Source: Plicaturopsis crispa FD-325 SS-3
Lineage: Eukaryota > Basidiomycota > Agaricomycetes > Amylocorticiales > Amylocorticiaceae
Length of the DNA stretch: 64,000 bases
Direction of reading: 5' to 3'
Assembly (NCBI GenBank): GCA_000827205.1
Contig: KN832578.1
Coordinates: forward strand, 143,504-207,503
The notes under the pieces were generated by a model, which worked only from the letters and a program-made list of their open reading frames with translations, was not told the DNA's origin and searched no databases. Made by a program: the position numbers and the translations under genes. Shown here piece after piece: positions 1-64,000 of the stretch. Every line of letters starts with the position of its first letter. Position 1 is the first letter of the stretch.

Positions 1-1007
1 ATACTTATATAAACATCTTTAGTGGAAGAACAGTGGCGAAGGTATGCTCAGCTTCATATAGCAAAGATGGCCGCTCAAGATTGAAATGGGTAGGTTCCGG
101 TGGGTCGCCGTACTCGTCGTTCCGATTCATGCAGGACATCATGTGCGTTTCCCCTCCTCTCCTCTTTTCCGGCAATAGCTCAGATCCTGGTGCGCGCAGG
201 GCCTGCAAGATCGATGCTGTAAGCTGTGGTGGTGTCACGCACTGGGCACTTACTCCTGACGACGATGGGAGTGTCATGACGGTGGCCTGGGGCCAAAACG
301 CACATAACGGTATTTGCCCTCTCGGTCAAACGACATCCTGATCACTAACGCTGCACTAGGCGAGTTGGGTCTTGGACCTACGGAGGCGAAGAGCGCGACC
401 AAGCCCATCCGGCACCTCCCACTCATCGGGATTGACGTCTTGGCGTGTGTATATCCTCACTTACTACGTAGCACCGAACTCATCCTTGTCGGACGAACAG
501 GATCGCGGCCGGCCAGAATACAACTTTGTTCTTAGCAAGACCCAACGAAAAGCTGTCCGATTTGCCACGGCACCCTGTGGAGGTTGACGCGCCTGCTTTC
601 TGCGTCGAGTGTGGAAAGGACAACGGCGACGAGGACAGTCCTCTGCAGTGTGATAAAGTGCGTGTGTCCCGTCGAACAGCTCGCCATCGTGATAATCCTT
701 AAATACATCAAATCAATCTAGTGTGACCACCCGTACCACCTAGCGTGTCTCTCCCCACCCCTCCCCGCCGTCCCGGACGGCGAGTGGTTCTGCCCCAGCT
801 GTATGGCAGAGGCAGCAGCTAGGCCGAAGAAGGCCAAGAAGGCCAAAGGCGGTAACGCGAAAGCGGCGGCGTCTGCGCCCGAAGCTAAGAGCGGGACGAA
901 GAGAAAGGCCGCGCCGAAAGCGAAGGCGAGCGGTGAGTTTGTCCTCGTCGATACTATCGTACTATTTACTCACAAACCTATCCGCAGAGACCAAACGCAG
1001 AAAATAG
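1..1007 (+). CDS. RCC1-repeat / PHD-finger protein, 3' part
   Basis: The gene runs in from the left edge, so its 5' end is missing. The first visible exon (to about 310) ends in an RCC1-like blade: a CGGVTHWAL stretch, then [10 protein letters not shown] spliced to ELGLG. After two less certain small exons comes a C4HC3 PHD finger split by an intron at 658-721. Its visible ligands are CVEC, CDKC, HLAC and CPSC, ending in the typical [11 protein letters not shown] fingers of this kind read histone H3 tails, and RCC1 propellers bind chromatin or other proteins, so a nuclear chromatin role is likely. The C-terminus is Lys/Ala-rich. The last intron is 933-987, and the final exon 988-1007 encodes ETKRRK and stop. 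Exon borders before 560 are approximate. Confidence 0.8.
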
Positions 1008-1472
1008 CAGTATCGCGGGCAATAACGCCCTGGCCATGTTCCTCCCCTCAACTCCTTTCTCCTTCCCTCCATTTCGGACTCGCAAGTGTAATTATTCGTT
1101 TCCTTGGGCCCACTGTATCGCAAAAAACTTCCACATACATTTCCTCTTCGTTTTTTACAATACTTTATAACCTACCTACCTCATGTTAAATCGCTCTCGG
1201 TGTTCGGTATTGGTAATGAAACCTCGGCCTTCCCCATTCTATACATGCACACGGGCGTTACAGTACATTGCATTCGTGAGTGAGTGATGACAGAAGCTTG
1301 AAACTTGAAACAAACGGATTACATGGGTATGGGAAACAGCAGTAGAGCGTACAACATGACCGATCAGCACACGGGATTACACAACACAACACACCAAGCT
1401 CATGCATCATGAGCCCTCGTCTTCGTCGTAGCAGATCTTCGTCGCACCAAATCTTCGCAGCAGATCACCACA
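1008..1472. other. convergent intergenic region
   Basis: This lies between the 3' ends of the RCC1-PHD gene and ATG7. It must hold both 3' UTRs and polyadenylation signals. I see no gene or repeat. Confidence 0.6.
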
Positions 1473-4400
1473 TCACATCTCATCATCATCCTCATCCCAA
1501 TCGACGCTCTCCAGCGCGGCCTCGCCCTCGTCGTACAGCTTGTCCAGGCCCGTCAGCCGCTCGAGGAACTTGACGTCGTTGAACGCCTGCTCTAGCATCG
1601 TCCATCCTTGCGTTTCGTATGCGCGTAGGACCTACATGCACAAATAATCAGCACAAGCACACAAATGATCCACGCGTCAGTCGGAACAATAAATAATACG
1701 CCGAGGAGCACGCAGGGAAGGACGCAAGGGAAGAACAACACGCAGGGAAGCAAGGGAGGAAGGGACGCACCGTCTCCGAACACCCCGTACACCTATCATA
1801 CGCCGCGCCCCTAATGTGCATATTCCGGAACTGCGCCAGGAAGCCGCGCAGCTGGTGCGGCACGAGGCCGAGCACGCTCCCGCTCGTGCTCGGGTCCGCT
1901 ACCTCTGCGCCTGTTTGGGGAGGGGGGGCGGGGGCGTGCAGCCTTGTAGTGGTTTGTTAGTTATTGTGGGGAAGGAGAGGGAGGAGGGAGAAGAGGCAGG
2001 GAGAAAGGGAGGAAGGAAGGGAAAGGAGGGGAAAGGACGCACCCGTCAGGATGCTGCAAGAGCGAGACGAGCAGCTCGACGGCCGTGGACGCCGCGATGG
2101 ACGCGAGCCCGGGGCGGGTGACGGTGCACATCTGGTCGAGGGTGCGGTCTGTTAGGCTCTGCGATGCACGATACCATTTTTCCCGTCAGTGTCAGTCGTT
2201 AACGCCGTAGTCAGTCATAAACGCGTGAACATGTCAAAGGAGGCGGGGCAAGGGGAAAAGGGGAAAAGGAGAAAAGGAAAACGAGGAACGGCACTTACAT
2301 CAGAAGGCGCAACGATATCATTACAATAATAGCACCCCAGCCTCTCCTCCGGCGCTTTCGAAGTCGAGGCGCGCGCACCGTGCCGCATGACGAGGAATGT
2401 GTCGAATCCGAGGGCGGCGTTCATCACGATCTATATCCCCACCATAATCAGCATTGCCCACAACACGACAGGTTGAGTAGTAGGGTAAAGAAGTGAAATG
2501 AAGGACAGAAACGCACCTTCCCCCTCGCCGCCCCCACAACCGTCGGCAACCACCGACTCTCCCTTGAGTCCATCAGCGTAAACACCACATCGTGCTCCCC
2601 GACCAGCTTTTCGAGCCGCGCTACGTCCTGCTGCACTTGCGCGGTGGAGGGGGAGGGGATGGGGTGGCCGGGCATGGGGATGGAGAGGGTGTGGCCTGTT
2701 GCGTTCTGCGTGCATTTGTTAGTCGTTGTTGGAAGGAAGGGATGGATGGGGGGATGGGGGAAGAAAGGTAGGAGGGGGACAAGAGAGGGAAAAAGGAGGG
2801 AAAGAATGAGGGAATAATGAGGCAAAAACGCACCACCCCCGGAAAGATCCTCCTCAACCTCTCCGCCGCGCACTCCGCCTTCGGCTTCCCGCCATTGAGA
2901 CAGTCCTCGAACTCGAAGAGCGGCTGGCGCACGGGGTTGGAGAAGGAGACGCGCGCGGAGTCGACGAGCGTTATTGTGCGCACGCCCCAGCCCTGTTGTG
3001 GCGTCGGTGTTAGCTTCGGGTACAGTTCGCGTATAGTACAGTAAAGTAGGAAGGGCAGGGGAAGAGGGGAGGGACATGGGAAGGAAGGGGAGGAGGGAAG
3101 GACAGGGAGGGGATAGGGAGAAGGGACGCACCATCAACGTACGCGCCACATAACACCCGAGCGTGCCCGCGCCGAGGAGCAGGCAGCGCGTGCCCGCGAC
3201 CTTGTCGAGGTCGAGCTCGGGCAGGATCCGCCAGCGCATGAGTTTCAGGTTTAGGTCGACTGCTTGGTCTGCGAGTCTGTGCAAGGGTCGTCAGTGGGCT
3301 GTGGCCATACGAATATGCGGAAGGGAGAGGTAGATGCGAAAGGAAACGCGAAAGGGAAACGCGAAGGGCCAACGCGAAAAGCTGACGCGAAGGCAGACGC
3401 GAAAAGCGAACGCGAAAGCAAACACGAAAAGCGAACACGAAATGCAAAAGTGAAGGTAAACGCGAAAAGCAAGACGCGAAGGGTAAACGCGAAAAGCAAA
3501 CGCGAAAGGCAAACGCGGACGCCACACACGCGAAACAAGAACGCAAAACACGAACGCACCGTGCAGGATCCATCATCGGCGCGAGGTCCGCAACGCGCGG
3601 GCCCAGCTTACCCTGCACGTTCTTCTCCCACCCCACCGCCGCCGGTCTTCCCTCTTGCTCTCCCTCCTTCCCCTTTTCTCCTACCTCTAGCACACCAAAC
3701 CGACTTTTCCAGCTCTTCGTACCTGCGGGTAATTCCGTGTCGCGCCACGCCAGAACGCGGAGTGTGGTGGTTGAGGATGGGTGGAGAGCGCGGAGGTAGG
3801 CGAGGAGGTTGCGGAGGGGCCAGCCGGGGTTGTCGGGGAGGGCGGAGGGGTCGAGGAAGGCGATCGTTTGCTGGGTGGGTGGGTGGTTAGTCTGGTGTAT
3901 GCAATGAAGTGTATGCAAGGAAGGACGTGGATGTAGGGTTGGAAGAGAGATGGGAGGGGCTTACGGAGGAGGGGGGCACGTTCGCGAAGAAGGTGTCGTA
4001 GTCGCTGACGGGGGCGATGTGCACGCTTTCACCAGACGTCTTGACGAGGAAATACGGCTGCGGGTGTTGGTGCACTTTGCCGTGGATCGCTTTGAGCTAC
4101 TCGGGCCCGGGTTATTGTCATTTGTAAGCAGATAAAACGAAAACGACGCACGACATCGTTAGAGAGTACGTCGCCCGCATTCTTCCACCCGTCTGTAATC
4201 TCCCAAGCAGGCTTTGCGACGAGTGCGGGGAAAGCGAACCAGTAGTAGTACTTGTATTTCTTCAGATCGGCATACGTGATCAGCAGGAACCGGTTCAGAG
4301 TGGCGGGGTCACGCCGCGCGAGGACGTTGTCCCAGATCTACGCGATTGATTGGTCAGACGCGATGAGCATGACGCGGACACGGTAGGCGGACAAGCACCT

Positions 4401-4783
4401 CGTCTGCGGCCTTGTTGAAGAGGGCGGTCTTGTCTGCGGCTTTGAACTCTTCGATCGTGTTGAAGTTCTTGAACGTGCCCGTTGCAGCGACCGAGTGGCT
4501 CGGCGGTCTGCTATGCGTTTCACCGCTGCTCTAACGTTAAGAGAAATGAGAATGCTCACTGGACGGACGCGTCGAAAGCGTCCGCGCCGACGGCGAGGTT
4601 GCAGCTGAGCGGGATCTCCTGGCCCGTCTCGCGATCGGTGACCGATCTGCCCGCCGTGTAACTCGCTGTGATCGGCAGGCTCTCGTCGGACAGCCGCAGC
4701 ACGTCGATCTTCAGGTTCGTCAGCGCATGCCAGAACCCAGCCTCCACCAGCGACGAGAACGGCGCGAACTGGACTATTGGCAT
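1473..4783 (-). CDS. ATG7: Autophagy E1-like activating enzyme Atg7
   Basis: Atg7 adenylates the ubiquitin-like proteins Atg8 and Atg12 and passes them to Atg3 and Atg10 in the cytosol, which is essential for autophagosome formation. The N-terminus begins [18 protein letters not shown], the family's usual opening, and fixes the start at 4783. Around 3250-3130 lies [13 protein letters not shown] followed by the nucleotide-binding loop [13 protein letters not shown]. Next come [17 protein letters not shown] and KAECAA, both standard for E1 folds. The catalytic cysteine is in [12 protein letters not shown], near 2330. The C-terminus ends in an acidic tail ([11 protein letters not shown]). About eleven introns interrupt the gene. 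Many start GTGCGT followed by pyrimidine-rich low-complexity DNA, and one near 3290-3560 is expanded by tandem repeats. The exons are intact, so I expect a functional gene. Exact borders of some introns were not fixed. Confidence 0.93.
3290..3560 (-). repeat. tandem-repeat expansion inside an ATG7 intron
   Basis: On the plus strand this is a run of about 12-15 bp units built on AACGCGAAA(A)GC. On the ATG7 sense strand it reads TTCGCGTTTGC. It lies wholly between the exons ending PMMDPA and beginning LADQAVDLN. The repeat keeps all three frames of one strand open, which produces misleading ORFs. Confidence 0.8.
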
Positions 4784-5090
4784 CGCGTAGCGCCTGAGGC
4801 CTGAGTATAGGTATAGTAAAAGGTACAACGAGCGCTAAGATTGAACAGCAGAAACGCAGAATCGCAATTTACGGAGAGCAGGAGGAGCAAAAGCCACTGA
4901 TGGATCCGATTTTGGAAATTATTTTGGAAGCCTTGCCGTCGTCGCACCTTGTATTTTGCAACCGCCATCTTTGCCGTGTAACAACTTGTAGGCGTCCGTT
5001 CACCTTTTTTTTTTTTTAAACCCGTCACAGACTCCGTTGCCCCGTCACACAGCTTAGTATATAGCCTAGAGCCCCTCGCAGCCAAAAAAA
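4784..5090. promoter_or_regulatory. divergent promoter between ATG7 and a 65-aa gene
   Basis: Only 307 bp separate the two start codons. A TATA-like TAGTATATAG lies at 5055-5064, about 30 bp before the plus-strand ATG. A T-run (plus strand) near 5010-5018 may be a nucleosome-excluding tract. Shared regulation is inferred from spacing only. Confidence 0.5.
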
Positions 5091-5288
5091 ATGGACGTAG
5101 CTATCGACGCCCCGGTCCGCCTCCAGGCCACCTCCTCCACGCCCATCTCGTCCAAGGCCGCACAGTCGCGCGTCGAGCACTTTCTAGCGCACTTTGGGGC
5201 GCGGTGCACACCGTCGAACGCCATCACGGTCCAGCTGAGGAAGCTGCGCGATTCGCTGCAGGAAGAACAACAACAACTGAAGCGCTGA
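5091..5288 (+). CDS. small 65-aa predicted coiled-coil protein, unknown function
   Basis: An intact intronless frame of 65 residues starts right after an A-run (good fungal context) with a TATA-like box 30 bp upstream. The C-terminal half (about residues 38-65) is helical and ends LRKLRDSLQEEQQQLKR, suggesting a short coiled coil. The N-terminus is Ser/Thr/Pro-rich. I do not recognise a family. Small coiled-coil subunits of larger complexes look like this, but nothing allows a specific assignment. Its head-to-head position with ATG7 supports it being a real transcribed gene. No antisense or overlapping gene explains the frame. Confidence 0.6.
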   Translation: MDVAIDAPVRLQATSSTPISSKAAQSRVEHFLAHFGARCTPSNAITVQLRKLRDSLQEEQQQLKR

Positions 5289-5571
5289 GAAGCCACGGTG
5301 CTGCCTGGTGCGTTCTATCAACTGCTCACTGACAGGGTGGCTGATGTGCGGATGCAAATGCTTTGCTCAGACTCTAGGTCTCGTCGCTCAAATCACTCCG
5401 TCACCCTGCATCCATCTTTCCGTAGCCATTACGTCTCCCTCCATAGTCCACGGGGTGGCCGCGAGGACGTCCTCCTTCATCGATATATAACCCCAGGACC
5501 CGCCCAAAAGTACCACCACAGCACACCAACTAACCAAAAAAACACCTTACAGTACTTACTTACAAGCCAGT

Positions 5572-6660
5572 ATGCACGTCCTATGCGTCCCCTCCGCATT
5601 CGCGGCCTTCCCCCCTGAGATAATCCTGTACATCTTCCACCTCGCCGCGGCCTCCTCCACGCAAGCGTGCCTCTCGCTGTGCCTCGTCGCCTCCTGGACG
5701 CGCGCGCTCGCGCTCCCGCACCTCCTCCGCACAGTCACCCTCGACACCCCGCAACGCCTCCTCCTCTTCGCACACCTCATCTCCCCCTCCCCCTCCCCCT
5801 CCTCTTCCCCCTTCCCCTCCTCTTCCCCCTCCTCCACCTACACGGCACCGGTACGCCCCCCATACCCGAAATTCCGACACGCCCACCTCGTGCGCGCCAT
5901 CCACATCCACCAATCCGCCTCCCCCCGGCGCCCCGCGCTCCTCGCCTCTCTCCTCACCGCATGCCCGCACCTCACGCACCTCGCCCTCCCCGCGCACCTC
6001 CTCGCCACGCTCATAGGCCACACGTCCCGCGCCACCCACAACTGGCGCCCGCGCGATGTGAGGCTGACGGTGATCCCGGGGAGCTTGGATTTTTTTTGGA
6101 TGGGGCGCGCGGTGGGGGTGGTGGAGGATGCGGGTATGGGGGAGGGGAAGGATGGGGAGGATGGGGGGAAGGGGGGGCTGTCGCCGCTGTGTAAGGCGGT
6201 GACGCATCTGTGCCTCGGCAGCACCTCCGCCACCCCGCGCCTCCTCCGCGCCTTCCCGCGCCTCACGCACCTCGCCCTGCCCCTCCCCCCTTCCTCCTCC
6301 TCCTCCTCGCACGCCCCCTTCAAAGTGGACCCGCGCACGCCCCTAGCCCTAGCAGCAGGCGCACCGAACGTACAGTACGTCGCGATATTGCTGTCCCCCG
6401 CGCAAGCGCGCGCGCTGGGGCGGGAGGGGGTGGAGAGGTGGGTGCGGGCGTCGAGGCGGGTGGATCGGAGGGTGTATACGCTCGTGTTTCCGCCGCAGGC
6501 GATTGGGGAGGATTGGGAGAGGGTGGTAAGGGGTGGGGGAGGGGGGAGTATTTGGGAGAGGGCGGTGGGGGAGACGGAGAGGGTGGAGTTTGAGCAGGGT
6601 CTAGGGGCGGGAGAGGGGGTGGTAGAGCATGGGGAGGGGGAGGAGGGGTGGATGGTGTGA
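5572..6660 (+). CDS. F-box-like protein (short family), leftmost copy, 362 aa
   Basis: A single-exon gene whose N-terminus carries the family's F-box-like motif: FPPEIILYIFHLAAASS, then LCLVASWTRALA. Later parts show FPRLTHLAL and, near the end, GGGSIWERAV, a variant of the C-terminal tryptophan signature common to this window's paralogues. It is the most divergent and longest member, with a serine/proline-rich insert near residues 64-90 and an acidic Gly-rich tail. The coding strand flips several times between extreme C-rich and extreme G-rich stretches. F-box proteins bind Skp1 in SCF ubiquitin ligases; for this family that role is inferred, not shown. Confidence 0.75.
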   Translation: MHVLCVPSAFAAFPPEIILYIFHLAAASSTQACLSLCLVASWTRALALPHLLRTVTLDTPQRLLLFAHLISPSPSPSSSPFPSSSPSSTYTAPVRPPYPKFRHAHLVRAIHIHQSASPRRPALLASLLTACPHLTHLALPAHLLATLIGHTSRATHNWRPRDVRLTVIPGSLDFFWMGRAVGVVEDAGMGEGKDGEDGGKGGLSPLCKAVTHLCLGSTSATPRLLRAFPRLTHLALPLPPSSSSSSHAPFKVDPRTPLALAAGAPNVQYVAILLSPAQARALGREGVERWVRASRRVDRRVYTLVFPPQAIGEDWERVVRGGGGGSIWERAVGETERVEFEQGLGAGEGVVEHGEGEEGWMV

Positions 6661-7360
6661 TGGTTTGAGGATGGGGGAGGGTGGGGGATGGGCCCTGGTG
6701 GCTCTGCTCATGGACTGATGCAGTACTTACGATATGGGTCTTTATAATTTAAGCGGTTCTAATTATCTCTCTGTAGCTCGCTCATGGTCAATGCTAGAGA
6801 TTCAACATTTGTCTCGGAGGTGCCCCGCAGATTTAGGACAGTATATGTGCCATATTAGGATTATCAATCGTCTGGTCTGGCTGCCTCTCACTATGGATTC
6901 TCCGTCGGGGCGTGCAGGGTGGTTCGGAGGCCATGACCATGTTCATCGTTGACCCCGTTCGCTGCCTTTGCTGTTTGTGCTGGTGTGTAGGTGTGTGGAT
7001 TGTCTGGGTACCGGATGCTGGCTGACCGACCGCGCAGTTCGTCTGACGCAAAGCCGCGAGCAGAAACTCACCGCCCGGCCCTTGGTATAATCCGTATATC
7101 TCTGCATCGTGCTATCACTCCACCAAAGTTTGGCTCACCATGCCCGAACAGGGTCGTTCGTCATCTCCTAACGGGGGACCACCGTGTGGCCTATCCGCCA
7201 CAATAGAGGTGAGAGCTCAACGATATACCTCCGCATTTTTTGTACTCAAGCTCTGTTGTGTTCGTGAGGAGGCTCTTTTATTGTGGCGACCCCGCCACGC
7301 TCTTTCGACAGCTTAAATTCCCGTCGTTTAACACGGTCAGTCTACTTATAGATACCCACC
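6661..7360. other. intergenic; possible extra first exon of the kinase gene
   Basis: No independent gene is visible. At 7140-7208 an ATG in good context (CACCATGC) opens 23 codons ending at a GTGAGA donor. A TAG acceptor at 7349-7351 would join it in frame to the kinase start at 7361. It could be an alternative N-terminus or chance. Confidence 0.35.
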
Positions 7361-10358
7361 ATGCCCAGCACACAGCGCGAATCCGAAACCGAGCAGGACA
7401 CTCGGTCCGGGTCGACTTCATCTGCAAGCTCCTTCGTCCCTGTCACGCTCGACGATATACTGGCTCGGATCGACAGGGACTTGGATCGCCACGAGATCGC
7501 ATCCTCGCGCTCCTCGTCGCGCGAATCCGTTCTCCTGCCCCACCGACGCCCGTGCCCACCCTTCAGTCCCACCCTGCCTCCCAAGGACATCTACGAAGAC
7601 CTCGACAAGTTCTGCAACTGGAACCCCGACGCTCTCTGGCCCGAGGTGCATCGTCCAGCCAACGCCTGCCAAAAAGGGACCAGCGATCCCAGCTTCTACG
7701 CCAAGCATCTCGCACCCCATGGCCACCTCAAACGCGTCGTGCACGTCCCGGCCCTGCACAAACGCGTCTCCCGCGTCGTCGACTCCACGCTGGGCTCACT
7801 GCGCGCGCGCGGCATAGACCTGCCCCCACCCGGCTCCGGCATGTACGTACGCGCGGAGTGGCGAAACGCGCACGTCGAAGAGGAGGCATACGCGCCCAAG
7901 CCGAACGAGCGCTACGTGTCCCAATTCTACGGCACGGCGATCGCGCGGGACGCCCTGCCGGTGGCGTCGACGCTGAGCTTCCACCCGGCGCACTGGTCGA
8001 GCGTACTGGAGTGGTTCGAGGACGACCTGAATACGTGCTATCCCGTCGTGGACGCTGGGATGCGCGTGCAGGATCTGCGCGACGGCCTGCGGAGGCGGGA
8101 GTGGCGTGGCAGTTGTGCGCCCGTGGCGACGGTGTGGGACCGTCTCGATGACGCGAGTTTCAGGCTTTTGCGCGAGGTGCATCGCGGGTACCCTACACTG
8201 GCGACGTGGCAGGTTATGAACGTCTCTGTGGGCGTGGAGGCTGTTCTGCCGCGGCTCATGTCCACGGTGCATAACTCCACTTTCCAGTGGAGACGGTGCA
8301 TGTCCGAGCCGTGCATGGAAAGGACACATGCTTCCGTGGTGGGATACAATGCGGGGAAGGACTCGTCGGAGACCCTTGCGCTCATCTTGGACTCGCCGCT
8401 ATTACCTGACGCCTCGAATTCCAACCCCGCGCCGCCAGAATCTGTCCCACCTGCGCGGAGTGCGAATACCTTTCCCTCTCAGTCCTCGACTGAAATTCTT
8501 GATGCAGCGTTCCGGAGGGGAGGCTCGTCTTTTGAAAAGTTCAAGGAGATAGACGATGCATATCAAGAATATCTCTGCGAACAAGCGGAGCGACACCGGG
8601 TGCGAGCTGAAAAAAGGGCGAGGAAGAACGAGGAATCTGGTTGTAATTATTGGGATATTTCGGATGCGCCCCCTAGCGATTCCCAGCCGGACGCCCTGGA
8701 GCTCACAGAGGATAAACTGCTCACACAGGTAGTGTGCATCTCATTTCCATATCCTGCATAACATTTCTTTTTGACGCCAAACATATTTTAAGGCATGGAT
8801 TCGCAGTATACGCGACAATTCCACCTTCATTGTCCTCGCCACGGGCAACTTGGAGTTCATCTGCGTGCGCCACCGCGAGTCGCAAACGCTGTATGTCTCT
8901 GATATCCTGCACGTGCCTTACATGGAAGACCCGATGTACGGAAAGACGTTGCTGGGAGTCTACCTCGCAGTGGTGCAGGACGCGATTCGGAGACATGAGC
9001 TTGAGTCGGCGGCGGACCGTGAGGGGAATCATCCGGGTGGTGTGCCCACGGCTGCACCTCAATCCACGGACGAGGCGGAGGAATCTGAAGGCCCCCCGAG
9101 GAAGAGAGCCCATACTACTCCTCCGAGTCCCCAGAGGAGAAGTGGATCTAAAGTTCGAAGTCCACGCAATGGTGAGATGACAGAGGATATCGTGTCTGAG
9201 CCCACAGAAGAGGTAGAGAAACCGTTATTCGCGTGTTCGCATTATTCCACAGGCTGACGCATTCTTCACCATCTTGCAGTTAGTGAGACAGGCCAGAGCA
9301 ACCTCTCGTTCCGTGCTTTTGATGCATTTTCATCACGATATCTACGACACCGTCAATCCGGCCGTCTTCCATCGCGGCGCTCGTATCAATGCGCCCAGAG
9401 ACCTACTTGGTTCACCTCCCACAACGCCGATCACAAAGTTCCCCAAAGATGATCGCCTGCTGCTCATCCTGACGTCCGAGCTCGGATCTGGAGCCGTAGG
9501 AGACGTCCACGGTGGCGTCCTCAAGATCGAATCATCCGACGGAACATCTTCGACGCTGAAGGTTGCTGCAAAACTCTCTTTTGCACCGAGACAGCAGAAA
9601 GCACTCCTTCACGAAATTTCCATCTACGAGCACTTATCCTCGAGGGGCGTCGAGGGTATCCCCACAATCCTAGGCCACTGGCATGACGTAGATGAGTCCG
9701 GACCGTCATGCCTCTTGATGACACATGCAGGCGTGTCGCTCAGAGATCGTAGACGCAGGATCACCCACGAACAACGGTACGAGCATTTTTGTTCGTGTGA
9801 AAAGATAAAGACGTGACTGACTGGATTGATATTTACAGTGACGGTTTTATCTCGATTCTGAAGTCAATACACGCTGCCGGTGTCTCGCACGACGATCTGC
9901 GTGCGTCGAATCTCATGATCGACGAGTCCGGGCGGCCTTTGATCATCGACTTCGAGAGGTCGTACACTGAGAGGAGTTCGGCGATTCGAAGAGGAGAGAT
10001 GGCCAAGCTCTACGATATCCTTGACGTTAAAACGGAGGAACGCGGGCCGTCAGCACGCGCTGGAGGCTCGGAAGGGGCGAGTGCAGCCAGTGGGACTGCT
10101 GATATGAAGCCATCGGTGGCAGGAGAGGCGAAAGACGAGGACGGCGGCGGAGAGGAGGCGCAGGGGGACGAAGAGACGAGGAAGCCCCAGGGACAGTCAT
10201 TCAAGAAGAAGGCAAAGGTCGCCGATACTGCCAAACCGAGTGGTGATGGCGATATACCAGTCCCTGATCCTGGTCCCGCCGTTGGAGACGGAGATGTCTC
10301 TTCCCTCCGAGAGCATCGCGCTGGCAGGATGACACTGCGCTCTTTAAAACGGAAGTGA
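7361..10358 (+). CDS. Fungal-type protein-kinase-like protein, 943 aa
   Basis: Four exons (7361-8728, 8793-9212, 9253-9776, 9839-10358) join in consistent phase to 943 codons. The C-terminal third is kinase-like. It has SELGSGAVGDVH as a glycine-rich loop, VAAKL with the likely ATP lysine, and the catalytic loop HDDLRASN at residues 788-795 (D790, N795). IIDFERS at 806-812 replaces the usual DFG with DFE. This resembles basidiomycete FunK1-type and RIO/Kdo-like kinases, whose substrates are unknown. The long N-terminal part (residues 1-456) is conserved in style but unassigned. The tail after the kinase is acidic, then basic (KKKAKV; RSLKRK end), so a nuclear location is possible. The 40 bp second intron is unusually short. 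A 23-codon upstream exon at 7140-7208 is an alternative start. Confidence 0.75.
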
Positions 10359-10576
10359 GTGCTTGTAACGGAAGTACTGTAGCGCGTTGAAAATTTGGTG
10401 TCAGACCTTAGCCGAAACTGGAGCCACAGTAATCCACTTAAATTTCTCGGGGGCTAGACCGTCAGCGTTGGTCAATACGTTTTTTGTGTATGCAAGCTCA
10501 AAGTGATGAGAGGGCACATACAGCCAAGCAACGATCAGGGTCTACTACGTACGCTCTGGAGCAGAGAGACCTAAGA

Positions 10577-11506
10577 CTACGCGCCATTTGAGCCCTGCCG
10601 AATGGTCCTTTTCCATATGCTATTCCCTGTTCTAATTTCCTCCACCCATGCCTCCCACGAGGCACGAGGAGCATCGTCCGTGACATAGAGGCAAGGAAAC
10701 CGCTCGCGCAACGAGTCAAGAGCCGCAAGATCCACGGGCTGGTGCAACAATCCCACAGGCGCAGTGATCACAACGACCAGGGCTTGAAGTTGTGTGCAGC
10801 CGGCGCAGATCTGCTCGAGGTCTGCGCGCCACGAGCCCGTTTCCACGCGCAGGCATATCGCGAGGTGCGTGAGCCGCGGGAACACGCGGACGAGCGGCAC
10901 CGCCCATCGAAGAACAGCAGCACTGCTCCTGTCGTCGGAGAGCAAGGCGCAAGACAGGTGGGTGACGCTGCTGAGTAAGGCAGGACGCTCTCGTTCGTCC
11001 TTTTCAGCAGCGGCTCGCCTACAGATCTGGTCCAGGGAAGACTGGATGTTTGGGAAAGAAATCAGCGTGAGGCGGAGGTCGCCAGTGCGCGGGTCAGATG
11101 GCCGCACGGAGCGAGGTAGGAGCGGACGGCCCCACTTCCATAGGCTGTGAAACAGGCCCGCCGGGGTGATAGCAAGGTCGGTGAGGTTGGGCATTTGGCT
11201 AATCGTGCTGTCCCTGGACACGGCTTGTAGTATCCAGAGGTGGTGCACCATCGCTGCACTACCAGCGCGATCTTTGGCATCGTGCAGTCCCTGCAGGAAC
11301 ACCCTCGCCTGGCGCGCCCGCGAGACCACAACAGTGTCAAGGAGGTGGCGGCGCGCAAGTTTGCACGTCCATGATGCGACTAAGCATAGCGTGAGTGCGG
11401 TGGGTGTCGACGTGGCGGCGGCGATGTCGAAGATATGGATGATTAACTCGGATGGTAGTGGCGAGAACGATGCAGCCTCATCGCAGTTTGAGACCGTCGG
11501 ATCCAT
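10577..11506 (-). CDS. F-box-like protein (short family), 309 aa
   Basis: Intronless. I start at 11506 (MDPTVSNCDEA) rather than five codons upstream because paralogues begin MDP or MEP. It has LPSELIIHIFDIAAATSTPTAL near residues 17-38, SWTCKLARRHLL, a leucine-rich middle (LRLTLISFPNI, VFPRLTHLAI, LQALVVVITA) and the C-terminal signature AWVEEIRTGNSIWKRTIR, with V for L after the first W and T for A at the end. It sits 218 bp from the convergent kinase gene. Probable Skp1-binding adaptor by motif only. Confidence 0.78.
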   Translation of the reverse strand: MDPTVSNCDEAASFSPLPSELIIHIFDIAAATSTPTALTLCLVASWTCKLARRHLLDTVVVSRARQARVFLQGLHDAKDRAGSAAMVHHLWILQAVSRDSTISQMPNLTDLAITPAGLFHSLWKWGRPLLPRSVRPSDPRTGDLRLTLISFPNIQSSLDQICRRAAAEKDERERPALLSSVTHLSCALLSDDRSSAAVLRWAVPLVRVFPRLTHLAICLRVETGSWRADLEQICAGCTQLQALVVVITAPVGLLHQPVDLAALDSLRERFPCLYVTDDAPRASWEAWVEEIRTGNSIWKRTIRQGSNGA

Positions 11507-11948
11507 CGCAAGTTGAAGCAACTTTTGTGTGTTCAGATGATCGTACGGCGCCAGGCTGCACCAATACAGTTCAGCATCCCGAGTGCCTTTAGCAACGGAA
11601 GTATATCTACCGCCTCTGGATTCTTGAGTTCAAGTGATCAAGAAGATCGGACTATTAGATGGACGAGACGGTGGTGGGACACAAACAGGCGCTGTGCTCT
11701 CGCGAATCCGAAAGTCGCGTCGACGGCGGGATGCGCCGGGCCGGCCCACTGCGTACGCGCCTACGTCTCGAGCGAACCCAGCTAATGACCACACCGGTGA
11801 GAACTCTTCTCATTTGCGTCTGTTTGTGCTGAGCATTGACTTCGTTCTTCGATTAGACGCACACGTACGCTCTTGCATCCTGCCACGACACCCTCCATCT
11901 ACTAACGCAACCAGCGCACCGTCGTCGCGTACAATCGAGCTTGAAGAC
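11507..11948. promoter_or_regulatory. divergent upstream region, F-box-like gene / DUF6535 gene
   Basis: This 442 bp region lies between two divergent starts and so should contain both promoters. No repeat or RNA gene seen. Confidence 0.4.
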
Positions 11949-14900
11949 ATGTCGACGCCTCCAGATCAGCATTCAGTTTCCGTCTCCCGCGAGGGAGAGC
12001 TCCCGCTGAACGCGGATGGCCCGCGTCCGAATGTCGTGCCAACCGACGATCCCAGCGCTGCAGAGGTACATCCCGGAAGACGTCGCGAGTCAGCGGATTC
12101 CTGTGAGTAGCCAGGCATACGCACTCCGTCAAATTGTCGAGGTTGTGTTTGATGTCTTGGTGGTCCAGCTGATAGCAATCTTCGCCGTTCCATCGCAAGC
12201 AGTCGATCGATCGATCCTTGGGAGGCTGATGACCTGCCATGTAAGTGATGTGTAACTAGATTGTAGATGGATCACCGAGTATTGACATCTGCTACCCTTC
12301 TAGCTCCTCAAGGTCAAAGTGATACTGCCACTAGCAACATTTTGGACATGAGCAACGAGGAGCGGGAGACACCGATGAACCCCATTCGCGAAGATATTGA
12401 AGATGAAAGAAAAAAGCATCGTGGTGTGTCCCCCAGCTCCTGTATCATTGTTCAACACTCTCTTGACCCATCTCTTGCAGGGCATATCATGGCAGAGCAT
12501 GGATATCTAGACTTTGGTGACAAGTTGACTGACGAGTCAAAATTCTGGGACGACTATCTCCATGAGGCCATCACCCGTGATAAAGACATGCTATCTAGGT
12601 GGTCTAGCAATATGGATGCACTGCTAACTTTTGTAAGCCCTGTTTACTTCATCTCTCAGTTTCTGTTGTGATTGAGTTACATTTATCTTCAGTCTGGTCT
12701 ATTCTCTGCAGTTGTCACTGCTTTTGTGATTGAATTTTACACACAGCTCCAGCCAGATCCCCAACAGACTGCCAACACTCTTCTGGCTGATATCGCACAG
12801 TCTATCCATGACCTAGCGAACAATATCTCTATGCCAAGTGCTGTCCCTTCTACACAGCAGGATCAACCCACTGCATCTGTGACCTTTGTCAACTGTGCTT
12901 GGTTTGCAAGCTTGGCATGCACCCTTGCAGTTTCTCTCATTATCCTGCTTGTGAAGCAGTTGATAGCAGCATATAGTATGAATCTAGAAGTTGGCAGCAA
13001 AAAGGAGCAGGTGCTACGTCGTCAGTTCCGCCGTGATGCACTTACCACTTGGCATGTTCCTGGTCTTATTGATGCACTTCCTACTATTTTACATACTTCC
13101 CTTGGACTGTTTCTTGTTGGGCTGGTTGTACAGCTACAGACCATCAACACAAGTGTATTTGTGATCACTGCTGCTTTGGTTGGGTTCATACTTGCATTTT
13201 ACCTGTTTACAACTGTGGCCCCCTTGATCAATTCATCTTGCCCATTCCACAGCCCAATATGTCTTAGGATTGTGATGGCAGTATACTCAAGTCTTAAAAC
13301 ATCTTATAGGGGCACCAGATCGAAAACATTAATGCTAAAGAAATGGATGGATGAATTGCAGCAGCTGGCCCCTCAAGCAAACTTGGATGCTGAGGCTCAA
13401 GTCAGCCAAAATAAATCTATTTCCACAACTGAAAAGGAGAATCTCAAAAAGTCTAGCAAACACTTCATGGATCCACTTGAGCAAGAGAAAATAGCACTGA
13501 GTGATGATGTTAAGACACAAGTCATCAGCATGAGATGTGTAACATGGCTTGTAAATGCCTCACACAATAAGGATATAGTCTATTCAGCATTCAACAACAT
13601 AACTGGGCTTGCACTGCAACTTCCTGTTAAATCTGTCTCTAGGCCCATACCCCATAGCACTCTGATCAAAACACTAAATAACATGCTACCATACATGTTG
13701 GAGCTCCCAACTCCACCATGGGAGTGGGTAAAAAATGCTGTGTGGGAGAATCCTACTACTGATTATGTAGTGCAAGCAAAAAACACACTGTGGTATACTA
13801 GTATACACTATCAAGTTGCATGTTTCCGCACACTTCTCTCTCTTGTGCGCCAGCTAGCTCATCAGAGGATGTATTTGGGACTCATTACAACTATTGGTGG
13901 TAACTTTAAAGGCCTTTGGAGCAAACTAGCACATAATTGGCTTCAAGCTATGCTAGAGTCTGACTTGATTCTTGAAGATTGTATCTTTAATCTTACATGT
14001 AAAGATATTCCATGTACAGAAGCCCTTGTCCTTGTCATGTGTATCCATTTAAATGGAATAGTGCTGGATATAGATGGTGCTCCAGTCTGGACAAATAAGC
14101 AGTCTGTAGAATCGTGGATCATCACTATTCTCAGATTTAGGGCACAGTTGAACTTGACCACAAATGAAGCTGTGTATGATGCCTTGGCACTCTACTTAAC
14201 AACTGGGGATGTTAACTTTACACATCATCATGTTGCTGAGATCTTTGCCCAATTAATAGAAATCATGGCCTCAGAATCTGCTGCCACTGGTGAAGAGAAT
14301 ACTGGTCTTATGATCAGTACTCCAGCCTTGATTGTGGGAATGCTTGCACAAAGTGATTGGAAAGGAAGGCATAAATATTATATGGACCACTATGGTCATA
14401 CACTGAGGAAAGATCAAGTGAAGGGGCTGATTCTCACATCCATGTCCTCTTTATTCCCTAAATGTCTGAAAAATCTTGACTTGGTGGATAGAGTTGAATC
14501 TCTCATTAATGATTATGCTACAGTTATGGATAAAAACATAACTAACACAACAAAATTGACTACTGTCCTGCCTGTCATGGAGTTATGTGCCAATATGAAT
14601 GATAGTAGCAAGCTGTTCAATATTTGTATGGACAAAATTCACATATTTTCAATTGATAAATCACAAGAGCTAGATAGTATAGCTAGGTTGTGCAATGCAC
14701 TCAACAAATACCCATATCTTGAGGTCATGGAGGTCTCCGGGTTACAAAAACTTTTGTCTTTTGACATTGATATATGGCAATACACATCAGATACATATGA
14801 TGACTCACTGAATATTATCACATCATATCTTGCATTATGTGCAGAGTATGACAGGGAAATGCAACCATGGATAGAAATCTTGATAGGATATAGCAGTTAC

Positions 14901-15269
14901 AAGAAAGCATCAGGCTCAATTGATGATGTTCAAGTTATATGGCAGCATATACAAAAACACCACATTCGAGAAAAAGTTGTGTCTTGCTGTCATGATGACT
15001 ACAATGTTCTATGCTACTGGGCCAACTTTCTCTCAGAATTGTGGTCAATGGAGAAGCCAGGCTTAGAAATGGATATCATCTGTGGCTGTATGAGGGAATT
15101 GATCCTGGTGATGGATCAGCATCTACAGCATTGGCCAGAGACATGGAAAGAGTATGACACTGATACATTCCAATACCAAAGAGTCTGCTTGCATGATTTA
15201 ATAGAATCCCTTGATGTGCTCAATGACATTCCCTTTCCACTTAGAGACAGTCCATCTGGATTCATGTAA
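11949..15269 (+). CDS. DUF6535 domain membrane protein, 1000 aa
   Basis: Exons 11949-12102, 12304-12423, 12481-12632 and 12693-15269 join in phase to 1000 codons. The pattern FWDDYLHEA, DMLSRWSSNMDALLTF spliced to SGLFSAVVTAFVIEFY is the hallmark of DUF6535, a family found mainly in Agaricomycetes. Four hydrophobic segments lie at about residues 143-160, 209-235, 271-290 and 297-320. A soluble, mostly helical region of about 650 residues follows, with no motif I recognise. The function of the family is unknown. From about 12.3 kb to the stop the DNA is clearly richer in A/T than all neighbouring genes and uses A/T-ending codons, as if it evolved under different pressures or arrived separately. 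The third intron (57 bp) is in frame and could be retained. Confidence 0.85.
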
Positions 15270-15828
15270 CATATTAAGAAATGGAAACCTTCCTATCAGT
15301 CTGTGGTACCTGTGACAATGTGCATTGTGTAGTGTATAGTTTTGTGTAACATATGGATTGCAAAACTCTTGATTTTTTTATCAAAAATTCCTATCAAAGG
15401 AAGGCAACCGTCAGTCAGTAAATCAAGGTCAGCAGCTCACACACAATATCATGTAGCAGTCCCAGAAACACGACGGGCACACCACGTCGAGTACAGCATC
15501 AACTCCCTGTTTCCGTTGCTCGAGTGAATTTAAACTCAATGTGTTGAGACCTTTGGTCAAGACCGTGAACAACACCTGCCGTCTATTGCAAAAAGCATGT
15601 TAAGAGCTTGCTCGAGATACAAGGACTACAGCACGCACTGTATTTAGCAACTACAACCGCGCAAGGACTTTGACACAGCATGCGAAGGCTGAGCCTGCAC
15701 GCGACAGCCATGAGGCTGCATTGAAGCAAATGCACACGAAGCGCGGTACTAGGCGGGTAGTGCAAGGTAGCAACGTTGAGCGCTGCACTACGAGGGATCC
15801 ACTGCGAAAGCGGGCAACTTCATGACAA
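15270..15828. other. intergenic, no gene seen
   Basis: The AT-rich character of the DUF6535 gene continues to about 15.4 kb, then GC rises. I see no coding region or RNA gene. Confidence 0.5.
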
Positions 15829-16770
15829 TCATACAAGCTGGCGGTCAGGATGCAAACGACTAGCCCTGTCCCAGATACTGTTCCCCGTCCAAACGTCCTC
15901 CAGCCACTCCTTCGCGTCCGCACCATCCTCACCCACCGTCTCACGCACATCCAATATGCACAAGCGTGGAAACCGCTCGCTCAGCGAAGCAAGGAAAGCG
16001 GGCCCCCACGACGACCGCGAGAGCGCGGTAACAACGAGTACCATGACCCGAACTGGCGGGCTGCGGTTCACTAGTGCGTCCGTGCACAAGATGTCAAGCC
16101 CCCCGTGCTCGGGATCCATAGGCAGGCGGATCGCGAAGTGCGTGAGCCGCGGGAATATGTTGCCAGACAGATGCCACTTCGACCATCCAATAACGGAGCG
16201 GGCGCTCTGCTCGTCCGCAATTAACGCGTACGAAAGGTGGGTGACACTCCTGAGGATAGCAGGGCGCGCGCGCTCGTCTTGCTCGGCTGTAGCCTGCCTG
16301 TAGAACTTCGCGAAGGGGGACTGGATATTCGGGCAGGAAACCATCGCGAGGCGGAGGTCGCAGCTGCGCGGTACAAGCGGACGGTGGGCAGGAAGAGTGG
16401 CTGGGCTGTCCCACGCCCAGATGCCACAGCAGAGTGCGGCGGGGGTTATTGCGAGGTCTCTGAGGTGGGGCATGAGACCGATCATGCAGTCGTCGCGCGT
16501 GGGCGGGGAGAGCCACATGCGACGCACCATTGCCGCGTTACCCGGACGGTCTTTTGCATGTCTCAGCCCGTACAGGAACAGCCTCGTCTGGCGTGGCGTT
16601 GAGACCGCGATGCTTTCTAGAAGGTGGCGGCGCGCAAGCTTGCAAGTCCATGACGAGACGAGGCAGAGCGCGAATGCGGTGCGCTTCGAGGAGGCAGCGG
16701 CGATGTCGAGGATCTGGATGATCAGCTCGGATGGCAGTGAGGCGAACGACGCAGCTTTGTCGTGATCCAT
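15829..16770 (-). CDS. F-box-like protein (short family), 313 aa
   Basis: Intronless; start placed at 16770 (MDHDKAAS) just before the F-box-like motif LPSELIIQILDIAAASSKRTAF. It has SWTCKLARRHLLESIAVSTP, CDLRLAMVSCPNIQSPFAKF, VTHLSYALI, IFPRLTHFAIRLPM and the terminal signature EWLEDVWTGNSIWDRAS, with W for R inside it. It is a close sister of the gene at 40995-41933, which lies 24 kb away in opposite orientation: they share MWLSP, REDCMIGLMPHLRDLAITP and GWS.WHLS.NIFPRLTHF. Likely cytosolic or nuclear adaptor; role unproven. Confidence 0.78.
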   Translation of the reverse strand: MDHDKAASFASLPSELIIQILDIAAASSKRTAFALCLVSSWTCKLARRHLLESIAVSTPRQTRLFLYGLRHAKDRPGNAAMVRRMWLSPPTRDDCMIGLMPHLRDLAITPAALCCGIWAWDSPATLPAHRPLVPRSCDLRLAMVSCPNIQSPFAKFYRQATAEQDERARPAILRSVTHLSYALIADEQSARSVIGWSKWHLSGNIFPRLTHFAIRLPMDPEHGGLDILCTDALVNRSPPVRVMVLVVTALSRSSWGPAFLASLSERFPRLCILDVRETVGEDGADAKEWLEDVWTGNSIWDRASRLHPDRQLV

Positions 16771-17509
16771 AAGTAAGAACGTCGCGAAACGAGTCCAGCG
16801 CACTGAAATGCAATGTTCTTGAGTACACCGAGGCTACATATCGCAGTGATTTTGAAGATATCGAGAACCGAGCACTTACCGCCTGTAGCTCCACTAGTAC
16901 TACTACTGTAGCTAGCAGTGCAACGGATGTACGACTGATGGTGACTGTCTGGGAGAGACTGACGAGAACGTGAAATTCGCTTCGTACCCCTGTCGTGCCC
17001 TCGACGCGTCGCCTTCGGACGACTTGCTCCTGAGTCCTGACTTTCTCGACCTCTACTTTCTGCTGCATGCTTCTATATAATAGTATACGACTTTCCGTTC
17101 TACTAGGCATCTCGAGCCCCAAACCCGACTCGTGCCGCACGCTCTGGATGACACTGGATACGAGCACCGCCTAACACTGGCGCTGGTCCAGCGGGTTACA
17201 AGTGATTTGGAGCTGACACGGTGCCATGTCGTGGACTCGTGGTTGAGCGTCATGGATCAATTGCGATACGAGCTCGGCGTGGGATGCAAGTAGAGCGGGA
17301 AAGTCAGTGCTGGTGGTGGTGGTACGGAGGCAGACAGTATGAAGTAGACGGTGGTTGCGCCGCACCGAGCTCGAAACTGTCACTGTGCCAGTGCGAGTCG
17401 GAGCGACGTTTTTGCCATCTCGAGAACGCGTGGAGGAAAGTGAGGGGACCGCGACGTAGTCATCGACGCGTCTCATAACTCAAGCAATCGTACAAACATC
17501 TGTCACATC
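16771..17509. other. intergenic, no convincing gene
   Basis: The region is upstream of the minus-strand gene ending at 15829 and downstream of the one starting at 18406. Minus-strand open frames exist but lack motifs and homology to the paralogues. I regard it as promoter and 3' UTR. Confidence 0.45.
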
Positions 17510-18406
17510 TCACCGAACTGCCCTGTTCCAGATGCTGTCCCCTCCCCTCACTTCCTCCAGCCACACATCCACCGGCTCGCCCGGCAAATCATCCACAACA
17601 TACGCGTGCGGGTACCGCTCATGCAACGACTCCGGAAACGCCGGGTCCTCCTTAACGTACTCCGCGCGCGCCCTTGGGGCCATCACGAGCACCACCACGC
17701 GCAGCGCCGCCGTGCCCGCGCAGAACGCATCCAGCCTCTCGCGCTTCAGCCTGCTGTTATGCGGCCAGGCGACGGCGAGGTGCGTGAGGCGCGGGAACAC
17801 GGGGAGCACCTGCAGCACCTGGGACCGCAGCATCATCGCGATGTACGCCTCCTCGCGGAACAGTGCGTACGACAGGTGCGTCACGCTGTTCAGCAGCGCG
17901 GGGGCGGACGAGACGGAGACGACCTCCAGGATGCGCACGAGGGCGTACGCGGTGAACGAGGACGGGATCAGGGTGAGGCGTAGGGTGCCGTTTGGGGCAG
18001 CGATGGATGGGATCGGTCTGGGGTGTGGGGGCGTGGGGCTGTCGTTCTCCCAGAGGCTGTAGTATAAGCTGTAGGGCGTTATGGCGAGGTGGGCGAGGTT
18101 GGGGAGCCGGCCGGGCATGCAGTCCTCGCGCACCTCGTGCGCGAGCCACATATGGCGCACGGCCGACAAGTCGGAGCAGGGGTTCTGGAACGCGCGTAGG
18201 AAGGCCTCTGTTTGGGGCAGCGTTGAGACCGCGATGGTGTCGAGGAGGCGACGGTGCGCGAGCTTGTGCGTCCACGAGCAGACCAGACAGAGCGCAAGCG
18301 CGGTGTGCTTCGACGATGCCGCTGCGATGTCGAGGATCTTGACGATTAGCTCGGATGGGAGCTGGGAGAACACGCTGACGTCGATTGCCGCGGTGACGGG
18401 ATCCAT
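17510..18406 (-). CDS. F-box-like protein (short family), 298 aa
   Basis: Intronless; start at 18406 (MDPVTAAIDVSVFSQ), the same opening as the gene at 19013-19969. It has LPSELIVKILDIAAASSKHT, SWTHKLAHRRLL, LPNLAHLAITPYSLYYSLW, LRLTLIPSS, VTHLSYALF, FPRLTHLAVAW, VVVLVMAPRARAEY and the signature VWLEEVRGGDSIWNRAVR directly before the stop. The body resembles the gene at 36060-37031 (PYSLYxSLWExxSPT, PSIAAP, EEVRGGDS). Its promoter and first about 30 codons are nearly the same as those of the 19 kb gene. Confidence 0.8.
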   Translation of the reverse strand: MDPVTAAIDVSVFSQLPSELIVKILDIAAASSKHTALALCLVCSWTHKLAHRRLLDTIAVSTLPQTEAFLRAFQNPCSDLSAVRHMWLAHEVREDCMPGRLPNLAHLAITPYSLYYSLWENDSPTPPHPRPIPSIAAPNGTLRLTLIPSSFTAYALVRILEVVSVSSAPALLNSVTHLSYALFREEAYIAMMLRSQVLQVLPVFPRLTHLAVAWPHNSRLKRERLDAFCAGTAALRVVVLVMAPRARAEYVKEDPAFPESLHERYPHAYVVDDLPGEPVDVWLEEVRGGDSIWNRAVR

Positions 18407-18840
18407 AGTGGTACGTCTACGATATTTTCTAATCAGCGTATTCGCGTTTGGGAAGTTCAGCAACGTGTAGTCGCCGTATAGGAGAATTCAAATCAGTAAA
18501 CAAAGGCGCTGGAACGAGGAAGAAACAAGGAGGAAACAGGCCAAGCCCAAGCTGCTGAATACGGACGCAATGTACCGGGCCGCCCTGACGCGCTCGGACC
18601 TCAGGCCTCAGTCCTTGAAACTTAAAGGTGCGTTGAGTTCGATTTTATTACAGCATCAAATCCTGGGTGTGGATTAACCATGTATTTACTTACAGGACGC
18701 GACCTTACGACCTGGAGAGCAAACTTACGATCGCGTCTCGCAGCACCAATTGGCCCTGTCCCAGAAGCGGCCTTCCGTCCGAGCATCCTCCAGCCACGTC
18801 TCCTCTGTGATACCGTCTGACCGACCCCTGCTGCGATTAG
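18390..18840. repeat. duplicated segment, copy 1 (promoter plus F-box tail)
   Basis: This segment is repeated in the same orientation at about 19955-20430. It includes the upstream region of the 17510-18406 gene and the 3' tail of another family member. Shared marks include GCTGCTGAATACGGACGC, GTACCGGGCCGCCC and CAGCACCAATTGGCCCTG. Confidence 0.85.
18725..18817 (-). pseudogene. relic C-terminus of a short-family F-box-like gene
   Basis: A minus-strand frame encodes DGITEETWLEDARTEG, then RFWDRANWCCETRS and stop. This is the family's terminal signature with no gene upstream. It came with the duplicated segment; the partner copy is the tail of the pseudogene at 20337-21432. Confidence 0.7.
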
Positions 18841-19012
18841 TCGTATGGGTCCGTGTCTGATACGACGCATATTGTCATTTAAAAGTGTCTTTTTTTCAAC
18901 GGTGGTATGCCTAAAAGATCTCAAGCTCTCGTAAACAACGGTACAACGAGTAAGTGCAATTCATAACCGCATAGATGTAAACGAGGGGCTACCGTCTCGT
19001 CCTAGCAAGAAC

Positions 19013-19969
19013 TCAGGATGCCGTCGCACCTTGCCGAATGGCTCTCTGCCAGATACTATCTCCTGTGCGAATTTCTGCCAGCCAACTCTCCGCCGGCACG
19101 TCGCATGGATCCCACTCCAGCGTATTCAACGAGTAAGCCGACAATTTTTCCGGAGATCCATCCACGTCGGCGATGTACACGCGCGGAAATTTCTCGCACA
19201 GCGACGCCAAGTACGCCTTGCCTCCGTCCGGGTAACTCGCGCGCGCAGACGCCGTCACCCCGAGTACTAGCGTTTGCATTGACGGGTGCTTGAGGATCTC
19301 AGCGCATACCAGCTCGAAGTCCTCCAAGTACTCACACGACGCAGTGGGCAGGGCCACTGCAAGGTGCGTGAGGCGCGGGAAGTGCTCCAGCGAGTTACTC
19401 ACCCAGAAGATCGCGACGTGGCTGGTGTCGTTGTCCGCGTGCAGCACGATGGATAGGTGCGTCGTTCGCGCAAGCAGCGCAGGGTTCGTATGCTCCCACG
19501 AAAAGAGGCGCTCGAGGAAGGGCCCGGAGAATGGGGACGGCAGAAGCGTGAGGCGCACGCCGTGGGAGATCTCTGGGGCTGGCACATTGCGATGGTCATC
19601 CCCGCAGGTGGCGTAGAATAGCTGGGGAGCGGTGATGGCGAGATCGGTGAGGCCGGTGAGGTGGCCGAGTGCTTCGTCTAAGTCTCCGTCTCGGGCCACC
19701 CACAGATGGCGCACGAGCGCACGAGTATCAGCGCAGTCCGGCGCCTGCAGGACCGCGTACTGGAACGCGTTCGTTTCAGCATTCGTCGAGAGCACGACGG
19801 TGTCCAGGAGATGGGGTCGCGCGAGCTTGCGTGCCCACGAGGAGACGAGGCAGAGCGCGAGTGCGGTGGTTATCGAGGAGGCGGCGGCGATGTCGAGGAT
19901 CTTGACGATCAGCTCGGATGGGAGCTGGGAGAACACGCTGACGTCGCTTGCCGCGGTGACGGGATCCAT
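19013..19969 (-). CDS. F-box-like protein (short family), 318 aa, mosaic copy
   Basis: Intronless and intact. The promoter and codons for MDPVTAASDVSVFSQ through LPSELIVKILDIAAASS match the gene at 17510-18406. From about SWARKLARPHLLDTVV onward the sequence instead follows the gene at 39187-40158. Shared parts are DCADTxALVRHLWVA, LTGLTDLAI, YLEDFELVCAEILKH, QTLVLGVTASARASY and the end SWLAEIRTGDSIWQRAIRQ plus GATAS. The 3' flank (39.1 kb versus 18.95 kb) is also shared. This looks like a product of ectopic recombination or gene conversion, with the switch point near 19880-19900. Confidence 0.8.
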   Translation of the reverse strand: MDPVTAASDVSVFSQLPSELIVKILDIAAASSITTALALCLVSSWARKLARPHLLDTVVLSTNAETNAFQYAVLQAPDCADTRALVRHLWVARDGDLDEALGHLTGLTDLAITAPQLFYATCGDDHRNVPAPEISHGVRLTLLPSPFSGPFLERLFSWEHTNPALLARTTHLSIVLHADNDTSHVAIFWVSNSLEHFPRLTHLAVALPTASCEYLEDFELVCAEILKHPSMQTLVLGVTASARASYPDGGKAYLASLCEKFPRVYIADVDGSPEKLSAYSLNTLEWDPCDVPAESWLAEIRTGDSIWQRAIRQGATAS

Positions 19970-20430
19970 CGTGGTACGTCTACGATATCTTCTGATCAGC
20001 GTAAGTATTCGCGTTTGAGAAGTTCAGCGACGTACGTGTAGTCGCCGTATGGGAGAAATCAGTAGACAAATGCACTGAATCGAGGGAGAGACCAGGAGGA
20101 AACAAGCCATTGCCAAGCCCAAGCTGCTGAATACGGACGCAGCGGCAATGTACCGGGCCGCCCTTACGCGCTCGGACCTTAGTCCTTGAAAGGTGCGTTG
20201 AGTTCGATTTTATTGCAGTTGAAATCCCGGGCGTGAATTAACCATGCTTTTACTTACAGGATGCGACCGTACGACCTGGCTAGCAGATACATGGCCTGCG
20301 CGGCCACAGTGTGCAGTATTACCCAGGAGAGCCTGTTCACGACCCCGTCTCGCAGCACCAATTGGCCCTGTCCCGGGAGCGGCCTTCCGTCCGAGCATCC
20401 TCCAGTCACGTCTCCTCTGTGATACCGTCA
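19955..20430. repeat. duplicated segment, copy 2
   Basis: This is the direct-repeat partner of 18390-18840, offset by about 1.57 kb, and carries the 19 kb gene's promoter and the tail of the next family member. Relative to copy 1 it has an insertion of about 50 bp around 20283-20335. Confidence 0.85.
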
Positions 20431-21432
20431 GACTGACCCTCTATGACTGCATCTACAACGCACACGCTGGGCCAGTGCTCGCGCAGCGAGTCCAGAAACG
20501 CGACATCTGCATCTGTGTAGTTCGAATACGCCGTCACGTACCGCTCGAGGAGAAGCGCACGCAGCTCCGCGCGGTGCACGTTCGTGCAGAACAGCTCCAG
20601 GCGGTCGTACCATGAGCCCAGCGTCTGGGGCAGGGCTGTGGCGAGGTGCGTGAGGCGCGGGAGGTACGGGAGCAGGTCCGGCGCCCTCTGGAGCACTAAC
20701 TTGATGTCCCCGTCGCTCGTGTGCGCCGCGAAGGACAGGTGTGTGTTGCGCGCGAGCACGGCGAGGCGGGTGTGGTCTAGTCTGGATCAAGTGAGGTACC
20801 CGTAACCGGAGTAGAAAAAAAAGGTCACGTGTGGCACGTGTTTCGTCCAAATTAGGCAGGTAGCGTATAGCAAAACACGTCTTTTGCTCAGTTTACGCCT
20901 CTGTATCGCCAAGTTTGGATGTCCAGTATATGCTGAATGACGCTCAGGGTTGTTCGGTCTTCTCGCAGATGTTTCTACATGCAGTGCGCGCGCATATAGG
21001 CTGTATTTTAGCGCAAACTGACGAGATACAGCAAAAGTGACCAGTGAAAAAGCCTTTCGAGCGATTTTTTTGCAGTCAGAGACATACATAGTACTTTGTA
21101 GAGCACAATACAGCAACCGACACGAAGAATAGTGATGGTACATGAGGAATTTACAGCAGGGGAGGCCGGTGGCGCATAGTAAATGTTGCGCCACACGTCG
21201 AAAAGCATGACTGCACGTGATCTTTTTTTCTACTCCGGTTGGCGGTACCTCACTTGAATCAGACTATAATGTAGGAAAATCGACTGTCCTTTTTTCGAAA
21301 TTTTTGTCTGACTACGGGAGACTAGGTGTGGTCCCATTTGAGGAAGCGGCGCAGTGCATCCTGGGTGCGCATGGACCACAGAAGCGTGAGTTGGCGTTGG
21401 GGTTTCCGCTTCCTTGAGGGGGCCTGGTGACC
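20337..21432 (-). pseudogene. F-box-like pseudogene split by a 547 bp element
   Basis: This is a broken short-family gene. Minus-strand coding to the right of the insertion reads RQLTLLWSMRTQDALRRF LKWDHT. To the left it resumes in the same frame as RLAVLARNTHLSF, then LPRLTHLATALP and FLDSLREHWPSVCVVD. After GITEET a TGG has become TGA; beyond this stop the tail LEDARTEG...RDRANWCC is still legible to about 20337. No F-box-encoding 5' part remains upstream of 21432. Three lesions (5' truncation, insertion, nonsense) make it clearly dead. Confidence 0.85.
20778..21324. mobile_element. 547 bp non-autonomous DNA element with 9 bp target duplication
   Basis: GGTGTGGTC occurs directly before (20769-20777) and directly after (21325-21333) the element. 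Removing the element and one copy restores an open F-box reading frame. The ends are TAGTCT...AGACTA. A long inverted repeat pairs 20778-20831 with 21213-21266 (CAAGTGAGGTACC, CCGGAGTAGAAAAAAA, CACGTG), leaving 58 extra bases at the right end. No transposase is encoded, so it is MITE-like. A 9 bp duplication and long inverted repeats would suit a Mutator-like source; 8 bp (hAT) is also possible. Confidence 0.85.
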
Positions 21433-22034
21433 TCGAGAGCCCACATACCGAGATCTACTTAGCTTTTAGCCTCACGGTGCCTCGCGTAAGGAACGTCGAA
21501 ATGCGTTGAATGCAGCAGGTAGCGGGCTGTAGCCCGGGGATGGCGCTGCTGTCCGAGTCAAGGTCTGTCAAGCATGTCAAGCTCTCACCACAGACAGGTT
21601 GGCTGGTGGCTGCGGTGTTTGGCCACAACGCCTAGATCCAAACAACGTCTACAAGAATCGAAGCACCTCCGCGTTCGTTCATTTCACGTATGTATTGCGG
21701 CGTCCATGAATTGAGCCTGGCCGCGCCATTTTGCTCCAAATATCGGTACATTGGTACTGGTGATTTACCATTGTGACGGTCGAGCTGCGTACGTTCATAT
21801 ATTTTCCCGCTGTGTACGGCCTGTCCGGCAGCATGCAGCGTACTACGATCGTCCGGCAGCGTGCAGCTTACCGTCTCTCCTAATCGGACGGTTACCAGAC
21901 TAAGCTGCATCGGGAAAAGGGTGGACGGCGTACCCAGTAGTAGGACGAAGTATCGACGTTTGAGTGACACATGGAGGGCCGCAGTGGACTAGTACTGTCA
22001 AACAAAGCGGGCGACGAGGGATATGCTTACACAG
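21433..22034. other. intergenic with upstream part of the secreted-gene repeat unit
   Basis: No gene is evident. About 21840-21946 resembles 24810-24945 (ACCAGACTA.GCTGCATC.GGAAAA, GCGTACCCAGTAG). The duplication unit of the secreted-protein genes therefore reaches about 300 bp upstream of the start codon. Confidence 0.6.
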
Positions 22035-22137
22035 AGGTCGTTTGGCAGCACACCCCAAAACCCGACATCCTCCGTCGCATCTCCCCCCCTCTCTCTCCCT
22101 CTCCCTCTTTCTATTCTTTTCGAGTCCACGCAGCACG
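22035..22137 (+). promoter_or_regulatory. conserved 5' leader cassette, copy A
   Basis: Begins GTTTGGCAGCACACC followed by CCAAAACC, then a long CT-rich tract, then CGAGTCCACGCAGCACG directly before the ATG. The same block precedes the starts at 25231, 26140 and 27035. Confidence 0.8.
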
Positions 22138-22410
22138 ATGACGCGTCTCCTCGTCGCCCTCTTCCTCTTCCTCGCAGCCTCAGCCACCGCCTTCACCCCG
22201 CCCGCCGCCGCCGCCAACCCGCCCGCCGTCGCCGCCGCCGCCGCCGTCAACCCACGCACACAGCCCACCCTGGTGCAGTTGATCGAAGGCCGTGATATCG
22301 TCCAGAGCGTTGTGGAGGTGATAGGAAGCGTGGCAGATGCAGCGGACGGTTTGTTAGAGGAGTTGCAGAGTGCAACAGCGGCGGCGAATAGTGCGATAGC
22401 GGCGGCGTAG
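22138..22410 (+). CDS. small secreted protein A, 90 aa
   Basis: The start at ATGACGCG is fixed by the leader cassette shared with three other genes. Residues 1-19 (MTRLLVALFLFLAASATAF) form a clear signal peptide. An Ala/Pro-rich stretch (about 20-38) follows, then a helical region containing LIEGRDIV and ELQSATAAANSAIAAA. There is no cysteine, so it is not a classical disulfide-rich effector. It is closest to the product at 26140-26433, which shares IEGR in the same place and a similar 3' flank. Likely exported; function unknown. Confidence 0.7.
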   Translation: MTRLLVALFLFLAASATAFTPPAAAANPPAVAAAAAVNPRTQPTLVQLIEGRDIVQSVVEVIGSVADAADGLLEELQSATAAANSAIAAA

Positions 22411-22440
22411 AGTGCGACGGCGGAAGGTGCCACCCTTGCT

Positions 22441-22551
22441 TGACCTGCTCAGGACTGTTACAAGGAGGAGAGAAAGGTATGTGTTTAGAGCAAGGTACTT
22501 ATGTGCTTCGCCTTAATACCCAATACTTACTCATAGACCGATGGGATATAT
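22441..22551 (+). repeat. conserved 3' flank of secreted-protein genes (pair with 26441-26530)
   Basis: CAGGACTGTTACAAGGAGG followed by AGAGAAAGGTA, then GCTT...AATACCCAATAC, occurs here and at 26447-26505 behind the genes for proteins A and C. The two genes thus share both flanks while their mature coding parts differ. Confidence 0.8.
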
Positions 22552-22664
22552 AACAGTTCTTGCTGCGACTGTTTCGAGTGCTGTATGATCAGTTCCGAGG
22601 TAGAGCAGCGCGTACGAGCGCGTGTGAAACGGGCACACGCGAAATCGCAGAAAGTGGGAGTCTG

Positions 22665-23745
22665 TATGGGCGATATACTGTAAAAAAATTATTCGCCGCA
22701 CAAGTCAGAAAACGAGGTAATTTTTCACAGGTTCACGCGTCTTGGATTGCAACGTTTCACAAGTCCATTTCTCAGGTTGCCACATTCTAAATGCTCGAAA
22801 GCTCGCAAAAACTCACAAGTTGGTGGTAAGGACATTCGAACACATGTACTTGGTAGCAGTGCACTGACAAACGTATATAAGGGTTTAGGACGCTAGCTAC
22901 TAGCTACCGGGTCGTCAAACTAAGGTGGGCAGCAGCACGGCGGGCTACGGCGTGCCGCCGCCCCGAGGGCGCTACTAGGCCTCCAAGGCCGACGTTATAG
23001 GTGCACTGAGCCGTGGATGACCGCGACGGCAAGCAACTGCAAGCCGTGTACATGCGGCGGGCTCAGCTGCTGCTTATGTCCTGAGGGTGCCCGTATGCAG
23101 GGTGCGCCGCGATCATCCGTGGATACTCAGAAGCTGCCGATGTGCGCACTGCGGCGCGCCGCCGCCGTGCGTGCGTGCCCTACCTACCAGGGCCAACATC
23201 ATGTATGGACACCCCGTACCCTTGTATGACCGTGACGAGCTGCTTCGAGCCAGGTGGGCGGCAGCGGCCCGAGCGCATGACGCTCGCGCTCGGCCGCCAC
23301 CCCAGCATCCAGCGCCGATGTTGTGTGCACCCTGTGCATGACCGTGACGGCGAGCATCTACAAGCCACGGCCGTGCGGGATCAGCTGCTGCTCATGTCCT
23401 GGTCATGCCCGCGTGCGGGGTGCGACGGGATAGTCTGCGCACGCTCCACACCACTATACGGGCGGTGAAGGGGCCGGCTCTTTCGGCTGAGGGCTGGAGG
23501 GCGAGGCAGTACCCTCTTGGTGACCGTGCGGACTGCAACAACATGTGTGCATCCCGTGGCAGTTGGGCACCTGTGTAAAATGCTCAATGACTACTTGTGA
23601 AATAAACGAGACAGGATTTCGACTTGTTGCAATTTGAATTCATGGTGGCTGAACCTGTCGCAAAAGCAACTCATGAATCTCACTGCCAACTTGTGTAAAT
23701 TGGCTAATTATTGGACAATAATTTCTTTACAGTATATGTGCCATA
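22665..23745. mobile_element. 1.08 kb element with long degenerate terminal inverted repeats
   Basis: The left end 22665-22693 (TATGGGCGATATACTGTAAA...) and the inverse of 23717-23745 match at 25 of 29 positions. Similarity continues inwards (CAGGTTCA, TTGCAAC, ACAAGTTGG) for about 150 bp per side. The GC-rich centre has an internal direct repeat (23002-23113 and 23325-23432). No transposase frame and no clear target duplication are seen, so it is probably an old non-autonomous DNA element. Confidence 0.6.
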
Positions 23746-24720
23746 AGTCTGTACAGCGGACGCGTACGTGCGACCGCGCACGCGAAGATACACAAGTGTG
23801 AACGTATAGTATACAACTACGCACGTTGAGGAAGCCAAGCCACAGTCGTCTTCGATAGAATCGCGTCGCCAAATGTTTGCGTTAATGAATGCGGGGAATG
23901 ATAACGTCGATACAAGAATATCCGTGCCGATGCAATGCATGTACTGGCCCATGCACGCGTCCGCACGTCAACACGAACCGCACAAACAAACGCCAACCGC
24001 CGATAGCGCGAGGGCAAGCCGGCGTGGAATGCGATAGAGGGAAGGGTGGCGTGAGCACAAGGGACGAATGACGAATGCGAATAAAATGCCACGAGCGCGA
24101 AAAACACGCCATGAACGCGGATTAAATGCCGTGAACGCGAATAACACGTCGTGAACGCGGATGCCAGTGCAACGCGCCGTGCACGTGGACGCACATGACA
24201 TTGCGAGTGGATGCCAGTGCGGGACGTCCTCAACACGGACGTCAATGCAAGACAGAGTGTCCGCGAATGCTAGTTGAAGGTGGCGTTGCCAGAAGTTGAA
24301 GGTGGCGTTGCCAGTTGAAGGTGGCGTAACCGCGAATATAAAGCATCGCAACCGGTGGTGAACGCGGGAAAAGACCTCGTAAACACGAGCGGACGCAAAT
24401 GCAGTTGGGAGCAAACGCGAACGGGGCAGACGCTTGTTGAAAGAGGCAAGGCACGGGCGGGGTCCGGATGGGTGAGATAGAAGCGAGGCGAGGCGAGGTA
24501 GGTGAAAGGGCAGAGAGACGGAGATAGGTGGAATGGCAGCGACCGCGCACATAGCAGAGCCCCGCGCACGCATAGCAGAGCCCCGCGCACGCATAGCAGA
24601 GCCCCGCGCACGCATAGCAGAACCACGCGCACGCATAGAAGAGTCCCGCGCACGCATGGAAGAGCCCCGCGCACGCATAGAAGAGCCCATGCAGGGCATA
24701 GAGAGGAGTCAACGCACCTT
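23746..24720. repeat. minisatellite-rich intergenic DNA
   Basis: Three arrays lie here. A 20 bp array (CGCGAATAACACGCCGTGAA type) is at 24078-24170. A GTTGAAGGTGGCGTTGCC array of three copies is at 24272-24330. A 21 bp array (CCGCGCACGCATAGCAGAGCC) of about seven copies is at 24543-24690. On the minus strand the block starts with a GTGCGT donor-like site near 24717 and is pyrimidine-rich, as in introns of neighbouring genes, so it could be an intron of a minus-strand transcript. I could not define exons. Confidence 0.7.
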
Positions 24721-25059
24721 CGCCACCACTTTCCACCCGCTCAACAAGCTCTCCCCGCACCGATTGGCGTGCTGTGTCCGATCTTCCCGCTGCCTGCTGC
24801 GTACGGTTGTCTGGCGGCATGCAGCGTACGATCGTCCGCTTACCGTCTCGCAGAGCTGTCATACAGTGACCAGACTAGGCTGCATCAGGAAAAAGATGGA
24901 CTGCGTACCCAGTAGGGATTGCCGCTGCGCGCGACGGTGACAATGTATCGAAAGGGACTAGACGGATGTGTCTCGTTGTGTGAGTTTGAGTGAATGCGCG
25001 CGCGAAGACGGCCGCGCACGCTATCGAACAGAGTGGTTGATGAACGTATGCTCACACCG

Positions 25060-25230
25060 AGGCTGTTTGGCAGCGCACCTCAAAACCGGACAATCTTCGT
25101 CGCGTCTCCCTATCTCTCTCTCTTCCTCACTCTCACTCTCTCACTCACTCACTCTCACTCTCACTCACTCTCACTCACTCACACTCACTCTCTTCCTCAA
25201 ACCCTCCCTTTTTCGAGTCCACGCAGCACG
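25060..25230 (+). promoter_or_regulatory. conserved 5' leader cassette, copy B, with microsatellite
   Basis: It starts GTTTGGCAGCGCACC and ends CGAGTCCACGCAGCACG before the ATG, as in copy A. The CT tract is expanded by CTCACT/CTCTCA simple repeats at about 25112-25196. Confidence 0.8.
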
Positions 25231-25620
25231 ATGACGCGTCTCCTCGTCGCCATCTTCCTCTTCCTTTCAGCCTCAGCCACCGCCTTCACCCTGCCCGCCG
25301 CCGTCACCCCGCCCGCCGCCGCCGTCACCCCCCGCGCCCAGCCAAACGAGGCGACGGACCTTTGGGCGGGTACTGCTATTCCGAAGGAGGACTCTGCAGA
25401 CACGGTGCACGTGAGAGATGTGGTGCACGCAAGACAGCTCTCGGGGAAGGAGGTAGAGGGCGTTAATCTCACGGAGATCATGGAAAAGTGTTCCGGCCAG
25501 ACCGGGGCTGCGCTAAACGCGACGACGGGCCGTGACGCATTGCAGACCATTCAAGAGTGTTTCGACAAGGGCGGGGCTGCGGTATTGCAGCTGTATAGTT
25601 CGATAAAGGCGGAACTGTAG
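25231..25620 (+). CDS. small secreted protein B, 129 aa
   Basis: Residues 1-19 (MTRLLVAIFLFLSASATAF) are nearly identical to protein A's signal peptide. A Pro/Ala/Val stretch (to about 37) follows, but the mature part is then unrelated to A or C. It contains DSADTVHVRDVVHARQL, two cysteines (EKCSGQ and QECFDKGG), a predicted N-glycosylation site NLT and another NAT, and a helical end LQLYSSIKAEL. The cysteines could form one disulfide. Likely secreted; no domain recognised. Intronless. Confidence 0.7.
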   Translation: MTRLLVAIFLFLSASATAFTLPAAVTPPAAAVTPRAQPNEATDLWAGTAIPKEDSADTVHVRDVVHARQLSGKEVEGVNLTEIMEKCSGQTGAALNATTGRDALQTIQECFDKGGAAVLQLYSSIKAEL

Positions 25621-26039
25621 GGGAGAATGCGGGGGAGGCGATGGAAGACACTTTTGGATCTGGGCCTTGGCGCGTTCGTTAATTTGCGTGTTACTGTTAC
25701 TGTTTGTATCATTCCCCACGAGAGTAAGACGTGTTTGCAGGATGTTGCAACTTGGTTGCAACTCCTCCCAACCGTGAAAAATTTTAGACCTGCTGTCAAC
25801 CCTGTGGAAGCCATATCATCTCATTGCGAACGGTGAGGACGAGGACGGAGTAGGAACACACGCACCTGCAACGGCAAAATCGACAACACGGGATACGGCT
25901 GCGGCACCGTCACATTGCGCGAGCGCCCAGGACGGACGCGCTCGGCGTTTCGAATGCGTCCCATAGTGTGAGTTTGAGTGAGGCAAGGGCTGCAATCGAC
26001 GTTGTCAAATAAAGCGGGCGACAGACGCACGCGCACACC
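25621..26039. other. intergenic, partly duplicated upstream region
   Basis: The right half (GTGTGAGTTTGAGTGA near 25966-25981, GTCAAATAAAGCGGGCGAC) matches the DNA before copies A and B, so it belongs to the duplication unit. No gene seen. Confidence 0.55.
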
Positions 26040-26139
26040 GAGGGAGTTTGGCAGCACACCTCAAAACCGCCCAACCTATATCGCGTCTCCCTCTCCCTAT
26101 CTCTCTCTAACCCCCTCTTGTTCGAGTCCACGCAACACG
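26040..26139 (+). promoter_or_regulatory. conserved 5' leader cassette, copy C
   Basis: It has GTTTGGCAGCACACC, TCAAAACCG, a CT tract and CGAGTCCACGCAACACG before the ATG. Confidence 0.8.
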
Positions 26140-26433
26140 ATGACGCGTCTCCTCGTCGCCTTCTTCCTCGCCGTCTCCGCCGCCACCGCCATCGCCCCGC
26201 GCACTGCCGCCGCCTTCACCTCACGCACCGCCGCCGCCGCTTTCACCCCACCCGCCGCCGCCGCCTTGACCCCGCGCACCCAGGTGATAGAGGGGCGTAA
26301 TGAGGTCGAGAACTTTGCAAACACGGTGGACGAGTTGATAGCTGAGATAGACGAGGCGGATAGGGCGGTGAGAAGCGCGGTAGGGGCGCCGGTGAGAAGC
26401 GCGGTAGAGGCGGTAGAGAGTGACTTTGTTTGA
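26140..26433 (+). CDS. small secreted protein C, 97 aa
   Basis: The signal peptide MTRLLVAFFLAVSAATA is followed by an Ala/Thr/Pro-rich region with AFT.R/P repeats (about 18-47). A helical acidic region then contains VIEGRNEVENF, ELIAEIDEADRAV and the repeat VRSAVGAPVRSAVEAV, ending SDFV. It has no cysteine. The IEGR position and the 3' flank link it to protein A (22138-22410), but most of the mature sequence has diverged. Likely exported; function unknown. Confidence 0.7.
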   Translation: MTRLLVAFFLAVSAATAIAPRTAAAFTSRTAAAAFTPPAAAALTPRTQVIEGRNEVENFANTVDELIAEIDEADRAVRSAVGAPVRSAVEAVESDFV

Positions 26434-26939
26434 TCTGGTTGATCTGTTCAGGACTGTTACAAGGAGGAGAGAAAGGTACTTACGTGCTTTGCTCGAATAC
26501 CCAATACACATAGACTGACGGGATGATAGAGCAAGGAGCAACGGATCTGCGGGGTGCGGAGAGGACACGGGCACGGAGAGGACGCGAGGAGACGTATGCG
26601 CGCGTCGCAGAGAATGAAGGTGTTGGATTGACCGAACGTCAACGGATGCTTGTCGTTGGCAACGGACAATGCTCCTCGAAAACGGTCAATATTAATGTCT
26701 CGAAAACGAGCAATATCGATGTCACCAAAGCGTGAAGGCCGAGGTGTGAAGGCGAACGAAAGACATCGTCAACGCCAACGTAAAAGTACGCGACGATGTG
26801 CTGAGAGGGGAGAGATAGATGCGACGCGTCCTTTGAGCTCGAGAGGAGGGCCGTTGAAGCTCGGTTGAAGCAAGTGGGCAACGCACTTAGTACGCAGAGT
26901 CGATGACCGTCACACGTCACGGTGACGTATGCCCCTCCG
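26434..26939. other. intergenic after protein C, no gene seen
   Basis: It contains the conserved 3' flank to about 26530 and short degenerate repeats (CGAAAACG.TCAATAT, 26675-26720). No gene recognised. Confidence 0.5.
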
Positions 26940-27034
26940 GAGGATGTTTGGCAGCACACCCCAGAACCAAACAACCTTCTTCCCCCGCGTCTCTCCCTCC
27001 CTGTTTCTCTCTTTTCCTCAATCCGACGCGCACG
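26940..27034 (+). promoter_or_regulatory. conserved 5' leader cassette, copy D
   Basis: It has GTTTGGCAGCACACC, CCAGAACCAAACAA and a CT-rich tract, then GACGCGCACG before the ATG. It is the same block as in copies A-C but drives the hydrolase fusion gene. Confidence 0.75.
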
Positions 27035-30000
27035 ATGACGCGTCTCCTTCCCTTCCTCTCCCTCGTCCTCTCCCTCTTCTTCCCCGCCTTCGCCATTTCC
27101 GCCTTCAACCCGCGCACCGCGCCCAAGTCGGTGGCCACGTGCCCCGCGCTCAACCGCGCGCTGAACAAGTCCGTCGATATTCGCATCCGTGCGTCCTACC
27201 TCCCTCTCTCCCTCTCTTTCCCTTCTTTCTTCCCTTCTTTCTTTCCTTTCCTTCGACTCTCCTTTTCTCACGTGCACCCTGATGATCTAATCCCGAACCG
27301 AACGCAGAGTACTACGACGTCAACCCCTCCGCGCCCCAAACGCTGCTGCTCGTGCACGGCTGGCCCAGCCTCGCGTCTTCGTGGGCGCGTCAAATCGATG
27401 AATTCTCACCACGTGAAATCGATGGGGTAGAATCGCCGACGACGTACCGCGTACTCGCACCCGACATGCGCGGATTCGGCGGGAGCACGCACCCGGGGGA
27501 CGTCAACGCGTCCAACACCATGGGCGATTTGGTAGGGGATTTGGCGTGTGTCCTGCAACACGCCGGTATAAACGCCAACGACGAAAACGGAGTGGGCAAA
27601 AAGGCGAACGTGGAGAAGGGAGGGGTGATATGCGTAGGCCACGACTGGGGCGCGCAGACGTGCTACGAGATGGCGCGCATGAGGCCTGATCTGGTAAAGG
27701 GCGTGGTGGGGGTGACTGTTCCTGTGCGTCTCTTTGCTCTTTTCCCTTTCCCTCTGTCCTTCCCTTTCTCTTCCCATCTTTCCCTCCTCCCTCCTTCCTT
27801 GACGCTAATAAAGGCCAAAACAGTACATCCCCCCCACTCCACCATACACCCCCATCCGCTCCCTCATCCCACTCCTCCCCAAGCTCGCCTACCAGCTCTA
27901 CTTCGACTCCCGCCCCCTCGACGCCGCGCGCGAGCTCGATAACGACACCCGTAGGACACTCCGCGCGACGCTGAGGAGTGTTGAAAGCAAGCCGCCGGAC
28001 GCGTTTTTGAGGGATAAAGACAGTCTCCTCGGAGGTTGGGCTGAGGTAAAGGAGGTGAGTGTGCGTTATAAATGAAGAAGCTGACGCCAAGCTGACACCC
28101 CACATCACACAGATCCCGCCCGTGCCCTTCCTCTCGCCCGACGAGGAGGACTTCTTCGTGGAGCAGTATAAGGTGCAGGGGTTTGGGAGTAGTGAGTGTT
28201 TCTATCTCATGGTTTTGTTTTTGTTTCTGGTGTGCGTGTTTGTGGGGTGGGTCTTGAATTTCGCGTTCACACCGTTCCTCGTTTGAGTCCATGCCGTTTC
28301 GGCTTTCGCGTCTACACCATTTTGGTCTCGCGTCTACACCATTTTGGTCTCGCGTCTACACCATTTTGGTCTCGCGTTCACGTCGTTTTTAGCTTCAAAA
28401 CGTCTTGGGCTCGCATGCCCGCTGTTCCATACTTGCCTTCTCGCGCGTTCCCGACGCTCTTCTCGCGCGTTCCCGACGCTCTTCCTGTGTGTTCACGCCG
28501 TTCTTCATTTGCGTTCACGCCATTCTTCATTTGCGTTCACGCCGTTCTTCATTTGCGTTCACGCCGTTCTTCATCTGCGTTCACGCCGTTCTTCATTTGC
28601 GTTCACGCCGTTCTTCGTTCGCGTTCACGCCGTTCTTCATTTGCGTTCACGCCGCGCTGCGTTTGCGCTCACAACGCTCTTCTTCCGCGTTCTCGCTGTA
28701 GGGCATTTGCGCTCACGACGCAGTGCGTTCGCGTTCGCGCGTTCTCGTTCCCTGCCCTGCCGCCTTGCGCTCGCGTTCCCGACGTCTTTCGTTCGCGTTC
28801 CCGACGTCTTTCGTTCGCGTTCCCGACGTCTTTCGTTCGCGTACACGGCATTCTTCGCTCGCGTTTACGACGTATCGCGTTCGCGTTCACGACGTATCGC
28901 ATTCGCGTGCACGCCGTGCTATGTTGGCGTTTACGCGGGTTTTCGTTCGCGTCCACGACGGGCTGCATTCGTTTTCACAACGCTCGTCATTCGTTTTCAC
29001 AACGCTCGTCATTCGTTTTCACAACGCTCGTAATTCGCGTTTACGCCGTTCTGTCACCGCGTCTCCTGGCTTGTGCTCGCGTTTACACAGTAACGCGTTC
29101 GCTTTCACCTGCTTTCGCGTTCACGTGCTTTCGCGGTCACGGCGTCCTGCATTGCATTCGCGTTCGCGGACGGCTTTGCACTCACGTCCGCCGGTTTGCA
29201 CTCGCGCTCGCGTTTGCGCTCACCTGCATTCAAGGTTATTTGCATGGGCGGTCACAGACGTCGCCCTGACAGTGCCCTGCGTCGACGTGGGTATGCTTGT
29301 ATTAGCGCCTACAGTTCCTGCATTCTCCTGTGGTTCGTCTGCGTTTCTGTTACTCTTCTGCTTTCCGTCTATTGATTTGCGTGCACTATCTGGCTACACT
29401 CTACAGGCATAGCTGACCACCCTTTCCAGCGCTCGGATGGTACATGGACGCCGTGAGTTCCCTCCCCTCCGCCCTCCACACCGCCCTCCCTCTCTACCCC
29501 ATCCCCATACCCACATCCCCGCCTCCCACCATCTACCCATCAACATATCAACCCCCATTAACGTTTAACGACACCGCTCACAGAACAGACGCGCCTCCTG
29601 GGCGCTCGCGCAAGCGCAGGGGAATATGACGATCCCGCAGCCTGTGTTGTCGATTCTGCCGCTGCAGGTGTGTGCGTTTTGCTCGTTTTGGTCAGGGTGG
29701 TGGGTGCGGTTGTGGAGGTGCTCGTCGCGTTTCTACTTCGTTCGCGTTCTGGGTCGTGTAGTGCTGGCCTGAGTAGTGCGTTATGTGCTGTCGGTGCGCT
29801 ATGTGCTGTCGTTGCGTCTGGTGCTGTCGGTGTGCTATGTGCTGTCGGTGTGCTATGTGCTGTCGGTGTGGGCTTTCGTCGCTAGCTCGTTCCTTCGGGC
29901 AAACTCGCTCTTTCGTGTACCTCGTCCTTTCGTAGGCTCGTTCTTCCGTGCCGCTCGCTCTTTCGTGCAGACTCAATCTTTCGTGTTACTCGGTCTTCCG

Positions 30001-31709
30001 TACAGTGCGGTTCTCTGTCGCGGCTCTTTCTTTCTTCACAAACTCGGCCGTTCGTGCAGACTCGGTCTTTCGTCGCTCCCTCGTCGCACGCTCCTTCTCC
30101 ACCCCTCCCCTCCACCCGCCCATCCCATCCCCTCCACCTCCACCCCCTATCATCCATAACTAACCAGCCCACCCACAGGACCCCGTCGCAGACTGGGCAG
30201 AAGCCGCGCGCATCCTCAAGTCCGCGGAGTACGTGCCTGAGTTGACTACCGTGGTGCGTCTCCTTTCGTTGTCTGTCTTCGTGTCCTCGTTGTCTCTCTG
30301 CGTCCTCGTTTCCCTGTCCGTCCTCGTTTCCCCGTCTGTCCTCGCTTAGTCATCTTCGTCCTTGTTACATGGGTATGTGTCCTCATGTGCTAATGCGCCC
30401 ACAGATGCTCAACGGCGCACACTGGGTGCACCTCGAGAACCCCGATGAGACGAATAAGGCGATGCGCCGCTGGCTGGATGCGCATGCGGGCCGCTGGCTG
30501 GACGCGTATGCGGGGCGCTGGGGTGCCTCTGCGAAGAAGGAGGGTGCCTCTACTGCGGCGAAGGGGGTTGCGGATGTCGCGGAGACCGCGAAGAGTGCGG
30601 TGAAGGGCGCGTCTACTACGGCGAAGGATGCTGCGAATGTGGCAAGGGCGGCGACGGAGACATTGAAAGGTGCGGTGGAGGGTGCGACGAATGTAGTAGA
30701 TGGTGCGAAGGAGACGGTGAAGGGTGCGACGAAGGCCGCAAAAAGCGCGGTAGCGGGCGCGGGGGAGGCGGCTGGGACGGTGAAAAGTGCAGTGAAAAGC
30801 GCGGTGGGGTCCGCGAAGAGCGCAGCGGAGGGTGCGACAGAGACGGCGAAGAGCGCGGCGGTGGCCGCAGAGAGCGTCGTGGAGGGTGCGACGGAGATGG
30901 CGAAGAGCGCGGCGGAGGGTGCGGCAGAGGCGGCTGGGACGGTGAAAAGCGCTGGAAAGCGTGCGGGGGAAACGGTGAAGACCGCGGTGCACAGTGCGAC
31001 GGATGTGGCAGGGAGCGCGGTGAAGGGTGCGGCACAGGCGGCGGGGACGGTGAAGAGTGCTGGAAAGCGTGCGGGGGAAACGGTGAAAAGCGCAGCTGGG
31101 GTGGCAGAGAGCGCGGTAGAGGGGGCAATGGAGATGGCGAAGAGCGCGACGGAAGCCGCAGAGAGCTCCGTGGAGGGTGCGACGGAGACGGCGAAGCGCG
31201 CAGGAGAGGCAGTGAGGAGTGCGGCGGTGGCCGCAGAGAGCGTGGCACAGGGCGCAGCGGAACACGCTCAGCCCCTGGTAGAGCATGCCAGCCGCATGGG
31301 GGACAACACCGGGAGCTGGCTAGCCCAGCATGCCCGGCCCTGGGTTGCAGCGCTCCTGGGGCGTTGGGCGGGCAGGCCGTCTGCGAAGGACGGCGAAGCA
31401 TCGGAGGACCGGGTCAAGTCTGACCAGAGCGAGAACACGTCTGCGGAGATCCAGTCCACGTCTGCTGCGAGCGAACATCCAGCGACGCAAACCCCCGACA
31501 CGTCCGTGCAGGCCGAGGACAAGAGCGAAAATATGTCTGCGGAAATCCAGTCCACCTCTGCGGCGAGCGAGCACCCCTCCGCCCAAACTCATGACACCTC
31601 GACGCCCAGCGAATCCATGTCCGCGCAGAGCCCCAACACGAGCCAGGACGCGCCCGCGCCCGACCCCGACACGTCCGAGCCCACGTCCCCGGCCCACGAG
31701 GAGCTGTAA
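27035..31709 (+). CDS. Secreted alpha/beta hydrolase (epoxide-hydrolase type) fused to LEA-like repeats, 788 aa
   Basis: Eight exons (27035-27188, 27308-27723, 27824-28054, 28113-28191, 29430-29452, 29584-29667, 30179-30253, 30405-31709) join in phase to 788 codons. Residues 1-22 are the cassette signal peptide (MTRLLPFLSLVLSLFFPAFA). The hydrolase shows the oxyanion HGWP at 68-71, nucleophile D164 in VGHDWGAQ, acid D330 in DPVADW and H360 in GAHWVHLENP, the epoxide-hydrolase triad. Residues about 394-640 are repeats of the type AKSAAEGATET, an 11-residue amphipathic pattern like LEA group 3 proteins. From about 680 the tail is acidic and Ser/Thr-rich, with two copies of NTSAEIQSTSAASEHP-like sequence. 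Introns 4 and 6 are swollen by minisatellites. The last exon encodes H360 and all repeats uninterrupted, so the fusion is not a splice guess. Confidence 0.82.
28300..29060 (+). repeat. 22 bp-period minisatellite filling intron 4 of the hydrolase gene
   Basis: Blocks of different sequence all keep a 22 bp period: GTCTCGCGTCTACACCATTT type (28306-28380), TTCATTTGCGTTCACGCCG type (28490-28660), GTTCCCGACGTCTTTCG type (28780-28845), CGTTTACGACGTATCGCG type (28855-28960) and TCATTCGTTTTCACAACG type (28965-29035). The core is GCGTTCACG. As 22 is not a multiple of 3 and units lack stops, all three forward frames stay open. Confidence 0.9.
29786..30080 (+). repeat. two further minisatellites in intron 6 of the hydrolase gene
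   Basis: An 18 bp array (GTGCTGTCGGTGTGCTAT, about five copies) at 29786-29876 is followed by a looser 18-20 bp array (CTCGCTCTTTCGTGCAGA type) to about 30080. Confidence 0.85.
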
Positions 31710-32410
31710 TCGTGAATCCCACGAGGAGCTATGAGCATGCTCCCATTGTATCGATGTTAATCTTGGACTCGTGCCCTCAGGCCTCACGAATAATTGTGTA
31801 TGATACTACTTTACGTCTTGTGCTACGCTTTCTTGTCTGTATTATAGCATCAGTATCGGTAGCTGTGTTTGTAATATACATACGTGCTAATGCGATCTTG
31901 CTAACCCCGTGTGGACATATACAGACGCTGCGATACGTGAATACCGACGCATAGTGCTTCGATTCTCGTAGACGTTGTTTGGTTCAGTGTGCTGTAGCCA
32001 AACAGTCTCAGCCACATTTTTCGCGGTTCAGCCTCCGAGAGTCAAAGGCAGCAGCCTGGAGGCGTCCGATTCAGAAGCCGAGAATGACTTGAGATTGACA
32101 CACGGCTACGGTATGCCGATTTTCGCAGCCTTTCCACGACGACAACATACCATCCCTGACAGAATCTATGAAGTGCGCAGCAAATGCGTCTCAGCCGTGC
32201 TGCAATAATAGCGAAGCGACTTGATTAAACTGTACCTATGAAGTGCGCAGCAAATGCGTCTAGTACAGTGGTAAGTAATGTAATGTAGTGTAGAGAATAC
32301 TATGAACAACATACCTCAGCCGTGCTGCAATAATAGCGAAGCGACTGAGGAAAAGAGATGAAGAGAAAAGTTTGCAAGAGTCCATGAATGCTGACAAAGA
32401 CTATGACGTC

Positions 32411-32446
32411 ATGAATTTCGACGCGTTGACTTGCGTCGAAATTCAT
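32411..32446. repeat. perfect 14 bp inverted repeat, 8 nt loop
   Basis: ATGAATTTCGACGC at 32411-32424 is the exact inverse of 32433-32446, separated by GTTGACTT. It would fold into a strong hairpin in RNA or single-stranded DNA. Confidence 0.9.
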
Positions 32447-32473
32447 AACCTCATTATAAGACCTTATATTCGC

Positions 32474-32499
32474 TTATATTCGATTATAATCGAATATAA
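32474..32499. repeat. perfect 26 bp palindrome
   Basis: TTATATTCGATTA and its inverse abut with no spacer. It is AT-rich and 27 bp from the preceding hairpin. It could be a protein-binding site or a mobile-element end. Confidence 0.9.
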
Positions 32500-32503
32500 T
32501 TCC

Positions 32504-32535
32504 CGGAGGTCCTGGGTTCAATTCCCGCTGGTGGA
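32504..32535 (+). other. tRNA B-box-like sequence
   Basis: GGAGGTCCTGGGTTCAATTC followed by CCGCTGGTGG resembles the T-arm and 3' part of a tRNA, including GGTTCAATTCC. No anticodon arm, D arm or matching 5' acceptor strand is found upstream, so this is at best a tRNA-derived (SINE-like) remnant. Confidence 0.3.
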
Positions 32536-32677
32536 AAACGTTTTGCAGGCCTGACAGACAAAGGATGTGTGCGGGCACCCCTCATATTCTGTCAATCCCG
32601 TTAGCATACATATACAGTTCAACAACGCACCAGGTCCGACGTGTCTGCAACTGCACACTTTCGCGATACTCGTCCCA

Positions 32678-33508
32678 ATGACGATTTCCGCTCCAGAAGA
32701 CCCCGATGACCGCGGTCACGGTGTGGGTATCTCACAATTACCCCCCGAGCTGATCCTTCAGATCCTCGACATCGCCGCCGCCTCGTCTACCGCCACCGCA
32801 CTCGCACTCTGCCGCGTCTCCTCCTGGGCCAAAAGCACGGCGCAGCCCCGCCTCCTGCACGCCGTCGCCCTCTCGACAGACCGCCAGCTGCACGCCTTCG
32901 AACGCGCCATCCTCACCGCGCGCTACGGCGCCCCGCAGCTCGCAATGGTGCGCTACCTATGGCTGCACGCGGACATGTACTACCTCGACCTGCCCGCGCA
33001 CTTCCCGCACCTCCTTGAGCTCGCCCTAACCCCCATGCACCTCCTACAGGCTGCACTCGAAGCGCCCGTCCCCGCGCCCCGCGTGACGCTCCTCCCGCTC
33101 CCTCCTCTGCACGCCGCGCGCCCGCTTGCGGAGCTGTGCAGCCTCGCGCGCACCGACCCCGCGGTCCTGGCGCGCGTGACGCACCTCTCGTGCGCGCTGC
33201 TCGACACGATGGCGCTGCCTTTGCTCCCGGCGTTCCCGCATCTCACGCACCTCGCCGTGTCGGGGGAGTATCCGCGCGCCGAGCTGGAGGAATTGTGCGT
33301 CGGCGCGCGGTCGCTGCGGGCACTGATACTCGTGCTGTACACGGATGTGGATCGCGGTTTCCTGGCGGCGTTGCGCGAGCGGTTTCCGAATGTGTACGTT
33401 TTGGAGGGGGAGGGCCATGCGACGGTGGAGGGGTGGCTGGAGAAAGCTCGAGCGGGGGATGGTTTTTGGGACAGAGCCGTGCGATTGTGCGATGAGATGG
33501 AAACGTGA
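32678..33508 (+). CDS. F-box-like protein (short family), 276 aa
   Basis: Intronless. The start at 32678 (MTISAPEDPDD) is the last ATG before the F-box-like motif LPPELILQILDIAAASSTAT; an upstream in-frame ATG at 32567 is possible but lacks paralogue support. It has SWAKSTAQPRLLHAVALST, FPHLLELALTPMHLL, RVTLLPLPP, VTHLSCALL, FPHLTHLAV, LRALILVLYTD, FPNVYVLEGEG and the signature GWLEKARAGDGFWDRAVR. It is the shortest intact member. Confidence 0.78.
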   Translation: MTISAPEDPDDRGHGVGISQLPPELILQILDIAAASSTATALALCRVSSWAKSTAQPRLLHAVALSTDRQLHAFERAILTARYGAPQLAMVRYLWLHADMYYLDLPAHFPHLLELALTPMHLLQAALEAPVPAPRVTLLPLPPLHAARPLAELCSLARTDPAVLARVTHLSCALLDTMALPLLPAFPHLTHLAVSGEYPRAELEELCVGARSLRALILVLYTDVDRGFLAALRERFPNVYVLEGEGHATVEGWLEKARAGDGFWDRAVRLCDEMET

Positions 33509-33720
33509 ACTTGCCTTCCCGTGTGCTGTATGATATTGTGGCCCCACAAACCACGTTCTGTAGGACCGTGCGAGTCGCAACCTACATGCTTGTTTCAAAC
33601 TTGGGTTCGATACATATAATAGAGTCAAACTCAACGCACCTTCTCTAGGCGCTGAGCGCGTCAGGCCGGCCCGGTGCATTGCGTAGGTGTGCGATAGCTT
33701 GTTCTTAGCTTGTTCCTGCT

Positions 33721-33780
33721 TGTGTGTGGTTGGACGAAGTGAGGGGAGGGGATAGCGTTTGGGATAGGGCAGTTTGGTGA
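33721..33780 (+). pseudogene. relic C-terminus of a short-family F-box-like gene
   Basis: Twenty codons read CVWLDEVRGGDSVWDRAVW and stop, the family terminal signature with no upstream gene. It is most like the end of the gene at 36060-37031. It shows that a further copy once lay here. Confidence 0.75.
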
Positions 33781-34144
33781 GACGTGACAGCCAAATTTGT
33801 GCGTAATGTATGCTTACTCGCGACCGCAGAACGGGGTAAGACTGGAGTCGTCGCACAGCAGGGCCCGCGGTGGATGTTATACCCAAGCTACAGGCACGTT
33901 CTGAAGTGTTTAGTGGTATCGTTGAGGGTGCATGACTTTCAGCTTCAGGAGGCACAGAGAGAGATGGAAAATCAGACTTTGGATTCACTTGCATACTGAT
34001 AGAATAAGACGTTTATACGAAATCTGATGATATAGCTAGCAACCCGTCAGTTAGGCACCAAATTCTTGGGTAGAAAGCGGCACGTACGTGGATCCTCCTC
34101 TACGACGGTTGCAACAGTCCTGAGCAAATTGAGTGAAGACGGAG

Positions 34145-35545
34145 TCATTTTGGACATCGCGTGCCCGGTAAAGCAGATGGTGGGGACCACAACCCCTTCC
34201 TACATCGATCCTCCAGGAGTTCGTGCATTCCACGGGCGTGGGCGGGCACGAGCGCGGTCCTAAAAGTGATCTTATGCACGTCGAGACCAAGAGGTGTTCC
34301 TTCAGAGCTGCGCAAAAGCAGCGTACAGGGGTCGAACACATCGAACACTAGGTGTGAAAGCTGCGGGAATGCCTCCATGATTCCCTCCGCGTCATCATTG
34401 TCCCATGGGCAGTCATCGACTGACAAGTTCCGCACGGAGGGGAGCCTGCAGGGTGAGGACGCATGAAGGTGTTTTAACGTGTCAACAAAGCCAGGGTCAA
34501 AAGCTAGGATATTTTTGAACACCACGGTGTCAAGGACTGGTGCGAGTATAAATGCGAGAATAAATGTAGTTTGACCAGGGTAGAGGTCATCGTGGGGAGC
34601 AATGCATATTGAGCGTAGACACGGCAGTGTTACTGGGACGCATGCGGGGAAGGTGTCTATGGCGGGCCATTGCGAGGTACAATCATCCCGGATGATAAGT
34701 CGTTCCAGCGAGACGAAAGAGTTCAAGAAGTCTCGAAATTCATTGAGTGACATTGATGGGCTCCGGGTACTGAGCTCTAGGCTTGTGATGGCATGGCATG
34801 GCGGGAATAGTGTATGCGGACTCATGCAGTTATAGACGAGGTCCCGCAAGGAGGGCGCACCACCTTGAAAAAGTGATATTGATGGCGCTGCTATTCGCAT
34901 GCTGTTGACACGTCTCGTTCCAACAGTGAATTTTCGAAGTCTGGGCGCATATGCGCGACGGAGCTGTCCTCCCACGTCGTGCAGGATTTGCATTGTATCC
35001 ATCTGAAGGGTGAAGGATTCCCAGCGCTGGATGTGGTTGCACATGAGGTTCATCAATACAAGAGACCGTGTCGGACTCGGAGGCATAGCATCTTTGCTGC
35101 CGAACGTCAGAGTCAAGCCGGCAGCCCCGGAGCGTGCGAGGACCGCGTCGAGGATGGCCAGGTCAACGCCGCACGTATTATTGATGCGAATGACTTTCCA
35201 GAGGCCGCACAGATGGAGTGCGACCGTTCTCCAGTGTCTCGAGACGCACGAGACAGCCGACCGGAAGGGCAGTTGTGCGCTCCAAGTCGACGAACGTTTG
35301 CGTATCTGATGATATGGGGGGTCCAAGCGATTACCAGCCTCGAAGATCATGGAAAGAACCTCTGGTGGCAACTTTGCGACGGGAACGTTTCTGTTGTTGA
35401 TCTCAGCGAAACGGGCGCGCTGACGCGCGAGTGATAGTTTGACCTCCTTGAGCTCGCGCTTCAGCTGGCACCGTTTGTCGTCGAGTTGCGAGATGGCCTG
35501 CCCGACGCAGAACAGCTCCTGGGATTCGTCGAGGTTGCCACTCAT
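34145..35545 (-). CDS. Coiled-coil F-box protein (long family), frameshifted 3' end
   Basis: Start at 35545 (MSGNLDESQELF). Residues about 12-50 form a coiled coil (AISQLDDKRCQLKRELKEV). A canonical basidiomycete F-box follows: VAKLPPEVLSMIFEAGN, then AVSCVSRHWRTVAL and LWKVIRI. The rest has leucine-rich repeat character. Compared with the paralogue at 37252-38754 one base is missing in the CCCCTT run near 34193-34199. The predicted protein therefore ends GLWSPPSALPGTRCPK. In the shifted frame the homologous tail continues VVVPTICFTGHAMSKM... to a stop at 34047, still well preserved. The loss of about 45 residues is recent, or a sequencing error. Likely SCF adaptor. Confidence 0.8.
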   Translation of the reverse strand: MSGNLDESQELFCVGQAISQLDDKRCQLKRELKEVKLSLARQRARFAEINNRNVPVAKLPPEVLSMIFEAGNRLDPPYHQIRKRSSTWSAQLPFRSAVSCVSRHWRTVALHLCGLWKVIRINNTCGVDLAILDAVLARSGAAGLTLTFGSKDAMPPSPTRSLVLMNLMCNHIQRWESFTLQMDTMQILHDVGGQLRRAYAPRLRKFTVGTRRVNSMRIAAPSISLFQGGAPSLRDLVYNCMSPHTLFPPCHAITSLELSTRSPSMSLNEFRDFLNSFVSLERLIIRDDCTSQWPAIDTFPACVPVTLPCLRSICIAPHDDLYPGQTTFILAFILAPVLDTVVFKNILAFDPGFVDTLKHLHASSPCRLPSVRNLSVDDCPWDNDDAEGIMEAFPQLSHLVFDVFDPCTLLLRSSEGTPLGLDVHKITFRTALVPAHARGMHELLEDRCRKGLWSPPSALPGTRCPK

Positions 35546-36059
35546 GACGTTAAGACCTGTTTTCAAAGTTCAAAATGTTATGGCTGCAGGAGAGAAGCAT
35601 GAGACGCACGATCGACGGTGCTGCAGTGGTTTAATTACTACGCGTCCCTCCCTCGAATTTTCAATTACAGGCCAAAGAAAGAGATGTTCAAAGAGTCGTA
35701 AGGAAAAGCTGGACAGATTTCTGTGCGTATGCGGGACCCTGGTTTGCAAACGACGTTGTCACGTTAAGCCTCGAAAATGAGAACGAGCCTGAGACGCCTT
35801 GAACTTGCCCATAGGTCAGCTAGCCACGTGGCACGCCCACACCTGGGTGACACTAAGTTACCTGGACCTGCTGCTCTCCTTCGACCGTACAACTGATTTG
35901 GGCATACCGTATCGTCGCGTTGTCGCCTATACGACTCAAGTAGGCGGACCACAATATCCTCTAGCTAGTAGCACTGCAACAGTGAGAATTTTCTCTACAG
36001 GACGTTGTAACAAAATTGTGACTACTGGCATCAACCGTATAGCAGCACTTGCGCATGCT

Positions 36060-37031
36060 ATGATCATGCCGGATTTTGTGGCAAACCGCAACCAAACTGC
36101 AGCTTACTCGCAATTACCACCTGAGCTCATCCTGAAAATCTTCGATATCGCCGCTGCCTCGTCGAAGTCTACAGCACTAGCGCTATGTCTCGTCTCCTCG
36201 TGGGCCTGCAACCTCGCGCGCCGCCGCCTTCTCGACACGGTCACAATTTCGACGAAGCTGCAAATGGAGGCCCTACTTTGTGCAGTCGAAGGCCCCCGCG
36301 GCGACTTGGCGGCCGTGCGTCACCTGTGGCTAGCGCACAATGAGCGCCACGACTGCATTATCGCCCGGCTCCCCAATCTCGCCGACCTCGCCCTCACACC
36401 CTACAGCCTGTATCACAGCCTCTGGGAGACAGAAAGCCCCACAACCCCGCCGATCCCGTCGATCGCCGCCCCGGACAACGCTTTGCGCCTCACCGTCATT
36501 CCGTCCGCGTCCGACGGGTACGCCTTGACGCGCCTCCTGACAGGCGCCAATGCCGCACAGAGCAAGCTAAACAGGGCGGGGCGCAATGCTACCCACCTCT
36601 CCTACGCGCTGTTCCGCAAGGACGCGTACATTGCAATGCTGCTGCGGACGACGGTGCTGCGGGTGCTTCCTACGTTTCCGCACCTCACGCACCTCGCGGT
36701 CGCATGGCCTGGTAGCCGCACGCCACTACCGCGCGAAGCGCTGGACGCGTTCTGCGAGAACGCACTCATTGCCGTGCCGGCGCTTCGCGCCTTGGTGGTC
36801 GTGATGTCCGCGGAGGCGCGCGCAGAATACGCAGCCGAGGACACGGCATTTCCGAGCTCGCTATGCGAGCAGTGTCCACACGTGTATGTTGTGGAGGAGT
36901 CGCAAGGCGAGCCTGTGGATATGTGGTTAGAGGAAGTGAGGGGAGGGGACAGCGTTTGGGAGAGGGCAGCTCGGTCAGGCGCGACGGTCAGAATTGTGTG
37001 TGCTCTGAGCCCACTCTTGACCGCGGAATGA
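36060..37031 (+). CDS. F-box-like protein (short family), 323 aa
   Basis: Intronless. I start at 36060 (MIMPDFVANRN; 36066 equally possible) because upstream codons show no paralogue similarity. It has LPPELILKIFDIAAASSKST, SWACNLARRRLLDTVTIST, LPNLADLALTPYSLYHSLW, LRLTVIPSASDGYAL, THLSYALFRKDAY, FPHLTHLAVAW, LRALVVVMSAEARAEY and the signature MWLEEVRGGDSVWERAAR. An extra 16-residue tail follows the signature (to LLTAE). It is a sister of the gene at 17510-18406, in the opposite orientation. Confidence 0.78.
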   Translation: MIMPDFVANRNQTAAYSQLPPELILKIFDIAAASSKSTALALCLVSSWACNLARRRLLDTVTISTKLQMEALLCAVEGPRGDLAAVRHLWLAHNERHDCIIARLPNLADLALTPYSLYHSLWETESPTTPPIPSIAAPDNALRLTVIPSASDGYALTRLLTGANAAQSKLNRAGRNATHLSYALFRKDAYIAMLLRTTVLRVLPTFPHLTHLAVAWPGSRTPLPREALDAFCENALIAVPALRALVVVMSAEARAEYAAEDTAFPSSLCEQCPHVYVVEESQGEPVDMWLEEVRGGDSVWERAARSGATVRIVCALSPLLTAE

Positions 37032-37240
37032 GGTCCAACTGTATGCTCGCCACGCGGCAAGCCCGCCGTCAATCATGTTGGATCCGCTCGTCCCAACAGG
37101 ACGCCATCGCTACGCGATACCTCCATCAAGTCGTGTTCTATGCATATTCTGGTCTTTTGTCGAAGCAGAGTCAAGATGTAGAGTATGTTGCTCTATCGCA
37201 CAATCACTTGTAGCGTAGAATGTTCAGAACAGGGATATAA

Positions 37241-37264
37241 CTAGTTACCCGTCAGTGCACGGGT
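37241..37264 (-). mobile_element. Helitron-like 3' terminus
   Basis: Read on the minus strand: a perfect hairpin ACCCGT-GCACTG-ACGGGT, then AA, CTAG and T. A hairpin a few bases before CTRR inserted 5' of a T is the Helitron 3' end. The stop codon of the minus-strand F-box gene (37252-37254) lies in the hairpin loop. Confidence 0.45.
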
Positions 37265-38754
37265 GTATATATAGAAAAAAGGGACGTACACTCATCCTCC
37301 TCTATGACGGTGACAACGCTCTTGAGTAAATCGAGCGAATCCGAGCTCATTCTAGACATCGCCTGCCCGGTGAAGCAGATGATAGGGACAAGGACACCCT
37401 TCCTGCTTCGATCTTCTAGGAGCTCGTGCAATTTACGGACATGGGTAGGCAAAAGTGCAGTCTTGAATGTGATTTTCTGCACATCGAGACCAAGAGGTAC
37501 TCCTTCGGAGCTGCGCAGAAGCGGGTGGCAGGGGCTGTCCCTGGGGTTGAACTCGTTGAGTATGATATGCGAAAGCCGAGGGAATACTTCCATGATTCCC
37601 TCAGCGTTATCATCCTCCCATTGGCAGTAGCTAACTGACATAGTCCGCACGGCGGGGAGTCTGCAGGGTGTGTACGCCAGGCCGTGACGCATCGCGTCGA
37701 AGAAACCACGGTCAAATTCCAGAAGATTGCTAAACGCCACGGTGTCGAGGAGTGGTGCGCGTATAAATGCGAGAGGAAGTGTGGTGCCGTGAGGGCTCAA
37801 GAAATCGTCGGGAGCGATGCAGATTGAGCGTAAGCACGGTAGTGTCGCTGGGTATGTGTGGGCGGCAGGCCATGCCAAGGCACAATTGTCCCGGATGATA
37901 AGCTCTTCAAGGCAAGCAAAATGGTTGAGGGTGGAGCGGAACTCGTCAAACGTCATTAATTTACGCTGGGTACCGAGGTCCAAGCTGGTGATGGCGTGGT
38001 ATGGCGGGACTACATAACGCGGGCTGACGCAATTGTAAACGAGGGCTCGTAAGGAGGGCGCACCGCCCTGGAAGATTGGCATCGGTTGCACGAGTAATCG
38101 CGCACCAATGGCGCATCTCGAGCTCACACTGAAATCCCGAAGTCTTGGGGCATATGCGTGACGGAGCCATCCCAGCACGTCGTGCAGAATATCCATTGTT
38201 CCCATCTGAAGCGCGAAGGATTCCCAACGCTGGATGTGGGTGCAGATGAGGTTCATCAGAGACCGTGTCGGAGGCGTGCCGTCGCTTCCGACGAACGTTA
38301 GAGATAATCCGGCAGCCCCGGAGCGTGCGAGGATTGCATCCAGGATAGCCAAGTCGATGTTGACCGTGCCTCTAATACGGACGGCTCTCCAGAGGCTTTC
38401 AACACGAAGTGCGACCGCTCTCCAGTGTGTCGAGACGGACGAGACCGCTGACCGGAAGGGCAGTACTGGCATCCGAGTCGACAAACACCAGATCTTCTGA
38501 CGGCCATCTGCATATGGCGGGTCCAAGTGATTACCGGCCTCGAAGATCATGGAAAGGATTTCTGGTGGCAGTCTTGCAACTCGCACGTTTTCGTTCTTAA
38601 GCTGGGAGAATTGTATGCGTTTGTGCGCCAGCGATAGTTCGACCTGCTCGAGCTCGCGCTTCAGCTGGGACTGTTTTTCCTGGAGCCGGGAGATGGCCTG
38701 GCCGACGCTATTAAGCAGCTCCTGGGATCCGTCCGAGTCGAGGTCCTCACTCAT
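37252..38754 (-). CDS. Coiled-coil F-box protein (long family), 500 aa
   Basis: Start at 38754 (MSEDLDSDGSQELLN). A coiled coil spans about residues 15-60 (AISRLQEKQSQLKRELEQV). The F-box is VARLPPEILSMIFEAGNHLDP, followed by AVSSVSTHWRAVALRVESLW. Leucine-rich strands follow (LPCLRSICIAPDD, LPAVRTMSVSYCQW, FPRLSHIILNEF). The C-terminal block HELLEDRSRKG, VPIICFTGQAMSRM, ends FSIYTPVH with the stop in a Helitron-like hairpin. It is intact and serves as reference for the frameshifted copy at 34145-35545. It probably recruits a substrate to an SCF ubiquitin ligase. Confidence 0.85.
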   Translation of the reverse strand: MSEDLDSDGSQELLNSVGQAISRLQEKQSQLKRELEQVELSLAHKRIQFSQLKNENVRVARLPPEILSMIFEAGNHLDPPYADGRQKIWCLSTRMPVLPFRSAVSSVSTHWRAVALRVESLWRAVRIRGTVNIDLAILDAILARSGAAGLSLTFVGSDGTPPTRSLMNLICTHIQRWESFALQMGTMDILHDVLGWLRHAYAPRLRDFSVSSRCAIGARLLVQPMPIFQGGAPSLRALVYNCVSPRYVVPPYHAITSLDLGTQRKLMTFDEFRSTLNHFACLEELIIRDNCALAWPAAHTYPATLPCLRSICIAPDDFLSPHGTTLPLAFIRAPLLDTVAFSNLLEFDRGFFDAMRHGLAYTPCRLPAVRTMSVSYCQWEDDNAEGIMEVFPRLSHIILNEFNPRDSPCHPLLRSSEGVPLGLDVQKITFKTALLPTHVRKLHELLEDRSRKGVLVPIICFTGQAMSRMSSDSLDLLKSVVTVIEEDECTSLFSIYTPVH

Positions 38755-39186
38755 GGCGCTAAAGACGAAAAACGCAATTATATACCACGACTGCATGAGA
38801 GAAGTATTCAAATGGAGACGCGTCGCGGTCTGTCGCGGTCCTGCCAGTGCGTACTCACTTGGTATTACGCGCTTTCCCCTCGTTTCCAGTGTCGACAGGA
38901 TGTCCCAACAGGTGTAAAGAATACCTAGACGCTTTTCTCGTTGTAAGTACTTATGCTGGTACGCAGACGCCTACAGACGCCTACCCCATGCGTTGTTTGT
39001 GTCAGTTTGTGTCCCGCCGCGGCTAGCAGCACAGCCACCAAGGCTGGAGTCTACAACCACTCTCTCGTAAACTTATATGAAAGTGTTTCTCTTTTCCAAC
39101 AACGGTTCTTGTGAATAAAGGTGCAACGAGTAAGTGTGAATCAAAACGATGTAAACGAGGGGCTACCGTCTCGTACTAGCAAGAAC

Positions 39187-40158
39187 TCAGGATGCCGTCG
39201 CACCTTGCCGAATGGCTCTCTGCCAGATACTGTCTCCCGTGCGAATTTCTGCCAGCCAACTCTCCGCCGAAACTTTGCATGGGTCCCATTCCTGCGTAGT
39301 CAACGTGTGCGCCGAAAGTACTTCCGGGGATCCATCCACGTCGACGATGCATACGCGCGGAAATTTCTCGCGCAGCGACGCGAAGTACACTGTGCCTCCG
39401 TCCGGGTAACTCGCGCGCGCAGACGCCGTCACCCCGAGGACTAGCGTTTGCATTGACGGGTGCTTGAGGATCTCAGCGCATACCAGCTCGAAGTCCTCCA
39501 AGTACTCACACGGCGCAGTGGGCAGGGCCACTGCAAGGTGCGTGAGGCGCGGGAAGCGGTTCAGCAAGTTCCACGCCCAGAAGATCGCGACGTTGATGCT
39601 GACGTTGTCCGCGTGCAGCACGAAGGACAGGTGCGTCGTTCGCACGAGCAGCGCGGGGTTCCAGACCTCCCACGAATAGAGGCGCTCGAGGTGTGGCCCG
39701 GTGTATGGGGACGGCAGAAGCGTGAGGCGCAGGACGCGGCTGTTCTCTGGTGCGGGGGTATCATCAGGGTCATCGCGGTCGCCTTTCCCGCAGGTGGTGT
39801 AGGATAGGTAGGAAGGGCTGATAGCGAGATCGGTGAGGCCGGTGAGCTGGCCAAGTGCATCGTCTAAACCTTCGCTTGGGGCCACCCACAGATGGCGCAC
39901 GAGCGCAAGAGTATCAGCGCAGTCTAGCGCAGGCAAGACTGCGTGCTCGAACGCGTCCCTTTGATCATACGTCGCGAGCACGACGGTGTCCAGGAGATGG
40001 GGTCGCGCGAGCTTGCGCGCCCACGAGGAGACGAGGCAGAGCGCGAGTGCGGTGGGCGTCGAGGATGCGGCGGCGATTTCAAGGATCATGACGATCAGCT
40101 CGGATGGCAGTGAGTAGAACGTCGCAGCGTCCTGTGCTGGGGCAGAATCTGGCTCCAT
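39187..40158 (-). CDS. F-box-like protein (short family), 323 aa
   Basis: Intronless; start at 40158 (MEPDSAPAQDAATFYS). It has LPSELIVMILEIAAASSTPT, SWARKLARPHLLDTVVLAT, LTGLTDLAISPSYLSYTTC, LRLTLLPSPYTGPHLERL, TTHLSFVLHADN, FPRLTHLAVALPTAP, LVLGVTASARASYPDGG and the signature SWLAEIRTGDSIWQRAIR. From the F-box region to the 3' flank it is nearly the same as the gene at 19013-19969 about 20 kb away, including DNA past the stop (GATGTAAACGAGGGGCTACC). Its N-terminus and promoter differ from that gene. Confidence 0.8.
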   Translation of the reverse strand: MEPDSAPAQDAATFYSLPSELIVMILEIAAASSTPTALALCLVSSWARKLARPHLLDTVVLATYDQRDAFEHAVLPALDCADTLALVRHLWVAPSEGLDDALGQLTGLTDLAISPSYLSYTTCGKGDRDDPDDTPAPENSRVLRLTLLPSPYTGPHLERLYSWEVWNPALLVRTTHLSFVLHADNVSINVAIFWAWNLLNRFPRLTHLAVALPTAPCEYLEDFELVCAEILKHPSMQTLVLGVTASARASYPDGGTVYFASLREKFPRVCIVDVDGSPEVLSAHTLTTQEWDPCKVSAESWLAEIRTGDSIWQRAIRQGATAS

Positions 40159-40994
40159 CGTGGGACTCGAGAAAATCCCGTCTGTTGGTTGGTGGATTGA
40201 GATCTGCGTACTGCACGTATCACCAGGCATAACAGATCATCCTTACCTGGATATGCTCTACAATATGTATGTGGCTGCGCTCGTCGATGGAGGATGGAAG
40301 GAAGGTTGAGTGAAGTCGGCGTATGTTATCGGCTTCAAGCTTCAAGACTCGTGCATGCAGTTTTCGCGAGGCTAAGTATCGGTGATGCATATCATATACT
40401 TCCAGTCCGCGAAACAGGCTTGCAAGTGCTCACCGCATGCCCCCAAGCGAAAACAGTTCCAGGTGTTTGTGGAGAGCTTTAAATTGTTGGACGCCGTTCA
40501 GGTATTATTCTCGTCTGCGTGTGTGCATCCTCTCACGGCTGAGCCGGGTCGATATTTTTGTAGACCGTAGCAAGACTGGCGAATAGACGAATATCCTACA
40601 GAGAGAGTCACCACCCAGAGACCACAGATCTGAGATTCGAATGTGTGACGTAAGTGGTGGCACAGTACAGAAGCAAGCGCAACGAGACCGGCCCGGGGCT
40701 GCCTCACGCCTACACGCACCAAGACGCACCACCACCACCACCCGCCATCTTGCAATTGCCCGCTGTTTGAACACAAGCTGTCCACGCGTAAGGCCATTGC
40801 ACTGCTCGGTCTAGCATTAATATTATAGTAGGATACCAGACGGGCCCTAGACTCCTACTACACCACAGGCGGTAAGTAGTACGCGGATAGACGCGGATCT
40901 ACATGTCTGGAAAACGTGCGTTATGGACTCAAGAACATCAGGGTGCGCTTACTAGGAATCAGTACATTCGGCTCGCGACGCTCTCAGGCGTGCT
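40159..40994. other. divergent intergenic region, no gene seen
   Basis: This lies between divergent F-box-like genes. A CACCAC run sits at about 40727-40742. No gene or element recognised. Confidence 0.45.
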
Positions 40995-41933
40995 ATGAAT
41001 CGCGAAGAAACAGCGACACTCTCCTCGCTGCCATCCGAACTGATCATCGAGATCTTCGACATCGCCGCTGCGTCCTCGAAGCGCACTGCACTCGCGCTTT
41101 GCCTTGTCTCTTCATGGTCATACAAGCTCGCGCGCCGCCATCTTCTTGAAAACGTCGCGCTCTCGACGCCCCGCCAGGCTAGGCGGTTCTTGTACGGACT
41201 GCGAAATGCGAAGGATTGCAATAGCAACGCAGCGATAGTGCGTCGCATGTGGCTCTCTCCGGCGACGCGCGAGGACTGCATGATCGGCCTCATGCCCCAC
41301 CTCAGAGACCTCGCTATCACCCCAGTATCGCTGTGTAGCAGTGTCTGGGCATGGGACAGCTACGCCACCCTCTCTGCTCACCGTCCCTTAGCCCCACGGA
41401 GCTGTGACCTCCGCCTCACGTTCATCTCCTGTCCGAATATCCAGGCCCCCTTCGCGAAGTTCTACAGGCAGGCCGTTGCTGAAGATGAGAGTGCGCGCCC
41501 CGCTATCCTCAGAAGTGTCACCCATCTATCGTACGCCTTGACCTCGTACGACCGGGGCTGCAGGGCCGTTATCGGATGGTCGCGGTGGCATCTCTCAGAC
41601 AACATATTCCCGCGGCTCACGCACTTTGCGCTCCATCTGCCTATGATACCTGAATACGTCAGGCTCGAGTCCTTATGCACAGACGCACTAGTGAGTCGTA
41701 GCCCGCCACTCCAGGTCGTGGTTCTTGTCATCACCGCGAGAGTGCGATCCGTGTGGATGCCTACTTTCTTTGCTTCGCTCAGCGAGCGCTTTCCGCGTGT
41801 GCGCATATTGGAGATGCCTGAAATGTTGGGCAATGATGTTGTGGACGGGAAGGAGTGGCTGGAGGATATTCGCACCGGAAATGGTATTTGGGACAGGGCG
41901 CTTCGATCACATCCAAATCTCCCTTTCGCATGA
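40995..41933 (+). CDS. F-box-like protein (short family), 312 aa
   Basis: Intronless, start MNREETATLSS at 40995. It has LPSELIIEIFDIAAASSKRT, SWSYKLARRHLLENVALST, MWLSPATREDCMIGLMPHL, CDLRLTFISCPNIQAPFAKF, VTHLSYALTSYDRG, NIFPRLTHFALHLPM, VVVLVITARVRSVW and the signature EWLEDIRTGNGIWDRALR. Sister of 15829-16770 in inverted orientation. It is intact and thus probably a functional duplicate. Confidence 0.8.
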   Translation: MNREETATLSSLPSELIIEIFDIAAASSKRTALALCLVSSWSYKLARRHLLENVALSTPRQARRFLYGLRNAKDCNSNAAIVRRMWLSPATREDCMIGLMPHLRDLAITPVSLCSSVWAWDSYATLSAHRPLAPRSCDLRLTFISCPNIQAPFAKFYRQAVAEDESARPAILRSVTHLSYALTSYDRGCRAVIGWSRWHLSDNIFPRLTHFALHLPMIPEYVRLESLCTDALVSRSPPLQVVVLVITARVRSVWMPTFFASLSERFPRVRILEMPEMLGNDVVDGKEWLEDIRTGNGIWDRALRSHPNLPFA

Positions 41934-42370
41934 TGGTTATCCTGCCCGCCATTGTACGCTGTACATGGTGTCTGCTGCACTGTAACTGTTGTGCTGACGT
42001 ACTGGCAGTTGTCGAGTTTGTGGAGCATCCCGCCGTCAAGGGGCACACTCGAAGTCTCACTATGCGCCGATTTCTGTTGGCCCGCTATCATCTCATCGGA
42101 CTTGCTCCTTTCTCTGACACTGTCCAATCAGTCATTCGATGGCGAAGAAATGGAGGGGCTAGGATAACAGGCCGGACGCCGCAAAGGTCTCCAATCTCGT
42201 AGGCGTTGTTTGGTTCCACCGCGGCAGCCAAATACAGCAGCCACAGTATTGACCCCTGTACGGTTAGCCCTCGGAGGCTCGGACAATATTGGCCCCTCTG
42301 CAACCCCTCGGACCTCCGTTGACCATTCTCTGGTGCTGTTCTAACATTCAAGACAGGAAGTGCGTTGAAT

Positions 42371-43330
42371 ATGGCATCGGTAGGCGACTACGACAAGGGC
42401 TCGGTGCTTTCTTTACTGCCACCCGAGCTGATCCTCAAAATTCTCGACCTCGCCGCTGCCTCGTCGAAGACTTCTGCGCTCGCTCTCTGCCTCGTCTCCT
42501 CGTGGACTTACAAACTCGCATGGCCCCGCCTCCTATCCACCGTCACACTCGCGGGGGGCTTGCAAACGAGGGAGTTCATGCTGATGCTGCTCTACTCCTG
42601 CAAAGACGGAGACAACACCGCCAGTGCAGCGCTAGTGCGCCATCTATGGCTTGCCCAAGAAACATCAGACCTCAATCCCGTGTACTTCCCTGCCATCTCC
42701 GACCTTGCCATCACCCCCGAGCACATATACTACGCCGCCTACTGGGACGCCCGGGACAGCCGCTCCGACAATAGCCACCTGGGATACATCTTCCTGGACG
42801 ACCCCCCGCAGAGCCGCACGCCCCTGCGCATGACGCTGCTTCCCACCTCCTCGGACACCGCGTACTACATGAAACGGCTCGCGAGGGACGCGGACCTGGT
42901 GTTCCCCACCGTCCTCGCGCGCACGACGCACCTGTCGTACGCGCTGTTTGTGGACGAGGCGGCCGTCCGTGTGGTCTTCGACTGGGCGGTGCCGCTCCTA
43001 CCGCTGTTCACAAGCCTGACGCACCTCGCGATGTCCTTGCCCGAGGCCGCGTGTCCCCAGGAAAGGCTGCAGCAATTCTGCGCCAACGCGCTCGCTCGTC
43101 GCCCGACGCTCCAGGCTTTGATTTTGGTGGTATCTGCCTCCGCGCGCGCGAAGTACACGGGCATGGATATTGCATCTTTGGATTCATTGCACGAGCGGTG
43201 GCCTCGCGTTTACATTATGGATGCGGAAGGTTCTCCTGGCGACATTTCGGCCGACGCGTGGCTGGAGGATGCTCGGACAGGAGATGACTTTTGGGCCAGG
43301 GCCGCTCGGCGTTGCGCGATGGCTTCGTGA
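42371..43330 (+). CDS. F-box-like protein (short family), 319 aa
   Basis: Intronless; the ATG at 42371 (MASVGDYDKGSVLSL) is the first in frame. It has LPPELILKILDLAAASSKTS, SWTYKLAWPRLLSTVTLAG, FPAISDLAITPEHIYYAAY, LRMTLLPTSSDTAYYMKRL, TTHLSYALFVDEAAV, FTSLTHLAMSLP, LQALILVVSASARAKY, WPRVYIMDAEGSPG and the signature AWLEDARTGDDFWARAAR. The motif FPRLTHLA is altered to FTSLTHLA. Same orientation as its neighbours at 41 and 44 kb. Confidence 0.8.
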   Translation: MASVGDYDKGSVLSLLPPELILKILDLAAASSKTSALALCLVSSWTYKLAWPRLLSTVTLAGGLQTREFMLMLLYSCKDGDNTASAALVRHLWLAQETSDLNPVYFPAISDLAITPEHIYYAAYWDARDSRSDNSHLGYIFLDDPPQSRTPLRMTLLPTSSDTAYYMKRLARDADLVFPTVLARTTHLSYALFVDEAAVRVVFDWAVPLLPLFTSLTHLAMSLPEAACPQERLQQFCANALARRPTLQALILVVSASARAKYTGMDIASLDSLHERWPRVYIMDAEGSPGDISADAWLEDARTGDDFWARAARRCAMAS

Positions 43331-43514
43331 CCTTGCCCTCCCCGTGCTCCTGGCAGTGCAGATCATCGAGGAACATGCATCAATAATACGAGTCTGACTC
43401 ACATCCTCTACACGCTTGATTCCTGAGTGTCCAGCGCCCAACGATATCGTCTGGCAAGATTCGGACACTTGCTAGCGCTTTGTAATCAGCAGCGCTTATC
43501 TCCCCGTGTACTAG

Positions 43515-43730
43515 CTGGGTGCGACCATTCTCCAGTGTGCCGAGACGTACGAGACCGCGGAGATCGGGACAGTCGTCTTACTGGTCAGAGTTGAATGAAA
43601 CGGGGGCGTTGACACGCCACCGATGATTCGGCGTCCTCGAGCTCATGCGTTTTTTCGTTCCGTGGAGAATCGAGTCTGGAGATGTCCTGGCCCAAGTCAA
43701 GGAGTCCGTGTATTGGGTCGAGAGTGCCAC
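43515..43730 (-). pseudogene. relic of a long-family coiled-coil F-box gene
   Basis: Scattered identity to the 5' parts of the genes at 34145-35545 and 37252-38754. GTGCGACCATTCTCCAGTGT and CGAGACG.ACGAGACCGC at 43518-43565 match the region after the F-box. GAAACGGG.GCG.TGACACGC and CCTCGAGCTCATGCG at 43594-43650 match the coiled-coil region. Intervening parts are deleted and no frame survives. Confidence 0.6.
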
Positions 43731-44163
43731 GACCGGTTCACGCTCAGATAAGTCACGCCAGCATGAGACAGATCGCGGTTCCTCGCCGTGTATTGCGCGT
43801 TCCCCGTCGTCTTTCCGCCTATGACTGTAGGCAAGGGATATATTAGAGGCTGTCGAAAGATGTATTAAACGAGCTAGAGAGTAGTAAGAGGAAGAGACTT
43901 GAGGAAGACTGTCAAAGTTCGATAACTTCCTTACGTAAGCACATAGTTACCGCGCCCGTCTGTGCTAAGTTTCCACTTGCGCACTCCCACAACTGGAACC
44001 ATCCATGATATTCAGCTACGATTTTGCAGATATCGAGAGAACTTTTGAAGTCGGTATGTAGGTCTCGATATATAATAGTATCATTTGCGAATCTGACAGG
44101 AAATGTTGTCACAGGACTCATACACACGGCGCGACGCGTGCACTAGCACCTTGTAACACGGTC

Positions 44164-45530
44164 ATGTCGGATTCGTTGGAGGACGAAGACAAGGCCGTGG
44201 TATCCTTACTACTGCCATACGAGCTGATTCTCCATGTTTTCGACATAGCCGCCGCCTCGTCTCAATCCACCGCCATCACGCTATGCCTCGTCTCCTCCTG
44301 GGCACGCACCGTCGCGCGCCGCCGCCTTCTCCACACCGTAGCTCTCCCAACCGAGCGCCAAACGGACGCATTCCTGCACATGCTCGGAGCCCAACCAGAC
44401 CCCGCCGTCGACGCGGCGCTGGTGCGCCGTCTGTGGCTGCTCCCCGGCCGTGCGCGCCTCGTGGACTGCATGGTCGGCCATTTCCCGAACCTCACCGACC
44501 TCGGCATCACGCCCATGGGCCTATTCTACAGCCTCTGGAAATCTGACACATCACGCCCTCGCCTCCCCCCGCCGAACTGCGACCTCCGGCTCACGCTCAT
44601 CCCGTCCCCGCTCGCAGACTGGGCCATGCACGTCCTGACGTCTGTCCAGCCTGGCAGCGAGCACCCCGCGATCCTCGCGAGTGTCACGCACCTGTCCTTT
44701 GCGCTGTTCCAACAGGGCCCGTGGGTGAGGGGTTTGCTCCGGATGGTCGCGCACGCACATCTGCAAAAAGGGAAAATGCTCGCGTAACTCTCAGGTGTCT
44801 CAGCGCTCTCAGCAGTTGTCAGTTTCGGCACATTTCTGAGAACATCTGAGAACCTCGGGCCGAGCGTGCGCGGGGGGCTCGATTGGATTCAGTAATAATG
44901 TTCCTGTTGCTTCAATAATCGGACTCTCGCTGTGTAAATAATCTCAAGGTAAAGCACCATGGTATAGCTATGCCTACACGCTACAGGAAGAAAAATCGGA
45001 GGGACAGCTTGCCCACAAAACAAGCTACATGCTGTTTCGTGGTAGGAAAGGTTGTCAAACGCGAACATAGTCTTGCTTGCGATCAGATGCGGGCACGTGG
45101 CGTCTGAGAGATGCTGAGAGCTCTGAGAGCGTCTGTCAGCACCTCTCAGATCGCGTTAGGTTGCGGAGAGCCTGAGAGCGCTGAGAGAGTTGTCAGACGT
45201 TCTCAGCAACCTAAATTTTTTGCAGATGCACTGCGTATATTTTCGCGGCTCACGCACCTCGCGGTCTCCTTGGTCAACGGGCTCCTGCATGGGGAGCTGG
45301 ACTGGTTCTTGGCCCACGTGCTGGGTCCGCCGTCGCAAATTGAGGCGTTGGTGCTCGTGACTGCGTCGGTGCGGGCGAGGTACGCGGAACGAGATCCTGC
45401 GTTATTGGGATCGCTGCGAGAGCGGTATCCCCGCACATATGTTGTCGACGATTCCCCGGGCGAACCGGTGGACGCGTGGCTGGAGGAAGCTCGAGGAGGG
45501 GATAGTATATGGGACAGGGCTATGCGCTAA
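44164..45530 (+). pseudogene. F-box-like gene (short family) split by a 471 bp element
   Basis: The 5' part (MSDSLEDEDKAVVSL, YELILHVFDIAAASSQST, SWARTVARRRLLHTVALPT, FPNLTDLGITPMGLFYSLW, VTHLSFALF) is open to MVAHA at 44757. The 3' part resumes at 45229 as LRIFSRLTHLAVSL, then ALVLVTASVRARYAERD and the signature AWLEEARGGDSIWDRAMR with stop at 45530. Deleting the element restores one frame of about 300 codons. Any transcript reading into the element stops at 44787, giving a 207-aa truncated protein. The otherwise perfect coding parts suggest a recent insertion. Confidence 0.85.
44758..45228. mobile_element. 471 bp non-autonomous DNA element in an F-box-like gene
   Basis: The termini are inverted repeats CATCTGCAAAAA...TTTTTGCAGATG. 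Further in, CTCAGCGCTCTCAG near the left end is inverted as CTGAGAGCGCTGAG near the right end, within clusters of CTGAGAG motifs. The coding frame reads MVAHA-LRIFSRLTHL across the excised site, implying at most a CA duplication. No transposase. Different from the 20778-21324 element. Confidence 0.8.
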
Positions 45531-46004
45531 GGCACGAATATCTCCAACAGGCGTGCTATCCTGCCTCACCATCGTCGGAATCCGACTCTCGCGGGCGTGG
45601 ACGCCGCTTTCCCGCCGACGTCTGTATGAAAGTGTTTTGGATCTCCATGAGTCAGTTGAGCATGTACTTATTGTTATTGTGATTTCTACTATTGAAGCCC
45701 GTTCAGACATCCTCGGCTTCAGCTACTGAGGACAGTGAAGTTCGTACCATGTCCGGGGGGCCGCGCGCATCTCAACGACGCGATATATTATAAGTGCTCT
45801 CGCGCGTCTATCTCGCGCCGCGCAACATCCGTTCGCGTACCCCCGTCCATACTATTAGGCGCACCCTTCCCTCGTTGTCGCGTTTCAGGCTCGGGTGTTT
45901 TATTGGCTGTTGCCAACAGCGCCCACGAGGGCAGCACGCGGCGCTAATTTTTTTAGACCTCGACCGCGACGTGCGCTGTCCATTTCTTTCCTCCTCTCAT
46001 CGAC

Positions 46005-46874
46005 ATGGCGCTAGAATTATTATCCTCCTCGAAGGTACCCGCATCCGCGCAGTCCCTCCCCACTGAACTAGTCTTACGCATCTTCGACCTCGCCGCGTCC
46101 TCTTCGAAGGCCTCCGCCCTCGCGCTCTGCCTCGTCGCCTCCTGGGTGCGCGCAGACGCCCTGCGCCACCTCCTCGCGGCGGTCACCATCCACAACGACC
46201 GCCAGCTGCAAGCGTTCACCGACGTGATGTCCGCGTCTTCGCAGCGGATCGACCCCGCGGCGGTGCAGCACGTCTGGCTCGCCCTCCCGAGTCCCGCCTG
46301 CGCGCTCGTCGCCCGGCTCACGCACCTCACGCACCTCGCCATCACCGTCCCGTCCCTCTTCCACACCGTGCACGACGAGCAGCTGTTCGGCTCGGACGGC
46401 GCGCTGCACATCACGGTCCTGCCGACGCAGTTCGACCGCTGCTGGTTCGACCTCACCGCGAAGCGCGCGGCGATGCCGGAGGACGAGCGGTCGCGCGTGT
46501 TTGAGCGCCTCACGCATTTGCACACGCCGTCTGCGACGCCGCGCCTCGTCCGTGCGTTTCCTGGACTGACACATCTCGCGATGCCGTTGCCCGTGCCGCT
46601 GCCCGCCGTTGGGCACGTAGGTGGCACGTGTGGTGTCGCGCTCGCGTCGCCGGTGCTTCGGGTCCTCGTACTGGTCGTGTCCCCCGCTACGCTGGCCACG
46701 TGTGAGCGCAAGGACATCGCGGGGTGGGTCCGTAAGTACAGGGAGGAGGATCCGCGCGTGTACGTGCTCGAGTCCGACCCGAAAGACCTCGAGGCGGAGT
46801 GGATGGAGGAGGTGAAAGGCGGCGACTCTGTATGGGACAGGGCCGTCAGACAGACACAAGCATGGGTGGCATAG
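46005..46874 (+). CDS. F-box-like protein (short family), rightmost copy, 289 aa
   Basis: Intronless, start MALELLSSSKVPASAQS. It has LPTELVLRIFDLAASSSKAS, SWVRADALRHLLAAVTIHN, LTHLTHLAITVPSLFHTV, FPGLTHLAMPLPV, LRVLVLVVSPATLATCERKD, DPRVYVLES and the signature EWMEEVKGGDSVWDRAVR, with M for L and K for R. The middle is shorter and more divergent than in the others; together with the 5.6 kb copy it may be an old lineage. It closes the F-box island. Confidence 0.78.
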   Translation: MALELLSSSKVPASAQSLPTELVLRIFDLAASSSKASALALCLVASWVRADALRHLLAAVTIHNDRQLQAFTDVMSASSQRIDPAAVQHVWLALPSPACALVARLTHLTHLAITVPSLFHTVHDEQLFGSDGALHITVLPTQFDRCWFDLTAKRAAMPEDERSRVFERLTHLHTPSATPRLVRAFPGLTHLAMPLPVPLPAVGHVGGTCGVALASPVLRVLVLVVSPATLATCERKDIAGWVRKYREEDPRVYVLESDPKDLEAEWMEEVKGGDSVWDRAVRQTQAWVA

Positions 46875-47770
46875 TGGCGTTTATTCCAACGACATTCGTT
46901 CTTACGATGTATATATTTGCGTGTTTGAGGCGGTTGTAATTAGAGGTTTCGCGTAGATATAATATTAGTAACTAGCAGTGACCCGTGCTACGCACAGGAT
47001 TTTACGCAGATGTACAGCTGCATGGAGTATTCACACTTCACAGTCTGAGTAACAGTATTTTCGGTCATGCCGTGAAGGTCAGTCTATTGAAGGCGCCCTT
47101 CCCCGCCAACCTTCGGTTGGGCGGCTCAGGGCCTGCTGTACCGATGAGCTCAGCATGCGCTTATAACAGCTTGAAGCAGCGTCTACTAACGTCCACACCC
47201 ATCTTGCATGGGCATGTTAGTACAGACCCGGCCCGTGAACTTGTTATCCTACTACCCGTCACCTGTGTTTCTCCAGTGGTTTCTTCTGCCTGAAAATACT
47301 GCTTTGTGCTTGCTTGTGCGCAATTAAAGTTGCCGGTGCATTACTGTAGCTTCAATTATATCCGTGACATCCAGTAAGTCAAGTACCTTTGTTTCTATCT
47401 ACTTAAGAAAGTGGCCAGTGCACCCGTGCATTACTTACACCTATCACTTGCTACACCTATCACTTGCCTGTCTTGCCCGTCGCTCGTTGCCCGTTGTAAT
47501 TTATAAGTAAACAGTGACCTAGGGTGCGAGACGAAAGCGTTGAACATTCAAGATTGAACGTCGAATGGCCGGTTGCGCGACTGACCGGTTTCCCGGATCT
47601 GTGTTGGACTGTTTGGCGAATCCGCGTCGGTTTGTCGCCAGCCAATCAGGTTGTCTTTTTGTCTTGTCTTTTTGTCTTTGTCCACCCAGGTCTTTTGTAT
47701 TCTAGGATACGAGTCTGTATAATACACAATTGCGTGCCGTGCATTGAACCGCGTCGCAAGGCAAGGTCGT
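46875..47770. other. intergenic with Helitron-like end, no gene
   Basis: Next to the Helitron-like site (46972-46998) the DNA contains GTGCACCCGTGCATTACTTACACC near 47419, reminiscent of the same hairpin. No gene recognised. Confidence 0.45.
46972..46998 (-). mobile_element. Helitron-like 3' terminus
   Basis: Minus strand: hairpin CCTGTGC-GTA-GCACGGG (one mismatch), TCACTG, CTAG, then T. It matches the Helitron rule (hairpin about 6-12 bases before CTRR, insertion next to T). If real, the element extends rightwards into 47 kb; its other end was not found. Confidence 0.45.
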
Positions 47771-50700
47771 CTACTTCTTGACTTTCTTCGCCGCGGCGGG
47801 TTTCTTTTTCTTCGCGGCCTTGATAAGTTTATCGTTACTGATGTCGTCTGCTTTCTTCGATGCCTTCTCGTCGTCAGACGCGTCGCCCACGTCTTCCTCG
47901 ACCTGCCAAAGGGTCAGACGTTGTGTATGAGCCGCATTAGCCAGGGGTACTCACGTCGAAAGCATCCTCGAGGTCCGGCGCAGGCCCGCCCGCAAGCTTC
48001 TTGGGCGCCTTGCCCAGGTCTTCGGCCTTGTAGAAGGGAATGGGATGTTCTTGCGCATTGTACCTACAGAAATCATGTCAGCGACAGCGAATGGAGGCTT
48101 CCGAGCCCCGCACTTTTTCGTCAAAGCCGTCTTCGTGGCGGTCGATATCTTCTTGAGAACGTCGACATCCTTGTTTTGGCCCACGCCTAGTTCGACCACG
48201 GTGTCCCAATCTTCTCTGGAGAGATAGTACTCGTCCATGCGCTCTATGACCTCGTCCACGGCACTCTATTTTGCCCATTGAGTAAGTCAGCGGGCAGTCC
48301 CACTAGAAAGGCAAGAGACACGTACGGCGCCGACCTCCATCAGTGGCTTCACGATGTGCGGCACGAGCGCAGGCAGGTACGACTGCCGCATCTCGGACTT
48401 GTTCCCGGATACCTTCAGCCGCATACGGATTTGGACGTCGCCCAGCTGCCGGCTTAGCTTGTTCTGCTTCGAGTTCTGGCCTAGCCATCTGCGCGTCCAC
48501 CCTTCAGTATGCGATGTTATGGAGCGGGAATGATGGGACGCACGCAGGGAAGCATATAGGATTGGGTCCACCGAACCCGGAACTCGTCCCGTACAAGAAA
48601 GACGACGGCCGGATGGTCGAGCACACCGCATGCAGTGGCATCAGTGACCAGTGCTGCTCCGGACTAGGATGTATATCATCGTTAGCACGCAATACACCAG
48701 TCACACAGGCCGTTTTCTTACCCATGAATGAGCGAGTCGACTAAGTCACCGTCGGAAATAGAGGATGCGGCTTTGTCCATCAGCTCGAGCTGCTTGAGCA
48801 CTTTTTCCGGGCCATCCAGGTTGCGCACTCTCGCGGGCTGTGTTTTGAGGTAGTTTTCCTAGAATGACGAGGGTAAGTGCACGGATCAGTCTGAAGGTGT
48901 AGGAAGACTGACCTGAATAAACAGCGGCACAAAGGAATGGTCGTGGAAGTACAATTCCATCTTGTCACCGAGGGTCTCGCGTGCAGTGGACGAGAACATG
49001 TATGGCCCGAGCATCTTGTGCGTTATATCGAACGGACTCATCATCGAATACTTCTCGTTCTTCTTGGCCCTGCAAAGCGCACTGCGGCTTAGCGTATGGC
49101 GCAATGGGGGCAGCAAGCAACTGACAGGTCTTTGCCCTCATCAAAGTCCATCTTATCGCTCTTGAGCTTCCACGTCGACAGCATATTAAGTACTTGACGA
49201 ATGTCGGATTGCGCGCCGGCAACGAGCTGGTCGACCACATTGGCGGGTATCTTCAGGCGTTCCCTGTGGAGAGGGTTAGTTCCGAAAGTGCCCCCCGAGT
49301 CAAGTGAAAGCGACACACTTGTAGACGATCGACAGAATACGTGACCGGATAGCATTTGCTTCAGGTCTATGCTGGCGGTTAGTCGTCTAGTGCACGCTGA
49401 GATAGCAAGTACTCACTTTCTGAAGGGTAGGTTGAACGTCGAGCCCATCAACGGCTTTAGTTTCTGTGCCGTCCGGTCGTTTGCGATGCATATGATCGGT
49501 ACCTAGCGCATACTCAGTACATGGTCATATCTGACGAATGGTGTCGAAACTGACTTTGGACTTCTTGATGAGAGCGTTGAGAGCGCCCACACCGCCCCGG
49601 TCACCTGCGGACATACCGTCCACCTCGTCCATGATAAGACAGGACTTGTCCGTGATGGCTACGCCCGCCGCATTGGTCATCTACACTTAACCGTCAGCAT
49701 CGCGGTCATGACGAGGCATAAAGCACCTACCCCGCCACCGCCCATCCATCCATCCAGAGAGGCGTTGCTAATATTTGTCGCATTCTTCATGATGTGAGCC
49801 CCTCCCTACCCTGCAGAGAACAGGAATCAAACAAAACGCACCTCGACGAGCCTTTTACTCCTGGCATCACTCGCATTTAATTCGATCGGGGTAAAGCCCT
49901 CGAGCTTGGCGACTAGATGTGCACTCGTAGTCTTCCCAATACCAGGAGAGCCGGTGATCATCACAGCACGAAAAATATTCATCCCACTCTTCCCCGGTTT
50001 TTTGAATCCGGACTTCAAGCTGACTGGCCTAAACGATGTGTCAAATTCTGCAAAAAAGCGCGACAAGGAGTCACAACCTACCAGTCGTGCAGCCATTGCT
50101 GTAACTTCTCGATCTGCCCCTTGTTTCCGCAGATTTCCTTCAGGGTCTGCGGGGCATACCTCGTTGTCCACAACTGCGACGAAGCGTCGGGGGCGTGGGC
50201 GCTATAGGTCCTGATTAGCACAGGCGGTTCAAGTTGACGCGGAGAACTGACCTCTTCGCGTCCTTCTTCTCCCTCTTTTCCAGATCCTTTGCGGCCTGCT
50301 TGATCGCCTCCTGGTCTTTCTCCATCTTCTTCCGGGTCTTCTCATCTAGTTGAGATCCGGCAGGCGCCTTCCGCGTGGCGATGAGATTGAGGAACTCGTC
50401 CTCCGACAGCGTGCGGAGATTGTGCTTCTTGATTGCAGCGAGCTTGGATGGCCCAGCTGCCTCGCCAAGCACCACATAGTCTGTTTTCGACGACGGCTGG
50501 CCCACGACTCGGCTGAAGATACGAGAATCAATATGGGGGGTCATGGACTGGATTCGTGTACTTACCCGCCGTAGCGTTTCGCAAGGTCGACAGCCTCCTC
50601 GCGCGCGAACGCGCTGAGTTCACCGGTGAATACGAATGACAGGCCCGCGAGACAGTCCGGTGCGCCATTTGGCACCTCCTTGGACCCTAGAGCGCTGGGA

Positions 50701-51583
50701 CCAGCGAGCTTGGCCGCCTTCGCCGCTGCCCAGCTGGAAGCAAGTTAAAGATCATGAGTGGACCGGAATAGACACGATAGACGTACTCGAATGACTTTTT
50801 GGCAGGCTTGTCTTCTCCTGTGTCCTTCCCGTTCGGTTTCGCAGGTTTCTTCGCGGGCGGCTTGCTCTTCTTTTTCTTGTCCTTCTCGTCGTCGTCGTCG
50901 ATGAAGTCATCCTCGTCAGAAGTCGGTTCATATTCGTCCTTGCGCGATTTCTTGGGTGCGGGCTTGCTTTTGGATGGTAGTGATTGCCGCGGTTTCGCGG
51001 GCTGCCTTGAGGAGGAGGCCACAGGCTTTTTCGGTTTCTCCTCCTCCTCTTCATCGCTGGATACAAGGGCCGCAGCCTTCTTGCGCTTGAGAGTGGGCTT
51101 AGCCGGGGGCGTCTCGTCGTCGTCGCTAGAAACTAGGACGGCGGACTTCTTGGCCCTGGGAGTAGGTTGTGGCGCAGGTTTCACGTCTATGTCCATGAGC
51201 TCAGACTTGGTCTTGGTCTTTGAAGGCGTCGCTTTCGCTTTTCTTGGAGATTTCCTATACGCCTGTCAGACCATACACATTGCATCTGGCTGGGGACGCG
51301 TACGTTTCATCGTCGCCTGATTGTAGTCGCGTCAGGCGTGTCCCAAGATATGGATCAGCAAACACGACTCACTGATTTCAATAGCGTTCCCCTTCTTCAG
51401 CCCCTGCGTTGATTTGGGAGTCTGAAACGCGTCCGAGCGACCGTTAGCGTCGCTCACGCGTTGGCTATAGAGACCACTCACCGCGGTCGATTGGCTCGGG
51501 CGAGTCTGGCTGCTCCCAAAGAACGCGCGGATATCTTTTCCTGGTGTTGGAGTAGGTTTCGTGGACTTGACTGGCGGTGCCAT
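47771..51583 (-). CDS. RFC1: Replication factor C subunit 1 (large clamp-loader subunit)
   Basis: RFC1 is the large AAA+ subunit of the clamp loader that opens and loads PCNA at primer ends. The start [12 protein letters not shown] at 51583 precedes [10 protein letters not shown], a PCNA-interacting-type motif. A long Lys/Ser/acidic linker follows (about 51200-50800). The BRCT domain (about 50690-50400) has [29 protein letters not shown] and [12 protein letters not shown]. Walker A is [17 protein letters not shown] near 49940, with [10 protein letters not shown] after it. Walker B is [12 protein letters not shown] near 49630. The C-terminal region ends in a Lys-rich tail [13 protein letters not shown]. 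About twelve short introns interrupt it; not all borders were fixed. Domain order and content fit an intact, single-copy nuclear gene. Confidence 0.93.
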
Positions 51584-51901
51584 AGTAGATGTTTCAAACG
51601 TTCAAATCCAAGAAAGCTCAAGCCTCAAGGCGAATGCAAGATACGGACAGAGAGAAATTCAATAAACGTCGCTGTCGCGCGACCGTGATGTAACGCGTTC
51701 TGGTCGTCGGTGCCGAGATGCCGTGTGCTGCTAAGGCGAGTTTGTACAGTGTGAAACAGTGTATACATGAACACATTATCATGGTCAAATTGTACAGGTT
51801 ATAATGTATCTATGAAAGCATGTCCGACACGATGCGAATAATGTAGATGAGCGAAGAAAGCGCAGGTCAGAATGGGTGAATATTGGAAACGGAGCACCAG
51901 T

Positions 51902-54029
51902 TCAATCGACGTCCTCCATGCCTCCCCCGCTACCGAAGAATCCGGTCATGCTATTGTTCGGTCCGCGGTTGTTATTGGGAGAGAACGGCGAGCCATTGAC
52001 AGCAAACGAGAAAGAGAACCCTTGGGTGTCACCCGGGGGACCGAACCAGGGAGGGGTGGACGTTTGGCTAGAGGACGGGCCAGCAGTTGGAGGGGGCGAA
52101 GTAGATGAGGAGGCAGCGGACGACGCATTTTGCGCTGCAGCCTTCTGTTTCGTCAATTTCTTCCTCTGCTGCTTTGTAAACGCGAGAATGGCGTCCATCG
52201 CGTCGCACACATGGTGTTTGCTGGCCTTGTCCTGGATACGGACCGTCATCTCCTCGACGACATCGCGTGCAGCGAAGAACGGCATCAGCTCGATGATTTG
52301 CCTATACGCTTTCATCAAGACAGTGGGGCCTCCCCGCATGCCCTCCGCCGTGTCCGTCCACCCTTCGAAACGGTCCTTCATCCTTGGCCGGAATTCCTCT
52401 CGAAGGTCGTCGAGATCAGGATCGTTCTGGTCCATGTCAAGGAAGCCAAAAGCGTCAGCATCGTCGCCGTCCTCCATTCCAGGAGGTATTGGCATGCCCA
52501 TCATCATAGCGGCGAATGCGATAGGGTTGGCCGGGTTGGTTCCGGGCGTAACGACGGCATCTACCCACCGCTCAACCCGATGCTCGCGGGGAGTCGATCC
52601 CGTCCGAAGCTTGAGTATTTGCTGCATGTCCTGTTTGTGCACTTCGTCGTCCATGCTCTTGAAACTCACAAGCAACGCATCGTGGACAGCACGCGCTGTG
52701 TCGACAAGTTCCTTTTCTACGATTTGCAGCGCGCGGGGTAAGAAAAGGGGATTATCTGCAAGTGCCGCTGCAGCGGACTGTAGTGAGGGCGCATCGCGTG
52801 GACGGAGGAGATGGTAATGCGAATCAAGGAGTGTGACGATATTGGAGGTATTGCCCTCCGCGGCGTGGATGTCAAGCGCAGCAGCGAAGGATTCAGAGCA
52901 GCTTGTCGCAGTGGACGCGAGGATATCGCACAATTTTCCTTCCAGACCGGAGTCCTCGGCAGCTATCGAGAGGATACTCGCGTAAAGACGGAGTGACGGA
53001 GACGTCTTAAAGGTGGCAGTTAGACGTTCCTGGACTAGGTCGCGCAGGCGAAAACGGCGACGGTCGATTCGATCGGACCAGTGACTGGCGTGATAGTGGC
53101 AAGTGCAACGCTCGCTAGCATCCTCCTCGTCGTCTAGATACTGGTAGCACTCTTCCTCGTAGTCTTCGTCGTCATATTCCGCTGCACTAAGGTTAGCCAA
53201 AGACATGTAAGCAGTGATGAAATGGGGCGCACATTTTGTCCCACCAAACAGCAGGCCTTGGAGTGACCGCCAGTTCATAGAAGTCTGTATGTCCGCCAGC
53301 ATATCTGGTATGCGTTTCTGCTCATGACTATTTCGGGTGTCGAGTAAGGACACAAAAAGCTCGCGCCATATCCAGAGCAATACGCCATCGATATTGTTGG
53401 CACCGGTGAGGGAAAACGACTTGACAACTTTGCCAGACTTGTCCTTGATGGTCACTGCCACGAACATGTTGATGAACGAGCACTTGCAGCTAAACTCAAT
53501 ATCAGCAGGTATGACGCGAGGCGAGAATTGAATGGAACTCACCCTCCGCGCGCGTTGGCCAGGTTGTCCAACACATGGGCCGCAAAGAGCAGGCAGTTGT
53601 GCGCGAGACTGAAGTTTGTACGATACTCGTACACGACGGACCAGATATCGTTCAACCAGTCAACGAGGCTGTCGACGATTTCAGAAATGAGCTCTTCTCT
53701 ATTGCCGCGGTCCTTGATAAACGATCGCTTCGCATCTCTGGCCAATTCTTCCAACAGGTCGTTGATCTCGGACTGCTTCGCCTTGAGGTCGAGGACAGGT
53801 ATTCCGACGAATTTCTTCTGGAGTCGTGTAGCAGCTGAAGAGGCTTTGTGCGATCTTTCCTTGGGAACAAGATCTAGAAGCGGCATGAGGTGGTCATGGA
53901 CCAGCACGCGCTGTGCGTCCGGCGGTAGCGAGTCATATATCTTTGAAAATCTGCGCATCGGGGCCGTTAGTCTTTCTATAACAAGATGGCATAGAATACC
54001 CACTTTGAGCTAGCGGATTTAGGAGCCAT
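51902..54029 (-). CDS. Uncharacterised conserved-looking protein, 673 aa
   Basis: Three exons (54004-54029, 53543-53950, 53489-51902) join in phase; introns are both 53 bp. The protein starts MAPKSASSKFSKIYDSL. It is mostly helical with no membrane segment. A segment near residues 140-270 includes CKCSFINMF, an acidic stretch DDEDYEEECYQYLDDEED and CTCHYH. A Met/Pro-rich stretch AMMMGMPIPPGMEDGDD lies near residue 430. The C-terminal 100 residues are disordered (Ser/Pro, then NGSPFSPNNNRG and GGGMEDVD). Clustered Cys/His could bind metal but no standard finger fits. I do not recognise the family. It is co-directional with RFC1, 318 bp upstream of it. Confidence 0.75.
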
Positions 54030-54570
54030 CTGCGCGTTTTTGAGCGTGTTGCACGGTCGCGTATAACGGTGTAAAGCAGGAAAGAACGCGGGCAGACAAC
54101 GCTCCTGTCACCGTGTTCCGATCTCCGATGCCGATGCCGCCCCGCCCCTTCCGTCCGAGTCGTTTATTTCTCTTTTCTTCCTGAACACCGCGTTTTGTCC
54201 TTGTCTTGTGCTTTCAAACGCGAAATTACGCGTCTGGTTGCTATGTTTTCTCTATTATTTCTAGGCCCATTGCAACGCCGTAGGACTTCCCGAAGGGCCC
54301 ACTGGCCTAACGAAGACTCATCGGACCGGGCGTCTATAACCCATTGGAACAGTCGCCCATCAGGATTCCGCCTCGAGGCAACTTGCCATACACGGTTTGC
54401 CGACCTCGTTGTGCACCGCAGGGGCGTTGCTTAATACCACACCACGTTTAAAACGCGCGTACGGTGGTCGTGCATTGCCTATAGTCGAGCCTTGATCTCT
54501 TATCCAGAGTCCAATCATCTCTCGCCTTTCACTTGCTCGTCGTCGCTGCACAGCACATCGACTTCGATAA
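54030..54570. promoter_or_regulatory. divergent promoter region
   Basis: 541 bp separate the minus-strand 673-aa gene and the plus-strand 988-aa gene. Pyrimidine-rich DNA (TCTCTTTTCTTCC) lies at about 54170. No gene seen. Confidence 0.45.
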
Positions 54571-57500
54571 ATGACCAGTCAGTCTCCGCAGCGCACCAGG
54601 AAAATGCAGGCCCATGCTGGCACAGGAGGTGAGCTCATTGGTCGCCTTATCCTTTGTTGATGGGGAGAAGGGATGCTTGTTTCGCATAAACCATGGCAGA
54701 ACTCAAAGCATTGGTGGTTTCAAATTCGCATCTCCTTGGATATGGGCAGGACTGTGGTGCTTGCGTAGCCACTATGTGACTTGCAGTTACGATCGCCGCA
54801 ACGCCGCAGCCGGAAGGGCATTTATTCTTGAAGCCACCGGCCTTTTGAACTGGCGACAATTCGTTTCTTCAGGGCATTTGCTATATCGTGTGACTTTGTG
54901 CACTGCAGTCTATGTTCGAGAACCAGTTTATGACCGGCTATGTCGCTGGAGTAGGGCCTTGCGTACTAACGACTCTTTATTTCACCAGCTCAACCGTCAC
55001 GCGAAATGTCTCCTTCACCTTCTTTGCGTGACCGGCAACGGGCGATAAAAGCACAGTCGATGCCCCTTGTCCCAGCCGTCATGCAAATGTACTCCAATGT
55101 GCCGGCAATGCAGCGCCAAAACCAGCAGCCTAGTCCGACTATATCTAATTCGTCCCAACCCTCGAAGCTTTCCTCCCCACCCCACACCGCGATCGACTCC
55201 CGTGACATAAGTCCCGAGCGCCGGAGTCCGCCACCCGCACCCGCACACACTCTCAGCCAATCGAACCTTCACCAGCCTATGCAGCCGCCCCCGATGGGCC
55301 CGCACTCCTATAGCCAGCCAAACATCAATGCTCCCACGCAGATGGGCTATCCGCGTCCCATCAACCGAATCCCGCCCCCGACATTCATCGAGAAAAACTG
55401 GGAATTCACAGAGGAGCTCATGGCGGACATCGATCGCGCTGACCGCCACCAGCAGTCGCAAACCGGATATCCGAATATCAATACTACCGCACCTGGCATG
55501 TCGGGGCTTGCATATGCAGGCGGCGCGGCGAGCGCTGGTTCTTCTTACACCCGCGGCGACACAGGTACGCCTCCACCGAAGGATCCCGGCGTAGAACGGG
55601 TAAAGGCAGGCGAGCGGGGTAGCCCTAACAATCCGGACAGCGCCTCGATGGGGAGGAGAAGGGATAGGGAGAAAGACATGCAGGCTCCCAGGGACAGTCC
55701 GAAGACTCGCGAGCGCCCGTCGCCTACGTACGCCTCGCAGGGTAACACCCCCGAGCGCCGCGGCTCTCCTCAGTTCCAATCACCCATGGGTACGCCGGGT
55801 GAGCACACAGCAGCATATACGCAATACATGCGACGTGGATCAAACGCTTCGAATGTCGAGCCCGTTCGCACCACGCCGCCCACTTCTGCGAAATACACCG
55901 GACAGTCTCCTCCATTGCCGGCAGTCGTGAAAACACGCACCCCCGACCGGTCTCTTCCCGTGCAGGAGGAGCCTGAGGATGATGCCTCGGCATCAAAGAC
56001 GGGTCCTCGAGAGCGTGGACGGGAGAGGGATAGGTGGTCAGGCCGGGATCACCACGATCATGTACTTGCCAGCTCGCCCACACCCTCATCTGATCTTCAC
56101 CCGGAAGGGAATGCTAGGTACGACGTCAGTCGCGACCGTACTGACGACGACACGCTCATCGAGCAAGACAGTGAGGACCAGCATCGCCGCCCGCGAGAAG
56201 AATCTGATGGTACCCCGCGGTCGCCCACGGCTGACCTCCCGGACGACTTTCACGAGCGGCAGCGCCTCCAGCAGGCGGCTCATCGCACGACCCTTCCTCT
56301 CAAGCATCGTAATGGTGTGCTGGATCAGATGGGCTTGCAAGGATTTAATCCCGCCACCTTTGAGCCGTCGTCGAACAAGCCGAGCGGTGGTGGTAAGGAG
56401 CAGCGGGCGCCCGAACCAGAGCAGTCGCGACGATACTTCGCTCCGCCTGAACAGCCTTCTCAACGGTACGATGATGGTCGTCAGTACGACCAGCAAGCAC
56501 GTCTCAGGCCGTATCCGACGCCACAGTTGACGCACCCAGAGGATTTACAAAGCTTCTTGGAGGATCCTGCCACCGCGTACATCCAGGCATACCTTCAGTC
56601 GCCACGCCCAAATGCACCCATCCCGCCGACGCCTCATAGCCAGACCACTGCACCCTCCCCTTCGCCACTAGTATCTGCCATGTATAGCGAGGCCGGTTCG
56701 AAAGATCTCCCGCCGTTCAGCCCTGCACCGCCTGTAGGCTCTCCTTACCCTTTTCCCTTCGGCCACGTCCGCCGTAGCCAGACTTATTCGGGTCACCCGA
56801 ACCAGCAGCGGCCGCCTTCGTCCACAAACTACGATCCGAACCACCCATCAGTGGTCCAGGAACAGCTGGCGATGCAGATGCAGATGTATGCACTGAATAA
56901 CCATGTGCCGATGTCAGATTCGACGCTGTCGCCGTCGGGCACGCCCTTCCCCGCCCCGGGCTACAACCCTTGGGCTTTCATGCAGGCGCGGATGCTTGGA
57001 AACGCACAGCGCGACACGATGAGTCTCCAGTCGAGTCCGAGCCATGAACCCATACCGCTCCCGCTCCCACCGCTGCGGGGCCGCGGGCTCAAGAAGCGTG
57101 CGGGGGGCTCCAATTTGCGCGAGGAGAAGACGGGGAAGAAGGTGCCACCTCCCCGTGTCGAGAGTACGCAGCCACGCGAGACTAGCCCGGAGCCGTACTC
57201 GGACTCTGGGGAAGAGACCGCAGGCGAGGAGAAATATGAAGTATCGGAAGCAGGTAACAATAACAATCATTGGGTAAACGGCCACGAAGCCGACGACGAC
57301 GAAGGAGAGTGGGTAGACGAAGAAGACGAGGGGGAGGACGGCGACCTCCTAGAATTAGAATTCCATCCTAGTTTCGTGAGCAATGTCGAGAAGAGACGCC
57401 GGCGGTGGGAGACTCGTTGGGAAGCCTTGGTCCAAGCAGTGCGTCTCCCCTAATCTTCCTTCACCAGTTAGGCAACCCTGACCCTTTCCCCGGGAAACTT

Positions 57501-57967
57501 AGTTCCAGGCTCTAGACCGGCAGACTGACGCAACGTTGGTCCTCATGGCGTCGCCCTCCCACTCGACGAAACTCCACTCCTTGACGTCGCGCTCGATTCG
57601 CCAAGACTCTGCGACCCTCGAGTCTCAAGCACTATCGCAGATGCGTAAGTCATTCCGGCACATCGCATCCCGACGCCGCGTTGCGCGCTCGCACAAAACC
57701 ACGCTTGCGGAGCGCCTCGTGAACAGCACCTCCTCGGGGACGGGCTCGGATGGTAGTTCGGAGTCGCGCGAGGACGACCTCAGGCGTGCCCTGGAGGCTG
57801 CTCTCGGCAGCCTAGGTGCCATGGGAGATATATATAATCAGCGCGAGGCGCGTTGGCGCGATGAGATGCGTAGGGTTAGTGATGATCGTGAACAGGTCGA
57901 ATTGCTCCTCAGGCAGGCCCTGGGTTCCGGCCTACTCAACGGCGCTGGCGTGGGACGCGCTTCCTAG
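54571..57967 (+). CDS. Intrinsically disordered Pro/Ser-rich protein, 988 aa
   Basis: Exons 54571-54628, 54989-57438 and 57509-57967 join in phase to 988 codons. The 360 bp first intron ends with a perfect TACTAAC branch site at 54964-54970. The protein is largely disordered: Pro/Gln/Ser-rich with many SP and TP sites (ISPERRSPPPAP, GTPPPKDPG), typical of a phosphorylated regulator. A short ordered stretch near residue 150 reads NWEFTEELMADIDRADR. It also has NPWAFMQARMLGNAQRD, an acidic run near 790-800, and a C-terminal helical or coiled-coil region RRRRWETRWEALVQA to about residue 970 (RWRDEMRRVSDDREQVELLL). I do not recognise the family; similar proteins occur beside RFC1-type genes only by inference. 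No signal peptide or membrane segment. Confidence 0.75.
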
Positions 57968-59296
57968 CGGAGTAATAGCTTTGCAATGGTTAACTGGATG
58001 GATGGATGGATGGTTGGAAACGGATAATCTATATCAGAAAAATGGTTTGCGTCACGTTGGGTGGTCTTTTCGGTTATGGTCATATGGAGGACGTCGCATT
58101 GGGCGCAGACTCATCATCTATGTGCGTCATTCTCGACTTTATCGTCTCACAAGTCACTGACCTGCTCCGTGCCAGGTATGTTCGACGGAAAATGCTGTAT
58201 GCTTGTTAGAATGGTTCATGTTATTCTCTTCTCTTATACACACATGCTATGCTGTTACTCGATTGTACGTGCCCTCACGTGGAATTATATCACTTACTGC
58301 CCGATAGAGTTGCAGGACATGAAGCTTAGCCGCCGGCCGCATCCCTGAGAGTCCACCAAACGCCGTCCTACCAGTACTCATGAAGCAGAGCCCATCTAAT
58401 TGTACTTACACGGCAGTCAGCTGGTCTCTTCCTTTCACTTCCCGCGTACGTTGCAGAGCTGGTCTCTGCTCCTACCGGCGACCTGACATATAGCGTGAGT
58501 CCTCTGTTCCACGACGGGCATTGCCCACGAGCCTACGATGTAAAAACCTGGCGAAAAGCGAGTAAATGGTTCCGTATTACAACCGTATTAGGACGCAGAG
58601 CTTTCGTTCCATTTCCTTTTTTGGCAAGGCTATTCTGGCGCCTATCACGGCGTGGCAGTCCGCCTGTGTTCCGTCCGCGGACGGTTTCCAATGGCACTCA
58701 TTGTGACAGGCGGTGTTGATGCGTCAGAATCGGGCTGGTTTCCGCGGAGCCTTGGTGTTGAGACACTGCCCTCGTGCGATGGCCAACCCTTGTAACCTCG
58801 GTGAGATCGGACCTCATCTGAGAAGGCTATACTGTTCTGTTTCGAGGGATACGCAAGATCCTACGCAAGCAGCGCAGTGATGTGCATTTATTCATAGTGG
58901 ATGGCCAAAGTCCGGGGTAAGCAGCCGCAACGGGGGAGTTTGGCATGGCGACTGGTCTTATGGACACGCTAAACAGCACTGGACAAAGAGTCGACGATGC
59001 CAAAGTTCAGACTGTTCGGAGAGCGAAGGAAACACAAGTAGGCGCGCGGGGAGACGCAACTTGAGCAGAAAAGCATAGCCAAACATACGGATACACCCGT
59101 ACATATCCGTGCCACACTCAGCCTCATCCGTACCCGCACGGATAATCTATCCATCGAATCCGTAATCCACTGCTACCTGGCCCACGTCTAACCCACGGAT
59201 AAGTATCCACGGACGACCCGGGTGACAGCGATCCGTGTTAGGCCCTAATCTCTCAACGCTCTCAACTATTCCAAGTCACTCAAAATCTCTGTTATC
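57968..59296. other. intergenic, no gene seen; two simple-sequence patches
   Basis: A TGGA microsatellite sits at 57996-58013. At 59075-59215 a degenerate repeat of ATCCGTACC/CACGGATA units gives many short inverted matches. Open frames in between are short and lack motifs. Confidence 0.55.
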
Positions 59297-61295
59297 ATGT
59301 CTGCAAACCCGTCAAGCGAGTACTTTTTCGTTTTATTGGGTTTCTTCTATACTGACCCACTCGTATGCCCTTCAAGACGACAATTGGCAGGACTATGTTC
59401 GTACCGATGAGTTCGACCAGCACTGTATCACTGTGCACAACCGTCGTTCGTCCAGCTCTGGATCCAGCGACTCTTCTGCGCGCCGCAAGATCTTCGAGGA
59501 GGATGACGCCTCCAGTGCCACTTCCGTCGAGTCCGCACACGACCTGCCGAAGCTCGAGAAGTACTACTACTACTTCGATATCCGCAGCGACGGTTGCCTT
59601 GGCCCTCCGCTCATCTACAGAACGTCGAAGGATCAATTTACGCCTCCCACCGGTCCCGAAAACGACCCTCGCCCCATGAGGCTTCTCCAAGTCGACGATC
59701 ACGCCAAACTGGGCAAGGACGATCTGTGGCCCGCAGTTCGTGACAAGGTTCGTGATCTTCTAGAAGCGTAGAATTCTGTGGACTGACATTCGTTCCAAGG
59801 TCGGCATCCTCCTCCATGAGCGACAGATCTCTTTCACCTCCATCGATCTCGTCCGCTTTGGATGGGACGGGCCTATTGCGGATGGCGCCGTAACCAAGGT
59901 GCTCAGTGCCGTTACTATTTGGGTCGGCGTCCAGAAGAACACCACAACCGGCGACATGGCGTACGAGTCCTCCCAAGACATCCTCAGTCTCCTCAAGGAG
60001 CACGACATCGACGACGTCGACGTCGCTTTCCGCGAGTCTGAGACTCGATTCCTCGCTGGTCCCCGGCTGTTGGCTCCGGTCGACGATGAAAGCAACCTCA
60101 AGAACGTCATCCACTCGCTCACCACTGCTCTCGGCCTGCCCATCGCTGGCGAGAAGACGCCGGAGTCGCAGGGGACAATGGGCTTTTACTTCCGCCGAGG
60201 CAATGAGCTTTACGGCGTAACGGCACGTCACGTGCTGTTTGATTTGGATCATGCTAACAAAGAGTTCAACTATCCGCGTACGTTCGTTTCCTCGAGAAAA
60301 TGGGCGCAATGCTGAGTACTCCTACCTAGCCTCGCCTAAGACGAATGTGATCCTAATGGGTTCCAGGGCGTTCGTCGACTTCGTGGAATCCATCGAGGCG
60401 GAGATCGGTAGTCTTACCAACCACGTCACTCATCAGAAGAGGCTGATTGATCTGTACACCGGTAAGCCGCAAATGGCAGCTAAACTAGCGGCCGCCGAAG
60501 CCGAGGTGGAGACGGCAAACGCCAAGATCCACGCCCTCAAGGACTTCCTTGTCATGGTGCAGAGGGACTGGTCTGACCCGGAGAAACGGGTGATTGGTCA
60601 CGTTGTATGGGCGCCGCCGATCACTGGCAACACGCCTCCCTACGGCTACACGAAAGATGTGTGCGTGATCAAGCTCAAAAAGGTCAAGTTCTGGGATAAC
60701 TTCGTCGGAAACGTCATTGACTTGGGTGCGTACTGAGCCCGTCTGATTGGAGATGCCTTATCTAACTGCTCTCATTCCAGCTTATAAGATCGACGTCGGC
60801 GATTTTATGAGCATGATGTACGGCCGAGTCGACAAGGACAACGAGATCGACTTCGAATATCCCTTGGACCGACACCTCTTCAAGCTCCAGGGCATCCTCA
60901 CCGCCGAGGAGATCAAGAAGCCCACCGCCAAGGACTTCGACGGCATTCCCGTTCGATTCGTCATCAAGAACGGCTACAAGACGGCCACCACGATTGGTCG
61001 TATGAGTCGCTTCGAGTCCAAGACTCGCCTATACGGCATCACTGGCACCTTCGAATCCCTCGAGGCCACAGTCTTGCCTTACGGCAAGAACCAGTACTTT
61101 ACCGCGTTCTCTAGGGGCGGAGACTCTGGATCCATTGTCGGCGATCCCAAGCGCAAGTTCGTTTCCCTCCTCACCGGTGGCACTGGTCCTTCGGACTCAG
61201 TCGACATCACCTACACCACCCCGATGCACTGGCTGTGGGACGAGCTCATCGTGGTCAAGTTCCCTGGCGCCAACCTCTACTTCGATGAGAACTAG
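59297..61295 (+). CDS. Trypsin-fold serine protease-like protein, 592 aa
   Basis: Exons 59297-59315, 59377-59747, 59800-60277, 60330-60725 and 60781-61295 join in phase to 592 codons. The first intron uses a GC donor (AA|GCGAGT). Three motifs in the right order suggest a chymotrypsin-fold triad: H274 in GVTARHVLF, D399 in KDVCVIKL and S537 in RGGDSGSIVGD. There is no signal peptide, so it is likely intracellular. Between H and D a helical insert (about 330-370: AAAEAEVETANAKIHALKD) separates the half-barrels. The N-terminal 130 residues are Ser-rich then acidic (KIFEEDDASSATS). Substrates are unknown. A non-catalytic role cannot be excluded without structure comparison. Confidence 0.72.
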
Positions 61296-63150
61296 GTTCT
61301 TCCCTTCCTCCTGTTTCATGTCCTCGTACCTGTAGCTAATAATGTTCATGTCAAGGCGTTCGCGGGAGACGTTCTCACATCGCGCTCCCTCCCCTTCCCC
61401 CTTTACGACTACCTCCCATCTCTCTCATACACCCCCGCACTCCTTTTCTTCTGCGACTCGTTCAGGCGTCCTTGTAGTTGTTTTGTAATGTCATCCAGTA
61501 CTTACTGTAAATGAACATTGCAATTTTCCCAGTTGTTTACTGCGCAGTACTTTACTGCCTGGATTATAATGCATACTTGCAATCCTATATGCCTGCAGGT
61601 TTGGCAGGATTTCGGGTTCACTGCAATGCTGACAAATCATTTCCCTGAAAGCTTTTTGGGCCAATATCGGGCCTCCTGGCTTGCAGCACCGGTGGTGCGC
61701 CAGGGTCCAGGCCTCAGACCCAATGTTTGAGTGTTCAAAATATCTCGGGGCTATTACCCTTGGTTTCCGCGTGGCCGCAGGGCTGTCCATCTGCTTCCTA
61801 CAATGCTCGAATACATCATCCGGGCGTTCAGTATCATTCCAAAGCCTTCGGAGCTTTTCCGTTAGCTTCCGCGCGGCCTCGTACGGCTCCGACGTTGCCC
61901 GGCGTCAATTTTGCGTCGCCGTCGTCGTGCCTCGAGGCTCGCAAAATTAATTTTTGACCGCCTTCCTCAAACCTTCGTGAATTCTCGTTTTTCCACTCTC
62001 CCCCCCCCCCTCCGGCTCGTATTTCTGTACCACAAAAATTTAATGGCATTCAGATTTAAACTACAGGGCTACATGATTCCATATTAAAAGAAAGAGTAAA
62101 AGAAAAAAAGAAAAAGAAATGCTGGTGTTATATGGGAGTGCACGAGATTGGGCGGGGTGTGGCACGTGCGACGCGCCGGTTGGCAGCAGTGCGCGTCGAT
62201 GTACGCGAGGGTGACGGAAGCGGCGGTGCGAGCGCAATAGCGGTGGACGGTACAGGGCCGGCGACGACGGGGAGCACAACGTGGACGACGCACACGGGGT
62301 TGCCGTGGCGTCGTTCCTCGTCGCCACCCTTCCGCTGCACCCTGGCTGGTGGTACCGGATGGATGTGGTCGGGGCGAGCCGCCGCCGCCGCCGTCGCGCT
62401 GGTCGCCGCTGGTGTGCTCGTTGTTGCCGGTGTGGCCGTCGCAGCTCTCCTCCTCGCCGCCCTCGCCTCTTCGCTGCCCTCCCTCGCCGCCCTCGCCTCC
62501 TAGCCGCCCCGCCTCCTGGTCAAGTGCGCATGGTGCTGCGCTGGCGTGGGCTTTGGTGGTTAGTTCGTTACTGGCAAAGCATCTGGCGCTGTCGTCCGAT
62601 AGGGCCGTGTGGGCGTGTCGCGGGCAGCGTGGAGGCGTGCGCACTACCTCTGGCGCTGGCGTGGGCGTTCGTGGTTTGGTGCTGAGACCATGGGGTGCCG
62701 GCGTTGTTTTGCGCGTGCGTGCCGCCTCTGGTGCTGTGCTGGCGTCATCGGACGAGCCGCGACCGCTGGGCGCAGCTGGAAAGTGGAGGCGGATGGCGCA
62801 TCTCGGCGCCGTTGGGCGAGTGCGGCAGGGCATCGTGTGCGTGTGCGCGACGCCTCTGGTGCTGCGCTGGCGTCATCGGACGCGCTGCAAGCGCGGGGCG
62901 CGGTTGGAAAGCGCTGGGGTTGGAGATGGGCGTGTGTGCGTGTCGCGGGTAGCGTGGAGGCGCGGAGGCGATGTGGATGCGGATGGGATGGTCATACAAT
63001 TGAGCCTGCAAAAAAGTGCGTTAGCACAATTTGTAACGGTCAAAAAGCAAGAAAAGACTTACATTATCAAGAAAAGAGCAAAACGGCACCCCCTGCGAGT
63101 TTGCAGGGGGTGGGCCGGCGCCGTTGCGCGGATCGAGGTGGTAAATGGAC
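61296..63150. other. gene-poor GC-rich region with degenerate repeats
   Basis: After the protease 3' end, several overlapping frames occur on both strands at 62084-63214 but have biased composition and no motifs. CTCTGGTGCTG followed by GCTGGCGTCATCGGACG recurs near 62723 and 62855, pointing to a tandem unit of about 130 bp. I do not call a gene. Confidence 0.5.
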
Positions 63151-64000
63151 GGCTCTCAACGTCGTTTTCAGCGATTCTGGTGGGCACACTTACTCATACA
63201 CGTCGATAAAATAGACCTGGGGGTTTTTGGGGTCGAGGAATTCGAATCTATTTTTTTTCGAGACATGAAAATGAAGGGGTACCCTTCGAATCGCCAAATC
63301 GACGCTCAAAAGCGCCCAAAGTGGCTCAAAATCACTGTATATCATTTATTGGCTCGCCGCATCGCGTCAAAAAAAATCATTAGATTTGATTCTGGGCATT
63401 TCAAGGCAGGCGAATCCGAATATGATTTTATCCGATTTATATTCTTCCATCTGAAGTCTTCAAAAGAGCCCATTCAGTTACCTAGTTACTATCAAAGGGC
63501 CCAGCCGAAGCCGTCTAACGATCTATAATAGTGCCCAGCCGATCATCGGCCGAGATTTCCGAACTGCTCCATTAGACTTCGGCCGGATGGTTCTTATTAA
63601 TAAGCCCAGCCGGAATTCATTTCTAATGCTTCTTTTGTTCATCAATAGTGTATTGAACCCTCATTGATATACAAATAGAGTAAGTATTGATCCGAAAACA
63701 CTGTTGTAGACTTTGGCCCTATCAATGCCTTTCCAGCCGATTCCCTATTACTGGGCCCGGCCGGTCTTCTATTTCATAATGATTTTTGATGAATTAGAAC
63801 CTAGACCCAACCATAGAGACCGGCCCTTTGAATAGGATCACAACTGATGCCCTATTCTTGTAGCCGGCCGAACTTTCGTTTCTTAGTGATTCCTTCTTTT
63901 ACAATAGACTTCGGCCGTAATGATATGCCGAAAAATTGTCGGCAGGCAGTTAGCTGTCTTCACGTAGACAAACCAAAGCAAAACAATGCTAGCACTCTTA
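63150..64000. repeat. AT-rich repetitive DNA with scattered GGCCGG/CAGCCG motifs
   Basis: AT content rises sharply. CCAGCCG/GGCCGG motifs recur many times in an AT-rich background, and TAGACTTCGGCCG-like blocks occur at about 63573, 63707 and 63904. This looks like part of a transposable element that continues past the window, but no coding domain is legible. Confidence 0.4.

Follow-up and report, generated by a model that had tools for sequence, protein, structure and literature searches.

Genes and features of the locus

The window (the whole stretch of DNA that was analysed, 64,000 nucleotides of contig KN832578.1 of Plicaturopsis crispa FD-325 SS-3) contains, on the plus strand at 27035-31709, a gene whose eight exons join into a single frame of 788 amino acids with 0 internal stops. 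It has both its 5' flank and its leader in common with three small genes upstream, and the features of the region are as follows.

22138..22410, plus strand: gene A, a small protein with an MTRLL leader, 90 aa as read, with further exons possible
25231..25620, plus strand: gene B, a protein with an MTRLL leader, 129 aa
25866..25932, minus strand: relic of hydrolase exon 6, matching at 73.6% across 72 bases of the query
26140..26433, plus strand: gene C, a protein with an MTRLL leader, 97 aa as read
26925..27034, plus strand: 5' flanking module, with the core GTTTGGCAGC[A/G]CACC at 26946 and then a pyrimidine-rich stretch up to the ATG
27035..27188, plus strand: exon 1, beginning the hydrolase after an MTRLL... 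leader that to the eye is signal-peptide-like over about aa 1-20 or 1-23
27308..27723, plus strand: exon 2, carrying the HGWP loop (aa 68-71) and, in HDWGA, the nucleophile D164
27824..28054, plus strand: exon 3, lid, with the first lid tyrosine Y213 (YQLYF)
28113..28191, plus strand: exon 4, lid
28192..29429, plus strand: intron 4, 1238 nt, with many 22-bp minisatellite repeats and, 17 nt ahead of its acceptor end, a CTGAC motif
29430..29452, plus strand: exon 5, with Y298, the second of the lid tyrosines, in LGWY
29584..29667, plus strand: exon 6
30179..30253, plus strand: exon 7, acid residue D330
30405..31709, plus strand: exon 8, aa 355-788, with H360, the end of the hydrolase fold, the helix domain, the acidic tail and the stop
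30522..31292, plus strand: region of the giant amphipathic helix, aa 394-650, where the model has helices at aa 395-531 and aa 535-676
31374..31706, plus strand: acidic tail rich in Ser, Thr and Pro, aa 678-788, pLDDT mostly under 50

Judged by eye, the N-terminus of the protein, MTRLLPFLSLVLSLFFPAFAISA, resembles a signal peptide. The hydrophobic leader recurs in the three neighbouring genes, and an export signal in it is plausible. When both strands of the window were scanned, TTTGGCAGC was found four times, always on the plus strand and each time before an MTRLL gene. A DUF6535 gene was also found; together with the style of the genes it points to a basidiomycete, and the gene would be that of an Agaricomycete-type fungus. 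No tRNA was found, and Rfam gave no match at the gathering threshold.

Gene structure and the epoxide hydrolase

All seven introns possess a GTG(A/C/T)GT donor, an AG acceptor and a branch-like motif, and have lengths not divisible by three. Joining the exons reproduces exactly the triad numbering of the original prediction (D164, D330, H360), and the catalytic histidine and the repeats do share an exon, as it had stated, with both H360 and aa 355-788 encoded in 30405-31709. A stop between hydrolase and repeats, which the prediction had named as refuting it, does not occur in the frame. Under the strict donor pattern GTRNGY, exon 8 contains a single donor, at 30506, for which the sole candidate intron with a branch-like motif is 949 nt long and would break the frame if removed. 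The first codon of exon 8 is an ATG, at 30405; however, its use as the start of a separate gene would disable the enzyme, as the hydrolase requires both H360 and the last helix of its fold, and a division into two separate genes was rejected.

The assignment of the enzyme part to the epoxide hydrolases (EHs), also made in the original prediction, is strongly supported. The protein matches PF00561 with an E-value of 1.5e-19 in a profile search, and the best PDB matches of the enzyme part are EphA (E 1.7e-30; 33% identity in the alignment) and soluble EH (E 1.6e-28; 29%). The two lid tyrosines and the HGxP loop form the criterion that separates EHs from dehalogenases. Here the catalytic set is complete, comprising D164, D330 and H360 in order, Y213 and Y298, and the HGWP loop; the D-D-H triad, lid tyrosines and loop are those of soluble EH and EphA. 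Y213, Y298, D330 and H360 are identical in 80 of the 80 bacterial relatives examined; H68, G69 and P71 are present in 79, with one gap, G69 and P71 lying within a stretch that also served as a search pattern. What soluble EH and EphA do not have is the signal-like leader and the C-terminal addition of 400 residues. Among the bacterial relatives, 77 of 80 stop within 12 residues of the end of the fold, and the other three have a stop codon right after it.

The amphipathic helix and the acidic tail

The original prediction had described about 250 residues of amphipathic repeats, and this is confirmed for 257 residues (aa 394-650), whose spectral power reaches 61.6, whereas none of 500 shuffles exceeds 11.7. 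The coherent helical period lies at 100.4 degrees, or 3.59 residues per turn (power 63.4, vs 1.2 at 98.18 degrees), and this one period accounts for 49% of the hydropathy variance across the region, a value matched in none of 500 neutral simulations. The faces consist of an Ala/Val face, a Lys edge, Glu opposite and a Ser/Gly edge; the region has no aromatic residues, is 44% hydrophobic and 23% charged with a net charge of 0, and has a mean moment of 0.29 (18-residue windows, 100 degrees). The further description of the repeats as 11-mers holds in part: lag 11 stands out (z 8.2), yet lags 7, 18, 25, 36 and 43, among others, are strong too, and with the period at 100.4 degrees the array is not a clean 11-mer. 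In the DNA, this region contains tandem units of 54, 108 and 30 bp. The AlphaFold model, obtained from the single sequence with a mean pLDDT of 61.3 and a pTM of 0.36, consists of two long helices of 137 and 142 residues, with pLDDT per 10-residue block mostly 70-82.

The acidic tail of the original prediction was likewise found, the last 111 residues having a net charge of -17, and by the model it is probably disordered. Within a 96-bp internal repeat of the tail (31422-31597) there are 13 silent vs 5 replacement changes (Fisher p 1.4e-7), and from this silent-change excess the reading frame is probably translated beyond the helix. Splice-site anatomy and the bias in the tail support the proposal that hydrolase and repeats are read in one frame of a single gene, and an architecture of EH, amphipathic helix domain and acidic tail in one gene is well supported at the level of sequence.

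Possible functions of the helix domain

The best explanation, which is held tentatively and at slightly less than an even chance, is that this one gene encodes an EH of the secretory pathway to which the last exon adds a 257-residue amphipathic helix and an acidic tail, the whole acting at a lipid surface. The complete catalytic set, the common reading frame and the phase-locked amphipathicity can be read from the sequence itself; the surface-binding mechanism of the helix domain is what we infer. The EH would enter the secretory pathway, to be exported or to reside in the ER lumen. The helix domain may form a closed hairpin in solution that opens on an oil or membrane surface, where it would lie flat via its straight Ala/Val stripe, as in phasins, apolipophorin-III and perilipin-4. 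There the enzyme could open the epoxide groups of lipids or of further hydrophobic compounds, with the acidic tail remaining in water. From known biochemistry, the likely substrates would be epoxy fatty acids, either those of plant cutin or suberin or those made by the fungus's own peroxygenases and P450s. That the protein is an interfacial EH, at work on oil or membranes outside the cell or in the ER lumen by virtue of its own apolipoprotein-like giant helix, that this helix is tuned to 3.6 residues per turn and its greasy stripe thereby kept straight for about 70 turns, and that the leader cassette has been duplicated among four secreted genes, is possible but rather doubtful.

Lipid-surface binding, the alternative role offered in the original prediction, fits the helix better than an LEA function. 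In its favour are weak Pfam matches of the domain to Phasin_2 (PF09361; E 5.9e-4) and ApoLp-III (PF07464; E 0.17), and a composition similar to that of the long perilipin helices. Perilipin-4, as described in PMC5889406, has a giant amphipathic helix that is likewise very long and repetitive, with near-zero aromatics, a weakly hydrophobic face and a moderate moment. The values given there for moment and for aromatic, hydrophobic and charged fractions are 0.257, 0.002, 0.35 and 0.15 for perilipin-4 and 0.35, 0.01, 0.37 and 0.23 for perilipin-3, the moments being computed as 3-11 helices and that of the present domain in 18-residue windows at 100 degrees. However, the present helix has 3.59 rather than 3.67 residues per turn, is Ala-rich rather than Thr/Gly/Val-rich, has no net charge where the perilipin-4 repeat is positive (PMC5889406), and forms part of an enzyme whose leader is of secretory type. 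At 100.4 degrees it is not a perilipin-type 3-11 (11-residue) helix, and the case for a perilipin-like mode of working rests on moment and composition. The domain is also far more regular than phasins: in 15 phasin frames a single period explains no more than 13% of the variance, vs 49% here. Several observations count against the lipid-surface reading. Both Pfam matches fall below the curated cut-offs (Phasin_2, 20.4 bits vs 24.9; ApoLp-III, 12.4 bits vs 36.3), and by score the domain belongs to neither family. The period departs from the 3.67 residues per turn of the perilipin and synuclein 11-mers, the zero net charge departs from the positive perilipin-4 repeat, and secretion would set the helix apart from cytosolic lipid droplets.

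A further objection, that the hydrophobic face is nearly all Ala/Val and also suited to helix-helix packing, leads to a different function, in which the domain would act as a rigid spacer or an oligomerisation stalk whose Ala/Val stripes pack in a hairpin or bundle, holding the enzyme off the wall or in multimers, possibly with glycosylation of the Ser/Thr-rich tail. Such a stalk is a serious candidate, albeit an unlikely one. The near-equal lengths of the two modelled helices agree with it, as does the fit of small Ala/Val faces to tight packing, and among PDB sequences the domain matches a designed helical repeat protein best (E 3.2e-4). The nearest solved folds found by Foldseek are long helical hairpins of chemoreceptors, which also speaks against a lipid surface; however, these matches are weak (best E 2.1e-4, TM 0.28; 3 of 340 with E <= 0.001) and are expected for long helix pairs. 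The weak Pfam matches, moreover, include lipid-surface proteins, though an alanine-zipper lipoprotein family is also among them.

It is improbable that the repeats arose by recent tandem expansion on an ordinary hydrolase and are tolerated and functionless, in a gene that may be decaying. Minisatellites are frequent in the window, an exon relic lies nearby on the reverse strand, and an antisense frame also has a spectral power of 39.3 at 100.5 degrees. Replacement/silent ratios among the helix units range from 0.23 to 1.05 (six overlapping comparisons), a weak silent-change bias with a pooled p of 0.14, not significant, for the two comparisons taken as least overlapping. Codon-position identities at fixed lags are highest at the first position and nearly the same at the second and third; this differs from the pattern of purifying selection, and these identities are not counted as support. 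The in-frame codon scores are 0.284 bits per codon for the hydrolase, 0.233 for the tail and a neutral 0.009 for the helix, for which antisense frame r1 scores higher (0.223), against coding in this frame. The composition of the helix differs from that of the genes on which the codon score was trained. The weak silent bias, the near-zero codon score and the reliance on a single-sequence model count against the lipid-surface explanation as well. Against a functionless expansion, however, stand the intact splice sites, the silent-change excess in the tail, the lack of any stop in 257 codons and an amphipathicity exceeding all 500 neutral simulations. In addition, Tandem Repeats Finder lists five arrays in exon 8, with periods of 24, 30, 54, 96 and 108, all multiples of 3, in contrast to those of intron 4, mostly 22.

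Somewhat less probable still is the group 3 LEA-like domain of the original prediction, which would shield the enzyme or membranes during drying. The domain resembles group 3 LEA proteins, whose repeating 11-mer is given as TAQAAKEKAGE (PMC4944394), in its Ala/Lys/Glu-rich amphipathic helix (with Thr and Gly also abundant) and in 11-residue spacing as one of several strong lags. However, HMMER reported no LEA_4 match for the helix domain at E up to 10 or for the whole protein up to 1, its filters removing most matches above an E of about 0.1. Power all but vanishes at 98.2 degrees per residue, the angle of an 11-mer, close to which the LEA_4-matching yardsticks have their peaks, L096 (over the cut-off) at 98.8 degrees and L097 (under it) at 98.4; these two, similar in sequence, are the LEA_4 matches that a search of 200 genomes yielded. 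The domain may also be less hydrophilic, its GRAVY being -0.08 vs -0.39 and -0.49 for these two frames, the only yardsticks, with their leaders included. The group 3 LEA label (LEA_4, PF02987) was rejected on the profile search and the helical period. Fungal Kex2-processed repeat proteins are a known class, yet cutting of the repeats by Kex2 in the Golgi to release peptides is very improbable here: the leader is of secretory type and KR pairs occur at 539, 575 and 618, two of them within identical SAGKRAGETVK segments, but these three are the only ones across the 257-residue repeat region, are unevenly spaced, and the phase-locked helix continues across them.

The fusion of a hydrolase to such a helix was not found among the open-licence papers listed in literature searches. 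If the lipid-surface explanation is true, this protein would represent an epoxide hydrolase anchored to a lipid surface through a coat-protein-like helix, and would supply a natural interfacial catalyst. It would also provide a test case for a difference in the surfaces bound by 3.6-fold and 11-mer helices, and could explain the extracellular clearing of water-insoluble epoxy lipids in fungi with extracellular peroxygenases.

The hydrolase gene and its enzyme part

When its eight exons are joined at GT..AG sites, the hydrolase gene (27035-31709, plus strand) yields a 2367-nt frame of 788 residues and a stop, in which the numbering D164, D330 and H360 of the original prediction was reproduced exactly. 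All seven introns begin with GTG(A/C/T)GT, none has a length that is a multiple of three, and each carries a branch-like motif, the nearest copy of which begins 15-21 nt ahead of the acceptor end. The two long introns (1238 and 511 nt) are rich in tandem repeats, and another array lies inside the ATG7 gene:

28192-29429, plus strand: long intron filled by a minisatellite of 22-bp units
29668-30178, plus strand: long intron filled by a minisatellite of 18/17-bp units
3336-3517, minus strand: 13-bp array inside the ATG7 gene

The 13-bp array has the ATG7_N match on one side and the ThiF match on the other, so this genome seems prone to filling its introns with repeats.

In profile searches the 788-residue protein matches Abhydrolase_1 (E 1.5e-19), and the closest solved structures to its first 393 residues are EphA, at 1.7e-30, and soluble epoxide hydrolase, at 1.6e-28. 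In a three-sequence alignment the nucleophile, the acid and the histidine fall in invariant columns, as do the two tyrosines of the lid, Y213 and Y298, and D164, Y213, Y298, D330 and H360 are identical in 80/80 bacterial relatives, the best 80 of 547 confirmed. Because the relatives were collected with the GHDWG and GFPxxxxSW stretches as search patterns, independent support comes from Y213, Y298, D330 and H360 and not from D164. Judged by its sequence, the fusion protein is probably active as an epoxide hydrolase.

The helix domain and the acidic tail

Residues 394-650, the helix domain, comprise 31% Ala, 11% Val, 11% Gly, 10% Glu and 10% Lys with a single Pro, and their hydropathy spectrum peaks sharply and only once, at 100.4 degrees (3.59 residues per turn). 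This period accounts for about 49% of the variance, and across the entire domain the drift in local phase stays within about 50 degrees. The helical wheel runs from Ala/Val through Lys and Glu to Ser/Gly, and the strong lags include 7, 11, 18, 25, 36 and 43, mixtures of 7 and 11. In a neutral simulation that leaves out stepwise duplication history, perfect 18-mer arrays (n=500) mutated until their lag-54 identity was comparable (0.518 vs 0.534 observed) reached 0.21 of the variance (sd 0.05, maximum 0.38), none of the 500 as high as the helix domain, and 24 were stop-free. The helical angle is seen too in other frames of this DNA, one antisense frame having a power of 39.3. Lys-Arg pairs occur at residues 539, 575 and 618 (within 30957-31199), two of them in identical SAGKRAGETVK segments.

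The LEA-like 11-mer label of the original prediction was not supported, as the LEA_4 profile had no reported match to the helix domain at E up to 10 and the spectrum has a power of 1.2 at the angle of an 11-mer. Among 200 genomes searched, LEA_4 matched in two, once above the curated cut-off; these two proteins peak at 98.8 and 98.4 degrees, so the period separates the LEA_4 class from the helix domain, as gauged on one kind of example, the two being alike in sequence. Both are bacterial and carry a lipoprotein-like leader with TGC at its end. The helix domain itself was matched by Phasin_2 (5.9e-4, under cut-off), ApoLp-III (0.17), an alanine-zipper lipoprotein family (0.7) and, from NCBIfam, the Ag473 lipoprotein family (3.3e-4; 21.4 bits vs a cut-off of 100), and biased composition may on its own be the cause of these scores.

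The 96-bp tail repeat holds 13 silent changes for 17.8 silent sites vs 5 replacement changes for 63.2 replacement sites (Fisher p 1.4e-7), and by this silent excess the reading frame is probably carried past the helix. For the helix units, six overlapping comparisons give replacement/silent ratios between 0.23 and 1.05 (p 0.14 for two pooled), and the codon score is neutral.

Upstream genes and surroundings

Three small genes have in common with the hydrolase gene some 100 nt of 5' flank and a signal-like MTRLL peptide, and sequence matches to parts of the hydrolase gene lie on the minus strand:

22138-22410, plus strand: gene A, MTRLL leader
25231-25620, plus strand: gene B, MTRLL leader
26140-26433, plus strand: gene C, MTRLL leader
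25866-25932, minus strand: relic of hydrolase exon 6, 67 bp
24125-24159 and 26746-26783, minus strand: short stretches resembling intron-4 repeats

TTTGGCAGC occurs four times in the 64-kb window, only at these four genes. The leader is without silent bias, since its few changes are mostly replacements. The bodies of genes A, B and C differ, those of A and C looking amphipathic by eye. Directly after the stops of A and C stands a 43-bp block, 93% identical (22437-22479 and 26436-26478, plus strand), which by eye looks like a short exon flanked by splice sites (CAG before, GTA after GACTGTTACAAGGAGGAGAGAAAG); genes A and C may be longer than read. The minus-strand stretches suggest an older hydrolase-gene copy, broken and rearranged.

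Many related genes cluster on both strands (10577-20023 and 32555-46874), their proteins beginning, by eye, in F-box-like style with LP.EL(I/V)..I.DIAAASS-type motifs. In profile scans of four such frames or their relatives in this neighbourhood, the frame at 34145-35569 scored 23.9 bits as F-box-like, just short of the 24.3 cut-off, and those at 5491, 35793 and 42323 had no profile match. A gene with a named domain lies among them:

12672-15269: DUF6535 gene (E 1.3e-44)

A possible lipid-surface enzyme

The epoxide hydrolase may sit on a lipid surface, which the moment and composition of the helix would fit. Its mean moment is 0.29 on the Fauchere-Pliska scale, and of its residues 44% are hydrophobic, 23% charged and none aromatic; the values published for perilipin-3 (0.35; aromatic 0.01, hydrophobic 0.37, charged 0.23) and perilipin-4 (0.257; 0.002, 0.35, 0.15) have moments calculated as 3-11 helices (PMC5889406). 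Length, hydrophobicity and charge are reported there to compensate partly for one another, and apolipophorin III has been compared with the 11-mer and 4-helix regions of perilipin 3 (PMC10694602). Almost as likely is a stalk of packed helices. Folded without an alignment, the C-terminal part (30498-31706, the spliced hydrolase part left out) gave predicted helices at residues 395-531 and 535-676 (block pLDDT mostly 70-82) and a tail mostly below 50, for a mean pLDDT of 61.3 and pTM of 0.36. Among solved structures the nearest are long hairpins of helices, for example those of chemoreceptor domains (best E 2.1e-4), and an Ala-rich type I antifreeze protein is also matched (4ke2, E 0.12).

As for setting, a lipid-bound hydrolase could be connected with the epoxidation of fatty acids by fungal peroxygenases (PMC8698580) and with the larger number of soluble epoxide hydrolase genes reported in white-rot basidiomycetes vs ascomycetes (PMC10470841). 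An epoxide hydrolase fused to such a helix was not seen among the open-literature titles and abstract starts listed, and in one paper that mentions both epoxide hydrolase and LEA the two have nothing to do with each other; since subscription journals and fungal databases lay outside that scope, mushrooms may commonly carry this combination and it may simply have gone undescribed.
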